Below, piece by piece: positions 1 to 64,000 of a stretch of 64,000 nucleotides of DNA. The first letter of the stretch is position 1. Every line of letters begins with the position of its first letter. Source of the DNA: Cupriavidus alkaliphilus (GTDB lineage Bacteria > Pseudomonadota > Gammaproteobacteria > Burkholderiales > Burkholderiaceae); the NCBI RefSeq assembly GCF_900094595.1, contig NZ_FMAD01000001.1:186001-250000 (forward strand), in the 5' to 3' direction. The translations under genes and the position numbers were made by a program. Under the pieces are notes generated by a model, which searched no databases, was not told the DNA's origin, and worked only from the letters and a program-made list of their open reading frames with translations.

Positions 1-42
1 CAGTGGGCCGCGTTCAGCTTCGACCTGCCTCGCGCGGAGTAA
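1..42 (+). CDS. phcS: 3' end of a sensor histidine kinase gene, probably phcS (partial)
   Basis: Only the last 13 codons are present, ending FSFDLPRAE and TAA at 40-42. The F-x-F-x-L-P ending is typical of the final strand of a histidine-kinase ATPase domain. The stop lies five bases before the start of the next regulator gene, so the genes are co-transcribed. Position directly before a receiver-kinase hybrid and a receiver protein fits PhcS of the phcBSRQ cell-density operon of Ralstonia and Cupriavidus. The identity is inferred almost entirely from that context; the sequence alone shows little. Confidence 0.5.
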   Translation, partial: QWAAFSFDLPRAE

Positions 43-47
43 GTCGC

Positions 48-1187
48 ATGAGCGAAGCCCAGCAAGCGCGGCCAAACGTCGTCCTCTATGTCGATGACGA
101 GGACATGGCGCGCAAGTACTTTGCGCGTGCGGTCGGCAGCGAGTACGAGGTCCTGCTTGCCGCCGGCGCCGACGAGGCGATGGCGACGCTGCGCGCCGAG
201 GGCGGGCGCATCGCGATCCTGGTCACCGATTTCCGCATGCCCGGCCGCGATGGCGGCGACCTGCTGCGCGAGGTTGCGCAGGCCTATCCGCAGATCGTGC
301 GCATCCTGGTGACGGCCTACGCCGACAAGGACATGCTGTTGCGGACCGTCAACAGCGGCGAAGTCTTCCGCATCCTGGAAAAGCCGCTGAGTGTCAGCGA
401 CGTGCGCCAGGTCCTGAACCTGGCCGGCGAGCGCCACCTGGAGCGCGCGTTGCGCCAGCACCGCCTGATGGCGATCGACGAAACCCTGGCCTTCCTGGCG
501 CATGAACTGAACACGCCGCTGGCCGCCATTGCCAACTTCGCGCGCGGCATCGAAAGCCGCGTCCAGGCCGACTACAGCGAGCAGCGGCAAGGCGAGATCG
601 GGCAGGCCGCGGGCGCCATGTACGACAACGCCCAGTATTGCCTGGCGGTGCTGTCGTCTTTCCTGGAGTCGGTGCGCAACAGCGCGGGAGTCAGCAAGAC
701 GCCGGCGGCCGACGCCGGCACCGAGGTCAGCGCGGGTGCGCTGGTGGCGTCGCTGCTGGATACGTATCCGTTCACCGGCGGGCAGCGCCAGTGGGTCGAC
801 GTCGACATGCAGGGCGATTTCCCGGTGCATACGCTGCCCAACTGCGTCGCGCTGGTGCTGTCTTCGGTCATGAGCAACGCGCTGCGCGCGCTGGCGGGCG
901 TGGACCAGCCGTCCCTGCGCTTCGTGGTGACAGCCCAGCCCAACCAGGAAATCCGCATCTGCGACAACGGCCCGGGCATCCCGCCAGAGGTGATGGGGCG
1001 CCTGCTGGTCGATCCGGTCACGACCCACGCCAGCGCCGGCGGCAGTGGCCTCGGGATGATTTTCTGCAACCGCGTCATGCAGTCCTTCGGCGGAGGTGTC
1101 CGGATCGCCTCCGCGCCCGGAGCCGGGACCACAGTGACGCTGGACTTTCCAAATATCAAGAATCGAATGATTAGGAGTGACCGATGA
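48..1187 (+). CDS. phcR: PhcR-like receiver-histidine kinase hybrid
   Basis: 379 aa from ATG 48; an in-frame extension upstream would run into the preceding gene. Residues 11-125 form a CheY-type receiver with acidic pair D16/D17, phospho-acceptor D61 (TDFRMPG), T89 and K112. A transmitter follows with H-box H152 (AHELNTPL), an N-box near 285, DNGPGIP near 306 and GGSGLGM near 332. There is no membrane segment or DNA-binding domain, so the output is itself a cytoplasmic kinase-like module. This receiver-then-kinase order matches PhcR of the Ralstonia phcBSRQ quorum-sensing operon, where PhcS, PhcR and PhcQ control the global regulator PhcA. Its TGA overlaps the next ATG (ATGA). The phcR name rests on architecture and neighbours. 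Confidence 0.72.
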   Translation: MSEAQQARPNVVLYVDDEDMARKYFARAVGSEYEVLLAAGADEAMATLRAEGGRIAILVTDFRMPGRDGGDLLREVAQAYPQIVRILVTAYADKDMLLRTVNSGEVFRILEKPLSVSDVRQVLNLAGERHLERALRQHRLMAIDETLAFLAHELNTPLAAIANFARGIESRVQADYSEQRQGEIGQAAGAMYDNAQYCLAVLSSFLESVRNSAGVSKTPAADAGTEVSAGALVASLLDTYPFTGGQRQWVDVDMQGDFPVHTLPNCVALVLSSVMSNALRALAGVDQPSLRFVVTAQPNQEIRICDNGPGIPPEVMGRLLVDPVTTHASAGGSGLGMIFCNRVMQSFGGGVRIASAPGAGTTVTLDFPNIKNRMIRSDR

Positions 1188-2191
1188 GCGAACCGATTGC
1201 CACCCAGGCACCACCCCCGGCGATTCTGTTCGTCGATGACGAGGCCACCGCCGTCAAATATTTCCAGCGCGCGATCGGTGCGCTGGCGCCGGTGGTGACT
1301 GGCGGCTCGGTGGAGGAGGGCAAGACGCTGCTGGACGCTCACGCCGACAGCCTGGCCGTGCTGGTCTCGGACCAGCGCATGCCGGGCGAGTACGGCAACG
1401 AATTGCTGCGCTATGCACGCGAACGCTACCCGCATATCGTGCGCATCCTGACCACCGCGTATTCGGAACTCGACCAGACCGTCGAGGCGGTGAACCAGGG
1501 GCAGATCCACCGCTATATCAAGAAGCCGTGGGACATCACCGCGCTGCGCATGGAGCTCAAGCAGGCGCTGGAAATGTCCGGCCTGCGCAAGGAGCGCGAC
1601 CAGCTGGTGCGCGAGAAGCTGGCGGTGCTGCAGACCCAGACCGTGGCGACCCGCATCGGCATGCTGCACGCGCTGTGCGCGAGCCTGATCGGCCCCGGCC
1701 ATTTCCAGCCGGTGGATACCTACCTCGCCGCGGTCGACCTGGTCGGGGCCCGTAACGCTGATCCGGACTGGCAGCGCATGGACTATGCCGACCTGGTGCG
1801 CGCCGAAGCCGAGCGCAGCGGCAGTTTCGGCCATGCCGTCGGCACCCGCCTGGCCGGGCTGCGCAGCGCCAATGCAGGCAAGGGCGCCGCCGATGCCGCC
1901 GCCGTGATTGCCGACGCGCTTGGCAGCGAGGTGGTGCGCCGCGACGGCGATACGGTGGTGTGGACCCAGCCGGCCGCGCTGGCCGAGTTCCTGTCCCAGC
2001 CCGTGGGCACCGCGGTGTCGGCGCAGCACGCCGCCTGGCTGGCCAGCCTGCTGTGGCTGGAAGAGGCCGGCGGCGCGCTGAAGTTCGTGCGCGACGGCGA
2101 CACCATCGTCTGCCGCGCCGCCCCGCGCAGCGAGAGCTTCGCCTCCGACCGCCTGGCCGCATGGATCGAGCGCTTCTCGATGCCGGCCTGA
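1184..2191 (+). CDS. phcQ: PhcQ-like response regulator
   Basis: 335 aa, translationally coupled to the upstream gene by ATGA. The N-terminal receiver (about 12-125) has D18/D19, phospho-acceptor D63 (SDQRMPG), T90/T91 and K113/K114. A helical segment with coiled-coil character follows (about 125-155). The remaining 180 residues show no DNA-binding, HD-GYP or GGDEF motif that I recognise. This receiver plus undefined C-terminal region fits PhcQ, the last gene of phcBSRQ. A strong hairpin just downstream ends the transcript. The gene name is inferred from order and domain layout. Confidence 0.7.
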   Translation: MSEPIATQAPPPAILFVDDEATAVKYFQRAIGALAPVVTGGSVEEGKTLLDAHADSLAVLVSDQRMPGEYGNELLRYARERYPHIVRILTTAYSELDQTVEAVNQGQIHRYIKKPWDITALRMELKQALEMSGLRKERDQLVREKLAVLQTQTVATRIGMLHALCASLIGPGHFQPVDTYLAAVDLVGARNADPDWQRMDYADLVRAEAERSGSFGHAVGTRLAGLRSANAGKGAADAAAVIADALGSEVVRRDGDTVVWTQPAALAEFLSQPVGTAVSAQHAAWLASLLWLEEAGGALKFVRDGDTIVCRAAPRSESFASDRLAAWIERFSMPA

Positions 2192-2211
2192 CGGTCTCCT
2201 GAGCGGCCATG

Positions 2212-2246
2212 AAAAACGGCGCCCCGCGGGGCGCCGTTCTGTTTTC
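2212..2246. terminator. Bidirectional intrinsic terminator between phcQ and secF
   Basis: A perfect 24-bp palindrome occupies 2215-2238 (arms AACGGCGCCCCG and its complement), flanked by AAAAA on the left and a T-rich CTGTTTT on the right. It sits between convergent genes and can end transcription from both sides. Confidence 0.85.
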
Positions 2247-2260
2247 CGGCAGGGCAGGGC

Positions 2261-3232
2261 TCAGGCCTGCGCGCCGTAGTTGGGGTCGTTGCGGTCGGTC
2301 GACTCGCCCTTTTTCTCGCCCTTGACCAGGTCTTCGCGCTTCACGCCCAGCCACATCGCCAGCGCCGCGGCGACGAACACCGACGAGTAGATGCCGAACA
2401 GGATGCCCACCGTCAGCGCCAGCGCGAAGTAGTGCAGCGTCGGGCCGCCGAAGAAGAACATCGACAGCACCATCATTTCGGTCGAGCCGTGGGTGATGAT
2501 GGTGCGCGACATGGTGCTGGTGATGGCGTGGTCGATGACCTCGTGGGTGGTCATCTTGCGGTACTTGCGGAAAGCCTCGCGGATCCGGTCGAAGATCACC
2601 ACCGACTCGTTCACCGAATAGCCCAGCACGGCCAGGATCGCCGCCAGCACCGACAGCGAGAACTCCCACTGGAAGAAGGCGAAGAAGCCCAGGATGATGA
2701 CGATGTCGTGCAGGTTGGCGATGATGCCCGCCACCGCGAACTTCCACTCGAAGCGGAACGACAGGTAGATCACGATACCTGCCACCACGCACAGCAGCGC
2801 CAGCAGGCCGTCGGTGGCCAGCTCCTTGCCCACCTGCGGACCGACGAACTCCACGCGCTGCAGCTTGACGTCAGGCGCCGCCGCGGTCAGCGCGCCCATC
2901 ACCTGCTCGCTCTGCTGGGCGGACGTTACGGGCTTGCCGTCGGCGCCCTTCTGCAGCGGCAGGCGGATCATCACGTCGCGCGAGGTGCCGAAGTTCTGCA
3001 CCTGCACGTCGGTGTAGCCCAGCTTGCCCACCTGGCCGCGGATCTTTTCCAGGTCGGCCGCCTGCTGGTAGCTGACCTCCATCACCGTGCCGCCGGTGAA
3101 TTCGATCGAGAGGTGCAGGCCCTTTTGCCAGAGGAAGAACACGGCCGCGGCAAACGTCAGGAAGGAGATCACGTTGAAGATCAACGCGTGCTTCATGAAC
3201 GGAATGTCGCGCCGGATGCGGAAGAATTCCAT
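2261..3232 (-). CDS. secF: SecF, protein-export membrane subunit
   Basis: 323 aa. SecF pairs with SecD in the inner membrane and uses the proton gradient to assist SecYEG in late protein translocation. The sequence shows an N-terminal membrane helix (about 13-35), a periplasmic domain opening with the family motif IEFTGGTVMEV, and five further membrane segments including the conserved YSVNESVVIFDRIRE region. The length is normal. The start lies 41 bases after secD, and the phcQ-secF palindromic terminator follows. It is the last gene of queA-tgt-yajC-secD-secF. Confidence 0.97.
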   Translation of the reverse strand: MEFFRIRRDIPFMKHALIFNVISFLTFAAAVFFLWQKGLHLSIEFTGGTVMEVSYQQAADLEKIRGQVGKLGYTDVQVQNFGTSRDVMIRLPLQKGADGKPVTSAQQSEQVMGALTAAAPDVKLQRVEFVGPQVGKELATDGLLALLCVVAGIVIYLSFRFEWKFAVAGIIANLHDIVIILGFFAFFQWEFSLSVLAAILAVLGYSVNESVVIFDRIREAFRKYRKMTTHEVIDHAITSTMSRTIITHGSTEMMVLSMFFFGGPTLHYFALALTVGILFGIYSSVFVAAALAMWLGVKREDLVKGEKKGESTDRNDPNYGAQA

Positions 3233-3273
3233 GTTGAATCCTGTTCTGTACTACGTGTTGTGCCGCGGGCCGC

Positions 3274-5145
3274 TTACTTGGCGATCGGCGTGTCGGTGGT
3301 ATTGCCCGGCTTCCAGATCTGGCCGATGGCCACGCTCTGCAGCTTCTTCTTGCGGCCGTACCAGAGGTTGACCAGGCCGCGGTTGAAGAACACCGCCGAG
3401 AACATCGAGGTCAGGATGCCCAGGCAGTGCACCACGGCAAAGCCTCGCACCGGGCCCGAACCGAACGCCAGCAGCGCCAGGCCGGCGATCAGCGTGGTCA
3501 CGTTGGAGTCCAGGATGGTGGCCCAGGCGCGGTCGAAACCGACCGCGATCGCCATCTGCGGCGACGCGCCGGCGCGCAGTTCCTCGCGGATGCGCTCGTT
3601 GATCAGCACGTTGGCGTCGATGGCCATGCCCAGCACCAGCGCGATGGCGGCGATGCCCGGCAGCGTCAGCGTGGCCTGCAGCATCGACAGCACCGCAATC
3701 AGCAGCAGCAGGTTCACGCCCAGCGCGATCACCGAGAACACGCCGAACAGCATGTAGTACAGGATCATGAACACGCCGATGGCGGCAAAGCCATAGGCGA
3801 CCGAGTCAAAGCCCTTCTCGATGTTGTCGGCACCCAGCGACGGGCCGATGGTGCGCTCTTCGATGATCTCCATCGGCGCGGCCAGCGAGCCGGCGCGCAG
3901 CAGCAGGGCCAGGTCGTTGGCGGCTTCGGTGGAGTAGGAGCCGGTGATCTGGAAGCTCGAGCCCAGTTCGGACTGGATCGTCGCCACCGTCAGCACTTCG
4001 CCCTTGCCCTTTTCGAACAGCACGATCGCCATCGGCTTCTTCAGGTTCTCGCGCGAGACGTCGCGCAGCACGCGGCCGCCCTGGGCGTCGAGCTTGATGT
4101 TGACCGAAGGCTGCTGGTTCTGGTCGAAGCCGGCCGAGGCGCTTTCGATGCGGTCGCCGGTGAAGATCACCTGCTTCTTCAGCACCACCGGGGCGCCGTT
4201 GCCTTGCGTGAACAGTTCGCTGCCGAACGGGACCGGGTCGCCCGGGCGCGGGCTGCGCGGTGCGTCGTTGTCGACCAGGCGCGCTTCCAGCGTGGCGGTG
4301 CGGCCGATGATGTCCTTGGCCTTGGCGGTGTCCTGCACGCCCGGCAGCTGCACCACGATGCGGTCGGCGCCTTGCTGCTGGATCACCGGCTCGGCCACGC
4401 CGAGTTCGTTGACGCGGTTGTGCAGCGTGGTGATGTTCTGCTTGACCGCGGCATCCTGCACGGCGCGGCGGGCGACTTCGGTGAAGGTGCCGACAATGTT
4501 GTTGCCGTCCATGGCGAAGGCCACTTCGCGCAGGTTGTCGGCCAGCAGCGCGCGGGCGCGGCCGGCGTCGTCGGCGTTGTTGAAGCGCACCGTCAGGCGC
4601 TCGCCGTCGCGGTCGATGCCGCCGTGGCGGATGTTCTTGTCGCGCAGCAGGGTGCGCGCGTCGCCGGCAAGGCTGTCGAGCTTCTTGTCGACCGCGCCCT
4701 TCATGTCGACCTGCAACAGGAAGTGCACGCCGCCGCGCAGGTCCAGGCCCAGGTACATCGGCAGCGCGTGCAGCGAGGTCAGCCAGCGCGGCGAGCCCGA
4801 CAGCAGGTTCAGCGCGACCACGTAGGCGGGGTCGGACGCGTCCGGGTTGAGCGCGCGCGACAGCACGTCCTTGGCCTTGAGCTGCTCGTCGGTGGTGCGG
4901 AAGCGCGCCTTGACCGAGCCCGACTGGCCGGAAATATCGAAGAAGACGCCGTCGGGCTGCAGCTGGTTCTGCGCCAGGATCTCTTCAACCTGCTTCTGCA
5001 TCGACAGGTCGACCTTGACCGTGGCCTTGCCCGAGGACACCTGCACGGCAGGCGCCTCGCCGAAGAAGTTCGGCAAGGTGTAGATGATGCCGATGGCCAG
5101 GGCCACCAGGATCACGAGGTATTTCCAAAGCGGATAACGATTCAT
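3274..5145 (-). CDS. secD: SecD, protein-export membrane subunit
   Basis: 623 aa, the usual length for beta- and gammaproteobacteria. It begins MNRYPLWKYLVILVAL, a membrane anchor, followed by a large periplasmic P1 region carrying LGLDLRGGVHFLLQVD, the SecD signature. The C-terminal half has the RND-like membrane domain with AIALVLGMAIDANVLINERI. It works with SecF and YajC in the holotranslocon. The gap to secF is only 41 bases; yajC lies upstream. Confidence 0.98.
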   Translation of the reverse strand: MNRYPLWKYLVILVALAIGIIYTLPNFFGEAPAVQVSSGKATVKVDLSMQKQVEEILAQNQLQPDGVFFDISGQSGSVKARFRTTDEQLKAKDVLSRALNPDASDPAYVVALNLLSGSPRWLTSLHALPMYLGLDLRGGVHFLLQVDMKGAVDKKLDSLAGDARTLLRDKNIRHGGIDRDGERLTVRFNNADDAGRARALLADNLREVAFAMDGNNIVGTFTEVARRAVQDAAVKQNITTLHNRVNELGVAEPVIQQQGADRIVVQLPGVQDTAKAKDIIGRTATLEARLVDNDAPRSPRPGDPVPFGSELFTQGNGAPVVLKKQVIFTGDRIESASAGFDQNQQPSVNIKLDAQGGRVLRDVSRENLKKPMAIVLFEKGKGEVLTVATIQSELGSSFQITGSYSTEAANDLALLLRAGSLAAPMEIIEERTIGPSLGADNIEKGFDSVAYGFAAIGVFMILYYMLFGVFSVIALGVNLLLLIAVLSMLQATLTLPGIAAIALVLGMAIDANVLINERIREELRAGASPQMAIAVGFDRAWATILDSNVTTLIAGLALLAFGSGPVRGFAVVHCLGILTSMFSAVFFNRGLVNLWYGRKKKLQSVAIGQIWKPGNTTDTPIAK

Positions 5146-5354
5146 CTCGGGCCAGTCATTCAGCGGTTGGCGGGGCCGGCGCAGGCGTGGCGGGCCACGT
5201 CGGCGGGGCCGAACCGGTTTGGCAAACAGCCGCCTGGCAGCCGCGGATGGAAGCCGCGGGGGCTTCGTCGGGCTGGATCAGGCGGCTGCCGGGGCATGCG
5301 CGAACGGGCATGCCGGAAAAGACAAAGGCGGGAGTCGCGCGCGCGCTCCGGGGA

Positions 5355-5681
5355 TCAGAGCGCCTTCAGCGAGCCCTTGGGCAGCACCGTGGTCACGGCA
5401 TTCTTCTGCACCGTGATCTCGGTGCCTTCGGCGATTTCCAGGCTGACATACTGGTCGGTGACCTTGGTCACGCGGCCCAGGATGCCGCCGGCGGTGACGA
5501 CTTCGTCGTTCTTGGCCAGCGCTTCGAGCATTGCCTTGGCTTCCTTCTGGCGCTTCATCTGCGGGCGGATCATGATGAACCACAGCACACCAAACATCAG
5601 GATGATGGGCAGGAAGCTCATCAGGCCGCCAGCCGCGCCGCCGGCACCGGCGGTCTGGGCAAATGCGTTAGAAATCAGCAC
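5355..5681 (-). CDS. yajC: YajC, preprotein translocase accessory subunit
   Basis: 108 aa with one N-terminal membrane helix (about 20-42, FLPIILMFGVLWFIMIRPQ) followed by the conserved cytoplasmic sequence KRQKEAKAMLEALAKNDEVVTAGGILGRV. YajC associates with SecDF and with the AcrB-type exporter in other bacteria. The gene is first of the sec trio. The 191 bases between tgt and yajC contain a long hairpin (5841-5864) and an AT-rich stretch that could hold a separate promoter. Confidence 0.97.
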   Translation of the reverse strand: MLISNAFAQTAGAGGAAGGLMSFLPIILMFGVLWFIMIRPQMKRQKEAKAMLEALAKNDEVVTAGGILGRVTKVTDQYVSLEIAEGTEITVQKNAVTTVLPKGSLKAL

Positions 5682-5840
5682 GTTGATTCTCCGTCACAAA
5701 AGTCAGTCAATTAATCGAACATTCTACCATTCGCACCCAGCCCGCCCTTGGCATTCTAGGGCGGAATACGGGTTTGTTCGGGGTGCGTTGGGGGCAACTT
5801 GCGCGGCGTGCGCCGCGCCTTGACCGGCTATTCGACCGCC

Positions 5841-5864
5841 GGCGGCGCGAAAGTTCGCGCCGCC
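5841..5864. repeat. GC-rich hairpin downstream of tgt
   Basis: Inverted arms GGCGGCGCGAA (5841-5851) and TTCGCGCCGCC (5854-5864) leave a two-base spacer. It lies just after the tgt stop and before yajC. No T-run follows on the minus strand, so it is more likely an mRNA-stabilising or partial termination structure than a classic terminator. Confidence 0.5.
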
Positions 5865-5872
5865 CGGGGTGG

Positions 5873-8090
<2,218 letters not shown>

Positions 8091-8319
8091 CGTGGGAAGG
8101 GCGGGCTGCGCGGTCTGCAGGCTGTGGCGGAGGCGGGCGCCGGGCAGGGCGCGTCACTCCGCTGCCCGGGTTGGCAGCCGGCATGGGTACAATCGGCGAA
8201 TCCGATATTGTAAGGCCACGGGCGCGCTTGCCGCCGCGCCGGGCGTGATACCGGCCATTCGCCGGCGCCGCGCCAGCCAGTCCAGAAGCCCGCAGCGACT
8301 GCTGCCAACTTTTTCGCCG

Positions 8320-10503
8320 ATGCCCGGAACCGCCGCTGAACCGATCCAGGACCCTGCCGACGCCGACGACGCGCCGGCCCCCGCGCGCGGCAAGGCCGGC
8401 GCGGGCAAGGGCAAGGCCGCGGGCTCGGGCACGTCTTCCGCGGCCGCGCGGCTGGCCAAGCTGGGCCTGCGCCGCCCGGTCGACCTGGTGCTGCATTTGC
8501 CGATGCGCTACGAGGATGAGACCACGGTGGTGCCGATCGCCGAGGCCATCCACCGTGCCGGGCTCGGGCTGCCGGCGCAGGTGGAAGGCGAAGTCGTCTC
8601 CAACGAAGTCACGTTCCGGCCGCGCCGCCAGCTGGTGGTGAAGATTGCCGACGACAGCGGCGAGCTGACCCTGCGCTTCCTGAACTTCTACGGCAGCCAG
8701 ACCAAGCAGATGGCCGAAGGCGTGCGCCTGCGCGTGCGCGGCGAGGTGCGCGGCGGCTTCTTCGGCGCCGAGATGGTCCACCCGACGGTGCGCCCGGTGC
8801 TGGCCGGCGAGGCGCTGCCCGACCGCCTGACGCCGGTGTACCCGTCCACCGCCGGCATCCCGCAGGCCTACCTGCGCAAGGCCATCGGCGGCGCGCTGGT
8901 GCGCACTCCCTTGCCCGAGACGCTGCCGCAGCCGGTGCTGAAGGGGCCGCTGGCGCGCCTGCAGCTGCGTCCGCTGGCCGACTGCCTGCGGCTGCTGCAC
9001 GCGCCGCCGCCGCAGGAAAGCGAGGCCGCGCTGGCCGACCGTTCGCATCCGGCCTGGCAGCGCGTCAAGTTCGACGAACTGCTGGCGCAGCAGATCTCGC
9101 TGCGGCGCGCGCACGCGGCGCGCCGCGACAAGACCGCGCCGACCATGCCGCGCCGCGAGGGCGGGCTGCTGACGCGCTTCCTGGCGGCCCTGCCGTTCCG
9201 GCTGACCGGCGCGCAGCAGCGCGTGGTCGGCGAAATCGCCGCCGACATGAGCTTGCCGCACCCGATGCACCGGCTGCTGCAGGGCGACGTCGGCAGCGGC
9301 AAGACCATCGTCGCCGCGCTGGCCGCGTGCCAGGCCATCGATGCCGGTTTCCAGGCGGCGCTGATGGCGCCCACCGAGATCCTGGCCGAGCAGCATTTCC
9401 GCAAGCTGTCGGCGTGGCTGGAGCCGCTGGGCGTACCGGTGGCATGGCTGGCCGGCAGCCAGAAGGCGCGCGACAAGCGCGCGGCCGTGGCCCGCGTGGA
9501 ATCGGGCGAGGCGCAGCTGGTGATCGGCACCCATGCGCTGATCCAGGACACCGTGCGTTTTGCCAGGCTGGGACTGTCGGTGGTCGACGAGCAGCACCGC
9601 TTCGGCGTCGCCCAGCGGCTGGCGCTGCGCGGCAAGGCCGGCGCGGCCGAAGCGCCCGCTGCCATCTGCGCGGCCGAAACCGTGCCGCACCAGCTGATGA
9701 TGTCGGCTACGCCGATCCCGCGCACGCTGGCCATGACGTACTACGCCGACCTCGACGTCTCGGTGATCGATGAACTGCCGCCGGGGCGCACGCCCATCGT
9801 CACGCGCCTGGTCAACGACGAGCGCCGCGACGAGGTGATCGGGCGCATCCACCACGCCGCCGCCGAAGGCCGCCAGGTCTACTGGGTATGCCCGCTGATC
9901 GAGGAAAGCGAGGCGCTGCAGCTGCAGACCGCGGTCGAGACCTACGAGACCCTGGTGGCCGCGCTGCCCGACCTGCGCGTGGGCCTGGTGCACGGGCGCC
10001 TGCCGCCGGCGGAGAAGGCCGCGGTGATGGACGACTTCAGTGCCAACCGGCTGCAAGTGCTGGTGGCCACCACCGTGATCGAGGTGGGCGTGGACGTCCC
10101 CAATGCCTCGCTGATGGTGATCGAGCATGCCGAGCGCTTTGGCCTGGCGCAGCTGCATCAGCTGCGCGGCCGGGTCGGACGCGGCAGCGCCGAATCGGTG
10201 TGCCTGCTGATGTACCAGGCGCCGCTGTCGCCCACCGCGCGCGAGCGCCTGGCGACCATGCGCGAGACCACCGACGGCTTCGAGATCGCGCGGCGTGACC
10301 TGGAGATCCGCGGCCCGGGCGAATTCCTGGGGGCGCGCCAGTCCGGCGAGGCGATGTTGCGCTTTGCCGACCTGCAGACCGATGCCTGGCTGGTGGAGTA
10401 CGCCCAGGAGGCGGCCGAGCTGATGCTGGCGCACTATCCGGAAGCGGTGGAAGCGCACTTGGCGCGCTGGCTGGGCGGGCGCGAGCACTACCTGAAGGCC
10501 TGA
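8320..10503 (+). CDS. recG: ATP-dependent DNA helicase RecG
   Basis: 727 aa from ATG 8320. The open frame continues upstream to 7930, but that part is antisense to queA. After a low-complexity Ala/Gly/Lys leader (about 1-45), the wedge domain begins at RLAKLGLRRPVDLVLHLPMRYEDET. Walker A GDVGSGKT lies near 322-329, the DEQH box DEQHRFGV near 423, and the C-terminal helicase lobe ends with HQLRGRVGRG and the RecG-type TFGMRR-like region. RecG remodels stalled forks and Holliday junctions. The leader is longer than in E. coli; an internal start is possible. Confidence 0.95.
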   Translation: MPGTAAEPIQDPADADDAPAPARGKAGAGKGKAAGSGTSSAAARLAKLGLRRPVDLVLHLPMRYEDETTVVPIAEAIHRAGLGLPAQVEGEVVSNEVTFRPRRQLVVKIADDSGELTLRFLNFYGSQTKQMAEGVRLRVRGEVRGGFFGAEMVHPTVRPVLAGEALPDRLTPVYPSTAGIPQAYLRKAIGGALVRTPLPETLPQPVLKGPLARLQLRPLADCLRLLHAPPPQESEAALADRSHPAWQRVKFDELLAQQISLRRAHAARRDKTAPTMPRREGGLLTRFLAALPFRLTGAQQRVVGEIAADMSLPHPMHRLLQGDVGSGKTIVAALAACQAIDAGFQAALMAPTEILAEQHFRKLSAWLEPLGVPVAWLAGSQKARDKRAAVARVESGEAQLVIGTHALIQDTVRFARLGLSVVDEQHRFGVAQRLALRGKAGAAEAPAAICAAETVPHQLMMSATPIPRTLAMTYYADLDVSVIDELPPGRTPIVTRLVNDERRDEVIGRIHHAAAEGRQVYWVCPLIEESEALQLQTAVETYETLVAALPDLRVGLVHGRLPPAEKAAVMDDFSANRLQVLVATTVIEVGVDVPNASLMVIEHAERFGLAQLHQLRGRVGRGSAESVCLLMYQAPLSPTARERLATMRETTDGFEIARRDLEIRGPGEFLGARQSGEAMLRFADLQTDAWLVEYAQEAAELMLAHYPEAVEAHLARWLGGREHYLKA

Positions 10504-10568
10504 TTGAAGTCTTGCTGGCCGGCTTTGTGCCGGAGCCGTCGCATACCGGCTCGCGTGAAGCGGGCACT

Positions 10569-10597
10569 CTGACAGAACCGGCAATCGAAGGTAAAAT
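10569..10597 (+). promoter_or_regulatory. Predicted sigma70 promoter of oxyR
   Basis: CTGACA (10569-10574), a 17-base spacer, then TAAAAT (10592-10597), 28 bases before the oxyR start. Both hexamers are close to consensus. A LysR-type autoregulatory site would be expected to overlap it, but I cannot define one. Confidence 0.55.
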
Positions 10598-10624
10598 CTA
10601 TCGCCTACCCGGATTTGATAAGTC

Positions 10625-11575
10625 ATGACGCTCACCGAACTCAAGTACATCGTCGCCGTGGCGCGCGAGCGCCATTTCGGCCGGGCCGCCGAAGCCTGCT
10701 TCGTGTCGCAGCCGACGCTGTCGGTCGCCATCAAGAAGCTGGAAGACGAGCTCAACGTGCAGATCTTCGAGCGCGGCACCTCCGAGGTGTCGGTGACGTC
10801 GGTCGGCGAGCAGATCGTGGCGCAGGCCCAGCGTGTGCTGGAGCAGACCATGGCCATCCGCGAGATCGCCAAGCAGGGCAAGGATCCGCTGGCGGGGCCG
10901 CTGCGCGTGGGCGTGATCTACACCATCGGGCCGTACCTGCTGCCGTCGCTGGTCAAGCAGATGATCGACACCGTGCCGCAGATGCCGCTGATGCTGCAGG
11001 AGAACTACACCCACAAGCTGATCGAGCTGCTCAAGCAGGGCGAGATCGACTGCGCGGTGATGGCCGAGCCGTTCCCCGATTCCGGCCTGACGGTGCGCCC
11101 GCTCTATGACGAACCCTTTGTCGTGGCCGTGCCGCGCGGCCACCAGCTGGCGCAGGCGCACGCGGTCGATCCCGAAGAGCTGAAGCAGCAGACCATGCTG
11201 CTGCTGGGCAGCGGCCATTGCTTCCGCGACCACGTACTGGGCGTGTGCCCCGAGCTGTCGCGCTTTTCGCAGGCGGCCGACGGCATCCAGAAGACCTTCG
11301 AGGGCTCGTCGCTCGAGACCATCCGCCATATGGTGGCCAGCGGGGTCGGCATCACCGTGCTGCCGCGCACCTCGGTGCCCGACCTGAAGGCCAAGGGCGA
11401 CATGCTGTCGTACGTGCCGTTTGCCGACCCCGTGCCCGACCGGCGCGTGGTGCTGGCCTGGCGCAAGAGCTTCACCCGCCTGCCGGCGATGGAAGCGCTG
11501 GCCAACGCCGTGGCCGCGTGCGACCTGCCCGGCGTGCGCAAGCTCGATGCCAAGGAACTGGCCGAAGCCGCCTGA
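10625..11575 (+). CDS. oxyR: OxyR, peroxide-sensing LysR regulator
   Basis: 316 aa. An N-terminal winged helix (about 1-60) is followed by a LysR effector domain. The two redox cysteines fall exactly at C199 and C208 (GHCFRDHVLGVC), the same numbering as E. coli OxyR, where peroxide oxidises them to a disulfide. SHQPTLS-like FVSQPTLSVAIKKLE is the recognition helix. Downstream katA and dps are classic OxyR targets, so the neighbourhood supports peroxide sensing. A 15-bp intrinsic terminator ends the gene. Confidence 0.96.
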   Translation: MTLTELKYIVAVARERHFGRAAEACFVSQPTLSVAIKKLEDELNVQIFERGTSEVSVTSVGEQIVAQAQRVLEQTMAIREIAKQGKDPLAGPLRVGVIYTIGPYLLPSLVKQMIDTVPQMPLMLQENYTHKLIELLKQGEIDCAVMAEPFPDSGLTVRPLYDEPFVVAVPRGHQLAQAHAVDPEELKQQTMLLLGSGHCFRDHVLGVCPELSRFSQAADGIQKTFEGSSLETIRHMVASGVGITVLPRTSVPDLKAKGDMLSYVPFADPVPDRRVVLAWRKSFTRLPAMEALANAVAACDLPGVRKLDAKELAEAA

Positions 11576-11600
11576 GCGTCGCGTCGAAGGACTGTCCATG

Positions 11601-11643
11601 CAACGGCCGCAGCGGAGATTCCGCTGCGGCCGTTGTCATTTCT
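11601..11643 (+). terminator. Intrinsic terminator of oxyR
   Basis: Perfect 15-bp stem (CAACGGCCGCAGCGG at 11601-11615, complement at 11621-11635) with a 5-base loop AGATT, followed by TCATTTCT. It separates oxyR from the katA promoter region. Confidence 0.85.
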
Positions 11644-11719
11644 GCTCCCCGGATCGGATATCTGGCCGCGCTGTCTTGGGGTGGTCACCTGCCGCTGGCA
11701 TAAGTTTCACTAACCCCAA

Positions 11720-11775
11720 ATAGATTTGACCTAATACATAGGTATAAATAATTAAATTCTCAACCTGATAGATAA
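11720..11775 (+). promoter_or_regulatory. AT-rich katA promoter region with a possible OxyR site
   Basis: The oxyR-katA gap (11576-11981) holds an unusually AT-rich block at 11701-11780. TTGACC (11726-11731) is followed by AT-rich candidate -10 sequence around 11748-11753. ATAG, seven bases, CTAA (11720-11734) matches an OxyR half-site (ATAG-N7-CTAT), and more ATAG elements occur at 11738 and 11768, but the full four-element 22-bp spacing is not met. Peroxide induction of katA is inferred from this and from adjacency to oxyR. Confidence 0.4.
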
Positions 11776-11831
11776 TTTGTAGACTGGCTCCTGTCGATGC
11801 GGATGGCGTCGACGCAAGACAGGAACCGATG

Positions 11832-11942
11832 ATGAGCACCAGCGCCCGTTCACTGAAAACCATACCGATCCAGCCCCGTTTTTCCTTCCGCATGGGGCGC
11901 TGCCTGCTCGATTGCCTTGCCTGCTATGCCGCCGCGCACTGA
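11832..11942 (+). CDS. Possible 36-aa leader peptide upstream of katA
   Basis: A short frame MSTSARSLKTIPIQPRFSFR..., ending at TGA 11940-11942, is preceded by AGGAA at 11821-11825 with normal spacing to ATG 11832 (ATG 11829 is in the same frame). It ends 39 bases before katA. The C-terminal part has three cysteines in a hydrophobic stretch (CLLDCLACYAAAH). I do not recognise a family. It could be a small membrane or redox peptide, a leader peptide, or chance. Confidence 0.35.
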   Translation: MSTSARSLKTIPIQPRFSFRMGRCLLDCLACYAAAH

Positions 11943-11981
11943 CGCGGCATTTGCTTTCAGCCCACCCACAAAGAGGAAAAG

Positions 11982-13424
11982 ATGAGCAAGAAAGACACTC
12001 TCACCACTGCCGCCGGCGCACCGGTTGCCGATAACCAGAACTCGCAGACCGCCGGCCCGCGCGGCCCGATGCTGCTGCAGGACGTCTGGTTCCTCGAGAA
12101 GCTGGCTCACTTCGACCGCGAAGTCATTCCCGAGCGCCGCGTCCACGCCAAGGGCTCCGGCGCCTACGGCACGCTGCGCATCACGCACGACATCACGAAG
12201 TACACCAAGGCCTCGGTGTTTGCCGAGATTGGCAAGGAAACGCCGCTGTTCATCCGCTTCTCCACCGTCGCCGGCGAACGCGGCGCGGCGGACGCCGAGC
12301 GCGACGTGCGCGGCTTCTCGATCAAGTTCTATACCGACGAAGGCAACTGGGACCTAGTCGGCAACAACACGCCGGTGTTCTTCGTGCGCGACCCGCTCAA
12401 GTTCCCCGACTTCATCCACACGCAGAAGCGCAACCCGCGCACCAACCTGCGCGACCCGATCGCGGTGTGGGACTTCTGGTCGCGCCATCCGGAATCGCTG
12501 CACCAGGTCACCATCCTGATGAGCGACCGCGGCCTGCCGCAGAACTACCGGCAGATGCACGGCTTCGGCTCGCACACGTATTCGTTCATCAACGCCAATA
12601 ACGAGCGCTTCTACGTCAAGTTCCACTTCAAGTCGCAGCAGGGCGTGGAGAACTGGACCAACGAGGAAGCCGCAAAGGTGGTGGCCAACGACCGCGAGAG
12701 CGCCCAGCGCGACCTGTTCGACAATATCGAGCGCGGCAACTTCCCGCGCTGGAACCTGCGCGTGCAGGTCATGCCGGAGGCCGAGGCGGCCAAGTACCAC
12801 ATCAACCCGTTCGACCTGACCAAGGTCTGGCCGCACAAGGACTACCCGCTGATCGACGTGGGCGTGGTCGAGCTCAACCGCAATCCGGACAACTACTTTG
12901 CCGAGGTCGAGCAGGTGGCAATGAACCCCGCCAATATCGTGCCCGGCATCGGCTTCTCGCCCGACAAGATGCTGCAGGGGCGGCTGTTCTCGTATGGCGA
13001 CACGCAGCGCTACCGCCTGGGCATCAACCACGCCCAGATCCCGGTCAATGCGCCGAAATGCCCGTTCCACAACAGCTTCCACCGCGACGGCGCGATGCGC
13101 GTGGACGGCAACCAGGGCGGCAAGCTCAACTACGAGCCCAACCGCGAAAGCGCCTACGCCGCCAGCGAGCGCGCGATCGAGCCGCCGCTGGCGCTCGACG
13201 GCGCCGCCGACCGCTGGGACCACCGCGTCGATACCGACTACTACAGCCAGCCCGGCGCGCTGTTCCGCCTGTTCGACGAAGGCCAGCGCCAGCGCCTGTT
13301 CGCCAATATCGCCGCGGCGATGCAGGGCGTGCCGGAGGCCATCGTGCGCGTGCAGCTGGAGCACTTCAGCAAGGCCGACCCGGCCTATGGCGAAGGCGTG
13401 AAGCGGGCGCTCAACCTGCAATAA
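11982..13424 (+). CDS. katA: KatA-type monofunctional haem catalase
   Basis: 480 aa, the small-subunit (clade 3) catalase size. It degrades hydrogen peroxide to water and oxygen. Visible features are the N-terminal arm, catalytic H55 in [11 protein letters not shown], distal Asn in [12 protein letters not shown] (about 128), and the haem-ligand tyrosine near 338 in [24 protein letters not shown] gives a strong ribosome site before ATG 11982. It lies between oxyR and dps on the same strand. A structured inverted repeat follows the stop. Confidence 0.97.
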
Positions 13425-13431
13425 GCGCCCG

Positions 13432-13479
13432 CCCGGCAACGGCCATCCGGCGCGGGGTTTGGCCGGGACCGTTGCCGGG
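13432..13479 (+). terminator. Large inverted repeat after katA
   Basis: Outer arms CCCGGCAACGG (13432-13442) and CCGTTGCCGGG (13469-13479) enclose an inner CCGGC/GCCGG pairing. No U-tract follows, so it may stabilise the katA mRNA or attenuate read-through to dps. CAATAAT just downstream (about 13481-13487) resembles a -10 element for dps. Confidence 0.5.
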
Positions 13480-13570
13480 TGCAATAATGCGGGGTACCGC
13501 GCCGCCCGGCCCCGAATCGGCAAGTCCGGCGGCGCTCCTCGTGGCTATACCTGAACGGAGCGTATCTACC

Positions 13571-14056
13571 ATGGCAAAGAAGAACGAGATGAGCGTGAAT
13601 ATCGGTATTTCCGACAAGGACCGCAAAAAGATCGCGGAAGGGCTGTCCAAGCTGCTGGCCGACACCTATACCCTCTACCTCAAGACCCACAACTTCCACT
13701 GGAACGTGACGGGTCCGATGTTCAATACGCTGCATCTGATGTTCGAGACCCAGTACAACGAACTGGCGCTGGCCGTGGACTCGATCGCCGAGCGTATCCG
13801 CGCGCTGGGCTACCCGGCCCCGGGCACCTACAAGGAATACGCGCGCCTGTCGTCGATCGCCGAGGAAGAGGGCGTGCCCGAGGCCACCGACATGATCCGC
13901 AAGCTGGTCGAGGGCCAGGAAGCCGTGGTGCGCACCGCGCGCTCGATCTTCCCGGTGATCGATGCCGCCGGCGACGAGCCCTCGGCCGACCTGCTGACCC
14001 AGCGCATGCAGACGCACGAAAAAACCGCATGGATGCTGCGTTCGATGCTGGCCTGA
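13571..14056 (+). CDS. dps: Dps, ferritin-like DNA-protection protein
   Basis: 161 aa from ATG 13571; the longer open frame upstream is antisense-like noise across katA. Dps dodecamers bind DNA and oxidise Fe(II) with peroxide, preventing hydroxyl radical formation. Intersubunit ferroxidase ligands are visible as H43 (HNFHWNV), H55, D70 and E74 (DSIAERI). The Lys-rich N-terminus (MAKKNEMS) is a likely DNA-contact tail. Together with oxyR and katA it makes a peroxide-defence cluster. Confidence 0.97.
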
Positions 14057-14101
14057 GGCCGGCTCGCCCGCCTGGCTGCCGCGCCTGCGGCAGCCGGTAC
14101 A

Positions 14102-14136
14102 GCGCGTCGCAGCCATCCGGGCTGCGGCGCGTTTTC
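14102..14136 (+). terminator. Intrinsic terminator of dps
   Basis: Stem CGCGTCGCAGCC (14103-14114) pairs with GGCTGCGGCGCG (14120-14131) with one G-U pair and a 5-base loop, followed by TTTTC. Confidence 0.75.
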
Positions 14137-14197
14137 ATTGAATCGCCCGCCCCGGATCCACGCCGTGCAGACCCTCTCGCCGTTGCCCCCCACCCCC

Positions 14198-15055
14198 ATG
14201 CTTGAACGCCTTGCCCTCTACGCGCGCCTGGTGCGCATCGACAAGCCCATCGGCACGCTGCTGCTGCTGTGGCCGACGCTGTGGGCCATGTGGATGGCGG
14301 CGGACGGGCCGCCGCGCTGGGGCCTGTTCTGGATCTTCGTCGCGGGCACCTTCCTGATGCGCTCGGCCGGCTGTGCCATCAACGACTGGGCCGACCGCGA
14401 CTTCGACAAGCACGTCAAGCGCACCCGGGAACGGCCGCTGACGGCCGGCAAGATCGCCGCGTGGGAAGCGCTGGCGGTGGCCGCCGTGCTGGCGCTGGTG
14501 GCCTTCATGCTGGTGCTGCCGCTGAATGCGCTGACCAAGTGGCTGGCGGTCGTGGCGGCGGTGGTGGCCGGGACTTACCCGTTCTTCAAGCGCTTCTTTG
14601 CGATTCCGCAGGCCTACCTGGGGATCGCGTTCGGCTTCGGCATCCCGATGGCGTTCGCCGCGATCCAGGACCAGGTGCCGCCGGTGGCATGGCTGATGCT
14701 GCTGGCCAATGTGTTCTGGGCAGTAGCGTATGACACAGCCTATGCCATGGTGGATCGCGACGACGACCTGCTGATCGGCATGAAGACCTCGGCCATCACC
14801 TTCGGGCGCTTCGACGTGGCGGCGATCATGCTGTGCTATGCCGCGTTCTTTGCCCTGATGGCGTGGGCGGGCGTGCTGCTGGGCCTGGGGTGGCCGTACT
14901 GGGTGGGGCTGGTTGCCGCGATCGGCTGTGCCGGCTACCACTACACGCTGATCCGCGAGCGCGACCGGATGCGGTGCTTCGCGGCGTTCCGGCACAACAA
15001 CTGGCTGGGGGCTTGCGTGTTTGCCGGGACGGCGCTGGCGTATGCGGTGCGGTGA
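14198..15055 (+). CDS. ubiA: 4-hydroxybenzoate octaprenyltransferase
   Basis: 285 aa from ATG 14198, near the usual 287; GTG 14165 would add 11 residues and cannot be excluded. UbiA prenylates 4-hydroxybenzoate in the membrane, the second step of ubiquinone synthesis. Eight to nine membrane segments are apparent. The two Mg-diphosphate motifs are NDWADRDFD (about 62-70) and DRDDD in [16 protein letters not shown]. It converges on proC across a 99-base gap containing a REP-like palindrome. Confidence 0.95.
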
Positions 15056-15075
15056 TTGATCCCTGCCGGTTTGCT

Positions 15076-15100
15076 CCCCTCTCCCGCCTGCGGGCGAGGG
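15076..15100. repeat. REP-like palindrome, copy 1 (degenerate)
   Basis: Left arm CCCCTCTCCCGC (15076-15087), spacer CT, right arm GCGGGCGAGGG (15090-15100) with one mismatch. The same element occurs at 21881-21906 and 34490-34515. It lies between the convergent ubiA and proC genes. Confidence 0.7.
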
Positions 15101-15154
15101 TAGCGTTCACAAGGGGCGGCGGCCAGCTCAGAGCGCCTGCGGGCTGACCGCCCC

Positions 15155-15991
15155 TTAATCCTTCCCGAACTCCGCCCCCATCTCCTTGCCGCGCGCCGCG
15201 GCCGCGTGCATCGCCCGCACGAAGGCATCGGCGATGCCCGAGGCCTCCATCGACGTCAGCGCCGCATGGGTGGTCCCCCCCTTCGACGTCACGCGCTCGC
15301 GCAGCGTCGCCACCGGTTCGGGTGACTGCCCCGCCAGCGTGGCCGCGCCGCGGAAGGTTTCCACCGCGAGGTCGCGTCCCTGTTCGGCGCTCAGTCCCAG
15401 TTCGGTGGCGGCGCGCTGCATCGCCTCGATGAAATAGAACACATAGGCCGGGCCGCTGCCGGAAATCGCAGTGACGGCGTCGATCTGGTCGTCGCCATCG
15501 ACCCAGACGCACTTGCCGACGGCCTCGGCCACGGCGCTGGCAATGGCGCGGTCTTTGGCCGACAGCCCGGCCGGCGCGGCCAGCCCCGTCATGCCCATGC
15601 CCGACAGCGCCGGCGTATTCGGCATCGCGCGCACCACGCGGTTGCGCCCGCCGAGCCAGCGCTGCATGTCCTGCAGCCGGATGCCGGCGGCCACGCTGAT
15701 CACCAGGTTGCCCGGGCCATCGCCCGGCAGGTGCGGCAGCAGTTGCTCCGTGGCGTCGCGGAACTGCTGCGGCTTGACCGCCAGCACCAGCACATCGCTG
15801 GCGCCGAAGGCGGCGTCCGGCGCTCCGGCCGCATGCACGCCGAGGTCGCGCGCCAGGCGCTGCTGCGCTTCCGGGAACGGGTCGACCACGCGGATCGCGC
15901 CGGCGGGCACGCCGCGAGCGATCAGGCCGCCGATCAGTGCGGAAGCCATGTTGCCGCCGCCAAGAAAACCGAAGGTGAGGGTGTCGAGCAT
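15155..15991 (-). CDS. proC: Pyrroline-5-carboxylate reductase
   Basis: 278 aa. It reduces pyrroline-5-carboxylate to proline with NAD(P)H. The N-terminal Rossmann motif is GFLGGGNMASALIGGL, and the C-terminal signature is DAVTAISGSGPAYVFYFIEAM followed by TSKGGTTHAAL. It lies 43 bases downstream of yggS on the same strand, a common pairing in proteobacteria. Confidence 0.97.
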   Translation of the reverse strand: MLDTLTFGFLGGGNMASALIGGLIARGVPAGAIRVVDPFPEAQQRLARDLGVHAAGAPDAAFGASDVLVLAVKPQQFRDATEQLLPHLPGDGPGNLVISVAAGIRLQDMQRWLGGRNRVVRAMPNTPALSGMGMTGLAAPAGLSAKDRAIASAVAEAVGKCVWVDGDDQIDAVTAISGSGPAYVFYFIEAMQRAATELGLSAEQGRDLAVETFRGAATLAGQSPEPVATLRERVTSKGGTTHAALTSMEASGIADAFVRAMHAAAARGKEMGAEFGKD

Positions 15992-16034
15992 GAAGGTCTC
16001 TGGGGTCTGAAAGATTCCGGTCGGGGCGCGGACG

Positions 16035-16724
16035 TCAGCCGCGCGCGCCGAAGATGGCGGTGCCGATCCGCACCAGGGTCGCGCCCTCGGCGATGGCGGC
16101 CTCCATGTCGCCCGACATGCCCATCGACAGCGTGTCGAGCGCCAGCCCGTCGGCGCGCAGCGCCTGCAGCATGGTGCGCATGGTGGCGAACGGGCGGCGT
16201 TGCGCGGCGGGGTCGTGCGCGGGTTCGGGGATCGCCATCAGCCCGCGCAGTTGCAGGCCGGGCAGGGCCGCGACCGCATGCGCCAGCGCGGGCACCTCGG
16301 CCGGGGCGACGCCGCTCTTGCTGGCTTCGCCGCTGATATTGACCTGGATGCAGACTTGCAGCGCCGGCATGCCGGCCGGGCGCTGGGCCGACAGCCGCTC
16401 GGCGATCTTGAGCCGGTCGATGGTGTGGACCCAGTCGAAATGTTCCGCCACCGGCCGCGTCTTGTTGCTTTGCAGCGGGCCGATGAAATGCCATTGCAGG
16501 CGGTCGCGCAGGTCGGCCAGCGCGGCGATCTTGTCGATGCCTTCCTGGACGTAGTTTTCACCGAATTCGCGCTGTCCGGCGGCGTATGCGGCCCTTATTC
16601 GGTCGGGGGAAACGGTCTTGGAAACGGCCAGCAGGGCGATGTCCGCGGCTTGCCTGCCGGCCTGTTGTGCTGCCGCCGCAATGCCCTGGCGCACGGCTTG
16701 CAAGTTGGCGGCAATCACAGACAT
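16035..16724 (-). CDS. YggS-family PLP homeostasis protein
   Basis: 229 aa, fold-III PLP-binding protein (PLPBP/YggS). The PLP lysine is K36 in LLAVSKTVSPD; REFGENYVQEGIDK and HFIGPLQSNKTR are family signatures. It has no known enzymatic activity and balances cellular vitamin B6 and amino-acid pools. It is divergent from pilT, the common arrangement in beta- and gammaproteobacteria, and is followed by proC. Confidence 0.96.
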   Translation of the reverse strand: MSVIAANLQAVRQGIAAAAQQAGRQAADIALLAVSKTVSPDRIRAAYAAGQREFGENYVQEGIDKIAALADLRDRLQWHFIGPLQSNKTRPVAEHFDWVHTIDRLKIAERLSAQRPAGMPALQVCIQVNISGEASKSGVAPAEVPALAHAVAALPGLQLRGLMAIPEPAHDPAAQRRPFATMRTMLQALRADGLALDTLSMGMSGDMEAAIAEGATLVRIGTAIFGARG

Positions 16725-16792
16725 AATCCGGCGAACATATATATAAAAGGTACGTCAAGTACCGATAACAAATCAGGGTGGGGTCATTATAG
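16725..16792. promoter_or_regulatory. Divergent yggS-pilT promoter region with inverted repeat
   Basis: This 68-base gap is AT-rich (TATATATATAAAA around 16737-16748) and contains the inverted repeat GGTAC-GTCAA-GTACC at 16749-16763. On the minus strand the repeat includes TTGACG. It must carry promoters for both directions; the repeat could be a shared operator. Confidence 0.45.
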
Positions 16793-17836
16793 ATGGACAT
16801 CGCGCAGCTATTGGCTTTCGCCGTCAAGAACAAGGCGTCCGATCTTCATCTGTCCGCGGACATGCCGCCGATGGTGCGGATCCACGGCGACATGCGCCGC
16901 ATCAACGTCGCCTCGATGACGCACAAGGATGTCCACGCCATGGTGTACGACATCATGAGCGACACCCAGCGCAAGGCCTACGAGGAACGCCTCGAAATCG
17001 ATTTCTCGTTCGAGATCGCCGGCCTGTCGCGCTTCCGCGTCAATGCCTATAACACCCAGCGCGGCGCCGCCGCGGTATTCCGTACCATTCCGTCCAAGGT
17101 GCTGACGCTGGAAGAGTTGCGCGCGCCGGCGGTGTTTGCCGACCTGTGCATGAAGCCGCGCGGGCTGGTGCTGGTGACGGGCCCGACCGGCTCGGGCAAG
17201 TCCACCACGCTGGCGGCGATGGTCGACCACCGCAATGAAAACGACATGGGCCACATCCTCACGGTGGAGGACCCGATCGAATTCGTGCACAGCTCCAAGA
17301 AGAGCCTGATCAACCAGCGCGAACTGGGGCCGCATACGCATTCGTTTGCCAACGCGCTGCGCTCGGCGCTGCGCGAAGACCCCGACGTGATCCTGGTAGG
17401 CGAACTGCGCGACCTCGAAACCATCCGCCTGGCGCTGACCGCGGCCGAGACCGGCCACCTGGTCTTCGGCACGCTGCACACCAGCTCGGCGGCCAAGACC
17501 ATCGACCGCGTGGTCGACGTGTTCCCGCCCGAAGAGAAGGACATGGTGCGCACCATGCTGTCGGAATCGCTGGAGGCGGTGATCTCGCAGACGCTGCTGA
17601 AGACCCGCGACGGCAACGGCCGCACCGCCGCGCACGAGATCATGATCGCCACGCCCGCGATCCGCCACCTGATCCGCGAAAACAAGATCGCGCAGATGTA
17701 CTCGATGATGCAGACCAGCAGCGGGCTGGGCATGCAGACGCTGGACCAGTGCCTGTCGGACCTGATCAAGCGCAGCGTCATCAGCTACAACGATGCGCGC
17801 GCGATTGCCAAGAACCCGGACGCGTTCATGGGCTGA
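16793..17836 (+). CDS. pilT: PilT, type IV pilus retraction ATPase
   Basis: 347 aa. Hexameric cytoplasmic motor that depolymerises type IV pili for twitching motility and DNA uptake. An N-terminal PAS-like domain (1-100) is followed by Walker A GPTGSGKST (about 130-138), an Asp box, Walker B (DPDVILVGELRD) and the His box (TGHLVFGTLHTSSAAKTIDR). The PilT C-terminal AIRNLIRE-type motif reads AIRHLIRENK. pilU follows after 36 bases. Confidence 0.98.
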   Translation: MDIAQLLAFAVKNKASDLHLSADMPPMVRIHGDMRRINVASMTHKDVHAMVYDIMSDTQRKAYEERLEIDFSFEIAGLSRFRVNAYNTQRGAAAVFRTIPSKVLTLEELRAPAVFADLCMKPRGLVLVTGPTGSGKSTTLAAMVDHRNENDMGHILTVEDPIEFVHSSKKSLINQRELGPHTHSFANALRSALREDPDVILVGELRDLETIRLALTAAETGHLVFGTLHTSSAAKTIDRVVDVFPPEEKDMVRTMLSESLEAVISQTLLKTRDGNGRTAAHEIMIATPAIRHLIRENKIAQMYSMMQTSSGLGMQTLDQCLSDLIKRSVISYNDARAIAKNPDAFMG

Positions 17837-17872
17837 GGCCCGCCTTCGCTCTTCCTCCTGCAGGACACCGCC

Positions 17873-19012
17873 ATGCTCGACCGCGAATCCGCCGCCAAGT
17901 ACATCAACGACCTGCTGGAGCTGATGGTCAGCAACCGCGGCTCGGACCTGTTCATCACTTCGGACTTCCCGCCGGCGATCAAGGTCGACGGCAAGATCAC
18001 GCCGGTGTCGCAGCAGCCGCTGAACCCGACCCAGGCGCTCGGCCTGGTGCGCTCGGTGATGAACGAGCGCCAGGTGCAGGACTTCGACACCAGCCGCGAA
18101 TGCAACTTCGCGATCAGCGCGCCCAAGGCCGGGCGCTTCCGCGTCTCGGCCTTTATCCAGCAGGGCAAGGCCGGCATGGTGGTGCGCACCATCAATACGC
18201 GCATCCCGTCGGTGGCCGACCTGGACCTGCCGCAGACGCTGCATGACGTGGTGATGGCCAAGCGCGGGCTGGTGATCGTCACCGGCGCCACCGGCTCGGG
18301 CAAGTCGACCACGCTGGCGGCAATGCTGGACCACCGCAACGCGCACTCCTACGGCCACATCATCACCATCGAGGATCCGATCGAGTACGTGCACGCGCAC
18401 CAGAACTGCATCGTCACGCAGCGCGAGGTCGGCATCGATACCGAGTCCTGGCACGTGGCGCTGAAGAACACGCTGCGCCAGGCGCCCGACGTGATCCTGA
18501 TCGGCGAGATCCGCGACCGCGAGACCATGGAGTACGCGATGCAGTACGCCGAGACCGGCCACCTGTGCCTGGCCACGCTGCACGCCAACAACGCCAACCA
18601 GGCGATCGACCGCGTGGTCAACTTCTTCCCCGAGGAAAAGCGCCAGCAACTGCTGATCGACCTGTCGCTGAACCTGAAGGCGATGATCTCGCAGCGCCTG
18701 CTGCCGCGCGCGGGCCGCAAGGGCCGGGTGCCGGCGGTGGAGATCATGATCGGCACGCCGCTGGTGGCCGACCTGATCTTCAAGGGCGAGATCCACGAGC
18801 TCAAGGAAGTCATCAAGAAGTCGCGCGAGCAGGGCATGATCTCGTTCGACCAGGCGCTGTTCGACCTGTACGAGCAGGGCAAGATCACCTACGAGGACGC
18901 GCTGCGCAACGCCGACTCGCTCAACGACCTGCGCCTGATGATCAAGCTGCACAGCACGCATGCCAAGGACTCGGACCTGGGCGCCGGCACCGAGCACCTC
19001 AACGTCATCTGA
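17873..19012 (+). CDS. pilU: PilU, PilT-like accessory retraction ATPase
   Basis: 379 aa, PilT paralogue with Walker A GATGSGKST, Walker B (DVILIGEIRDRETM) and His box (TGHLCLATLHANNANQAIDR). PilU cooperates with PilT to increase retraction force. It ends with the longer C-terminal tail typical of PilU. The pilT-pilU spacing suggests one transcript; no other pilus genes lie in the window. Confidence 0.97.
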   Translation: MLDRESAAKYINDLLELMVSNRGSDLFITSDFPPAIKVDGKITPVSQQPLNPTQALGLVRSVMNERQVQDFDTSRECNFAISAPKAGRFRVSAFIQQGKAGMVVRTINTRIPSVADLDLPQTLHDVVMAKRGLVIVTGATGSGKSTTLAAMLDHRNAHSYGHIITIEDPIEYVHAHQNCIVTQREVGIDTESWHVALKNTLRQAPDVILIGEIRDRETMEYAMQYAETGHLCLATLHANNANQAIDRVVNFFPEEKRQQLLIDLSLNLKAMISQRLLPRAGRKGRVPAVEIMIGTPLVADLIFKGEIHELKEVIKKSREQGMISFDQALFDLYEQGKITYEDALRNADSLNDLRLMIKLHSTHAKDSDLGAGTEHLNVI

Positions 19013-19066
19013 GGGCTGCGCGGCGACGCGCATGGCGGTATGCTTGGCTATCTACAGGAGTCTGCC

Positions 19067-19561
19067 ATGAGCAATGTCTACCAGTTCGAAGCCAACTCGC
19101 TCGCCGGCCAGCCGGTGCCGCTGTCGCAGTTCCAGGGCAAGGTGATGCTGGTGGTCAATACCGCCAGCGAATGCGGTTTCACCCCGCAGTACGAAGGCCT
19201 GCAGAAGCTCTATGACGAATACCACGAGCGGGGCCTGGAAGTGCTGGGCTTCCCGTGCAACCAGTTCGGCAAGCAGGAACCGGGCGATGCGCAGCAGATC
19301 GGACAGTTCTGCGAAACGCGTTTCGCGGTGCGCTTCCCGATGTTCGCCAAGATCGACGTCAACGGCCCCAACGCCCATCCGCTGTACCAGTGGCTGACCA
19401 CCGAAAAGCGTGGCGTGCTCGGTACCCAGGGCATCAAGTGGAACTTCACCAAGTTCCTGCTGCGCCGCGACGGCACCGTGTACAAGCGCTATGCGCCGAC
19501 CGTCAAGCCGGCAGAACTGCGCGCCGACGTCGAGCGGCTGCTGTCCGACCCGGCCGCCTGA
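19067..19561 (+). CDS. Glutathione peroxidase-family thiol peroxidase
   Basis: 164 aa from ATG 19067, chosen over an in-frame ATG at 19040 because CAGGAG sits six bases upstream. Peroxidatic C36 is in NTASECGFTPQYEGL; C64 and Q66 are in FPCNQFGKQEPG; the Trp of the active site is in GIKWNFTKFL. Such bacterial Cys-type enzymes usually use thioredoxin or glutathione to reduce lipid or alkyl peroxides. It converges on the WYL regulator with only three bases between stops. Confidence 0.93.
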   Translation: MSNVYQFEANSLAGQPVPLSQFQGKVMLVVNTASECGFTPQYEGLQKLYDEYHERGLEVLGFPCNQFGKQEPGDAQQIGQFCETRFAVRFPMFAKIDVNGPNAHPLYQWLTTEKRGVLGTQGIKWNFTKFLLRRDGTVYKRYAPTVKPAELRADVERLLSDPAA

Positions 19562-19564
19562 GCC

Positions 19565-20254
19565 TCAGGTGCCGCTCGCGCGCACCGCGCGCAGGAAGCC
19601 GTTGAGCGAGCGCTCCGGGGTTTCGTGGAACTGGTCGTCGAGCATGCGGATGGCGCGGCAGCGGTCGAGCCGGAAGCTGCGGTAGTCTTCGCGCGTGGTG
19701 CACCACGTCGCCAGCAGCCAGGCATTGCCCCAGAAGAACAGCCCCAGCGGCATCACCACGCGTTCGGTGATGCGCTGCTGCGCGTCGCAGTAGTCGAGCT
19801 GCAGCAGCTTGTGCGCGCCCAGCGCGCCATGCACCACGTCGAAGGCCTCGCGCACGTGCGCCTGGTTGACGTACTCGGGCGCGAACACGCGGCTTTGCTG
19901 CGCCGCCAGCCGGCGCGGCGACGGCAGCGCGGCCATCAGCTTCTCCAGCGCCGGATCGGCCGCGGCGGCCAGCGCGCCGCCGCCCCAGGCCTTCAGCAGC
20001 CGCAGGCCGGCAACCAGCGCTTCCACTTCCATGGCGGTGAACATCAGTGGCGGGACGTCGAAGTCGGCGCGCAGCCGGTAGCCGATGCCGGCCTCGCCCT
20101 CGACCGGCACGCCCGACAGCGACAGCGCCTGGATATCACGGTAGACGGTGCGTTCCGAGACCCCGAGCCGCTGCGCCAGCAGCGCCGCCGTGGTCAGGCG
20201 GCGGCCGCGCAGCACCTGAACGATCTGGAACAGGCGGTCGGCGCGGCGGCTCAT
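19565..20254 (-). CDS. YafY-type HTH/WYL transcriptional regulator
   Basis: 229 aa. Residues 1-60 form a DeoR-like helix-turn-helix (RLTTAALLAQRLGVSERTVYRDIQAL). A WYL-type ligand domain spans about 140-215 (LFFWGNAWLLATWCTTREDYRSFRLDRC), though the W-Y-L triad is only partly kept. It probably regulates the adjacent glyoxalase-fold gene, which lies 22 bases upstream on the same strand. The effector is unknown. Confidence 0.85.
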   Translation of the reverse strand: MSRRADRLFQIVQVLRGRRLTTAALLAQRLGVSERTVYRDIQALSLSGVPVEGEAGIGYRLRADFDVPPLMFTAMEVEALVAGLRLLKAWGGGALAAAADPALEKLMAALPSPRRLAAQQSRVFAPEYVNQAHVREAFDVVHGALGAHKLLQLDYCDAQQRITERVVMPLGLFFWGNAWLLATWCTTREDYRSFRLDRCRAIRMLDDQFHETPERSLNGFLRAVRASGT

Positions 20255-20276
20255 CGGTCAGCGTGGCCCATGGCGG

Positions 20277-20648
20277 TCATGCGGCCACCGGCTCGTGCAG
20301 GCCGATGCGGTTGCCCTCGCTGTCGGTGATATGCGCGATGCGGCCGATCTCGCCCGGCAGGCGCAGCGGCCCGAACACGGTCTTGCCGCCGGCGCGCGTG
20401 GCGCGCGCCAGCAGCGAATCGAGTTCGGGCGCGTGCAGGTACGGCACCGTGCCGTAGTAGTTGCTGGGCCGGTAGCCTTCGCCGGCGACCAGCGCGCCGC
20501 CGGGATCGGGGTGCGGGAACACGGCCATGTCGACCTGGCTCATGGTTTCGCGGCGCAGCTTGATATCGAACACCTGCTCGTAGAAACCGATGGCGCGGGG
20601 CATGTCGACGACGGGGATTTCCAGCCAATTGATCAGGCGTTGGCTCAT
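20277..20648 (-). CDS. VOC (glyoxalase/bleomycin-resistance fold) protein
   Basis: 123 aa from MSQRLINWLEIPVVDM; AGGAG lies nine bases upstream of this start, whereas the longer open frame has none. The fold is a single vicinal-oxygen-chelate module of two beta-alpha-beta-beta-beta units. The ending ITDSEGNRIGLHEP is typical of the PhnB/extradiol-like group. Substrate is unknown. It shares a transcript with the WYL regulator. Confidence 0.85.
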   Translation of the reverse strand: MSQRLINWLEIPVVDMPRAIGFYEQVFDIKLRRETMSQVDMAVFPHPDPGGALVAGEGYRPSNYYGTVPYLHAPELDSLLARATRAGGKTVFGPLRLPGEIGRIAHITDSEGNRIGLHEPVAA

Positions 20649-20746
20649 GATGGGCTCCTGGGTTCCATAGGTAGGGGAGTGAGGAGCTCGCATCATGCGC
20701 GGGGGCTGCTGACAGCGTGCTGTCAGGAGGATGTCAGGGCGAAAGG

Positions 20747-21472
20747 TCAGTGCGGCATCCACGCCGCCATCACCGGCACCAGGATCGCGGTCAGCACGCC
20801 GTTCAGGCCCATGCCGAGCGCGGCGAAGGCGCCGGCCTCCTGGTTGACCTGGAACGCGCGCGCGGTGCCGATACCGTGCGCCGCCACCCCGGTGGCAAAG
20901 CCGCGCACGCTGTAGTCGCGAATGCGCAGCAGGTTCAGCAGCATGGTCGCGCTGACCGCGCCGATGATGCCGGTGCCCATCACCAGCACCGCCGTCAGCG
21001 ACGGCAGCCCGCCGATCTTCTCGGCCACGCCCATGGCGATCGGGATCGTCACCGACTTGGGCGCGAGCGAGCGCACCGTTTCCGGCGAGGCGCCGAGCAG
21101 CCAGGCAATGCCCACCGCCGACACCACCGCCACCACCGAGCCCGCCACCAGTCCCGCCAGCAGCGGGAACACATGGGTGCGCAGCTTGGGCAGCTGCAGG
21201 TACAGCGGCACCGCCAGCGCCACCGTCGCCGGGCCCAGCAGGAAGTGCACGAACTGCGCGCCGTCGAAGTAGGTCTTATAGGGCGTGCCGGTGACGGTCA
21301 GCACCGTGACCAGCAGCGCCACCGCGATCATCACCGGGTTGGCCAGCGGCGAGAAGCGCGATTTCTCGTAGATGCGGAAGGCGAACACATAGGCCAGCAG
21401 CGTCGCGGTCAGGCCCACCAGCGGGCTGGCGGCCAGGTAGACCCAGATCTCGTTCAGGCGCGGCGTCATCAT
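20747..21472 (-). CDS. lrgB: LrgB-family membrane protein
   Basis: 241 aa, start MMTPRLNEIWVYLAASP. About seven membrane segments; the family signature is KSVTIPIAMGVAEKIGGLPSLTAVLVMGTGIIGAV and GVAAHGIGTARAF. LrgB/CidB partners LrgA and was first linked to murein hydrolase export; the plant homologue PLGG1, an LrgA-LrgB fusion, is the chloroplast glycolate/glycerate transporter. Its start overlaps the lrgA stop (ATGATGA). Downstream position behind glcDEF favours organic-acid transport here; that is inference. Confidence 0.92.
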   Translation of the reverse strand: MMTPRLNEIWVYLAASPLVGLTATLLAYVFAFRIYEKSRFSPLANPVMIAVALLVTVLTVTGTPYKTYFDGAQFVHFLLGPATVALAVPLYLQLPKLRTHVFPLLAGLVAGSVVAVVSAVGIAWLLGASPETVRSLAPKSVTIPIAMGVAEKIGGLPSLTAVLVMGTGIIGAVSATMLLNLLRIRDYSVRGFATGVAAHGIGTARAFQVNQEAGAFAALGMGLNGVLTAILVPVMAAWMPH

Positions 21473-21867
21473 GCCTGTTCCCCCTTGGCGTCGGCATGCG
21501 GCGCGTCGGGCGTGCCGGAACGCTTGCGCATCAGCATGCGCGTGACCACGGCGGTGGTGGCGATGGCCAGCCAGGTGGACACCACCAGCGCGACCAGGAT
21601 CGGCATCCACTCGCCCTCGATGCGGTTGGCGTGGACCATGATGCCGACGCCGGCCGGCACGAACAGCAGCGACAGGTGCTTGAGCAGCTCGGTGGTGGTG
21701 CCCTGGATCACGGGCAGCAGCCGGTCGTCGAAGACGAGCCAGCCGAACAGCAGGATCATGCCGAGCACTGGGCCGGGCACGGGCAGGGTCAGCGCGTAGC
21801 TGATCACCTCGCCGACGGACTGGAAAACCAACAGGATGGCAAAGGTCTGGAGCATGGGGGCGGTCAT
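21469..21867 (-). CDS. lrgA: LrgA/CidA-family membrane protein
   Basis: 132 aa from MTAPMLQTFAILLVFQSVGEVISYAL; the longer open frame runs through the REP palindrome and is not needed. Four membrane segments with the family motif LPVPGPVLGMILLF and HLSLLFVPAGVGIMVH. The stop overlaps the lrgB start. glcF lies 60 bases upstream on the same strand, so lrgAB may be the transport arm of the glycolate operon. Confidence 0.92.
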   Translation of the reverse strand: MTAPMLQTFAILLVFQSVGEVISYALTLPVPGPVLGMILLFGWLVFDDRLLPVIQGTTTELLKHLSLLFVPAGVGIMVHANRIEGEWMPILVALVVSTWLAIATTAVVTRMLMRKRSGTPDAPHADAKGEQA

Positions 21868-21880
21868 GGTTGTGCATTGC

Positions 21881-21906
21881 CCCCTCTCCCGCAGGCGGGA
21901 GAGGGG
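21881..21906. repeat. REP-like palindrome, copy 2 (perfect)
   Basis: Arms CCCCTCTCCCGC (21881-21892) and GCGGGAGAGGGG (21895-21906) around AG. It lies in the 59-base gap between glcF and lrgA. In such a place it could stabilise the upstream mRNA or lower expression of lrgAB. Confidence 0.8.
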
Positions 21907-21926
21907 AGACAACCACGGCCGGGGTG

Positions 21927-23180
21927 TTATCCCAGCATCCGGTCGACCAGTTCGATCCAGTGCATGACCGGCGTATCGGTGCCGCCCTGCAGGTGCGAGA
22001 TGCAGCCGATATTGGCCGAGACGATGGCTTCGGGCTGCGTCGCCTGCAGTTTGGCGAGCTTGTCGTCGCGCAGGCGCTGGGACAGTTCCGGCTGCAGCAC
22101 CGAGTAAGTGCCCGCCGAGCCGCAGCACAGGTGGCTGTCAGCGCAGAGTTTGACTTCCACGCCGAGGCCGGTCAAGAGCGCTTCGACTTTGCCGCGGATC
22201 TGCTGGCCGTGCTGCAGCGTGCAGGGCGGGTGGTAGGCCACGCGCCGGCCGTCGCGCGGCACCGCGCCGGCGGCGGCGTGCAGGTCGTCGGCAAAGTCCG
22301 GCAGGACCTCGGACAGGTCGCGCGTCAGCGCCGAGATGCGGCGCGCGCGCTCGGCATAGGCGGGATCGTTGCGCAGCAGGTGGCCGTAGTCCTTGACCAT
22401 CGCACCGCAGCCCGATGCGGTCATCACGATGGCTTCGGCGCCGGCTTCGACATGCGGCCACCAGGCGTCGATATTGCGGCGCATATTGTCGAGGCCGCCA
22501 TCGTGGTCGCCGGTGTGGAAGCGGATCGCGCCGCAGCAGCCGGCCTCGCGCGCCACCACCAGTTGTACGCCGACACGGTCGAACACGCGCGCGGTGGCGG
22601 CATTGATGTTGGGCGACATTGCCGGCTGCACGCAACCGTCGAGCAACAGCATCTTGCGCGCATGCGTGTTGCGCGGCCACGCGCCGGGCGCGGCGCTGGC
22701 CGACAGCGGCGGCACCTTGGCGCGCAGCGTGCCCGGCAGCAGCGGGCGCACCATCTGGCCCAGGCGCAGCGCGGTGCCGAACAGCGCCGGCCGCGTCAGC
22801 CCCTCGCGCAGCACCCAGCGCGCGATGCGCTGGCTGGCGGGACGCCGCACGCCTTCGGCCTCGAGCTTGTCGTCGACCAGCTGGCGGCCGATGTCGACCA
22901 GGCGGCCATAGCGCACGCCGGAGGGGCAGGTCGATTCGCAGTTGCGGCAGGTCAGGCAACGGTCCAGGTGCAGGCGCGTGCTTTCGGTGATGGCATGGCC
23001 TTCGAGCACCTGCTTCATCAGGTAGATGCGCCCGCGCGGCCCGTCCAGTTCATCGCCGAGCAACTGGTAGGTGGGGCAGGTGGCGGTGCAGAAGCCGCAA
23101 TGCACGCACTTGCCGACGATGGATTTGGCTTCCTCGCCTTCGGGCGTGTCGCGGAGAAAATCGGCCAGGGTCGTTTGCAT
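21927..23180 (-). CDS. glcF: Glycolate oxidase iron-sulfur subunit GlcF
   Basis: 417 aa. Two [4Fe-4S] clusters are bound by C25/C28/C31 plus C35 and C75/C78/C81 plus C85. Two CCG domains follow (EAGCCGAI and DSHLCCGSAG). With the flavin subunits GlcD and GlcE it oxidises glycolate to glyoxylate, passing electrons to the membrane quinone pool. glcE lies 40 bases upstream. Confidence 0.96.
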   Translation of the reverse strand: MQTTLADFLRDTPEGEEAKSIVGKCVHCGFCTATCPTYQLLGDELDGPRGRIYLMKQVLEGHAITESTRLHLDRCLTCRNCESTCPSGVRYGRLVDIGRQLVDDKLEAEGVRRPASQRIARWVLREGLTRPALFGTALRLGQMVRPLLPGTLRAKVPPLSASAAPGAWPRNTHARKMLLLDGCVQPAMSPNINAATARVFDRVGVQLVVAREAGCCGAIRFHTGDHDGGLDNMRRNIDAWWPHVEAGAEAIVMTASGCGAMVKDYGHLLRNDPAYAERARRISALTRDLSEVLPDFADDLHAAAGAVPRDGRRVAYHPPCTLQHGQQIRGKVEALLTGLGVEVKLCADSHLCCGSAGTYSVLQPELSQRLRDDKLAKLQATQPEAIVSANIGCISHLQGGTDTPVMHWIELVDRMLG

Positions 23181-23220
23181 GATGTGGGGTGTAGTGCCTG
23201 GAGTGTCTTGGCCCGCGGGC

Positions 23221-24324
23221 TCAGAGCCCGGGGTACATGCGCTGCGGATTGAAGATGCCGGCAGGGTCGAAGGTCTCTTTCAGGCGGCGATGGATCGCGG
23301 CCAGCGGCGACGCCAGCGGCGTGAACACGCCCATCGACTTGTCGCCGTGGCGAAACAGCGTGGCATGGCCGCCGGCGGCCTGGGCCACCGCGCGCACGCT
23401 TTCGGCGTCGGCTTTGGCCGAGCCCTCTTCGGGCAGCCACCAGCGCTGGCCGCCACCCCATTCGAGCAGCTGCGCGCCCGGCAGCGCCAGCGGCGCGGCC
23501 ACGGTGGGCACCGCCAGCCGCCACAGCGCGCGGCCGGCGTGCGCCGGGGCGAAGAACGGGTGGGTCTGCTCGCGCAGCGATTGCCACAGCGCGGCAGCGG
23601 GCGCCGCGTCCAGGCGGTCGCCGCCGAGCCGGGCGCAGGCCGCACGCACCGCGGCGCCGGCGCCGGACAGGCGCACGTGCAGCACTCCCGCATGCCACAC
23701 CGAAGACGCCAGCGGCAGCGGCTGCCCGCCCCACTGGTTCAGTTGCCGGACGGCTTCGGCCTGCGCCATCTCGAAGCGCAGCGTGGCCTCGTCGAACGGC
23801 GCCGGCAGCACCTTGACCGAGACCTGCAGGATCAGCCCCAGCGTGCCGAGCGAGCCCGCCAGCAGCCGCGACACGTCGTAGCCCGCGACGTTCTTCATCA
23901 CCTGGCCGCCGAAGTCCATCACCTCGCCGCGGCCGTCCATCAGCTGCGCGCCCAGCACGAAGTCGCGCAGCGCGCCCACCGACTGGCGGCGCGGGCCCGA
24001 CAAGCCGGCGGCGACGGCACCGCCCAGCGTCGCCACGCTGGGCTGGCCGGGCAGCGCGAAGTGGGGCGGCTCGAACGCCAGGATCTGGCGCTTGTCCGCG
24101 AGCGCGGCTTCGATCTCGGCCAGCGGCGTGCCGCAGCGTGCGGTGATCACGAGTTCGGCCGGGTCATAGTCGACGATGCCGGTGTAGGCGCGCGTGTCCA
24201 GCAGCTGGCCTTGCGGCGGCTGGCCGTAGAAGTCCTTGCTGCCGCCGCCGCGCAGCCGCAGCGCGGTGCGGGTCTCGGTGGCTTGCCTGACGGCGTCGCG
24301 GAAGGCGTCGAGGGTGGCTTGCAT
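23221..24324 (-). CDS. glcE: Glycolate oxidase FAD-binding subunit GlcE
   Basis: 367 aa, a short FAD_binding_4 protein. The PP-loop-like FAD segment is LRGGGSKDFYG, followed by FEPPHFALPGQPSVATLGGAVAAGLSGPRRQSVGALRDFVLG. It lacks the long C-terminal cap of GlcD, as expected for GlcE. It sits between an ion-channel gene (40 bases upstream) and glcF. Confidence 0.95.
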   Translation of the reverse strand: MQATLDAFRDAVRQATETRTALRLRGGGSKDFYGQPPQGQLLDTRAYTGIVDYDPAELVITARCGTPLAEIEAALADKRQILAFEPPHFALPGQPSVATLGGAVAAGLSGPRRQSVGALRDFVLGAQLMDGRGEVMDFGGQVMKNVAGYDVSRLLAGSLGTLGLILQVSVKVLPAPFDEATLRFEMAQAEAVRQLNQWGGQPLPLASSVWHAGVLHVRLSGAGAAVRAACARLGGDRLDAAPAAALWQSLREQTHPFFAPAHAGRALWRLAVPTVAAPLALPGAQLLEWGGGQRWWLPEEGSAKADAESVRAVAQAAGGHATLFRHGDKSMGVFTPLASPLAAIHRRLKETFDPAGIFNPQRMYPGL

Positions 24325-24364
24325 AGTCGTGCGAGTAGGGAGGAGTGTCTGGCGCGGCTCTGGA

Positions 24365-25288
24365 TCAGGCCAGGCCGTCGCGGCCGCCCGGGATTTCAGG
24401 CCGGTCGTTCTGATAGGCCGGCAGCTGGGTGCCGCAGTGCTTGCAATACTGCGCGTCGGGCTCGTGCCCCTCGGTCAGGCAATGGGTGCAGGTGCGGGTG
24501 GTCAGCGGCCGCTTCATGATGCTGGCGGCCAGCTCGGCGCCGACGATGCCGGTGGGAAAGGCGATGATGCCGTAGCCCAGCAGGATCGTCAGCGAGGTGA
24601 TGAACTGCCCCAGCGGCGTCTTCGGCACCATGTCGCCGAAGCCGGTGGTGGTCAGCGTCACCACGGCCCAGTACATGCTGACCGGGATACTGTGGAAGCC
24701 GTGCTCCGGGCCTTCGACCACGTACATCACGGTGCCGAGGATCACCGTGATGATGAACACCGCGGCCAGGAACACGAAGATCTTGCGCCGGCTGTTGACC
24801 AGCGCGCGGTACAGGATCTCGGCTTCCTCGAAGTACACCGTCAGCTTCAGGATCCGGAACACGCGCAGCAGCCGCAGCAGGCGCACGTCGATCAGGAAAT
24901 GCAGTTCCGGCACGAAGAACGCGAGCCAGGTCGGCATGATCGAGATGAAGTCGATGACGCCGTAGAAGCTCAGCGCATAGCGCCACGGGTGCCGCACCAC
25001 CAGCAGGCGCATGGCGTATTCGGCGGTGAACAGCAGCGTGAACATCCATTCCAGCACCGTGAATACCCCGCCAAGGCGCTGGTTCACCGCGGGCAGGCTG
25101 TCGAGCATCACGATCATCACGCTGGTGACGATGGCGAGCAGCAGCGCGACATCGAACAGGCGACCTTCGCGCGTATCGGCCTCGAAGATGATGGTGTACC
25201 AGCGCTGGCGCCAGCCCGCCTCGGGCTGGCCCAGGCGCTGGCGCACCACGGCTTCCTGGTGCTGGCGCCGGCGGGGATTCTCTTTCAT
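24365..25288 (-). CDS. Voltage-gated-type K+ channel with C-terminal zinc ribbon
   Basis: 307 aa from MKENPRRRQH, eight bases after the glcD stop. Residues 43-255 show six membrane segments. S4 carries regularly spaced arginines (DVRLLRLLRVFRILKL, about 134-149) and the pore has TTTGFGD (213-219), a K+-selectivity filter with F for Y. After the last helix there is CTHC (267-270) and CKHC (282-285), a small zinc-ribbon module. The gene lies inside glcD-glcE-glcF, so it is expressed with glycolate oxidase. I recall a similar kch-type gene in the C. necator glycolate operon. Its physiological role is not evident. Confidence 0.9.
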   Translation of the reverse strand: MKENPRRRQHQEAVVRQRLGQPEAGWRQRWYTIIFEADTREGRLFDVALLLAIVTSVMIVMLDSLPAVNQRLGGVFTVLEWMFTLLFTAEYAMRLLVVRHPWRYALSFYGVIDFISIMPTWLAFFVPELHFLIDVRLLRLLRVFRILKLTVYFEEAEILYRALVNSRRKIFVFLAAVFIITVILGTVMYVVEGPEHGFHSIPVSMYWAVVTLTTTGFGDMVPKTPLGQFITSLTILLGYGIIAFPTGIVGAELAASIMKRPLTTRTCTHCLTEGHEPDAQYCKHCGTQLPAYQNDRPEIPGGRDGLA

Positions 25289-25296
25289 GGCGTGGC

Positions 25297-26823
25297 TCAG
25301 AAGCGCGGCAGCTCGGGATGCGGCAGCAGGCCCTTCTTCACGTGCATCTTGCCGTATTCGGCGCAGCGCGCCAGCGTCGGGATGGCCTTGTCGGGGTTCA
25401 GCAGCCGCGCCGGGTCGAAGGCGGCCTTGACGCCGAAAAAGGCGTCGCGCTCGGCGGTCGAGAACTGCACGCACATGGAGTTGAGCTTCTCCACACCGAC
25501 GCCGTGCTCGCCGGTGACGGTGCCGCCCAGCTCGACGCAGGTTTCCAGGATATCGGCGCCGAACAGCTCGGCGCGGTGCCATTCGTCCTGGTCGCCGCCG
25601 TCGAACAGCACCAGCGGGTGCATGTTGCCGTCGCCGGCATGGAACACGTTGATGCAGCGCAGCCTGTACTTCACTTCCATGGCCTCGATGCGCTTGAGCA
25701 GCGTGCCGATGTGCTTGCGCGGGATGGTGCCGTCCATGCAGTAATAGTCCGGAGAAATCCGGCCCGCCGCCGGGAAGGCGTTCTTGCGGCCGCTCCAGAA
25801 GCGCAGGCGCTCGGCCTCGTTCTGCGAGACCACGATGCGGGTGGCGCCCGATGCCGTCAGCACCGCGCTCATGCGCTCGATCTCCTCGGCCACTTCCTCG
25901 GGGGTGCCGTCGGACTCGCACAGCAGGATGGCGGCGGCATCGAGGTCATAGCCCGCATGCACGAACTGCTCGACCGCGGCGGTGGCGGGCTTGTCCATCA
26001 TCTCCAGCCCGGCCGGGATGATGCCGGCGGCGATCACGTCGGCGACCGCGTTGCCGCCTTTCTCGACATCGTCGAAGCAGGCCATGATCACCTGCGCCAG
26101 CTGCGGCTTGGGGATCAGGCGCACGGTGACCTCGGTGACCACGGCCAGCATGCCTTCGGAGCCGATCAGCACGGCCAGCAGGTCCAGCCCGGGCGCGTCG
26201 GGGGCCTCGGAACCGAACACCACCACCTCGCCCGACATCGTCACCGCGCGCACGCGCAGCACGTTGTGCACGGTCAGGCCGTACTTCAGGCAGTGCACGC
26301 CGCCGGAGTTCTCGCTGACATTGCCGCCGATGGTGCAGGCGATCTGCGACGACGGGTCGGGCGCGTAGTACAGGTTGTGCGGTGCGGCGGCGTCCGAGAT
26401 GGCCAGGTTGCGCACGCCCGGCTGGACCACCGCGGTGCGCGAATACGGGTCGACCGACAGGATGCGCTTGAACTTGGCCAGCGACAGCACCAGGCCCTCG
26501 GCGATCGGCATGGCGCCGCCCGACAGGCTGGTGCCGGCGCCGCGCGGCACCACCGGCACGCCCAGCTGGTGGCACAGCCGCAGGATGGCGCAGACCTGCT
26601 CCTCGGTGTCGGGCAGGGCCACCGCCATCGGCACCTGCCGGTACGCTGCCAGGCCGTCGCACTCATAGGGCACGGTGTCTTCCGGCTTCCACAGCACCGC
26701 GGCGTCGGGAAGGATCTGAGCCAGCCCGGCCAGCAGCGCGTCGCGGCGGCCGTCGGCCGCGGCCGTGGCCGGAGCGCCGGCGGCGCCGGGAGCGAGGGTT
26801 TGGGCTTCGTGCGGGGCATTCAT
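25297..26823 (-). CDS. glcD: Glycolate oxidase FAD subunit GlcD
   Basis: 508 aa. FAD-binding segment VPVVPRGAGTSLSGGAMPIAEGLVLSLAKF; then GGNVSENSGGVHCLKYGLT and LIGSEGMLAVVTEVTVRL; the C-terminal cap contains HAGDGNMHPLVLFD and GGTVTGEHGVGVEK with substrate histidines. It is the catalytic glycolate/D-lactate dehydrogenase subunit and the first gene of the operon. The 250 bases upstream (26824-27073) hold no gene I can support. Confidence 0.96.
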   Translation of the reverse strand: MNAPHEAQTLAPGAAGAPATAAADGRRDALLAGLAQILPDAAVLWKPEDTVPYECDGLAAYRQVPMAVALPDTEEQVCAILRLCHQLGVPVVPRGAGTSLSGGAMPIAEGLVLSLAKFKRILSVDPYSRTAVVQPGVRNLAISDAAAPHNLYYAPDPSSQIACTIGGNVSENSGGVHCLKYGLTVHNVLRVRAVTMSGEVVVFGSEAPDAPGLDLLAVLIGSEGMLAVVTEVTVRLIPKPQLAQVIMACFDDVEKGGNAVADVIAAGIIPAGLEMMDKPATAAVEQFVHAGYDLDAAAILLCESDGTPEEVAEEIERMSAVLTASGATRIVVSQNEAERLRFWSGRKNAFPAAGRISPDYYCMDGTIPRKHIGTLLKRIEAMEVKYRLRCINVFHAGDGNMHPLVLFDGGDQDEWHRAELFGADILETCVELGGTVTGEHGVGVEKLNSMCVQFSTAERDAFFGVKAAFDPARLLNPDKAIPTLARCAEYGKMHVKKGLLPHPELPRF

Positions 26824-27073
26824 GAACGACTCCTGTGGGGTCTCCTGGACGGCGGCCTGTGGCGCTCGCTTGCCGGCCTGCCGGCCGCGGGGGACGGGTG
26901 ACTATAGCGCAGGCCACCTGGCGCGGGCACCACGCCAGACGTGAATTCCGCATGCCAGGCCGATCAAAAATGCTCATCATGGCCGGCGGGCACTGGCCCC
27001 GCTTTCAGCGTAGCACCGGCGGCCGGCCATCGGAAAGGCGGGTGCGGCGCTCGGCGTTGCCCCGGCGCTGCCT

Positions 27074-27613
27074 TCAGCGGTCCGGCTGCGCCGGGGCCTC
27101 GGGCAGCCGCAGCACCATGTCGAGCTTGTCGTGGAAGTGCGGCGCGACGTACAACGCGTCGGGCTCCAGCCCGAAGCGCTCGAACCCGAGCGATTCGTAC
27201 AAGCGCACCGCGCCCGCGCTGCCGGCATTGACGCACAGCGTGACCTGGCGCACGCCCGGCATGGCGGCGGCCTGCTGCAGCGCGCGCAGCATCAGCGCGC
27301 GGCCGAGCTTGCGCGCGCGCCAGGCCGGCGCCACGTACATGGCGAAGATCGAGGCCTTGTGCCAGTGCTTGCGCCGGGGCTCGCGCATCACGCCGACCAT
27401 GCCGGCCAGCGCGATACCGTCGGGACCCGCCTCGAAGGCGCCGAACATGGCCTTGTCCGCGCTCGGCGCAAGGCGTTGCGCCACCGCCTCCGGTGCCAGC
27501 TCCTGTTCTTCTTCGAGGCTGGCGGCAAAGGCTTCCGGGGCTTCGGCAAGTCCCTGCAGCCGCAGCGCGTGGAAGGCTGCGGCATCGTCGGGAGTCAGCA
27601 GGCGGATTTCCAT
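27074..27613 (-). CDS. GNAT-family N-acetyltransferase
   Basis: 179 aa. One GNAT domain; acetyl-CoA loop in AMYVAPAWRARKLGRALMLRAL (about 92-113), the final strand near SLGFERFGLEPDALYV. Substrate unknown. It begins 12 bases after the LysR gene and so is probably the third gene of a dehydrogenase-LysR-GNAT transcript. Confidence 0.88.
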   Translation of the reverse strand: MEIRLLTPDDAAAFHALRLQGLAEAPEAFAASLEEEQELAPEAVAQRLAPSADKAMFGAFEAGPDGIALAGMVGVMREPRRKHWHKASIFAMYVAPAWRARKLGRALMLRALQQAAAMPGVRQVTLCVNAGSAGAVRLYESLGFERFGLEPDALYVAPHFHDKLDMVLRLPEAPAQPDR

Positions 27614-27625
27614 GGGCGCAGTCTC

Positions 27626-28516
27626 CTACCAGTCCAGGCTCAGCAGCCAGTCGACGAAATAACGCGCCTCGGGCTTGAGCGGCGCCTGTTCGCGCTCGAC
27701 GATGTAGTAGCCGTGCGGCGATACCGATTCCACATCGAGCAGGCGCACCATCTGCCCCAGCGACAGCCAGTGCCGAGCCATGCGCTGGCGCACCAGCGCC
27801 ACGCCCTGGTTGGAGGCGATCGCCTCCAGCATCAGGCCGATGTCGTTGAACTGCGGGCCGGTCTGGGGTTCGGGCCAGTCCAGTCCGGCGGTCTCGAACC
27901 ACGGCTTCCACGGCTCCAGCGGGCTGCGCAGCAGCACCAGGCCGTGCAGGTGCTCGGGCCGGGTGATGGCGCGGCCGTTGACGCGCTCGTAGTACTCGCG
28001 CCCGCACGCCGGGAACACCGGTTCCACCAGGAGCTTGGTCGTCTTCAGGTCAGGGTAGCGGCCGGTGCCGTAGCGGATCTCGACATCGGTGTCCTCGGCC
28101 TTGACGTCGAGGAACGGGATCGCCAAGTGCAGCTCGAGGTCGATATGCGGATAGAGCGCGCCGAACTCGGGCAGGCGCGGCACCAGGTGCTGGCGCCCGA
28201 AGGTGGGCGGGATCGCCACGCGCAGGCGCGTGCGCATCTTGTTGTACTCGGGCCGCGCCAGCTCGTTGAGCGACTTGAGCGCGTCCTGCACGTTGCGCAG
28301 GTAGCGCGTGCCGGCCGCGGTCAGCCGCAGCGCGGCGTTGGCGCGCACGAACAGGTCTTCGCCCCACAGCTCCTCGAGGTTCTTGATGCGGTGCGAGACC
28401 GCGCTGGGGGTCACCGACAGCTCCTCGGCCGCGCGCGCGAAGCTGCCCAGGCGCGCGGCGGCCTCGAACGCGATCAGCAGGTGCAGCGGCGGCACGCGGT
28501 TGAACATGGAGGCCAT
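27626..28516 (-). CDS. GcvA-type LysR transcriptional regulator
   Basis: 296 aa. The opening PPLHLLIAFEAAARLGSFARAAEELSVTPSAVSHRIKNLEE is the HTH of the GcvA subgroup. An effector-binding domain follows (about 90-290). It lies 24 bases downstream of an FAD-linked dehydrogenase gene on the same strand and is likely its regulator. Effector could be a 2-hydroxy acid; that is only contextual. Confidence 0.88.
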   Translation of the reverse strand: MASMFNRVPPLHLLIAFEAAARLGSFARAAEELSVTPSAVSHRIKNLEELWGEDLFVRANAALRLTAAGTRYLRNVQDALKSLNELARPEYNKMRTRLRVAIPPTFGRQHLVPRLPEFGALYPHIDLELHLAIPFLDVKAEDTDVEIRYGTGRYPDLKTTKLLVEPVFPACGREYYERVNGRAITRPEHLHGLVLLRSPLEPWKPWFETAGLDWPEPQTGPQFNDIGLMLEAIASNQGVALVRQRMARHWLSLGQMVRLLDVESVSPHGYYIVEREQAPLKPEARYFVDWLLSLDW

Positions 28517-28540
28517 CCCTGCGCTTGCCTGTCGGGCGCC

Positions 28541-29971
28541 TTACTGCGTGCCGGCGCGCGCGGCGCTGAAGATCTTGCCGGGGTTCAGGATGTGGTTGGG
28601 GTCGAGCGCATCCTTGATCGCGCGCATCAGGTCCAGCGCGTCTTCGCCGTGCTCCGCCACCAGGAAGCGCTGCTTGTGCAGGCCCACGCCGTGCTCGCCG
28701 GTGCAGGTGCCGCCCATCGCCAGCGCGCGTTCGACGATGCGCTGGTTGATGGCCTCGGCCTCGGCCATTTCCTCAGGCCGGTCCGGGTCGACCAGGATCG
28801 CCACGTGGAAGTTGCCGTCGCCGACATGGCCGACGATGGGGCAGGGCAGCGCCGAGGCGTTCAGGTCCTTCTCGGTCTCGGTGACGCAGTCGGCCAGGCG
28901 CGAGATCGGCACGCACACGTCGGTGGTGACCGACTTGCAGCCCGGCTTGAGCTGGAGCATCGCAAAGTACGCGGTATGGCGCGCGTTCCACAGCCGGCTG
29001 CGGTCTTCCGGGCGCGTGGCCCACTCGAAGCCCTGGCCGCCGAATTCGGCGGTGATCTGCTGCACGGTCTCGGCCTGCTCGCGCACGCCGGCCTCGGTGC
29101 CGTGGAATTCGAAGAACAGGTGCGGGGTCTCGGGCAGGGTCAGGTTGTCGTGGCGGTTGATGGCGCGGATCGCCAGCGCATCGACGAATTCCACGCGCGC
29201 CACCGGCACGCCCAGCTGGATGGTCTGGATCACGGCCTGCACTGCGCTGCCCATGCTGGAAAAGGCGCATACCGCGGCGGAGATCGCCTCGGGCTGCGGG
29301 TACAGCCGCACCGTGACCTCGGTGATGATGCCGAGCGTGCCTTCGCTGCCGATGAAGAGCCGGGTCAGGTCATAACCGGCCGACGACTTGCGCGCCTGCG
29401 TGCCGGTGCGAATCACGCGGCCATCGGCGGTCACCACCGTCAGCGCCAGCACGTTTTCGCGCATGGTGCCGTAGCGCACCGCGTTGGTCCCCGACGCGCG
29501 CGTGGCGCACATGCCGCCCAGCGACGCGTCGGCGCCCGGGTCGATCGGGAAGAACAGGCCGGTGTCCTTGATCTCCTGGTTCAGCTGCTTGCGCGTGACG
29601 CCGGGCTGCACGGTCACGGTCAGGTCCTCGGGCTGCACCGCCAGCACCCGGTTCATCTGCGACAGGTCCAGGCTGATGCCGCCGGCCACCGCCAGCAGGT
29701 GGCCTTCCAGCGACGAGCCCGCGCCGTACGGGATCAGCGGCACGCCATGCTGGTTGCACAGGCGCGCGACCTCGGCCACCTCCTCGGTGCTGTGGGCAAA
29801 CACCACCGCATCGGGCAGCGCCGGCGGGAACGGCGACTCGTCGCGGCCATGGTGCTCGCGCACGCCGGCGGAGGTGGTGAAGCGCTCGCCGAAGCGTGCC
29901 GCGAGGGCGTCGGCCATGGCGGGCGGCAGCGGACGGCGGGCGAGGGAGGCGGACGACGTGGGGTGGTTCAT
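28541..29971 (-). CDS. FAD-linked D-2-hydroxyacid (D-lactate/glycolate-type) dehydrogenase
   Basis: 476 aa. FAD-binding part has VPLIPYGAGSSLEGHLLAVAGGISLDLSQMNRV and PGADASLGGMCATRASGTNAVRYG; the cap has GHVGDGNFHVAILVD and GGTCTGEHGVGLHKQRFL, with metal and substrate histidines. It resembles the LDHD group of D-lactate dehydrogenases rather than GlcD. It is a distant paralogue of glcD, 1.7 kb away. Two-hydroxyacid oxidation linked to quinones or a cytochrome is likely. Confidence 0.9.
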   Translation of the reverse strand: MNHPTSSASLARRPLPPAMADALAARFGERFTTSAGVREHHGRDESPFPPALPDAVVFAHSTEEVAEVARLCNQHGVPLIPYGAGSSLEGHLLAVAGGISLDLSQMNRVLAVQPEDLTVTVQPGVTRKQLNQEIKDTGLFFPIDPGADASLGGMCATRASGTNAVRYGTMRENVLALTVVTADGRVIRTGTQARKSSAGYDLTRLFIGSEGTLGIITEVTVRLYPQPEAISAAVCAFSSMGSAVQAVIQTIQLGVPVARVEFVDALAIRAINRHDNLTLPETPHLFFEFHGTEAGVREQAETVQQITAEFGGQGFEWATRPEDRSRLWNARHTAYFAMLQLKPGCKSVTTDVCVPISRLADCVTETEKDLNASALPCPIVGHVGDGNFHVAILVDPDRPEEMAEAEAINQRIVERALAMGGTCTGEHGVGLHKQRFLVAEHGEDALDLMRAIKDALDPNHILNPGKIFSAARAGTQ

Positions 29972-30253
29972 GCGGGGTCTCCGGCGGGTCGGTGCGGCCT
30001 CATGGATTGCGAGGCCGCCGAGGATGCCGGCGGCAGGCTGGGGCGCGACCCGGTTATCGAATGGACGAATGACTGCATTCTACGCCGCGCGGCGGCTGGT
30101 GCACCTTCCGGCGGCGAGCGCGCGGCCGATAGCCGCACAAGCGGATGACCGCGCCAGCCGCAGCCGGCGGATGCGGCGCGCATGGCTAAGTCAGCGGCTC
30201 TGGCGCGATAATGCGCCATTTCCCAACGACAAACCGCTGACAAGGAGACCGGC

Positions 30254-30814
30254 ATGGGCAACCGCCTGTCGAAGATCGCCACCCGCACCGGCGACGCCGG
30301 CACCACCGGCCTGGGCGACGGCAGCCGCACCGGCAAGGACAGCCTGCGCATCGCCGCGATCGGCGATGTCGATGAACTGAACTGCCACGTCGGCGTGCTG
30401 CTGACCGAAGACCTGCCCGCCGACGTGCGCGCCGCGCTGCTGCATATCCAGCACGACCTGTTCGACCTGGGCGGCGAGCTTTCCATCCCGGGCTACACGC
30501 TGCTCAAGCCCGAGCAGGTGGCTCAGCTCGACACCTGGCTGGCCGACTACAACGCCAACCTGCCGCGCCTGGCCGAGTTCATCCTGCCCGGCGGCAGCCG
30601 CGCCGCGGCGCAGGCCCACGTCTGCCGTACCGTGTGCCGGCGCGCCGAGCGCGCGCTGGTGGCGCTGGGCGCGGCCGAGGCGCTGAACGAGGCGCCGCGC
30701 CAGTACCTGAACCGGCTCTCGGACCTGATGTTCGTGCTGGCGCGAGTGCTGAACCGGGTGGGCGGCGGCTCGGACGTGCTGTGGCAGCGCGACCGCGATG
30801 CCGCGGAGAAGTAA
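30254..30814 (+). CDS. PduO-type cob(I)alamin adenosyltransferase
   Basis: 186 aa. The N-terminal ATP motif TRTGDAGTTGLGDGSR, then DVDELNCHVGVL, RAERALVAL and YLNRLSDLMFVLAR are the family signatures. It transfers the adenosyl group of ATP to cob(I)alamin, producing coenzyme B12 for enzymes such as methylmalonyl-CoA mutase. It stands alone upstream of dnaK. An 18-bp palindrome TGGCGC-GATAAT-GCGCCA (30201-30218) lies upstream and may include its -10 element. Confidence 0.95.
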   Translation: MGNRLSKIATRTGDAGTTGLGDGSRTGKDSLRIAAIGDVDELNCHVGVLLTEDLPADVRAALLHIQHDLFDLGGELSIPGYTLLKPEQVAQLDTWLADYNANLPRLAEFILPGGSRAAAQAHVCRTVCRRAERALVALGAAEALNEAPRQYLNRLSDLMFVLARVLNRVGGGSDVLWQRDRDAAEK

Positions 30815-30926
30815 TCCAAAAGCCACATAACGCAGCCCGCCAGCGCTGCCGGCTCAAGCCGCGGCAGCGCCTGCCGTTGAATGAGGGCAGAAACCGAGAA
30901 AATTACTCGGATTTGCCGGTTCTGCC

Positions 30927-30954
30927 CTTGAAAAGCCCCCGGACGGCCACATTT
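30927..30954 (+). promoter_or_regulatory. Sigma32 (heat-shock) promoter of dnaK
   Basis: CTTGAAA (30927-30933), 13 bases, CCACATTT (30947-30954). This matches the sigma32 consensus CTTGAAA-N11-16-CCCCATNT with a single mismatch and lies 56 bases before the dnaK start. Confidence 0.82.
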
Positions 30955-31010
30955 CGGCCTCAGGTTGAATTGCAGCCGCGCGGATAGCGCTGGCTCAAGA
31001 GGAGAGAATA

Positions 31011-32957
<1,947 letters not shown>

Positions 32958-33128
32958 TCGGGATACGCGGGCGGCGGTGCAGGCACTGGCCGGCGCCGCT
33001 CCCGCCCCGACGCCGGGCGACGGCCATCAGACCTGCGGGAAACCGCCGTCGGATGCCGCGCTCGGCTTTTTTGCTATTCGCCGGCCCGTGCCGCTTGCAC
33101 CCGCCGGCCAATGAGGTAGTGAGCCACC

Positions 33129-34262
33129 ATGGCAAAACGTGACTATTACGAAGTGCTCGGGGTAGGCAAGAACGCGAGCGAAGACGAAGTCAAGAAGGCT
33201 TATCGCAAGCTCGCGATGAAATACCACCCGGACCGCAATCCGGACAGCAAGGAATCCGAGGAAAAATTCAAGGAGGCCAAGGAGGCCTACGAGATGCTTT
33301 CCGATCCGGAGAAGAAGGCCGCGTATGACCAGTACGGCCATGCCGGCGTGGACCCGAACATGGCGGGCGGCTTCGGCGGCGCGCAGGGCTACGGCGGCTT
33401 TGCCGAGGCCTTCGGCGATATTTTCGGCGATATCTTCGGCCAGGGCGGCGCTCGCCGCGGCGGCGGGGGCCCGCAGGCCTATCGCGGCGCCGACCTGCGC
33501 TACAGCATGGAGATCTCGCTGGAGCAGGCCGCGCACGGCCACGAGGCGCAGATCCGCGTGCCGCACTGGGACGACTGCGACCACTGCCACGGCAACGGCG
33601 CCGAGCCTGGCTCGAGCGTGGAAACCTGCCCGACCTGCCACGGCGCCGGCCAGGTGCGCGTGTCGCAGGGCTTCTTCACCATGCAGCAGACCTGCCCGAA
33701 GTGCCACGGCAGCGGCAAGTTCATCCCCAAGCCCTGCACCAAGTGCCACGGCCAGGGCAAGCTGAAGTCGCAGAAGACGCTGGAAGTGAAGATCCCGGCC
33801 GGCATCGACGAAGGCATGCGCATCCGTTCGTCCGGCAACGGCGAGCCGGGCATCAACGGCGGCCCCCCGGGCGACCTGTACGTGGAAGTCCACATCAAGC
33901 CGCACGCGGTGTTCGAGCGTGACGGCGACGACCTGCACTGCCAGATGCCGATCTCGTTCGCCACCGCGGCGCTGGGCGGCGACCTGGAAGTGCCCACGCT
34001 GAGCGGCAAGGCCACCTTCCCGGTGCCTGAGGCGACCCAGTCCGGCAAGACCTTCCGGCTGCGCGGCAAGGGCATCAAGGGTGTGCGCTCCGGCTACCCG
34101 GGCGACCTCTACGTGCATGTGAACGTGGAGACGCCGGTCAAGCTGACCGAGGCGCAGAAGGAAATGCTGCGCCAGTTCGACCGCTCGGTGCATGAGGGCG
34201 GCTCGCGCCACAGCCCGCAGGAAACCTCGTGGCTGGACAAGGTGAAGAGCTTCTTCAGCTGA
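33129..34262 (+). CDS. dnaJ: DnaJ, Hsp40 co-chaperone
   Basis: 377 aa. J domain with HPD (KYHPDRNPD), a Gly/Phe-rich linker ([11 protein letters not shown]), and four CxxCxGxG zinc repeats: [32 protein letters not shown]. It stimulates the DnaK ATPase and delivers substrates. The 171-base dnaK-dnaJ gap contains a weak stem GCCG/CGGC with TTTTTT at 33067-33072, which could give partial termination and a lower DnaJ level. Confidence 0.99.
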
Positions 34263-34279
34263 TCCGGCTTGCGGTATGG

Positions 34280-34316
34280 AACCGGCCACGCGCGAGCGTG
34301 GCCGGTTTTGTTTTTT
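34280..34316 (+). terminator. Intrinsic terminator of dnaJ
   Basis: 12-bp stem AACCGGCCACGC (34280-34291) and its complement (34296-34307), loop GCGA, then TTGTTTTTT. Confidence 0.9.
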
Positions 34317-34416
34317 GGCGCGGCGCTGGGCGAGAGGGGCGGGCGTCAGGGCCGGCGCTGGCGGCGACGACCAAGTTCCAAATATCCGCCCGGCCTGTCC
34401 CGCCGCGCGATAATGC

Positions 34417-36381
34417 ATGGCCGTCCCGCTGTTTTCCCCTGACGATTTTCCTGTGGTAGCAAGCATCCCGCCCCCGCCTTCACCCCCGGCCCCTCTCCCG
34501 CTCGCGGGAGAGGGGAGCACGCCCGCAGTGCGCGGGGACGTCTTCGTCCTGCTCGACGACGCTACCGCACCCGCCGGGCAAACCACGTCCCGCCTCTACA
34601 CCGGCCTGGTCCACGAAGACCGCCTATCCCCCGGCAGCGACATCGCCCGGCTCGACGCCATGCTCGCCGAAGGCTGGCGCCAGGGCTGGCACGCCACCTT
34701 GTTCGCGCCCTACGAATTCGGTGGGGCGCTGGTCGATGCCCCGGTGCATACGGGCAACGCCATGCCGTTCCACGACGGTGCGCTGCGCCTGCTGTGGTTC
34801 CGCGGGCTGCAACGGCTCGATGCCGCGGCGGTGGCGGCGTGGCTGCAAGCCCATGCGCAGCCGCGGCCAGCGGGCCTGATGCATATTGCTTCCGATACGT
34901 CCCGCGCGGCCTTCGACGACGCCATCGCGCGTATCCACCAGTGGATCGAGGCGGGCGACACGTATCAGGTCAATTACACCCAGCGCCTGCGCTGCGATGC
35001 CTTCGGCGATCCGGTGGCGCTGTACGCGGCGCTGCGTGCCGCGCAGCCGGTGCCGTATGGCGTGCTGGCCAGGCTGCCGGATGACGCCATGGTGCTGTCG
35101 CTGTCGCCGGAGCTGTTCGTGCGCCACGATGGCCAGGGCCATCTGCTGACCCGGCCGATGAAGGGCACCGCGCCGCGCGCCGGCGACGCCGCGCGCGATG
35201 CGCAGGCCGCCGCGGCGCTGGCCGCCGACGCCAAGAACCGGGCCGAGAATGTGATGATCGTCGACCTGCTGCGCAACGACCTGGGCCGCATCGCGCAGCC
35301 GGGCAGCGTGGCGGTGCCGGAGCGCTTTGCGGTGCAGCCGTTCGGCGCGGTGCTGCAAATGACTTCGACCGTGACGGCGACGGCGCGGCCCGGCACCGGC
35401 TTCGGCGCGCTGATGGCGGCGCTGTTCCCGTGCGGCTCGATCACCGGCGCGCCCAAGCGGCGCACCATGCAGATCATCACCGAGCTCGAGCACGCGCCGC
35501 GCGGGCTCTACACCGGCGCGATCGGCTGGATCGAGGCGCCGTCCGGGGCCGCGATGGCCGGCCCGTTCGCGCTGTCGGTGGCGATCCGCACGCTGGTGCT
35601 GGCGCCGCCCGCGGCCAGTGCGCTGCGCGCCGGCGAGATGGGGGTGGGCGGCGGCATCGTCCATGACAGCGTGGCGGCGGAGGAATTCGCCGAATGCGGC
35701 TGGAAGGCGCGCTTCCTGACCCGGCACGATCCCGGCTTTACGTTGTTCGAGACCCTGCGCGTGCAAGACGGGGCGTGTCCGCACCTGGCGCGGCACCTGG
35801 CGCGCATTGGGGCATCGGCGCAGGCGTTCGGCTTTGCCTTCGACGCCGATGCCGCGCGCGACGCGGTGGCCGCGCAGGCGGCACGACTCGGGGCGGGCAC
35901 CTGGCGCCTGCGCCTCAGCGTCGACAAGTCCGGCACGCTGGCGTTTGCCAGCGGCGCGCTGGCGCCGTTGCCGGCGGGGCCGGTCGGTGTCGACCTGGCG
36001 CCGGACCCGCTGCCGCCTGCCGACCCGCTGCGCCGCCACAAGACCAGTGCGCGCGCGGTCTTCGATGCCGGCTGGCAGGCCGCCGAGCGCGCCGGCGGCT
36101 TCGACCGGCTGTTTTTCAACGCGCGTGGCGAACTGCTCGAGGGCGGGCGCAGCTCCGTGTTCGTGCGCATCGACGGCCGCTGGCTGACGCCGCCGCTGTC
36201 GGCCGACATCCTGCCGGGCGTGATGCGGGCGGTGGTGCTGGAGGCGGGCGGCGCGGCGCTGGGCGCGCCGGGCGAGCCGGTCGAAGAAGCGGTGATCACG
36301 CGCGCGATGCTGGCGCACGCCGAGGCCATCGTGCTGGTCAACGCCTTGCGCGGCGTGATGCCGGCGACGTTGACGGCCTGA
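34417..36381 (+). CDS. pabB: PabB-PabC fusion: aminodeoxychorismate synthase component I / 4-amino-4-deoxychorismate lyase
   Basis: 654 aa from ATG 34417. The PabB part (about 45-440) has RPMKGTAPR with K249 (the ADC-synthase PIKGT lysine), ENVMIVDLLRNDLGR and CGSITGAPKRRTMQII. The PabC part (about 445-654) is a fold-IV PLP enzyme with lysine K542 in RRHKTSAR. Together with a separate PabA glutaminase they make p-aminobenzoate for folate. The first 40 residues are Pro-rich and A25-G33 (APLPLAGEG) is encoded by a REP palindrome. GTG 34528, just after the palindrome and at VRGDVFVLLDD, is a credible alternative start. Confidence 0.93.
   Translation: MAVPLFSPDDFPVVASIPPPPSPPAPLPLAGEGSTPAVRGDVFVLLDDATAPAGQTTSRLYTGLVHEDRLSPGSDIARLDAMLAEGWRQGWHATLFAPYEFGGALVDAPVHTGNAMPFHDGALRLLWFRGLQRLDAAAVAAWLQAHAQPRPAGLMHIASDTSRAAFDDAIARIHQWIEAGDTYQVNYTQRLRCDAFGDPVALYAALRAAQPVPYGVLARLPDDAMVLSLSPELFVRHDGQGHLLTRPMKGTAPRAGDAARDAQAAAALAADAKNRAENVMIVDLLRNDLGRIAQPGSVAVPERFAVQPFGAVLQMTSTVTATARPGTGFGALMAALFPCGSITGAPKRRTMQIITELEHAPRGLYTGAIGWIEAPSGAAMAGPFALSVAIRTLVLAPPAASALRAGEMGVGGGIVHDSVAAEEFAECGWKARFLTRHDPGFTLFETLRVQDGACPHLARHLARIGASAQAFGFAFDADAARDAVAAQAARLGAGTWRLRLSVDKSGTLAFASGALAPLPAGPVGVDLAPDPLPPADPLRRHKTSARAVFDAGWQAAERAGGFDRLFFNARGELLEGGRSSVFVRIDGRWLTPPLSADILPGVMRAVVLEAGGAALGAPGEPVEEAVITRAMLAHAEAIVLVNALRGVMPATLTA
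34490..34515. repeat. REP-like palindrome, copy 3, inside the 5' part of pabBC
   Basis: Arms CCCCTCTCCCGC (34490-34501) and GCGGGAGAGGGG (34504-34515) around TC, identical in both arms to copy 2. In the pabBC frame it reads APLPLAGEG. Its right arm ends GAGGGGAG ten bases before GTG 34528 and may act as a ribosome-binding site. Confidence 0.8.
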
Positions 36382-36389
36382 GCCGGTGG

Positions 36390-37102
<713 letters not shown>

Positions 37103-37106
<4 letters not shown>

Positions 37107-37801
37107 CGGCGAAAGCCTCCGGCACCCTGCAGCCAGGCCATGCCGATATTGACCAGCAGCGCCAGCGCCACCAGCACCATGCCCAGCGCAATGCCCTGCG
37201 CGAATTCGCCCTTGCTGGTTTCCAGCGCGATGGCCGTGGTGATGGTGCGGGTCGAGCCTTCGATATTGCCGCCGATCATCAGCGCCGAGCCCACCTCGGC
37301 AATGACCCGGCCAAAGCCGGCGACCACCGCCGCCATCAGCCCGAAGCGCAGTTCGCGCAGCACCGTCAGGAAGGTGCGCCAGCGGCCGGCGCCCAGCACC
37401 CAGGCGGTTTCGCGCAGGCGCACGTCGGCACCCTGCAGCGTCGACAGGGCAAAGGCCAGCACCACCGGGAAGCCGATCACGGCCTGCCCCAGCACCATGC
37501 CCGAAGGAGTAAAAAGCAAATGCAGGCTGCCCAGCGGCCCCTGGCGCGTCAGCAGCAGGTAGAGGATCAGCCCGACCAGCACGGTCGGGAACGACAAAAA
37601 GGCCTGCGCCACCACCACCACCGCGCGCCGGCCCGGGAACTGCCGCGTGGCGATCAGCCAGGCCGCGGCGATGGCCGGCACGGTGGCGATGGCCAGGCCC
37701 AGCACCGCCACCACCAGCGAGGTCCAGACGATGAACCACAGCCCGGCGTCGCCGCTCGCCAGCAGGCGGAAGGCGTCGGCGGTGGCGGTGCCGATCTCCA
37801 C
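37103..37801 (-). CDS. tupB: ABC transporter permease, tungstate (TupB) type
   Basis: 232 aa with about five to six membrane segments and the EAA loop RETAWVLGAGRWRTFLTVLRELRFGL. GFGRVIAEVGSALMIGGNIEGSTRTITTAIALETSKGEF is strongly like TupB/WtpB. Stop overlaps the tupC start. The gene begins four bases after the panB stop, although pantothenate synthesis is unrelated. Without TupA here, the soluble component must be elsewhere. Confidence 0.83.
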
Positions 37802-37805
37802 CGCG

Positions 37806-38627
37806 TCAGGCGGAGAAGGTGTGCTCGACGGCGGGGAAGCTGCCGTCCTTGACGGCGGCCACGTAGGCGCGCACCGCGGCCTCGATCGAGGGCTGGCCGT
37901 CCATGAAGTTGCGCACGAACTTGGCCTTGCGGCCGGGGTAGATGTTGAGCATGTCCTGCAGCACCAGCACCTGGCCCGTGCAGTCTGCGCCGGCGCCGAT
38001 GCCGATGGTGGGCACCGCCAGCGACTGCGTGATCTCGCCGGCCAGCGCGGCCGGCACCGCTTCCATCAGCACCACCTGGGCACCGGCGGCCTGCAGCGCC
38101 AGCGCATCGCGCCTGAGCTGGGCCGCGCCGGCGTCGGTCTTGCCCTGCACCTTGAAGCCGCCCAGCGCGTGCACCGACTGCGGCGTCAGGCCGATATGCG
38201 CGCACACCGGGATGCTGCGCTCGACCAGGAATTTCACGATCGGCGCGAGCCAGTCGCCGCCTTCGAGCTTGACCATCTGCGCGCCGGCCTTCATCAGCGT
38301 GACGGCGCTGGCGAACGCGGCTTCCGGGGTCGGATAGGTGCCGAACGGCAGGTCCGTCAGCAGCAGCGCGGTCTGGTTGCCGCGCGCGGCGCATTCGGTG
38401 TGGTAGGCCATCTGTTCCAGCGTGACCGGCAGCGTGGTCTGCTGGCCCTGCATCACATTGCCCAGCGAATCGCCCACCAGGATCATCTCGACGCCGCAAT
38501 AGTCGAGCAGCGCGGCGAAGCTGGAGTCGTACGCGGTCAGCATGGCGATTTTCTCGCCGGCGTCACGCATCGCCTGCAGTTTGGGAATCGTGATGGTCTT
38601 GCGGGAGGGATCGAGGAGGTAGCTCAT
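37806..38627 (-). CDS. panB: 3-methyl-2-oxobutanoate hydroxymethyltransferase
   Basis: 273 aa from [18 protein letters not shown]; a GTG 17 codons upstream gives a non-conserved leader and is not preferred. It makes ketopantoate for pantothenate and CoA. Signatures: [50 protein letters not shown] and [23 protein letters not shown]. Confidence 0.97.
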
Positions 38628-38729
38628 GGCAGTGCCCGTGTAGGACGGCCTTGCCGGTGCCGGGAGGGCTGCCCGCACGGCAACGACAGCCGTCGTTATT
38701 GTGTTGTGTCTGGCAGGCGAGGGTGCCTG

Positions 38730-39371
38730 TCAGGGCGCGGCGAGATTGAGAAAGGCCTTGCGGCCGCGCATGTTTTCGATGCGCGACAGTAGTGTACGGA
38801 AATCGTCGTCATTGTCCACCGGATTGAAGTGGGCGGTGTCGACCACCAGCACCGGGGCGTCGTCGTAGCGGTGGAACAGTTCGCCATAGGCGCCGGCCAG
38901 GCGCTGCAGGTAGTGTTCATCGATGCCGGCCTCGCCCGGCTCGCCGCGGCGCACGATGCGCTCGCGCAGCAGCGACGGCGTCGCCTGCAGCACGATCACC
39001 AGGTCGGCGCGTTGCGGCGGCAGCGCCAGCCGCGCGGCAATGGCGTCGTAGAGCGCCAGTTCGTCCTCGGACAGGGTCAGCGCGGCGTGCAGGCGGTCTT
39101 TGGCGATCAGGAAGTTGCTGACCATGCGCTGGCCGGCGGCGACTCCGGCCTGCCACTGCTTCAGCAGCACCGCGCGCTGGGTCAGGCACCACAGCTGCAG
39201 CGCCAGCGCGTGGCGCGCGGGGTCGCGGTAGAACGGCTCGAGGAACGGGCTGCGGCGGGCGTTGTCGGGCAGTTCCTGGGCCTGCAGCGTGCGCGCCAGG
39301 CGCTGCGCCAGCGAGGTCTTGCCGGATCCGACGGGGCCTTCGACGACAATGCGGCGCAGGTGATCGAGCAT
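38730..39371 (-). CDS. Deoxynucleoside kinase-family protein
   Basis: 213 aa from MLDHLRRIVVEGPVGSGKTSLAQRLA; the longer frame overlaps folK and is noise. P-loop GPVGSGKTS, FLEPFYRDPARHALALQLWCLTQR, an ERI/DRS-type region (LIAKDRLHAALTLSEDELALY) and a lid with RERIVRRGEPGE are those of deoxyadenosine/deoxyguanosine kinases. It likely salvages purine deoxynucleosides. In Burkholderiales it commonly sits between folK and panB, as here. Confidence 0.9.
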   Translation of the reverse strand: MLDHLRRIVVEGPVGSGKTSLAQRLARTLQAQELPDNARRSPFLEPFYRDPARHALALQLWCLTQRAVLLKQWQAGVAAGQRMVSNFLIAKDRLHAALTLSEDELALYDAIAARLALPPQRADLVIVLQATPSLLRERIVRRGEPGEAGIDEHYLQRLAGAYGELFHRYDDAPVLVVDTAHFNPVDNDDDFRTLLSRIENMRGRKAFLNLAAP

Positions 39372-39427
39372 GGCGCTCCGGGCGTCAGTGAGGGGGATGG
39401 CAGCGCCGCGGGCGCCGCCGGGCGGGT

Positions 39428-39967
39428 TCAGCCGGGCGTGCCGCCATGGTCCGGCTCGCCGGCCGCGGCCTGCATGCGCATGCACTTGCAGGTGGAGACC
39501 TTCTCGATGCGCTGCGCGCCCACGCCGGCCAGGTAGTCGGCCGCGCGGCCGCGCCCCGGGATCGCCAGCGCCGCGTCCAGCTCCAGCAGCGGCACCAGCG
39601 TGAAGGCGCGCTCGGTCAGGCGCGGGTGCGGCACGGTCAGGTGCTCGTGGTCGTGCTGTTCGTCGCCGAACAGCAGCAGGTCCAGGTCGAGCGTGCGCGG
39701 CGCGTTGCGGAACGGGCGCTCGCGGCCGAACTGGTCTTCGATGTGGTGGCAGATGCGCAGCAGCTGCGACGCGGTGAACGAGGTCTGCACCTTGACCACC
39801 GCGTTGTAGTAGTCGTCGCCGCCGGCATCGACCGGCGCGGTGCGATAGAGCGAGGAGCGCGCCAGCACCGTGATGCCGACCTGCTGGGCCAGGCACACGA
39901 TGGCGTCCTTGATGGCCTGGCGGGCATCGCCAAGATTTGCGCCGATGCCGATGAAGGCGAGAGTCAT
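39428..39967 (-). CDS. folK: 2-amino-4-hydroxy-6-hydroxymethyldihydropteridine pyrophosphokinase
   Basis: 179 aa. HPPK signatures: FIGIGANLGDARQAI, SSLYRTAPVD, DYYNAVVKVQT, RNAPRTLDLDLLLFGD (Mg-binding DLD) and HPRLTERAFTLVPLLELD. It pyrophosphorylates the pterin for folate synthesis. It starts directly after the pcnB stop, so the two are co-transcribed. The C-terminal 25 residues (STCKCMRMQ...) extend past the usual fold. Confidence 0.96.
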   Translation of the reverse strand: MTLAFIGIGANLGDARQAIKDAIVCLAQQVGITVLARSSLYRTAPVDAGGDDYYNAVVKVQTSFTASQLLRICHHIEDQFGRERPFRNAPRTLDLDLLLFGDEQHDHEHLTVPHPRLTERAFTLVPLLELDAALAIPGRGRAADYLAGVGAQRIEKVSTCKCMRMQAAAGEPDHGGTPG

Positions 39968-41491
39968 TTACGTTTCCTCCGGCTGGCCGGGGCCGGCATG
40001 TGCTGCCTCGCCCGCGTCCGAGTCGCTCCGGGAAGAAACTTTATCCGATTTCCGCGGACCGCGCCGGCGGCGCTTCTTGCGCGCCGGGCCTTCGCCTTCC
40101 GCACCCTGGGCCTGGGCGCCACCCTGGCCGCGCGCGCTGCGCACCGCGTCGATCAGGGCTTCGCGCTCATGCGGCTCGGCATTCTGGAAGTCGTTCCACC
40201 AGCCGGCCAGCTCTTCCGGCAGCTCGCCGGACTGGCAGCGCAGCACCAGGAAATCGTAGCCGGCGCGGAAGCGCGGCGACTCCAGCAGGCGGAACGGCAT
40301 GCGGCCCACGCGCTTCTCGAAGCGCGGCTGCATGCCCCAGATATCGCGCATGTCGGTGACGAAGCGGCGCTGGATCGCGAGCTGGCCGGTCTGCTTCTCC
40401 AGCACCGTGTCCATGGCCGTGTTGAGCGCGGCGATGGCGTGCTCGCCGTCGTCGCGCAGCTTGTTCCAGCGCTGCAGCACGTGGTGCCACAGCAGCGCGG
40501 CGAACAGGAAGCCCGGCGACACCGGCTTGCCGGCCTGCACGCGGCGGTCGGTGTTGTCCAGCGCCAGCTGCACGAAGCGCTGGCCCATGGGCTGCTCCAG
40601 CGCCACGTCCAGCAGCGGCAGCAGGCCCTTGTGCAGGCCCGCCTTGCGCAGCTCCTGCAGCGAGGCCCAGGCGTGGCCGGACATCAGCAGCTTGAGCATC
40701 TCGTCGAACAGGCGCGCGCTCGGCACGTTGTGGATCAGCTCGGCCAGGCCGGCGATCGGCAGGCGCGTGGCCTCGTCGATGTCGAAGCCGGTCTTGGCGG
40801 CGAAGCGCACCACGCGCAGCATCCGCACCGGGTCTTCGCGGTAGCGCGTGGCCGGGTCGCCGATCATGCGCAGCAGGCGCGCGCGGATGTCTTCCATGCC
40901 GTGATGGTAGTCATGCACGGTCTGCGCGGCCGGGTCGTAGTACATCGCGTTGATGGTGAAGTCGCGGCGTTCCGCGTCTTCGGCCTGCGAGCCCCATACG
41001 TTGTCGCGCAGCACGCGGCCCGAGGCATCGATCGCATGGGTCTTGCTGTCGAGCTCGGCGCGCTTCAGGCGCCGGCCTTCGGGCAGGGTCTCGCTGGCGA
41101 TGGCGTCGACCAGCGCGCGGAAGGTCGAGACCTCGATGATTTCCTGCTCGCGCCCGCCGTAGAAGGTCACGTGCACGATCTGGAAGCGCCGGCCGATGAT
41201 GCGCGAGCGGCGGAACAGCGACTGCACCTGCTCGGGCGTGGCGTTGGTGGCGACGTCAAAGTCCTTGGGCTTGATGCCGAGCAGCAGGTCGCGCACGGCG
41301 CCGCCGACGATATAGGCCTGGTAGCCGGCCTGCTGCAGCGTCGAGGTGACCTTGACGGCATTGCGCGACAGCAGCGTGGGGTCGATCCGGTGCTCGTCGA
41401 CGTTGACGATGCGCGGCGTATGGGCGCGGCCGGTACGGCGCTGCTTGGGGCCGGGTTTGCCCAGCAGCCGGGTAATGAGCTTCTTGATCAC
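39968..41491 (-). CDS. pcnB: Poly(A) polymerase I
   Basis: 507 aa. Nucleotidyltransferase motif GGAVRD (63-68) with catalytic D77 and D79 in DFDVAT, the RRDFTINAMYYDP motif, and a basic C-terminal tail (KKRRRRGPRKSDK). PcnB adds 3' A-tails that promote RNA decay and controls some plasmid copy numbers. Possible TTG or GTG alternative starts as in E. coli are not needed. pcnB-folK is a conserved pair. Confidence 0.97.
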   Translation of the reverse strand: MIKKLITRLLGKPGPKQRRTGRAHTPRIVNVDEHRIDPTLLSRNAVKVTSTLQQAGYQAYIVGGAVRDLLLGIKPKDFDVATNATPEQVQSLFRRSRIIGRRFQIVHVTFYGGREQEIIEVSTFRALVDAIASETLPEGRRLKRAELDSKTHAIDASGRVLRDNVWGSQAEDAERRDFTINAMYYDPAAQTVHDYHHGMEDIRARLLRMIGDPATRYREDPVRMLRVVRFAAKTGFDIDEATRLPIAGLAELIHNVPSARLFDEMLKLLMSGHAWASLQELRKAGLHKGLLPLLDVALEQPMGQRFVQLALDNTDRRVQAGKPVSPGFLFAALLWHHVLQRWNKLRDDGEHAIAALNTAMDTVLEKQTGQLAIQRRFVTDMRDIWGMQPRFEKRVGRMPFRLLESPRFRAGYDFLVLRCQSGELPEELAGWWNDFQNAEPHEREALIDAVRSARGQGGAQAQGAEGEGPARKKRRRRGPRKSDKVSSRSDSDAGEAAHAGPGQPEET

Positions 41492-41492
41492 G

Positions 41493-42167
41493 TCAGAACA
41501 GATCCATGATGCGCCAGCCGGCCGCGGCGGCGTGGTGGCGCAGGCGATCGTCCGGGTTGGTGGCGATCGGCTCGGAGACCTTTTCCAGCAGGGGCAGGTC
41601 GTTGGCCGAGTCGCTGTAGAAGGTGGTGGTCTCGAAGTTGTCCCAGCCCGCGCCCTGGGCCTTGAGCCAGGCCTCGACGCGGGTGATCTTGCCTTCGCGG
41701 AAGCTGGGCACGCCGTCGACCTCGCCGGTGAACTGGCTCTCGGGCTTGCCGTCGACGGTGGCCGGCTCGGTCGCGATCAGGTGCTTGATGCCGAAGGCCG
41801 CGGCGATCGGCGCGGTGACGAAGCTGTTAGTGGCGGTGACCACGGCGCACAGGTCGCCGGCCTCGAGGTGCTTGTAGACCAGCGCGCGCGCCTGCGGCGT
41901 GATCACCGGGTCGATCACCTCGTGCATGAAGCGCACCCGCATGGCATCAAGCCGGTCGCGCGGATTGGCCGCCAGCGGCGCCAGCGCAAAGCGCAGGAAC
42001 GCCTGGATATCGAGCGTGCCGGCCTTGTAGTGGCCGTAGAACTCGTCGTTCTTCTGCCGGTAGATTACCTCGTCGACGACGCCCAGGCGGACCAGGAAGC
42101 GGCCCCATTCATGGTCGCTGTCGGTCGGGATCAGGGTGTGGTCGAGGTCAAAGAGTGCCAGATTCAT
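41493..42167 (-). CDS. HAD-IB family phosphatase (SerB-like)
   Basis: 224 aa. Motif I FDLDHTLIPTDSD with D7 and D9, motif II VTATNSF, motif III lysine in the GKITRVEAWL region, and motif IV YSDSANDLPLL. The subgroup is the HAD-IB proteins often found beside pcnB or hda in betaproteobacteria; the substrate is unknown, with phosphoserine or histidinol phosphate as examples in the superfamily. It ends one base before pcnB begins. Confidence 0.9.
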   Translation of the reverse strand: MNLALFDLDHTLIPTDSDHEWGRFLVRLGVVDEVIYRQKNDEFYGHYKAGTLDIQAFLRFALAPLAANPRDRLDAMRVRFMHEVIDPVITPQARALVYKHLEAGDLCAVVTATNSFVTAPIAAAFGIKHLIATEPATVDGKPESQFTGEVDGVPSFREGKITRVEAWLKAQGAGWDNFETTTFYSDSANDLPLLEKVSEPIATNPDDRLRHHAAAAGWRIMDLF

Positions 42168-42230
42168 GGGCGGCGATTTTACCTGAAGGCAGGATGGGGG
42201 TAGGGGAGCATGCGGTGCCGGGGCCGTCGC

Positions 42231-42938
42231 CTAATCCCGGAATTCGGCGAACATCTCGCGCAGCAGCGGCAGCGTGACCGGCCGCTTGCGCTCGAGCGAA
42301 TAGGTGTCGAGCGCGTCCAGCAGCGCCATCAGGCTGGGCATGTCGCGGTAATGCCGCGTCACCAGCCAGTGCGTGATCTCGGGCGACAGCTGCAGTCCGC
42401 GCTCGCGTGCGGCATGGAGCACGGCGGCCTTCTTGTCGTCGTCCGACAACGGCGCCACCTGGTACACCAGGCCCCAGCCCAGGCGCGTGCGCAGGTCTTC
42501 GCGCACCGGCATCGCGCGCGGCGCCAGGCCGCCCGCCACCACCAGCGCGGTGCGCCCGTGCGCGCGCACCTCGTTGTAGAGCGAGAACACCGCGATCTGG
42601 CGCGCTTCGTCGAGCAGCTCGACGTCATCGACGGTATAGAGCTGGCACCAGGGGTCGAACAGGAAATCGGACAGCGGGTGGTGCGGGCTCAGGTAGCGGC
42701 AGCGGATGCCATGTTGCGGCCCGGCCTCGCACACCGCGTGCAGCAGGTGGGTGCGGCCGCAACCGACCTCGCCCCACAGGTAGATCAGGCGGTCGCTGGC
42801 ATGCTCCTGCGCCAGCGCGGGCGGCAGCTCGCGCAGCCGCTGCACCGCCTCGCGGTTGGACGCCACCACGAAATTCTCGAAGGTCGAAGGCGGCGGGCTG
42901 CCCAGCTCGAGCGACAGTTGCTTGGGACGCGGGGACAT
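42231..42938 (-). CDS. hda: Hda, DnaA regulatory inactivator
   Basis: 235 aa. The N-terminal clamp-binding motif QLSLEL (7-12) tethers Hda to the DNA polymerase sliding clamp. The AAA+ Walker A is GEVGCGRTH (56-64), with Arg where DnaA has Lys, as in E. coli Hda. Hda stimulates ATP hydrolysis by DnaA after initiation and so limits re-initiation. It lies downstream of an AI-2E permease gene on the same strand. Confidence 0.94.
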   Translation of the reverse strand: MSPRPKQLSLELGSPPPSTFENFVVASNREAVQRLRELPPALAQEHASDRLIYLWGEVGCGRTHLLHAVCEAGPQHGIRCRYLSPHHPLSDFLFDPWCQLYTVDDVELLDEARQIAVFSLYNEVRAHGRTALVVAGGLAPRAMPVREDLRTRLGWGLVYQVAPLSDDDKKAAVLHAARERGLQLSPEITHWLVTRHYRDMPSLMALLDALDTYSLERKRPVTLPLLREMFAEFRD

Positions 42939-43001
42939 GACGTATGGCTAACTTCGGCTAGATTCGTGGAGCGGGCAGCAGCGGTCAGCGGACAGCAGCC
43001 G

Positions 43002-44075
43002 TTATTTTCGATAGAGATCGCTGGCCAGGTAAACCCGCCGCAGCTGGCGCGCCCCCACCAGCAGCACGGCGCAGGTCGGCAGCGCCAGCAGCACGCCGAA
43101 GAAGCCGAACAGCTGGCCGAAGGCGAGCAGCGCGAAGATCACCACCAGCGGGTGCAGGCCGATGCGCTCGCCCACCAGCCTCGGCGTCAGGTAGAAGCTC
43201 TCGATGAACTGGCCGAAGCCGTAGACCACCGCCACCGCGGCCAGCCCGTACCAGTTGCCGAACTGCAGCAGCGCGGCCAGCGTCGCCATCACCAGGCCGA
43301 CGCCGAAGCCAATATACGGGATAAACACCGCCAGCCCGGTGAAGACCCCGACCGGCACGCCGATATCGAAGCCGGCGATGGTCAGTCCGATCGAGTAGAT
43401 CGCCGCCAGGATCACCATCACCAGGATCTGGCCGCGCAGGTACTGCGACAGCAGCGCGTCGGTCTCGTTGGTCAGTTCGCGCACCTTGGGCACCCAGCGG
43501 CGCGGCACCACGCTCTCGATGCGGCGCATCACCATGTGCCAGTCCATCATCAGGTAGAACATGACGATGGGCACGATGAAGACGATGCCCGCCACCGCGA
43601 TCAGCGCCGAACCCGACATCTTGACGTAGTTCAGCAGCACCACCAGCAGGTCTTCCGGGCTGGCGGCGAAGCGGTCCGACATCATGTTGCGCAGGCCGGG
43701 GAAGTCGAAGCGCACGCGCACGCCGAACTCGGCCAGCCGCGGCGACACCACCGAATTGAGCTTCTTCAGCAGGATCGGCAGTTGCTCGCGCACCTGCGGA
43801 ATCTCGCGCTGGAGCACCGCGATCAGCAGCAGCACCAGCATCACGCAGACCACCGTCAGCAGCAGGATCATCAGCGTCACGCCGATCGCGCGCGGCACGC
43901 GGCGGCGCTGCAGCCAGTCGACGCCGGGGTTCAGGATATAGGCGAAGATGAATGCGAACAGGAACGGCGTCAGCACCGGCGCCAGCGCAAGGATGGCGGC
44001 GAACAGCGCCACGGCCACGACGATCCACAGCAGGATGCGCTTGGCCTCTTGGTTCAACAGCGGGGCATTCATCAA
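43002..44075 (-). CDS. AI-2E family (PerM-like) membrane transporter
   Basis: 357 aa with seven to eight membrane segments and a periplasmic region near 90-150. Family stretches: PFLFAFIFAYILNPGVDWLQRRRVPRA and the C-terminal GRRIGLHPLVVIFALLAFGQLFGF-like sequence (VGERIGLHPLVVIFALLAFG). Substrates vary; members include TqsA and Na+/H+ antiporters. It is upstream of hda and divergent from purM, the conserved purM-perM-hda arrangement of proteobacteria. Confidence 0.92.
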   Translation of the reverse strand: MMNAPLLNQEAKRILLWIVVAVALFAAILALAPVLTPFLFAFIFAYILNPGVDWLQRRRVPRAIGVTLMILLLTVVCVMLVLLLIAVLQREIPQVREQLPILLKKLNSVVSPRLAEFGVRVRFDFPGLRNMMSDRFAASPEDLLVVLLNYVKMSGSALIAVAGIVFIVPIVMFYLMMDWHMVMRRIESVVPRRWVPKVRELTNETDALLSQYLRGQILVMVILAAIYSIGLTIAGFDIGVPVGVFTGLAVFIPYIGFGVGLVMATLAALLQFGNWYGLAAVAVVYGFGQFIESFYLTPRLVGERIGLHPLVVIFALLAFGQLFGFFGVLLALPTCAVLLVGARQLRRVYLASDLYRK

Positions 44076-44263
44076 GGGTTGCAGGAGGGCGGCAGCGCCG
44101 TTTGCGGCGCGATCTCGCCGGAAACTGGAAGCGGGGGGCCTCTATCCGTTAAAATTGCGATTCTACTGGACTCGCGCCTGCCTTCCGATGCCACGCGACG
44201 GAAGCGACGGTGGCCCGAGCGCCGAATTCCTCACTTTATTTCCTCCAGGACAAGCAGGTTCCC

Positions 44264-45316
<1,053 letters not shown>

Positions 45317-45337
45317 CGCGACCCCAGCTTTTCATAC

Positions 45338-45377
45338 AAAAACGGCGCATGCCTTCGGGCATGCGCCGTTTTTTTTG
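45338..45377 (+). terminator. Intrinsic terminator of purM
   Basis: 13-bp stem AACGGCGCATGCC (45341-45353) with loop TTCG and its complement (45358-45370), A-run before and eight Ts after. The UUCG tetraloop makes it very stable. Confidence 0.93.
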
Positions 45378-45512
45378 TCCGCGCGCCGGCGCAGAGGGCC
45401 CGCTAGGTGTTTACCCGAGCTGCGCATCGCCATGTTGTGGCAAAGGCTGCCCTGGTGCATTGCACCAAATCCCAGCATGCATATGCACCATTTCTGACAA
45501 ACAATATTTTGC

Positions 45513-45542
45513 TTGATTGTATGGCGGTTTATGGCCTAATGT
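45513..45542 (+). promoter_or_regulatory. Promoter and probable GntR operator of the transporter-hydantoinase operon
   Basis: In the purM-transporter gap (45317-45651), TTGATT (45513-45518), 18 bases, TAATGT (45537-45542) resembles a sigma70 promoter. The 14-mer ATTGTATGGCGGTT at 45516-45529 covers the -35 region and spacer. The same 14-mer lies at 51466-51479, upstream of the GntR gene, which suggests a repressor site. The remainder of the gap holds the purM terminator and no gene. Confidence 0.6.
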
Positions 45543-45651
45543 ACTGAGCAAAGACGCCGCCCAAGCATGCGGCGTCCGGAGACAACGCCTCAATCCGACG
45601 CCGGAATCACCGGTGCACCAGGGCGGGCCAGGGACCATTGGAGGATCCACC

Positions 45652-46980
45652 ATGCAAGCAGTCAGCATCGACGCCGCGGAAAAAGGCGCGTCGGCCAGCA
45701 AACAGTCAGTCGCGCGCGTCGCCGGGGCCAGCCTGGCCGGCACCACGCTCGAGTTCTACGACCACTTCATCTATGGATCGGCCGCAGCGCTGGTCTTCCC
45801 CAAGCTGTTCTTCCCGCAGAGCGATTCGCTGACCGCGACGCTGCTGTCCTTTGCCAGCTACGGCGTGGCCTTCGTGGCGCGGCCGCTGGGCGCGGCCATC
45901 TTCGGCCACTACGGCGACAAGATGGGCCGCAAGTCGATCCTGATCATCACGCTGCTGATGATGGGCCTGGCCACCTTCGGCATCGGCCTGCTGCCCACCT
46001 ATGCCACGGCCGGCGCGCTGGCGCCGCTGCTGCTGGTGCTGCTGCGCGTGGTGCAGGGCCTGGCGCTGGGCGGCGAGTGGGGCGGGGCGGCGATCATGGT
46101 CAACGAGCTCGATCCCGAAGGCAAACGGCGCGGCATCCTCGGCAGCCTGGTGCAGCTGGCGGCGCCGATCGGCCTGCTGCTGGCCAACGGCATCTTTGCG
46201 CTGGTGACGTGGCAGGTATCGGAAGAAGCCTTCCTCAGCTGGGGCTGGCGCGTGCCGTTCCTGCTGTCGGCGCTGCTGGTCGGGGTCGGGCTCTATATCC
46301 GCTCCAACGTGCGCGAATCCGGCATGTTCGAGAAGCTGGAGGAATCGCATGCCGAAGCGCGCGCGCCCATCATGGAAGTGCTGCGCAACTACAAGAAGCA
46401 GCTGCTGATCGCCTTTGGCGCGCGGCTGGGCGGCGACATCGCGTTCTACGTGTTCACGCTGTTCCTGCTCTACTTCGTGCCGACCAAGCTGGGCCTGCCC
46501 AAGAGCATCGCGCTCAATGCCGTGCTGCTGGGCGCGGTGGCGCAGATCCTGTTCATCCCCATCGCCGGCCTGCTGGCTGACCGCATCGGCCGCCGTCCGG
46601 TGCTGATGATCGGCGGCATCGGCGGCGCGGTGTGGGCGTTCGCGTTCTTCGCCATGGTCAAGACCGGCAGCCCGGCGCTGATCATGCTGGCCTCGTTCGT
46701 CGGCATGGTGCTGGTGTCGTTCATGTTCTCGCCGCTGGCGTCGTTCCTGCCCGAGCTGTTCGCCACCCGGGTGCGCGTGACCGGCGCCTCGCTGGGCTTC
46801 CAGTTTGCCGGCGTGTTCGGCGGCGCGCTGGCCCCGCTGATCGCCGTGGGCCTGCTCGACCGCTTCGGCAACACCATGCCGGTGGCGCTCTACCTGGCGG
46901 CGGTGTGCGCGCTGATCGCGGTGGCGGCGTTCGCGGCGCGTGAAACCGCGCGCATGCACCTGTCCGACGCTGACCGCTGA
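45652..46980 (+). CDS. MHS-family (metabolite:H+ symporter) MFS transporter
   Basis: 442 aa from ATG 45652, chosen for GGAGG eight bases upstream. Twelve membrane segments; the MHS signatures TTLEFYDHFIYGSAAALVFPKLFF and FGHYGDKMGRKS, plus RVVQGLALGGEWGGAAIMVNE. Members import organic acids, shikimate, proline or similar. As the first gene before a hydantoinase-type enzyme it probably imports the cyclic substrate or a related acid. Confidence 0.9.
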   Translation: MQAVSIDAAEKGASASKQSVARVAGASLAGTTLEFYDHFIYGSAAALVFPKLFFPQSDSLTATLLSFASYGVAFVARPLGAAIFGHYGDKMGRKSILIITLLMMGLATFGIGLLPTYATAGALAPLLLVLLRVVQGLALGGEWGGAAIMVNELDPEGKRRGILGSLVQLAAPIGLLLANGIFALVTWQVSEEAFLSWGWRVPFLLSALLVGVGLYIRSNVRESGMFEKLEESHAEARAPIMEVLRNYKKQLLIAFGARLGGDIAFYVFTLFLLYFVPTKLGLPKSIALNAVLLGAVAQILFIPIAGLLADRIGRRPVLMIGGIGGAVWAFAFFAMVKTGSPALIMLASFVGMVLVSFMFSPLASFLPELFATRVRVTGASLGFQFAGVFGGALAPLIAVGLLDRFGNTMPVALYLAAVCALIAVAAFAARETARMHLSDADR

Positions 46981-47020
46981 AGCGCGGCCTCTCTCCTTGT
47001 CCTCACAACAAATCCGTACC

Positions 47021-48457
47021 GTGAAACAGTTCGACCTCATCATCCGCAACGGCACCGTGGTGACCGCCAGCGACACCATGCAATGCGATATCGGCATCGC
47101 CGGCGGCCGCATCGTGCAGCTTGGCCATGACCTGGGCGAGGCCGCGCAGGTCATCGACGCCAGCGGCAAGCTGGTGCTGCCGGGCGGCGTCGATGCGCAC
47201 TGCCACCTGGACCAGCCGATGCCGGACGGGCTGCGCATGGCGGACGACTTCCGCACCGGCTCGGTCTCGGCGGCGTGCGGCGGCACCACCACCGTGATCC
47301 CCTTCGCCGCGCAGGAGAAGGGCCATTCGCTGCGCGCGGCGGTGGCCGACTACCACCGCCGCGCCGGCGGCAAGTCGGTGGTCGACTACGCCTTCCACCT
47401 GATCGTGGCCGACCCCACCGAGGCCGTGCTGAATGACGAACTGCCGGGCCTGATCCGCGAAGGCTATTCGTCGTTCAAGGTCTACATGACCTACGACGAC
47501 CTCAAGCTGAACGATCGCGAGATCCTCGAGGTGCTGTCGGTGGCGCGCCAGGAAGGCGCGCTGGTGATGGTGCACGCGGAGAACTCCGACTGCATCGCGT
47601 GGCTGACCGACAAGCTGGAGGCGGCCGGCAACACCGCGCCGAAGTTCCACGCGCTGGCCCGGCCGATGGCGATCGAGCGCGAGGCCACGCACCGCGCCAT
47701 TACGTTCTCCGAGCTGGTCGACGTGCCGATCCTGATCGTTCATGTCTCGGGCAAGGAAGCGGTCGAGCAGATCCGCTGGGCGCGCAACCGCGGCATGAAG
47801 ATCTTTGCCGAGACCTGCCCGCAGTACCTGTTCCTGACCGCCGAAGACCTCGACCAGCCCGGCTACCACGGCGCCAAGTGCGTGTGCAGTCCGCCGCCGC
47901 GCGACCGCAGCAACCAGCAGGTGATCTGGGACGGCCTGGCCGACGGCCTCTTCACCATCTTCTCGTCCGACCATGCACCGTTCCGCTACGAAGACGCGCA
48001 GGGCAAGAAGCCCGGCGGCCAGGAAGTCCCGTTCCAGTACATCCCCAACGGCATCCCCGGACTCGAGACGCGGCTGCCGCTGCTGTTCTCGGCAGGCGTG
48101 GTGGGCGGCCGCATCTCGGTCAACCAGTTCGTCGCGCTGACCTCGACCAACCCGGCCAAGCTCTACGGCCTGCATCCGCGCAAGGGCACCATCGCCATCG
48201 GCGCCGATGCCGACCTGGCGATCTGGGATCCGCAGCGCGAAGTGACGATCCGCAATACCGATTTGCACCATGACGTCGACTACACGCCGTATGAAGGCCT
48301 GCGCGTGACCGGCTGGCCGGTGACCACGCTGGTGCGCGGCAAGGTGGTGGCGCACGAGGGCGAAGTGATGGCCGAGGCCGGCCACGGCGAGTTCCTGCCG
48401 TGCGGCCTGCCCGAAATGGCACGGCCGCGCTACCGCACCTCGGGCGGCACCCTGTGA
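47021..48457 (+). CDS. Dihydropyrimidinase/hydantoinase-family amidohydrolase
   Basis: 478 aa from GTG 47021 (VKQFDLIIRNG), 40 bases after the transporter. Binuclear zinc residues are H60 and H62 (DAHCHLDQPM), the carboxylated lysine K153 with Y158 (SFKVYMTY), H185 (VHAEN), H241 (IVHVS) and the Asp of FSSDHAPF (about 317). The family opens cyclic amides such as hydantoins, dihydropyrimidines, and imides. The metal ligands are complete, so it should be active; the actual ring substrate is not predictable. Confidence 0.88.
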   Translation: MKQFDLIIRNGTVVTASDTMQCDIGIAGGRIVQLGHDLGEAAQVIDASGKLVLPGGVDAHCHLDQPMPDGLRMADDFRTGSVSAACGGTTTVIPFAAQEKGHSLRAAVADYHRRAGGKSVVDYAFHLIVADPTEAVLNDELPGLIREGYSSFKVYMTYDDLKLNDREILEVLSVARQEGALVMVHAENSDCIAWLTDKLEAAGNTAPKFHALARPMAIEREATHRAITFSELVDVPILIVHVSGKEAVEQIRWARNRGMKIFAETCPQYLFLTAEDLDQPGYHGAKCVCSPPPRDRSNQQVIWDGLADGLFTIFSSDHAPFRYEDAQGKKPGGQEVPFQYIPNGIPGLETRLPLLFSAGVVGGRISVNQFVALTSTNPAKLYGLHPRKGTIAIGADADLAIWDPQREVTIRNTDLHHDVDYTPYEGLRVTGWPVTTLVRGKVVAHEGEVMAEAGHGEFLPCGLPEMARPRYRTSGGTL

Positions 48458-48499
48458 CCAGCACTTTGCGTGACTGATGCCTTGACCGACACTGTAGAC

Positions 48500-49891
48500 A
48501 TGGAACTGACCAACCGCCTGGATGCCGCCACCATCGCCGCCCGCGTCGCCGCCGGGCGCCTCGATCCCGTCGAGGTGGCCGCGGCGTTCCAGGCCCGCAT
48601 CGCGGCGCGCAACGACCAGCTCAACGCCGTCTTCGAACAACGCCAGGAACTGGTAGATGCCGACCTGGCGCAATTGCGCGCGCGCCTGGCGCAGGGCGAG
48701 CGCCCGCTGCTGGCCGGGGTGCCGGTGATCGTCAAGGACGTGATCTGGAGCCAGGGCCGGCGCGTGACGCAGGGCTCGCAGCTGTACCGCGACTTCATCG
48801 CCCCCGCCGACGCGATCGCGGTCGAACGGCTGCGCCGGGCCGGCGCGATCGTGTTCGGCATGGGCAACACCTCGGAGTTCGCCTGCAAGGGCCTGACCAC
48901 CAACAAGGTTTACGGCCTGACGCGGCATCCGCTCGATGCCACGCTGACCGCGGGCGGCTCGTCGGGCGGCTGCGCGGTGGCGGTGGCCGCCGGCATGGCG
49001 CCGCTGGCGCTGGGCACCGATGGCGGCGGCTCCAGCCGGCGTCCGCCCGCGCATGCCGGCGTAGTCGGCTTCAAGCCCTCCTACGGCGCGATTCCCGATG
49101 CGGTCGGCTTCGCCCATGCCTTCAACGGCATCCAGGTGATTGCGCCCATCGCCCGCACCGTTGCCGATGCCGAGCTGATGTTCGAGGCGCTGGCCGGCGC
49201 CGATCCGCGCGATCCCGATACGCTGGGGTTCTCGCTGGGCGCGGCGCGGCCGCTGCATACGCTGAAGATTGCGGTCAGTCCGCGCCTGGGCCTGGACACG
49301 CCGGTCGACGACGATGTCGCGCAGGCCTTCGACCAGGCCGTGGCCCGCTTGCAGGCCGCGGGGCTGAGCATCGAGCGCGCCGACCCGGCGTGGCCGCGGG
49401 GTGCCGACGAGGCCGCGCTGATGCCGCTGCAGCACGTCGGCCTGGCCAACCTCTATGGCGATGCCTGGCGCCGCGATCCGGAAGTGTTCGATGCCGATGT
49501 CGCGCGCCAGATCGAGCGCGGCCTGGCGTGGACCGGCGCCGAGGTGGCGCGCGCGCGCGAGGCCAGCCGCCAGATCGCGCTGGCGCTGGCCGGCTTTTTT
49601 ACCCGCTATGACCTGCTGCTGTGCCCGACCACGCCGTGCGTGGCCTGGCGCAACGACCGCCTGGGGCCGGAGCGCATCGGCGGGGTGGCGGTGGAGCCGC
49701 GCGCCCACGCGGTGTTCACGCCCTTCTTCAACCATGCGCTGGCGCCGGCGATCTCGGTGCCTTGCGGCAGTGGACGCGATGGGCTGCCGGTGGGGCTGCA
49801 GATCGCCGGCCCGCGCGGTGCCGACCGCAACGTGCTGGCCGCCGCAAGGCTGGTCGAGAGCTTGCTGGCGTCTTTCGTCAATCCTGCCTGA
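48500..49891 (+). CDS. Amidase-signature family hydrolase
   Basis: 463 aa from ATG 48500; GTG 48470 would add ten residues, and neither start has a clear ribosome site. The Ser-cisSer-Lys triad is present: K79 (VPVIVKD), S154/S155 (AGGSSGG) and S178 (GTDGGGSSR). The family cleaves linear amides. Placed after a hydantoinase, it could hydrolyse the ring-opened product (an N-carbamoyl or half-amide), taking the place of the usual carbamoylase. Substrate is inferred only from order. Confidence 0.88.
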   Translation: MELTNRLDAATIAARVAAGRLDPVEVAAAFQARIAARNDQLNAVFEQRQELVDADLAQLRARLAQGERPLLAGVPVIVKDVIWSQGRRVTQGSQLYRDFIAPADAIAVERLRRAGAIVFGMGNTSEFACKGLTTNKVYGLTRHPLDATLTAGGSSGGCAVAVAAGMAPLALGTDGGGSSRRPPAHAGVVGFKPSYGAIPDAVGFAHAFNGIQVIAPIARTVADAELMFEALAGADPRDPDTLGFSLGAARPLHTLKIAVSPRLGLDTPVDDDVAQAFDQAVARLQAAGLSIERADPAWPRGADEAALMPLQHVGLANLYGDAWRRDPEVFDADVARQIERGLAWTGAEVARAREASRQIALALAGFFTRYDLLLCPTTPCVAWRNDRLGPERIGGVAVEPRAHAVFTPFFNHALAPAISVPCGSGRDGLPVGLQIAGPRGADRNVLAAARLVESLLASFVNPA

Positions 49892-49899
49892 TCCCTGAC

Positions 49900-50643
49900 A
49901 TGCGAATCCTTGTTCTGAATCCCAACACCAGCGAAGGCATCACCGCGCGCCTGATGGCCGCGGCCACCGAAGCCGCCGCGCCCGGCACCGAGCTGGTGCC
50001 GCTGACCGCCAGCCGCGGCGTGCCGTATATCGCCACCCGCGCCGAGGCGCAGATCGGCGGCGCCATCGCGCTGGAAATGCTGGCCGAGCATCACGGCCAG
50101 TTCGACGCGGCGGTCATCGCCGCCTTCGGCGATCCCGGCCTGATGGGCGCGCGCGAGCTGTTCGACCTGCCCGTGGTGGGCATGGCCGAGGCGGCGATGC
50201 TGTCGGCGTGCATGCTGGGGCGGCGCTTTGCCATCGTCACTTTTGCGCGCGCGCTGGGTCCCTGGTACGAGGAATGCGTCGACATGCACGGCCTGCGCGG
50301 CCGGCTGGCCGGCATCCGCATGCTCGACGGCAGCTTTGCCTCGGTGTCGGACGTGCAGGAAGAGAAGGAAGCCGTGCTGGTTGAGCTGGCGAACCGCGCG
50401 GTGGTGGAGGACGAGGCCGACGTGGTGATCCTGGCCGGCGCGCCGCTGGCCGGCCTGGCCGCGCGCGTGCGCGACCGCGTTCCGGTGCCGGTGGTCGACC
50501 AGATGGCCGCCGCCGTCAAGCAGGCCGAGGCGCTGGTCGCGTTGCAGCCGCGCAAGGCCACCGCGGGCACGTTCCGCCGCCCGGATGCCAAGCCGACGCT
50601 GGGTTTGCCGGCGGCGCTGGCGGCGCGCATAGAGCACCGCTAA
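49900..50643 (+). CDS. Asp/Glu/hydantoin racemase-family protein lacking both catalytic cysteines
   Basis: 247 aa, eight bases after the amidase. The fold is indicated by NPNTSEGITARL (8-19), AAFGDPGL (74-81), PVVGMAEAAM and PVPVVDQMAAAVKQAEAL. In hydantoin and allantoin racemases two cysteines act as acid and base, in ACFGDPGL and LGCAG motifs. Here they align with A75 and G180 (ILAGAPLAG). Racemase activity by the known mechanism is therefore unlikely; it may be a decarboxylase-like or isomerase variant or bind the substrate only. Confidence 0.82.
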   Translation: MRILVLNPNTSEGITARLMAAATEAAAPGTELVPLTASRGVPYIATRAEAQIGGAIALEMLAEHHGQFDAAVIAAFGDPGLMGARELFDLPVVGMAEAAMLSACMLGRRFAIVTFARALGPWYEECVDMHGLRGRLAGIRMLDGSFASVSDVQEEKEAVLVELANRAVVEDEADVVILAGAPLAGLAARVRDRVPVPVVDQMAAAVKQAEALVALQPRKATAGTFRRPDAKPTLGLPAALAARIEHR

Positions 50644-50671
50644 GCCGCGCAGCGGCTTGCTTTCACGCTGA

Positions 50672-50693
50672 CGCCGCGGCTCAGACCGCGGCG
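50672..50693. terminator. Hairpin between the convergent racemase and GntR genes
   Basis: CGCCGCGG (50672-50679) and CCGCGGCG (50686-50693) around CTCAGA; the loop contains the GntR stop. A smaller GCCGC-GCA-GCGGC hairpin at 50644-50656, followed by TTGCTTT, may end the plus-strand transcript. Confidence 0.5.
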
Positions 50694-51424
50694 AACACCG
50701 CTTCCAGGTCCACCTTCTCTTCGGCGGGCAACTCCAGCCGCAGCGTGCTTTCGACGTGGCCGAGGTGCTCGCTCATCAGCCGCGCGGCGCGTTCGCCGTC
50801 GCCGGCTTCCAGCGCATCGACGATATCGTCGTGCTCGTGATGCGGGCACGACGGCACGCCCGGCGCGTCATACAGCGCGATGATCAGGCAGGTCAGCGAG
50901 CACAGCTCGCGCATGTACTTGCCCAGGTACTGGTTGCCCGTCATTTCCGCCAGCTTGCAGTGGAACTCGCCCGACAGCCGGATGATGGCGCGGCGGTCGT
51001 TGCTTTCGCGCGCCTGCGCTTCCTGGCGCGTGGTCTCGCGCAGCGCGCGCACGCCCCTGGCGCTGATCGCGCCGGCCAGGTCGCGCACCAGCGCGGGTTC
51101 CAGCAGGTGGCGCGAATGCAGCACCTGCCGCGCCTCGGCCACGCTCGGGCTGGAGACGAAGGTGCCGCGGTTGGGATGCACGGTCAGCACGCCCTCGTGC
51201 GCCAGCTTGGCAAAGGCCAGCCGCACCTTGGTACGGCTGACGCCGAACACGCCGCCCAGCTTTTCCTCGACCAGTTTCGTGCCCGGCGGCAGGCGGTGCT
51301 CCCAGATCGCGGTCAGGATGCGGTCGGCGATTTCCTCGACCGATGCGCCGCGCGCGCCGTCCGCCTCGGTGTCAGGGATACCGTCGGCAGGCTTGGCGGG
51401 CGGTTCGGCTTTGGTGCGTGGCAT
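50681..51424 (-). CDS. GntR-family regulator, FadR/FCD type
   Basis: 247 aa. Winged helix at about 28-100 (LPPGTKLVEEKLGGVFGVSRTKVRLAFAKLAHEGVLTVHPNRGTFV), then an FCD effector domain with likely metal ligands in RLSGEFHCKLAEMTGN and HEHDDIVDALEAGD. It converges on the transporter-hydantoinase-amidase-racemase operon. A 14-bp sequence upstream of its start recurs in that operon's promoter, consistent with a local repressor controlling itself and the operon. Confidence 0.88.
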   Translation of the reverse strand: MPRTKAEPPAKPADGIPDTEADGARGASVEEIADRILTAIWEHRLPPGTKLVEEKLGGVFGVSRTKVRLAFAKLAHEGVLTVHPNRGTFVSSPSVAEARQVLHSRHLLEPALVRDLAGAISARGVRALRETTRQEAQARESNDRRAIIRLSGEFHCKLAEMTGNQYLGKYMRELCSLTCLIIALYDAPGVPSCPHHEHDDIVDALEAGDGERAARLMSEHLGHVESTLRLELPAEEKVDLEAVFAAV

Positions 51425-51465
51425 GGCGGTTGTCGCGGTCCGGAGAAAAGACAGTCGGTGCTGTC

Positions 51466-51479
51466 ATTGTATGGCGGTT
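51466..51479. promoter_or_regulatory. Second copy of the 14-bp ATTGTATGGCGGTT motif
   Basis: Identical to 45516-45529 and 42 bases upstream of the GntR start. On the minus strand the motif contains TACAAT, a possible -10 for the regulator gene. A nearby GTGTATAACAC (51490-51500) is an imperfect palindrome. Confidence 0.55.
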
Positions 51480-51534
51480 CAGCGTCAAGTGTATAACACC
51501 GACGGTGGACCGGTTGCCGCCTTCGATTGCCGGC

Positions 51535-52047
51535 TTATTTCGCGCCGAGCTTGTCCAGTGCCGTGCCGGTCACGCGGCAGATGCGCCAGTCGGGCAGCAC
51601 GTCGGCGCCCATGGCCTGGTAGAAGTCGATCGAGGGCTGGTTCCAGTCCAGCACCGACCATTCGAAGCGGCCGCAGCCACGCTCCACCGCCAGTGCCGCC
51701 AGGTGCTTGAGCAAGGCCTTGCCCAGGCCGTGGCCGCGCCAGGCCGGATCGACATACAGGTCTTCCAGGTAGAGACCGGGCTTGGCAAGGAACGTCGAGA
51801 AATTATGGAAGAACAGGGCAAAGCCCACCGCCTTGCGGGCCGCATTGCCTTCGCCCTCGGCGTCGACTTCCACCAGCACGGCCTCGGCATGCGGCGTGGC
51901 GCCGAACAGCGCCGCCTCGATCTTCTGCGGCGTGGCTTCGACGAGATGCGTCAGCTTTTCGTATTCGGCCAGCGCCAGGATCAGGTTGAACAGGGTTTCG
52001 CTGTCGGCCGCGGTGGCGGGGCGCAGCGTGAAGGTGGGCTTGGACAT
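51535..52047 (-). CDS. GNAT-family N-acetyltransferase (diamine-acetyltransferase-like)
   Basis: 170 aa from MSKPTFTLRPATAADSETLFNLILALAEYEKL; an in-frame ATG further upstream gives a non-conserved leader. The acetyl-CoA motif is LEDLYVDPAWRGHGLGKALLKHLAALA, followed by FEWSVLDWNQPSIDFYQAMGA. This profile is that of the SAT-like GNAT group; the substrate could be an amino acid, polyamine or thialysine-like amine, not decidable here. Confidence 0.9.
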   Translation of the reverse strand: MSKPTFTLRPATAADSETLFNLILALAEYEKLTHLVEATPQKIEAALFGATPHAEAVLVEVDAEGEGNAARKAVGFALFFHNFSTFLAKPGLYLEDLYVDPAWRGHGLGKALLKHLAALAVERGCGRFEWSVLDWNQPSIDFYQAMGADVLPDWRICRVTGTALDKLGAK

Positions 52048-52125
52048 GCGGTTCGGCTTGCGAGTACAGGAACCAGGAATTATCGCCTGTCCGTCACTCG
52101 CCATGCCAGCGTGCGTGCGGCCGGA

Positions 52126-53094
52126 TCAGTGCGCAAAGTCCGCGAGCTTGCGCACCTGGTCGACATAATCGGCCGCCAGGCAATCCACCACCAGCCGTTC
52201 GGGCGTGCTGCGCAGCCAGGTCAGCTGGCGCTTGCACAGCTGCCGCGTGGCGGCGATGCCGCGCTCGCGCATGGTGGCAAAGTCGGCCTCGCCGTCCAGG
52301 TATTCCCACACCTGGCGGTAGCCGACGCAGCGGATCGACGGCAGCCCCGGATGCAGATCGCCACGCGCGCGCAGCCGCTCGACTTCTTCGATAAAGCCAT
52401 GCGCCAGCATGGCGTCGTAGCGACTGGCGATGCGGGCATGCAGCGCCAGCCGGTCCGAGGGCTCGAGCGCGATCACGCGGTAGCGCTGGTCGGCCGCGCC
52501 GGCAAAGGTACGGCCCTCGGCCTGGCGCGCCAGCAGCGCCGACATCGGCTGGCCGGACAACCGGTGGATCTCCAGCGCGCGCTGGATGCGCTGCGCGTCA
52601 TTGGGGGCGAGCCGGGCCGCGGTGACTGGGTCGACCTCGGCCAGCATCGCATGCAGGGCTGGCCAGCCGCGTTCGGCGGCGAGCTGGTCCAGCTCGGCGC
52701 GCAGCGCGGCATCGGCCTGCGGCAGGTCGTTGAGTCCCTGCGTCAGCGCCTTGTAATACAGCATGGTGCCGCCCACGATCAGCGGCACATGACCGCGCGA
52801 GCGGATCTGAGCGATCAGCTGCTCGGCGTCGCCGACAAACTGCGCGGCCGAGTAGCTCTCGGCCGGGTCGATGATGTCGATCAGGTGGTGCGGCGCCACG
52901 GCCAGTTCGTCGCGCGTCGGCTTGGCGGTGCCGATATCCATCTCGCGGTACACCAGCGCCGAGTCCAGGCTGATGATCTCCACCGGCGCGTCGGCCGCCA
53001 GCGCCAGCGCGGCGGCGGTCTTGCCCGACGCGGTGGGGCCGAGCAGGCAGACCACGGGCGGATGCGCGGCGGAATCGTTGGGTACTACGGACAT
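52126..53094 (-). CDS. miaA: tRNA dimethylallyltransferase
   Basis: 322 aa from [26 protein letters not shown]. It adds the dimethylallyl group to A37 of tRNAs reading UNN codons. P-loop GPTASGKT, then [39 protein letters not shown] and [15 protein letters not shown]. It lies 35 bases downstream of mutL, the conserved mutL-miaA order. Confidence 0.97.
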
Positions 53095-53129
53095 CGGAAA
53101 GCCTTGAATCGAAGGGGCAAGCGCGCGGC

Positions 53130-55109
53130 CTACTGCCCGCGCAGGAACAGCCGGTCGAGCTCGGTCACGGTCAGCTGCACCCAGGTGGGCCGGCCGTGGT
53201 TGCATTGGTCGGCGCGCTCGGTCTGCTCCATCTGGCGCAACAGCGCGTTCATTTCCTCGACGGTGAGCTTGCGGTTGGCGCGCACCGCGCTGTGGCAGGC
53301 CAGGGTGGCGAGCAGTTCGTTGCGGCGCTCGGCCAGCACGCGCGAGCCGCCGTAGGCGTGCAGGTCGCGCAGCACGTCGCGCGCCAGCGCCTCGGCATCG
53401 GCCTGCTGCAGCAGCGCCGGCACCGCGCGCACCGCCAGCGTGGTGGGCGACACCGGCGCGATATCGAAGCCCAGCAGCGTCAGCGTCTCCTGGTGTTCTT
53501 CGGCGACGCCGATCTCGACCGGGCTGGCGGGCAGCGTGACCGGGATCAGCAGCGGCTGCACCGCCAGGTCGCGCGCGTCCAGCCCGGCCTTGATCTGCTC
53601 GTAGAGGATGCGCTCGTGCGCCGCATGCATGTCGACCAGCACCAGCCCGCGCGCGTTCTGCGCCAGCACGTAGATGCCGTGCAACTGGGCAATGGCATAG
53701 CCCAGCGGGTGTTCGTCACCGCCGCCATCGCCGGATGCCGGCGCCGGCGGCAGCCGGTCCAGCAGGCCGGGCGGATCCCCGGCGCGCGCCGCCTGGACCT
53801 CGGCGAGCCATGCCGGTGCTTGCGCCGACGCGCCGGCCCAACCGCCGGCAGCCGGTCCGGTCGCGCCGTAGGGGCGTGCCGCCGGGGCCGTGGCTTCGCG
53901 CACCATGCCCAGGTAGGCCTGGCGCGGCTGGGCGATGCCCAGCTCGGTCTGCCGTGCCGCGGAATAGTTGATCCATTGGCCCGGGCCGCCAGCGCCAGGC
54001 CGCGCCGCAGCCGCTGGCGCCGCGGCGCCCGGCGGCAGCGTGATCTCGCCGTCGGCATCGGTATGCAGGCTGTCGCCGTTGGCGCCGGCCTGGCGTGCCA
54101 GGCAGCGCTGCACCGCGTGGTAGACAAACTGGTGCACGGCGCGCGACTCGCGGAAGCGCACTTCGATCTTGGACGGGTGCACGTTGACGTCGACCATCTC
54201 CGGCGGCAGGTCCAGGCACAGCACATAGGACGGGAAGCGGTCGCCGTGCAGCACGTCCTGGTAAGCGCTGCGCACCGCATGGTTGAGCAGCTTGTCGCGC
54301 ACGAAGCGGCCGTTGACAAAGAAGTATTGCTGGTCCGGCCGGCCGCGCGAGGCGGTGGGCAGCCCGGCAAAGCCGTACAGGCTGAGGGTGTCGGCGTGCT
54401 CGTCCAGCGCAAGCCGGGCGCGGGCGAAATCGTTGCCCAGCACCTGCGCGGTGCGGGAGGCGACGTCGCCGGCATTCCAGTGCTCCAGCGGCTTGCCGTT
54501 GTGATGGACCGAGATGGTCACGTCCGGCCGTGCCAGCGCCACGCGCCGGACCATCTCCAGGCAGTGGCCCAGCTCGGTTTGTTCGGTCTTGAGGAACTTT
54601 CTGCGCGCCGGCGTGTTGAAGTAGAGGTGCTGCACGTCGACGGTGGTGCCGACACCCCCGGAAGCGGGCTGCACCGCGCCGGAGTCGGCGCTGACCTGGG
54701 TGGCATGGGCATCGGCCGCGGTGCGGCTGGTCAGCGACATCTGCGACACCGAAGCGATCGACGCCAGCGCCTCGCCGCGGAAGCCCAGCGTCAGCACCGA
54801 TTCGAGTTCGTCGAGGGAGGCGATCTTGCTGGTGGCGTGCCGCATCAGCGCCACCGGCAGTTCGGCGGCGGGAATGCCGCAGCCGTTGTCGGTGATGACG
54901 ATGCGCCGCACGCCGCCTTCCTCCAGCCGGATGCCCAGCTGCGTGGCGCCGGCATCGAGCGCGTTTTCGAGCAGTTCCTTGACCACGGAGGCCGGGCGTT
55001 CCACCACTTCGCCGGCGGCGATCTGGCTGATGAGCTGGTCCGGCAGCGGGCGGATCGGGCGCGGCTGCTGGGTGGTGCGCAAGGCGGTGCTGGAAGGGGC
55101 GGCTGGCAT
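53130..55109 (-). CDS. mutL: MutL mismatch-repair protein with endonuclease motif
   Basis: 659 aa. The N-terminal GHKL ATPase shows [32 protein letters not shown] and [11 protein letters not shown] Pro/Ala-rich linker (about 350-460) leads to a C-terminal domain carrying [12 protein letters not shown], which fits the MutL endonuclease motif DQHA-x2-E-x4-E, plus ACHSAVR and CNHGRPTW metal-site motifs. E. coli MutL lacks these and relies on MutH. This protein therefore probably nicks DNA itself. Confidence 0.96.
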
Positions 55110-55262
55110 CCGGCGATTATACGTGGACGTTCCCCCACGCAGACGGGTTGCCGAGGAGGGGGAAAGGCGCGGCCGCTCTTGTATGATTCAGGCCATGGCG
55201 GCATGGATCGGACATCGGCGCCGCATGGAACAAAACCGTCAAACCACCACACGGGGAACGAC

Positions 55263-55928
55263 TTGGATCTCGCTTTGCAGCTGATCGACATGCTGGTGCA
55301 TGTCGACAAATACCTCGGCACCGTCATCGACCAGTACGGCCACTGGGTCTATGCCATCCTGTTCCTGATCGTTTTTGCCGAGACCGGGCTGGTGGTCCTG
55401 CCGTTCCTGCCGGGCGACTCGCTGCTGTTTATCGCCGGCGCCTTCTGCGCGACCGGGGCCATGAACGAATGGGCGCTGATCGGCCTGCTGCTGGTGGCGG
55501 CTATCTCGGGCAATACCGTCAACTATTGGGTGGGCAGCTGGATCGGGCCCAAGGTGTTCGACCACCAGTGGCGCTTCCTCGACCAGGATGCGTTGCGCCG
55601 GACCCATGACTTCTATGAGCGGCATGGCGGCAAGACCCTGGTGATGGCGCGTTTCGTGCCGATCGTGCGCACCTTCGCGCCGTTCGTGGCCGGGGTGTCG
55701 CAAATGACCTTTGCGCGCTTCCAGATGTTCAACGTGATCGGCGCCGTGGCGTGGGTGGTCGGCCTGGTGTTTGCCGGCTACTTCTTCGGCAACCTGCCGT
55801 TCATTCGCCAGTACCTGAACCTGATCGTGCTGGCCGGCATCGGCGCGGCCGTGGTGCCGCTGGTGCTGGGCGGGCTGTGGAAGCTGGTGCGCGGCAACCG
55901 CCGCCGGCCCACGCGCGTGGAGCGCTGA
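55263..55928 (+). CDS. dedA: DedA-family membrane protein
   Basis: 221 aa from TTG 55263. The start was chosen because LDLALQLIDMLVHVDKYL aligns with the opening of E. coli DedA (MDLIYFLIDFILHID) and GGGGAA lies just upstream; ATG 55203 would add 20 unlike residues. Four or more membrane segments; the family signature is FAETGLVVLPFLPGDSLLFIAGAFCA and ARFVPIVRTFAPFVAGVSQM. The DedA superfamily includes lipid flippases and proton-motive-force-dependent factors. Confidence 0.92.
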   Translation: MDLALQLIDMLVHVDKYLGTVIDQYGHWVYAILFLIVFAETGLVVLPFLPGDSLLFIAGAFCATGAMNEWALIGLLLVAAISGNTVNYWVGSWIGPKVFDHQWRFLDQDALRRTHDFYERHGGKTLVMARFVPIVRTFAPFVAGVSQMTFARFQMFNVIGAVAWVVGLVFAGYFFGNLPFIRQYLNLIVLAGIGAAVVPLVLGGLWKLVRGNRRRPTRVER

Positions 55929-55949
55929 GCCACGTCAGGTGGAGCCGCC

Positions 55950-56798
55950 TTAGCTTAGACTGCGGCTCATCATCCGCAGCGCGGGCATGCGCTCGCGGAT
56001 CTGGCCGATATCGGCGGCGTCGGGGCGGGCCTGGACATAGGCTTCCAGGTCGGCCAGCGCGGGGCGGAAGCACTCCAGGTTGGCATAGGCCAGGCCCCGG
56101 TCGCGCACTTCCTCGATCGAACCCGGCAGCAGGATCACCAACCGGTTCTGCACCGCAAGCAGTCGCTGCCAGCGCGATTCCTGCAGATAGATCGCCTTCA
56201 GGTTGCGCAGCATGCGCGCGATGATCTCGCGGTGGCTCGCCGGGCGCAGGAACAGGCCCAGCGGCACCTGGCTGGCATCGCTGATGCCCTCGCGCTCCAG
56301 GTACGGGTCCAGCATCTCCTGCAGCTGTTCCTTCGACAGGGTCTCGCCGGTGAGCGGGTCCAGTATCACTTCGCCGGCCGGGATCGTCATCCGCAAAAGG
56401 AAATGGTTGGGGAACGACACGCCCTTGAGCGGCAGGCCGATCTGCTGGCCCAGCTCCATATGCAGCACCGCGAGCGAGATCGGGATGCCGCGGCGCTGGC
56501 GCAGCACCACGTTCAGGTAGGAGTTGTCGGGGTCGTAGTAGTCGTTCGCGTTCGCGCCGAAGCCGAGATCGCGATAGAAGAAATGGTTCAGCAGCCGCAG
56601 CCGCTGGATCGCGGGGGTGCCTTCGGCAATTCGCCGCTTCAGGCGCAGCGCCAGCACGTCCAGCGCCGCCAGCTCGCCCTGCAGGTCCAGGTCGGGATAG
56701 GCGTCCTGCGCGATCGACAGCGCGGTCTCGGTGAGCGGGATGCCGTTTTCGTCGGCCACGAGGCTGGCGAAATAATCCAGGACTTTGGTGGATGTCAT
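55950..56798 (-). CDS. SirB1/transglutaminase-like TPR protein
   Basis: 282 aa. Residues 35-180 form the SirB1 transglutaminase-like core (LLNHFFYRDLGFGANANDYYDPDNSYLNVVLRQRRGIPISLAVLHMELGQQIGLPLKGVSFPNHFLL). The C-terminal part (about 200-275) has TPR-like repeats (NRLVILLPGSIEEVRDRGLAYANLECFRPALADLEAYVQ). The canonical catalytic Cys is not visible, so activity is doubtful. Function unknown in most species. murJ lies upstream on the same strand, 91 bases away. Confidence 0.9.
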   Translation of the reverse strand: MTSTKVLDYFASLVADENGIPLTETALSIAQDAYPDLDLQGELAALDVLALRLKRRIAEGTPAIQRLRLLNHFFYRDLGFGANANDYYDPDNSYLNVVLRQRRGIPISLAVLHMELGQQIGLPLKGVSFPNHFLLRMTIPAGEVILDPLTGETLSKEQLQEMLDPYLEREGISDASQVPLGLFLRPASHREIIARMLRNLKAIYLQESRWQRLLAVQNRLVILLPGSIEEVRDRGLAYANLECFRPALADLEAYVQARPDAADIGQIRERMPALRMMSRSLS

Positions 56799-56889
56799 GT
56801 CGGTTTCCCGGTGCAGCCCCAGGCACCGCGCGCAGCGTGGGTCACCAATGCCGGGCGGTCAGCCGGCAATGGCAGTTGCCGCTGACCCA

Positions 56890-58440
56890 TCAGCCGGCCC
56901 GGCGCCTGAAGGCAGAGTAGCGCAGTCCCATGAGCCACAGTGTACCGAAGTAGACCACCGCTGCAAGTACCAGGCACGAAGCCAGCAGCGCGATGCGCAG
57001 CAGCGGCGTCGCGCCCAGGCCGATCCAGTCGAAGTTGCGCGCGAACCAGAGCAGCATGCCTGACAGCAGCAGCACCGAAGCGCTCAGCTGCGCCAGGAAC
57101 AGCCACCAGCCCGGCGCCGGGCGGTACAGCCCGCGCCGGCGCAGGCCGAAAAACAGCAGCAGCGCGTTGAGCGTGGCGCCCGCGCTGATCGACAGCGCCA
57201 GCCCGGCATGGCCGATCCAGGGCACGAACGCCACGTTGCACAACTGCGTGATCACCAGTACCAGCAGCGCGATCTTGACCGGCGTGCGGATATCCTGCCG
57301 CGCGTAGAAGCCCGGCGCGAGGATCTTGATCGAAATCAGCCCCATCAGGCCCACGCCATACGAGACCAGCGCCTGGCGCGTCATCTCGACCGCATGGGCG
57401 TCGAACTTGCCATAGTTGAACAGCACCGCGGTCAGCGGCGCGCCGAACACGAACAGGCCGACCGCGCACGGCACGGCCAGCAGGAAGGTCAGGCGCAGGC
57501 CCCAGTCGAGCAGGCTGGAGTACTCGGCATGGTCGCCAGCCGCGTTGGCCCGGGACAGGCTCGGCAGCAGGATCGTCCCCAGCGCGACGCCCAGCAGCGC
57601 GGTGGGAAATTCCATCAGCCGGTCGGCATAGGTCAGGTACGAGACGCTCCCCGCCGCCAGCCGCGAAGCAATATTGGTATTGATGATCTGGCTCACCTGC
57701 GCCACCGACACCGCCAGCAGCGCCGGCCCCATCTGGCGCAGGATGCGGCGCACGCCCGGGTCCGACCACGCCGCGCGCAGGTTGAAGCGGATGCGCGGCA
57801 TCACCCCAAGGCGCCGCAGCGCCGGCACCTGGATCGCCAGCTGCAGCACGCCGCCCACCAGCACGCCCCACGCCTGCGCGTAGATCGGCTGCTCCATGTG
57901 CGGGCCGACGAACAGCGCCGCCACGATCAGGCACAGGTTGAGCAGCACCGGCGTAAAGGCCGGCACCGCGAACTTGCGCCAGGTATTGAGGATGCCCGAC
58001 GCCAGCGCCACCAGCGAGATCAGCCCGATATACGGGAACATCACCCGCGTCATGAACACGGCCGCGGTATAGGTATCGGCCTGCCCGCGGAAACCCGTGG
58101 CGACCACCGTCATCACTAGCGGCGCGCCGATCACGCCCAGCAGCGACACGGCCACCAGCACCCAGGTCATCACGGTGGCGACGGCATCGATCAGGGCCCG
58201 GGTCGGGGCGTCGCCGCGCTGGGTGTGGTATTCGCCCAGGATCGGCACGAAGGCCTGCGAAAACGCGCCTTCGCCAAAGATGCGGCGCAGCAGGTTGGGA
58301 ATGCGGAAGGCCACGTTGAACGCGTCGGTCATGTCCGACGCGCCGAAGGCGCGGGCGATCAGGATCTCGCGCACCAGGCCGGTGACGCGCGAGAGCATCG
58401 TCAGGCTGCTGATGGTGGCGAGCGCTTTGAGCAGGTTCAA
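56890..58440 (-). CDS. murJ: MurJ, lipid II flippase
   Basis: 516 aa from TTG 58440 (LNLLKALATISSLTMLSRVTGLVREILIARAFGAS). The frame is open further upstream, but those 36 residues are not MurJ-like. Fourteen membrane segments are apparent, and the family stretch DAFNVAFRIPNLLRRIFGEGAFSQAFVPIL is intact. MurJ moves lipid II across the inner membrane for peptidoglycan synthesis. It is divergent from rpsT, as in many proteobacteria. Confidence 0.95.
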   Translation of the reverse strand: MNLLKALATISSLTMLSRVTGLVREILIARAFGASDMTDAFNVAFRIPNLLRRIFGEGAFSQAFVPILGEYHTQRGDAPTRALIDAVATVMTWVLVAVSLLGVIGAPLVMTVVATGFRGQADTYTAAVFMTRVMFPYIGLISLVALASGILNTWRKFAVPAFTPVLLNLCLIVAALFVGPHMEQPIYAQAWGVLVGGVLQLAIQVPALRRLGVMPRIRFNLRAAWSDPGVRRILRQMGPALLAVSVAQVSQIINTNIASRLAAGSVSYLTYADRLMEFPTALLGVALGTILLPSLSRANAAGDHAEYSSLLDWGLRLTFLLAVPCAVGLFVFGAPLTAVLFNYGKFDAHAVEMTRQALVSYGVGLMGLISIKILAPGFYARQDIRTPVKIALLVLVITQLCNVAFVPWIGHAGLALSISAGATLNALLLFFGLRRRGLYRPAPGWWLFLAQLSASVLLLSGMLLWFARNFDWIGLGATPLLRIALLASCLVLAAVVYFGTLWLMGLRYSAFRRRAG

Positions 58441-58611
58441 GGTGCGGACGGGTGCGGGACGGGTGGAGCGGTGCCCGGCGGCACCGCGAGCTCCTTGAGA
58501 CGCGGTCCGGGCCGTAAAGTTGCCGGCGCGCCACGTGGCCCGGCACAATGTGGCGCTTATTATACGGATCGCCCGACGCTCGTCCCCTGCGCCGGCAAAG
58601 TCCCTGCAGGC

Positions 58612-58641
58612 TTGTCATGTGCGTCGGCATCTGTGTATAAT
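58612..58641 (+). promoter_or_regulatory. Sigma70 promoter of rpsT
   Basis: TTGTCA (58612-58617), 18 bases, TATAAT (58636-58641), with a perfect -10. It lies in the 320-base murJ-rpsT gap (58441-58760); the rest of the gap shows no gene. The roughly 110-base leader is long for a ribosomal protein gene and may carry S20 autoregulation. Confidence 0.82.
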
Positions 58642-58760
58642 TGCCGATTCACAAGGACAGTTGCGTTCCGGATTCGTGTGTCAGTGCATCCCGGGTCGCT
58701 CGATATGACTTAATTGTTGTGTCCCCCGCGGCACGCATCTGAATTCAGGATATTTTTTAC

Positions 58761-59027
58761 ATGGCAAATTCCGCACAAGCCCGCAAGCGCGCCCGCCAGG
58801 CCGTTGCCCAGAACGCTCACAACTCCAGCCTGCGTTCGCGTCTGCGCACCGCCGTCAAGGCCGTCCGCAAGGCCATCGACGCTGGCGACAAGGCCGCTGC
58901 CGCCGAGATCTTCAAGAACTCGCAAGCCGTGATCGACAGCATCGCCGACAAGAAGATCGTGCACAAGAACAAGGCTGCACGTCACAAGTCGCGCCTGTCG
59001 GCCGCCATCAAGGCCATGGCTGCCTGA
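58761..59027 (+). CDS. rpsT: 30S ribosomal protein S20
   Basis: 88 aa, [40 protein letters not shown]. Basic, helical, and the standard length. S20 binds 16S rRNA early in small-subunit assembly. GGA precedes the start weakly; a strong intrinsic terminator follows. Confidence 0.99.
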
Positions 59028-59084
59028 TAGCTGCCCGGGCCGCTGAGGCGGCCCAGCACGGACGGATGCCCCGGCTTCCGCCAA

Positions 59085-59116
59085 TAAAAAAGCTCGTCAT
59101 CCGACGAGCTTTTTTG
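59085..59116. terminator. Bidirectional terminator between rpsT and the DUF3579 gene
   Basis: AGCTCGTC (59091-59098), loop ATCC, GACGAGCT (59103-59110), with six As before and six Ts after; it works on both strands between convergent genes. Confidence 0.9.
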
Positions 59117-59140
59117 CTTTCCGGCGTCCGGCCGGCGAGC

Positions 59141-59440
59141 TTATTCGAGCGAGCAGGCTTCGACCAGCTGCAGGTTGTTGTCGCGGGCGAAGTTCAGCAC
59201 GAAGTCAAGCGCCTTGGGCTCGATGTCGCGCAGGCGCACGTCCACCACCACGCATTTGACGTTGCCGGCAAAGATCGGCCGCACGTACGGCGAGTAGGTC
59301 AGGCGCGGGTCGCCGCTGTCGCCTTCGGGGCGGAACTGCGCCATCACGCCGCACAGTCGTTCGGCCCAGTCGCTCGGGCGGAAGGTCTTGCCTTCCTTGG
59401 TAATGCCTTGGATAAAGTATTCGCGAACGTTGGGGTTCAT
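59141..59440 (-). CDS. DUF3579-type conserved hypothetical protein
   Basis: 99 aa from MNPNVREYFIQGITKEGKTFRPSDWAERLCGVMAQF; the frame is open upstream, but the conserved part begins here. The protein ends NNLQLVEACSLE. It is a small soluble family restricted largely to betaproteobacteria, with no known function. It lies between rpsT and argF; the minus-strand TATAAT at 59639-59644 is a possible -10 for a longer leader. Confidence 0.8.
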   Translation of the reverse strand: MNPNVREYFIQGITKEGKTFRPSDWAERLCGVMAQFRPEGDSGDPRLTYSPYVRPIFAGNVKCVVVDVRLRDIEPKALDFVLNFARDNNLQLVEACSLE

Positions 59441-59638
59441 GAGGCTGGACACTGCGGGTGAGGCGGATGACTCGACGGTAAGCCCGCTGGACGGGGCGCC
59501 CGTTTGACGCGGCCGGGACGCGATTGGTTCGCGCTGGTTCCAGCCGGAAGGCGGGGCGTCGGTGTCCTGCAGGGGCACTTTTGATGCCGGCGGCGGGCAC
59601 TGGCATGGGTATGCCGGGCCCCGCGTGAATCAGCCAGT

Positions 59639-59873
59639 ATTATATCTTATATAAGAGTTGCGCATAAGGGCGAAATCCTGTCAGGAAGCTGTCAGCGCAA
59701 CGGCGCGGCAGGCCGCGGCCGGGTTGATGCGGGCTCGCCAAAGCAGAAATAATCCCTTATGATCCTTGCAGTTAAATTGCGTATGCGACGCGAAAGGCGG
59801 CTCCGCGACGCGCTTCGATCCTGAACAGTTTGCAAGAACAGTTCGTGACGGCGTGTCCCCACCGAGCCGCCTT
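59639..59873. promoter_or_regulatory. argF upstream region: AT palindrome and leader inverted repeat
   Basis: The 442-base gap 59441-59882 has no supported gene. TCTTATATAAGA (59645-59656) is a perfect 12-bp palindrome in an otherwise GC-rich setting and may be an operator or promoter core. Nearer argF, AAGGCGGCTC (59794-59803) and GAGCCGCCTT (59864-59873) form a 10-bp inverted repeat, followed by CTTTGTTTT and the argF ATG. GAACAGTT occurs twice (59823 and 59836). Confidence 0.45.
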
Positions 59874-59882
59874 CTTTGTTTT

Positions 59883-60806
59883 ATGAGCTCAACCCCGATC
59901 AAGCATTACCTCCAGTTCAGCGACTTCACTCCCGACGAGTACGAGTACCTGCTGGACCGCGCGCGGATCCTGAAGGCCAAGTTCAAGAACTACGAGACCT
60001 GGCATCCGCTGCATGACCGCACGCTGGCCATGATCTTCGAGAAGAATTCCACGCGTACGCGCCTGTCGTTCGAAGCCGGCATCCACCAGCTCGGCGGCCA
60101 TGCGGTCTTCCTGAACACGCGCGACTCGCAGCTGGGCCGCGGCGAGCCGATCGAGGATGCGGCGCAGGTGATTTCGCGCATGGTCGATATCATCATGATC
60201 CGCACCTTCGGCCAGGACATCATCGATCGCTTCGCCGCGCATTCGCGCGTGCCGGTGATCAACGGCCTGACCAACGAATACCACCCGTGCCAGGTGCTGG
60301 CCGACGTCTTCACCTATATCGAGCAGCGCGGCAGCATCCGCGGCAAGACGGTGGCGTGGATCGGCGACGCCAACAACATGGCGTACACCTGGATCCAGGC
60401 CGCCGAGCGCCTCGGTTTCACCTTCCACTTCTCGGCACCGCCGGGCTACCAGCTGGACCCGGCCATGGTGCCGGCTTCCGCCTCCGCTCTGGTCAAGGTT
60501 TTCGACGACCCGCTCGCGGCCTGCCAGGGCGCCAGCCTGGTCACCACCGACGTGTGGACCAGCATGGGCTTCGAGGCCGAGAACGACGCCCGCAAGCGCG
60601 CCTTCAAGGACTGGATGGTCACCACCGCGATGATGGACCGCGCCGCGCCCGACGCGCTTTTCATGCATTGCCTGCCGGCGCACCGCGGCGAGGAAGTCGA
60701 GGCCGCCGTGATCGACGGCCCCAAGAGCGTGGTCTGGGAAGAGGCGGAAAACCGCCTGCACGTGCAGAAGGCGCTGATGGAATACCTGCTCTGCGGCCGC
60801 TACTGA
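59883..60806 (+). CDS. argF: Ornithine carbamoyltransferase
   Basis: 307 aa from [27 protein letters not shown]. It forms citrulline from ornithine and carbamoyl phosphate in arginine synthesis. Carbamoyl-phosphate motif STRTRLSFE (about 56-64), HPCQVLAD, and the ornithine-site HCLPAHRG with DVWTSMG (the SMG loop). No ribosome-binding sequence precedes the ATG; instead there is a T-rich stretch that ends a leader inverted repeat, hinting at translational or attenuation control. Confidence 0.98.
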
Positions 60807-60826
60807 GCGCGCGCGGGGTGAACAGG

Positions 60827-60853
60827 AGAGGGGCCGTTGCGGCCCCTCTTTTT
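60827..60853 (+). terminator. Intrinsic terminator of argF
   Basis: AGAGGGGCCG (60827-60836), loop TTG, CGGCCCCTCT (60840-60849), then TTTT; placed between argF and ppnP. Confidence 0.88.
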
Positions 60854-60885
60854 ACGTCTTTCGCAAGACACCCAAGGAGATGGAA

Positions 60886-61197
60886 GTGAGCCAGTTCGAC
60901 AACGTATCGGTCGTCAAGAAAGCCAACCTGTATTTCGACGGCAAGTGCGTGAGCCACACCGTGCTGTTCCCGGACGGCACCCGCAAGACGCTGGGCGTGA
61001 TTTTCCCGGCATCGCTCACCTTCAACACCGGCGCGCCCGAAATCATGGAAATCAACGCCGGCAGCTGCCGCGTGCGCCTGGCCGGGTCGGAAGCCTGGCA
61101 GACCTACGGCGCCGGCCAGCAGTTCAGCGTGCCGGGCAACAGCAGCTTCGACATCGAGGTGCTGGAGACGCTGGACTACGTCTGCCACTTCGAGTGA
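60886..61197 (+). CDS. ppnP: Pyrimidine/purine nucleoside phosphorylase PpnP
   Basis: 103 aa from GTG 60886. AAGGAG (60874-60879) directly abuts an in-frame ATG at 60880, which is too close, but is six bases from this GTG. The DUF1255/YaiE cupin signature reads [43 protein letters not shown], ending [19 protein letters not shown]. PpnP phosphorolyses several nucleosides to base and ribose-1-phosphate. Confidence 0.93.
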
Positions 61198-61233
61198 CAG
61201 TCGCGGCGGGTCAGCGCGGCTGGCCCGTCAGCT

Positions 61234-62253
61234 TTACAGCACCACCGGCTCGGGCTCGATGCGCACGCCGTAGCGGGCCTGCACGGTATCGGCAATGCGG
61301 TTGGCCAGTGCCAGCAGCATCGCGCCGGTGCCGCCGCCGTGGTGCACCAGCACCAGGGCCTGCTTGCCATAGACGCCCACCGGGCCGTCGCTCAGGCCTT
61401 TGAAGCCGCAGCGGTCGATCAGCCAGCCGGCCGCCAGCTTGTACGAGCCGTCGGGCTGCACATAGCTGACCAGGTCCGGATGCGCCTGCAGCAAGGCATC
61501 GCGCTGCGCGGCGCTGACCAGTGGATTCTTGAAGAAGCTGCCGGCATTGCCCAGCTGCGCGGGGTCGGGCAGCTTGCGCGAGCGGATCGCGACCACGGCG
61601 TCGCGGATGGCGGCCGCGTCCGGCGCGGCCTGGCCGTCCAGTTCGCGTGCCAGTTCGCCGTACGACAGCACCGGCTGCCATCCCTTCGGCAGGCGCAGCG
61701 TGACCGCGGTAATGATGTAGCGCCCGGCGCCGGCGCGCTTGAACAGGCTGTCGCGGTAGCCGAACTCGCATGCTTGCAGGTCCAGCCAGACGAAGGTGCC
61801 GGTGTGCCGGTCATAGGCCCGCACGCCGGCGCAGCGCTCGCGCAGCTCCACCCCGTAGGCGCCGATGTTCTGGATCGGCGCGGCGCCGGCGGTGCCTGGG
61901 ATCAGCGCCAGGTTTTCCAGCCCCGGCATGCCGTCGGCGATGGTGCGGTTGACCAGCGCGTTCCAGTTTTCGCCCGCGCCCGTGGTGACCAGCCAGGCAT
62001 CGCCGCCTTCGCTGGTGGCTTCGACCTGGTAGCCGGGGATTTCCATCAGCAGCACCAGCGCGTCGAGATCGCCGGTCAGCACGACATTGCTGCCGCCACC
62101 GAGCACCACCAGGGGCAGGCCTTCAGCGCGCGGGTCGGCAAGGGCCGTGACCAGGTCGGTCTCGCTGCGCACCTGCACCGCAAAGCGTGCGCGCGCATCG
62201 AATCCGAATGTATTGTGGCGACGCAGGGGATAGAATTCGTGGAAATCTGCCAT
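61234..62253 (-). CDS. murB: UDP-N-acetylenolpyruvoylglucosamine reductase
   Basis: 339 aa, type I MurB. FAD-binding VVLGGGSNVVLTGDLDALVLLM, GTAGAAPIQNIGAYG, catalytic Ser loop NAGSFFKNPLVS, and a C-terminal Glu in VRIEPEPVVL. It reduces UDP-GlcNAc-enolpyruvate to UDP-MurNAc for peptidoglycan. Divergent from yajQ. Confidence 0.97.
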   Translation of the reverse strand: MADFHEFYPLRRHNTFGFDARARFAVQVRSETDLVTALADPRAEGLPLVVLGGGSNVVLTGDLDALVLLMEIPGYQVEATSEGGDAWLVTTGAGENWNALVNRTIADGMPGLENLALIPGTAGAAPIQNIGAYGVELRERCAGVRAYDRHTGTFVWLDLQACEFGYRDSLFKRAGAGRYIITAVTLRLPKGWQPVLSYGELARELDGQAAPDAAAIRDAVVAIRSRKLPDPAQLGNAGSFFKNPLVSAAQRDALLQAHPDLVSYVQPDGSYKLAAGWLIDRCGFKGLSDGPVGVYGKQALVLVHHGGGTGAMLLALANRIADTVQARYGVRIEPEPVVL

Positions 62254-62376
62254 GCAAGGGAAAGGTGACGCGGCCGCCGCTGGTGTGCGCGACCCGGAAC
62301 TGCGAGGTAGGCTGGATTATACGGAAGGCGCCGTGCGCGGCCGGCTTCCGGGCATACGGATCACAAGGAGAATGCA

Positions 62377-62862
62377 ATGCCGTCGTTTGACGTAGTGTGC
62401 GAAGCGAACATGGTCGAGGTGAAGAACGCCGTCGAGCAGGCCAACAAGGAAATCTCGACGCGCTTCGATTTCAAGGGCTCCGACGCCCGGGTCGAGCACA
62501 AGGAAAACGAACTGACCGCCTTTGCCGACGATGATTTCAAGCTGGACCAGGTCAAGGACGTGCTGATCAGCAAGATGGCCAAGCGCAACGTCGATGTGCG
62601 CTTCCTGGATTACGGCAAGACCGAGAAAATCAGCGGCGACAAGGTCAAGCAGGTAATCACCATCAAGAAGGGCGTGACCGGCGACCTGTCCAAGAAGATC
62701 GTGCGCATGATCAAGGACAGCAAGCTCAAGGTGCAGGCCAGTATCCAGGGCGACACGGTGCGCGTGTCGGGCACCAAGCGCGACGACCTGCAGAACGTGA
62801 TCGCCATGCTGCGCAAGGATGTGTCCGAGGCACCGCTGGACTTCAATAACTTCCGCGACTGA
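62377..62862 (+). CDS. yajQ: YajQ-family nucleotide-binding protein
   Basis: 161 aa, start [37 protein letters not shown], preceded by AAGGAG. Two ferredoxin-like RNA-binding-type halves are expected. In Xanthomonas a member binds cyclic di-GMP and acts with a LysR regulator; whether that applies here is unknown. A GC-rich hairpin follows the stop. Confidence 0.96.
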
Positions 62863-62871
62863 GCGGCACCC

Positions 62872-62893
62872 GCGCCGGCTCCCTTGCCGGCGC
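62872..62893. terminator. GC-rich hairpin between convergent yajQ and DUF192 genes
   Basis: GCGCCGGC (62872-62879), loop TCCCTT, GCCGGCGC (62886-62893); no T-run, so termination may be inefficient or factor-dependent. Confidence 0.45.
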
Positions 62894-62909
62894 CGCGCGC
62901 GGCCGCCCA

Positions 62910-63362
62910 TCAGCGCGGCTGCGGCAATCCTCCGATCTTCGCGCCGGCCTTGATGCCCTTCTGCGCGAACCACCCCCGGTTCATTTCCAGCGCATAGCGG
63001 ATGGCCGCCTTCGGGCAATGGTTGTTTTCGGTACGCGGCGCCATGTCTTCGATATTGACGATAGTGCCGTCGTCGGCGAGAAACGCGATCGACAGCGGCA
63101 GCTCGGTATTGCGCATCCAGAAGCAGTGGCCCGCCTTCTGCTCGAACACGAACAGCATGCCCGCATTGGGCGCCATCGATTTCCGGTACATCAGGCCTTG
63201 CTCGCGCGCCGCGGGCGTGGCCGCGACTTCGGCCTGGATCGCATACATGCCCGCGGTCAGTGGCGCCACCGGCAGTGCGCCTTGGGCGTTGGCAACGCCG
63301 GCCGCCAGTGCGGCGATCACGAAACAGCAGCGTGAGGTCAGGGTCTTCGACAACAGGGGCAT
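62910..63362 (-). CDS. DUF192 exported protein
   Basis: 150 aa from MPLLSKTLTSRCCFVIAALAAGVANAQG, a signal peptide with cleavage likely after ANA. The mature part has REQGLMYRKSMAPNAGMLFVFEQKAGHCFWMRNTELPLSIAFLADDGTIVNIEDM, the DUF192 signature. Function is unknown; it is a compact periplasmic beta-barrel family. The longer open frame upstream is low-complexity Arg/Pro noise. Confidence 0.92.
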   Translation of the reverse strand: MPLLSKTLTSRCCFVIAALAAGVANAQGALPVAPLTAGMYAIQAEVAATPAAREQGLMYRKSMAPNAGMLFVFEQKAGHCFWMRNTELPLSIAFLADDGTIVNIEDMAPRTENNHCPKAAIRYALEMNRGWFAQKGIKAGAKIGGLPQPR

Positions 63363-63452
63363 GATGGTCAGTCCGGGAAGGCTCGGCGTCGGGCAGCCGC
63401 AAGCATAACGCACGTTGCACCAGTGGCTGAGCATGGTGCAACCGGCACGAAA

Positions 63453-63490
63453 ACAAAAAAGGCAGGCGCCCTGGTGGCGACCTGCCTTGC
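63453..63490 (-). terminator. Terminator of the Lys/Ala-rich small protein gene
   Basis: Arms AAGGCAGG (63459-63466) and CCTGCCTT (63481-63488) with further inner pairing; on the minus strand a T-run follows (A-run at 63453-63460). Confidence 0.7.
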
Positions 63491-63531
63491 TTTTGCTGCG
63501 GGCGCACGGCCCGGCAGTGGTGCCAGCCCTG

Positions 63532-63732
63532 TTATGCGGCCGGGGCCGCGGCAGCAGCGGTTTCCTTCTTCTTGCTGTGCTTCTTGTGGGTAGCCTTCTT
63601 CTTTGCGGTCTTCTTCGGGGCTTCCTTGGTGGCCGCGGCCGCGGGCGTGGCCGGATCGGCAGGCACAGCGGCCTGGGCGAAGGCGCCGGTGGCGAACAGG
63701 CCGACAACCAGTGCAGCGATCAGTTTTTTCAT
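63532..63732 (-). CDS. Small exported Ala/Lys-rich protein
   Basis: 66 aa. MKKLIAALVVGLFATGAFAQA is a clear signal peptide (cleavage after AFA). The mature 45 residues are almost only Ala, Lys, Pro, Thr and His (KKTAKKKATHKKHSKKKE), with no fold predicted. GAGGTAATACGCC upstream gives a plausible ribosome site and a terminator follows, so it is a real gene. Similar histone-like tails occur in small periplasmic proteins of Burkholderiales; function unknown. Confidence 0.78.
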   Translation of the reverse strand: MKKLIAALVVGLFATGAFAQAAVPADPATPAAAATKEAPKKTAKKKATHKKHSKKKETAAAAAPAA

Positions 63733-63839
63733 GGCGTATTACCTCGAAGGATAAAAGCAGTCGGGAAAGTGGTGACGCGTGGTTGGACGTGTCCCCGACA
63801 AGAACGAGGCCGCTGTTGGCAGCGTTGACGGTCGATTTG

Positions 63840-64000
63840 TTAGCTTTTGTAACGTAAGCGCCGCTTGGCGCCGTTCGCCTGTCTGGTCTTGGAGACATGA
63901 GTGCGTGGCGCCGGGACAGGGCGCGCCGCTGGCGATATCAGCGCAAGGCCCGAGTCGGCGAGCGGCACCTCGCAGCATTGGCCGGGGGCAAGGCCGAGCG
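63840..64000 (-). CDS. Possible 3' end of an unidentified gene (partial)
   Basis: On the minus strand a frame enters from the window edge and ends at TAA 63840-63842, reading LGLAPGQCCEVPLADSGLALI near the edge and ending in a basic tail (RRLRYKS). I do not recognise it. A plus-strand frame from ATG 63897 with GGAG upstream overlaps it; neither can be settled here. The 63733-63839 stretch shows nothing more. Confidence 0.25.
   Translation of the reverse strand, partial: LGLAPGQCCEVPLADSGLALISPAARPVPAPRTHVSKTRQANGAKRRLRYKS

Follow-up and report, generated by a model that had tools for sequence, protein, structure and literature searches.

Do the lrgA and lrgB genes that follow a glycolate dehydrogenase cluster in Cupriavidus alkaliphilus encode a glycolate carrier, or the lysis module that their annotation implies? 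The question arises from the window, the whole 64,000-nucleotide stretch of DNA analyzed here. Annotation pipelines commonly still label LrgAB and CidAB as lysis modulators, and a glycolate-linked cluster allows a clean genetic test of a role as acid carriers. The cluster would also offer a bacterial counterpart of the transporter that serves photorespiration in plants, and LrgAB is a candidate for the path by which C. necator, a model chemolithoautotroph, exports glycolate.

Organization of the cluster

The sequence-only reading had placed glcD, a channel gene, glcE, glcF, lrgA, and lrgB in this order on one strand with short gaps, and the open reading frame coordinates and Pfam assignments bore this out (Table 1). 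The intergenic gaps from glcD to lrgA measured 8, 40, 40, and 59 bases, and the start of lrgB overlapped the stop of lrgA (ATGATGA). An alternative lrgA start at 21855 agreed with homologues and would widen the glcF-lrgA gap to 71 bases.

Table 1. Features of the glycolate dehydrogenase-lrgAB locus, in window coordinates
Feature	Position	Strand	Family match or remark
lrgB, transporter subunit, 241 aa, candidate glycolate carrier	20747..21472	-	PF04172 3.2e-81
lrgA, small membrane subunit, 132 aa	21469..21867	-	PF03788 1.5e-26
Perfect palindrome between glcF and lrgA	21882..21905	.	Dispersed REP-like repeat
glcF, iron-sulfur subunit, 417 aa	21927..23180	-	NF008434; Pfam CCG + 4Fe-4S
glcE, glycolate dehydrogenase subunit, 367 aa	23221..24324	-	NF008439, FAD_binding_4
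kch-like 6TM cation channel, 307 aa, within operon	24365..25288	-	PF00520 1.3e-30, PF07885
glcD, glycolate dehydrogenase FAD subunit, 508 aa	25297..26823	-	PF02913, PF01565
LysR-type regulator (GcvA-like), upstream of glcD	27626..28516	-	PF03466/PF00126
Second FAD-linked 2-hydroxyacid dehydrogenase-like gene, upstream	28541..29971	-	PF02913/PF01565

GlcE and GlcF scored above the curated NCBIfam cut-offs (544 vs 284 bits and 709 vs 333 bits, respectively). The glcD product, which carries the Pfam domains FAD-oxidase_C and FAD_binding_4, fell short of both GlcD equivalog cut-offs (NF008408, 761 vs 897 bits; TIGR00387, 511 vs 568 bits), although GlcD was still its top NCBIfam match; the name was therefore assigned because of the operon context. 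The channel product contained an Ion_trans domain and the selectivity-filter sequence TTTGFGD, with no FAD-binding family detected in Pfam at E ≤ 0.01. The same order, channel included, is found in C. necator H16 as glcD-kch-glcE-glcF, where the available portion of the report proposes kch as an additional subunit of the dehydrogenase (PMC7486775), whereas its counterpart in the window is an ion channel by Pfam. As described in that portion, deletion of glcD-kch-glcE-glcF abolished growth on glycolate and led to glycolate accumulation in the medium, with glyoxylate not detected; lrgAB was absent from the deletions listed there, and the route of glycolate excretion was left unnamed (PMC7486775). 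The main text on this operon contained no mention of "lrg" (PMC7486775).

The palindrome between glcF and lrgA had three matches (≤3 mismatches) within the window against 0.01 expected, and it folded as a strong hairpin lacking a T run (RNA fold, −40.9 kcal/mol; z, −5.25). Because it belongs to a dispersed palindromic repeat, we do not take it for a switch specific to this operon; the hairpin could reduce lrgAB expression. Neither a terminator-like site nor, on the operon strand, a sigma-70-like site was found in 20600-27100, and since the promoter scan was also empty before glcD, it says little about an internal promoter. The LysR-type gene is a possible regulator of the glc operon; a LysR gene upstream of glcD also occurred in Cupriavidus loci and in the single g140 locus examined, and the 2-hydroxyacid dehydrogenase-like gene was an upstream neighbor kept across the compared loci.

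Conservation of the glcF-lrgA-lrgB order

Comparison across genomes confirmed the order, which was kept in 27 of 30 Cupriavidus genomes and in all 16 genomes of genus g140, based on 101 LrgB rows and 98 GlcF rows (46 of both genera and 52 others). One further genome (L050/L168) stood outside this two-genus count, yet its locus showed the same arrangement, as did loci of Oxalobacteraceae and Hydrogenophaga. Among the best 80 named LrgB loci, at least 20 carried glcF-lrgA-lrgB, including Cupriavidus, Undibacterium, Glaciimonas, Hydrogenophaga, and Noviherbaspirillum (with 3.6 kb between the genes in Noviherbaspirillum), and most had no glcF nearby. In an order-wide draw of 250 genomes, at least 5 of the 104 LrgB-bearing genomes showed glcF-lrgB adjacency when compared by eye; in a class-wide draw of 219 genomes, at least 2 of the 32 with LrgB did so by eye (the window genome and G049, both Burkholderiales). 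These order and class counts are lower bounds because weaker GlcF matches were outside the compared set. The adjacency exceeds chance, yet it is restricted to some lineages.

Such a pattern could also reflect passive linkage, in which lrgAB would sit behind glcF through an inherited chromosomal block with no tie to glycolate. A wider block comprising the 2-hydroxyacid dehydrogenase gene, LysR, glcDEF, lrgAB, btuE, and pilU/pilT was itself conserved, so the glcF-lrgAB adjacency is partly a matter of inheritance, and btuE and pilU/pilT are kept there despite having no evident link to glycolate. In addition, G395 and G486 retained glcDEF with no lrgAB beside glcF, and three genomes from other genera of the family (L075-L077) carried glcDEF and lacked lrgAB. 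However, glcF and lrgA share a strand and overlap as ATGA in two loci (L065 and L101), and the genes between lrgB and btuE varied (L066 vs L070) while glcF-lrgA-lrgB stayed constant. In five further loci (L063, L064, L087, L123, and L124), 4-26 bases separated the glcF stop from the start of the lrgA match. The occurrence of lrgAB in a second glyoxylate-enzyme context also speaks against passive linkage, which we consider improbable.

Malate synthase is another glyoxylate enzyme. Malate synthase A lay upstream of lrgAB, within 5.2 kb, in at least 9 loci among the best 80 named (57 and 129 bases away in L159 and L099, respectively), and additionally in L014, at a distance of 99 bases. In the LrgB tree (151 proteins extracted, 10 identical ones removed), these malate synthase-linked LrgBs of a Rhodocyclales-type lineage fell outside the glycolate-linked clades. 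The conservation of lrgAB at glcF together with this separate context favors a carrier of short acids, with glycolate as the likeliest substrate, over lysis control.

LrgA and LrgB in relation to characterized systems

Both proteins were firmly assigned to their Pfam families (LrgB, 272 bits against a cut-off of 25, covering profile positions 1-213 of 214; LrgA, 92.6 bits against 28), and lrgB was the sole LrgB match in its own genome. The NCBIfam CidB/LrgB autolysis modulator equivalogs were all missed by LrgB (TIGR00659, 213 vs 249.7 bits; NF007983, 180.5 vs 267 bits; NF003291, 129.9 vs 264 bits). The AlphaFold2 model of LrgB, examined for a CPA/AT reentrant-helix-reentrant transporter fold, was of middling confidence (pLDDT, 67.7; pTM, 0.60), and this model found no match in the PDB at E ≤ 0.001; the sequence likewise had no match among PDB chains at E ≤ 1.

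The annotated function, a holin/antiholin-like module for lysis or envelope stress, draws on the naming of the family as autolysis modulators in NCBIfam and on Staphylococcus aureus, where, according to the available part of one study (PMC8805020), CidA and LrgA are pore-forming proteins that function in a lysis cassette. The same part, however, reports that S. aureus lrgAB is required for pyruvate use under microaerobic conditions (PMC8805020), and of the ten proteins at our locus that were scanned with Pfam, none was a murein hydrolase or part of a two-component pair. We therefore regard a lysis module as highly improbable here.

Transport functions have been ascribed to several relatives. 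In the available part of a review, PLGG1 is described as the glycolate/glycerate transporter of plant plastids and as an LrgA-LrgB fusion (PMC8146403). At the level of domain families LrgAB resembles PLGG1 in having both LrgA and LrgB, and the proposed substrate, glycolate, is also the same; unlike PLGG1, it is encoded by two separate, overlapping open reading frames in a bacterial catabolic cluster, with no fusion present. PftAB (YsbAB) of Bacillus subtilis (PMC5626966) and S. aureus LrgAB (PMC8805020), both reported in the available text to carry pyruvate, share the two-gene LrgA/LrgB arrangement and the proposed role of carrying a short acid. As far as these sources extend, both are tied to pyruvate, whereas lrgAB here neighbors a LysR gene and the genes for glycolate dehydrogenase. 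The available part of a report on Escherichia coli presents YohJK as a putative 3-hydroxypropionate exporter (PMC7642389); YohK was 42% identical to the window LrgB over 212 residues, and YohJ was 29% identical to LrgA over 95 residues. In E. coli, yohJK is flanked by dusC and cdd, and the stretch examined there contained no glycolate gene.

These relatives lend weight to the alternative that LrgAB is a general carrier or a carrier of another short monocarboxylate (pyruvate, lactate, acetate, or 3-hydroxypropionate), with glycolate at most a side substrate. The bacterial relatives described in the available texts carry pyruvate or 3-hydroxypropionate (PMC5626966, PMC7642389, PMC8805020), YohK being the single characterized relative compared with LrgB, and the malate synthase linkage is equally compatible with acetate use. 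A column-by-column comparison of 20 and 6 glycolate-linked LrgBs (two clades) with 114 unlinked rows, omitting one unlinked Cupriavidus LrgB whose gene lies at the edge of its contig (L073), revealed no residue common to both clades yet rare in other LrgBs; the A23 and M165 columns distinguished the first clade only. With no distinctive residue in common, the two clades give no sequence sign of glycolate specificity. On the other hand, lrgA directly follows glcF, with the ATGA overlaps noted above, and Pfam detected no pyruvate or acetate enzyme among the operon genes and four scanned neighbors. Taken together, this alternative appears rather unlikely, though it is the strongest of the three considered.

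In the literature on LrgAB, PLGG1, and glycolate permeases, we found no description of lrgAB within a bacterial glycolate operon in the available portions, including those of PMC6993116, PMC8805020, PMC12632267, PMC8396727, PMC5626966, PMC11530927, PMC4368765, PMC2654142, and PMC10433868. In one of them, Bacillus LrgA and glycolate oxidase genes appear in expression tables and, in the part available, are not linked to each other (PMC2654142).

Proposed function and metabolic setting

Our best reading of LrgAB is a glycolate carrier, and lysis control is the weaker one. The sequence-only reading had suggested the former in place of the latter, a proposal supported in part by membership in the cluster across several families, by the glcF-lrgA overlap in two loci, and by characterized relatives carrying C2-C3 acids. 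From genome context, LrgA and LrgB probably form a two-subunit secondary carrier of glycolate within the glcDEF operon, and we hold this whole explanation to be somewhat more probable than all others combined. LrgAB would be made from the same operon as GlcDEF, with LrgB as the putative substrate-binding part and LrgA as a small scaffold, and would move glycolate and probably also close C2-C3 hydroxy- and keto-acids. It would also give glycolate a way out of the cell whenever dehydrogenase capacity is exceeded or the enzyme is absent.

A bolder extension would make glycolate-linked LrgAB a working bacterial counterpart of PLGG1, acting as a reversible glycolate inlet and overflow valve and as the route of glycolate loss in the C. 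necator mutants. The second, phylogenetically separate malate synthase context would then imply that C2 acids are old and widespread LrgAB substrates and, if so, that plants inherited the function of PLGG1 and did not evolve it anew. We consider this extension possible but doubtful.

A role in phosphoglycolate salvage by a Calvin-cycle autotroph, which had also been suggested for this organism, was rejected: its genome, rated 100% complete, contained no match to RuBisCO (PF00016). The distribution of glcF-lrgA-lrgB does not track RuBisCO, which was missing in 10 of 12 examined genomes carrying the arrangement and matched in 7 of 30 Cupriavidus genomes (the G716 match being weaker). In this RuBisCO-free organism, LrgAB would mainly import glycolate for oxidation to glyoxylate, which could then be converted to glycerate via glyoxylate carboligase or to malate via malate synthase A; genes for both enzymes are present elsewhere in the genome.

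The classical bacterial glycolate/lactate permeases are GlcA/LctP (PF02652), and a 2001 E. coli paper reportedly deals with a glycolate permease of this type. They belong to a Pfam family different from LrgA and LrgB, and, as a point against LrgAB as the glycolate carrier, two PF02652 homologues are encoded elsewhere in the genome, outside the operon.

Operon organization and gene neighborhood

The sequence-only reading had described glcD, a channel gene, glcE, glcF, lrgA, and lrgB as lying on one strand with short gaps and overlapping lrgA and lrgB; this order was confirmed, uninterrupted and on the minus strand, as was the overlap (ATGATGA). The spacings along glcD-channel-glcE-glcF-lrgA were 8, 40, 40, and 59 bases, in that order. 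Searches of the window proteins against Pfam and NCBIfam supported every gene name in the operon, with GlcD being the only operon protein whose best NCBIfam match was nevertheless below its equivalog cut-offs. The LrgB family profile (PF04172) matched the window LrgB alone in the 6.1-Mb genome. A strong palindromic repeat occupies the glcF-lrgA gap in the window and in some other Cupriavidus genomes. The near-perfect palindrome CCCTCTCCCGC-NN-GCGGGAGAGGG, dispersed in the window (3 matches versus 0.01 expected), is REP-like.

Features of the window, its operon neighborhood, and selected loci
Feature	Source	Position	Strand or basis
glcD-channel-glcE-glcF-lrgA-lrgB	window	20747-26823	minus
6TM cation channel between glcD and glcE	window	24365-25288	
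Palindrome	window	15077-15100, 21882-21905, 34491-34514	
GNAT gene	window	upstream of operon	same strand; Pfam
LysR regulator	window	upstream of operon	same strand; Pfam
Second FAD-linked 2-hydroxyacid dehydrogenase-like gene	window	upstream of operon	same strand; Pfam
Glyoxalase-like gene	window	downstream of operon	Pfam
WYL-type regulator	window	beyond glyoxalase-like gene	translation by eye
btuE, pilU, pilT	window	farther downstream	opposite strand; translations by eye
Single large ORF (1054 aa) within the 3.6-kb glcF-lrgA interval	L085, Noviherbaspirillum sp. Root189	4377-7541	PAS-like start, by eye
lrgAB-btuE twice, partial glcF in between	L124, Oxalobacteraceae MAG contig	7672-11221	
Malate synthase A-lrgAB	L099	5962-11716	
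lrgAB near BASS gene	L115, Marinobacter	6668-7606	

Conservation of the glcF-lrgA-lrgB arrangement

Gene order within Burkholderiaceae, to which the sequence-only reading had pointed for comparison, was kept in two genera: in a draw of 249 genomes of the family in which glcF and lrgB positions were compared, the two genes shared a strand and were separated by 506-737 bases, space enough for lrgA, in 27 of the 30 genomes of the window genus and in 16/16 of a second genus (g140). Conservation of the gene neighborhood extended beyond the operon limits. Among the three exceptions, contig ends interrupt the region in G451, with lrgAB and glcF each close to a contig edge, and in G395 and G486 (loci L068 and L069) glcDEF is followed directly by btuE, lrgAB and the channel being missing together. 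None of 52 further GlcF rows from other genera of the family was within 5 kb of the compared LrgB rows. At the order level (250 genomes, 104 with LrgB), the arrangement was seen by eye in at least five genomes (the window genome G000, G158, G209, G239, and G049), and at the class level (219 genomes, 32 with LrgB) only in G000 and G049 among the matches listed, also by eye. These counts indicate that the arrangement belongs to some Burkholderiales lineages, not to bacteria at large.

In the best 80 named LrgB loci of a longer list, glcF preceded lrgA in the same orientation in 20, including Cupriavidus, Undibacterium terreum, Glaciimonas, Noviherbaspirillum, Oxalobacteraceae, and Hydrogenophaga; in the other 60, some with short extracted stretches, no glcF preceded lrgA within the stretch. 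The distance from the glcF stop to the lrgA match start was 4-26 bases in five loci (L063, L064, L087, L123, and L124) and 49-335 bases in most remaining loci, Cupriavidus included. Four-base overlaps are usual in translationally coupled genes. Such an overlap of the glcF stop and lrgA start, present in L065 (G049) and L101 (a Hydrogenophaga MAG), is the strongest indication in these data that lrgAB truly belongs to the operon.

On a phylogeny built from 141 LrgB proteins, the label of the 26 glycolate-linked rows (glcF upstream of lrgA) changed 5 times versus a mean of 24.2 when shuffled (0/500 shuffles as low), a low count partly due to near-copies, in a tree with many weak inner branches (63/138 open). 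One glycolate-linked group comprised Cupriavidus, g140, and Oxalobacteraceae (support 85, with 98 and 99 for the two subgroups within it) together with five unlinked rows, and the other comprised Hydrogenophaga (support 100). The window LrgB clustered with the C. lacunae protein (support 82). A 52-row group with Burkholderia, Paraburkholderia, Caballeronia, and Herbaspirillum rows (support 99) included no glycolate-linked row. Since three loci in other genera of the family (L075-L077) have glcDEF without lrgAB, the arrangement is probably ancient, with later loss in some lineages. Column comparison revealed no residue marking the glycolate-linked LrgBs as a group. The two LrgBs of L124 belong to different clades, and its double lrgAB-btuE may be a true duplication or a mixed assembly.

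Substrate and physiological role of LrgAB

Characterized relatives carry short acids: PftAB (PMC5626966) and S. aureus LrgAB (PMC8805020) carry pyruvate, YohJK putatively carries 3-hydroxypropionate (PMC7642389), and the plant fusion PLGG1 carries glycolate and glycerate (PMC8146403), according to the parts of these sources consulted. Sequence identity is 42% between the window LrgB and YohK and 29% between the window LrgA and YohJ. Passages of PMC8396727 tie LrgB to a transporter superfamily, with LrgA as a small auxiliary subunit, and glycolate/glycerate transporter forms part of the family name given there; the predicted structure model was too weak to assess this relation. Given the operon position and family membership, glycolate is the most likely LrgAB substrate. 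The genome encodes glyoxylate carboligase and malate synthase A, making glyoxylate use possible. Two GlcA/LctP-family permeases encoded elsewhere are a weak point for the glycolate-carrier reading; the ORF adjoining one of them we take to be LutB. Further weak points are the conservation that reaches past the operon, the lack of a residue common to the glycolate-linked LrgBs, and the 60 named loci with no glcF ahead of lrgA.

The sequence-only reading had also suggested phosphoglycolate salvage in an autotroph, which did not hold for this organism: the window genome has no RuBisCO match. RuBisCO was found in 7/30 Cupriavidus genomes, and among the 15 genomes in both the adjacency and RuBisCO counts, 10 of the 12 with the arrangement lacked it. 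The arrangement is therefore independent of phosphoglycolate salvage.

In C. necator H16, the consulted passages of PMC7486775 report that growth on glycolate requires the glcD-kch-glcE-glcF operon, that the first salvage genes, including those of this complex, were four- to eightfold higher in ambient than in 10% CO2, and that operon deletion left glycolate in the medium, glyoxylate being undetected in any strain tested. Its main text does not contain "lrg", and these passages name no transporter. The deletion ends at glcF, so lrgAB is presumably still present there; polar effects on lrgAB are possible. The same passages propose kch as a further dehydrogenase subunit from its similarity to FAD proteins, whereas the window counterpart had no Pfam matches (E ≤ 0.01) other than ion-channel families and a weak zinc ribbon and is thus read as a channel. 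In the Cupriavidus loci compared, with the exception of L068 and L069, the channel likewise separates glcD from glcE; loci with this order were L066, L070-L072, L074, L088-L093, L102, L119, L133, L140, and L151. It was absent from the single g140 locus and from the Oxalobacteraceae and Hydrogenophaga loci compared.

Other contexts of lrgAB

In Rhodocyclales-type loci, malate synthase A lies upstream of lrgAB; two such proteins scored 740 and 754 bits against TIGR01344 (cut-off 594.5). This gene was within 5.2 kb upstream in 9 of the best 80 named loci (L095, L099, L106, L117, L125, L158, L159, L160, and L162) and was also found in L014 from the order draw, at 57 (L159), 129 (L099), and 99 (L014) bases from the lrgA match. 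A PAS-type sensor kinase and a LuxR-type response regulator followed lrgB in 7 of the 9. Among LrgB genomes of the order draw, malate synthase was seen by eye within 5 kb in G187 and G218 and within 16 kb in G111, indicating a real but narrow context. The linked LrgBs fall outside the glycolate-linked clades. Malate synthase uses up glyoxylate, the product of glycolate dehydrogenase; since it also serves growth on acetate, this link is no more than suggestive.

The two plastid glycolate carriers of plants are PLGG1 and BASS6, according to the consulted part of PMC8146403. Seven Marinobacter loci (L115, L121, L126, L136, L142, L154, and L155) have lrgAB and a gene for a BASS (bile-acid:sodium symporter, PF01758) protein no more than about 6 kb apart.
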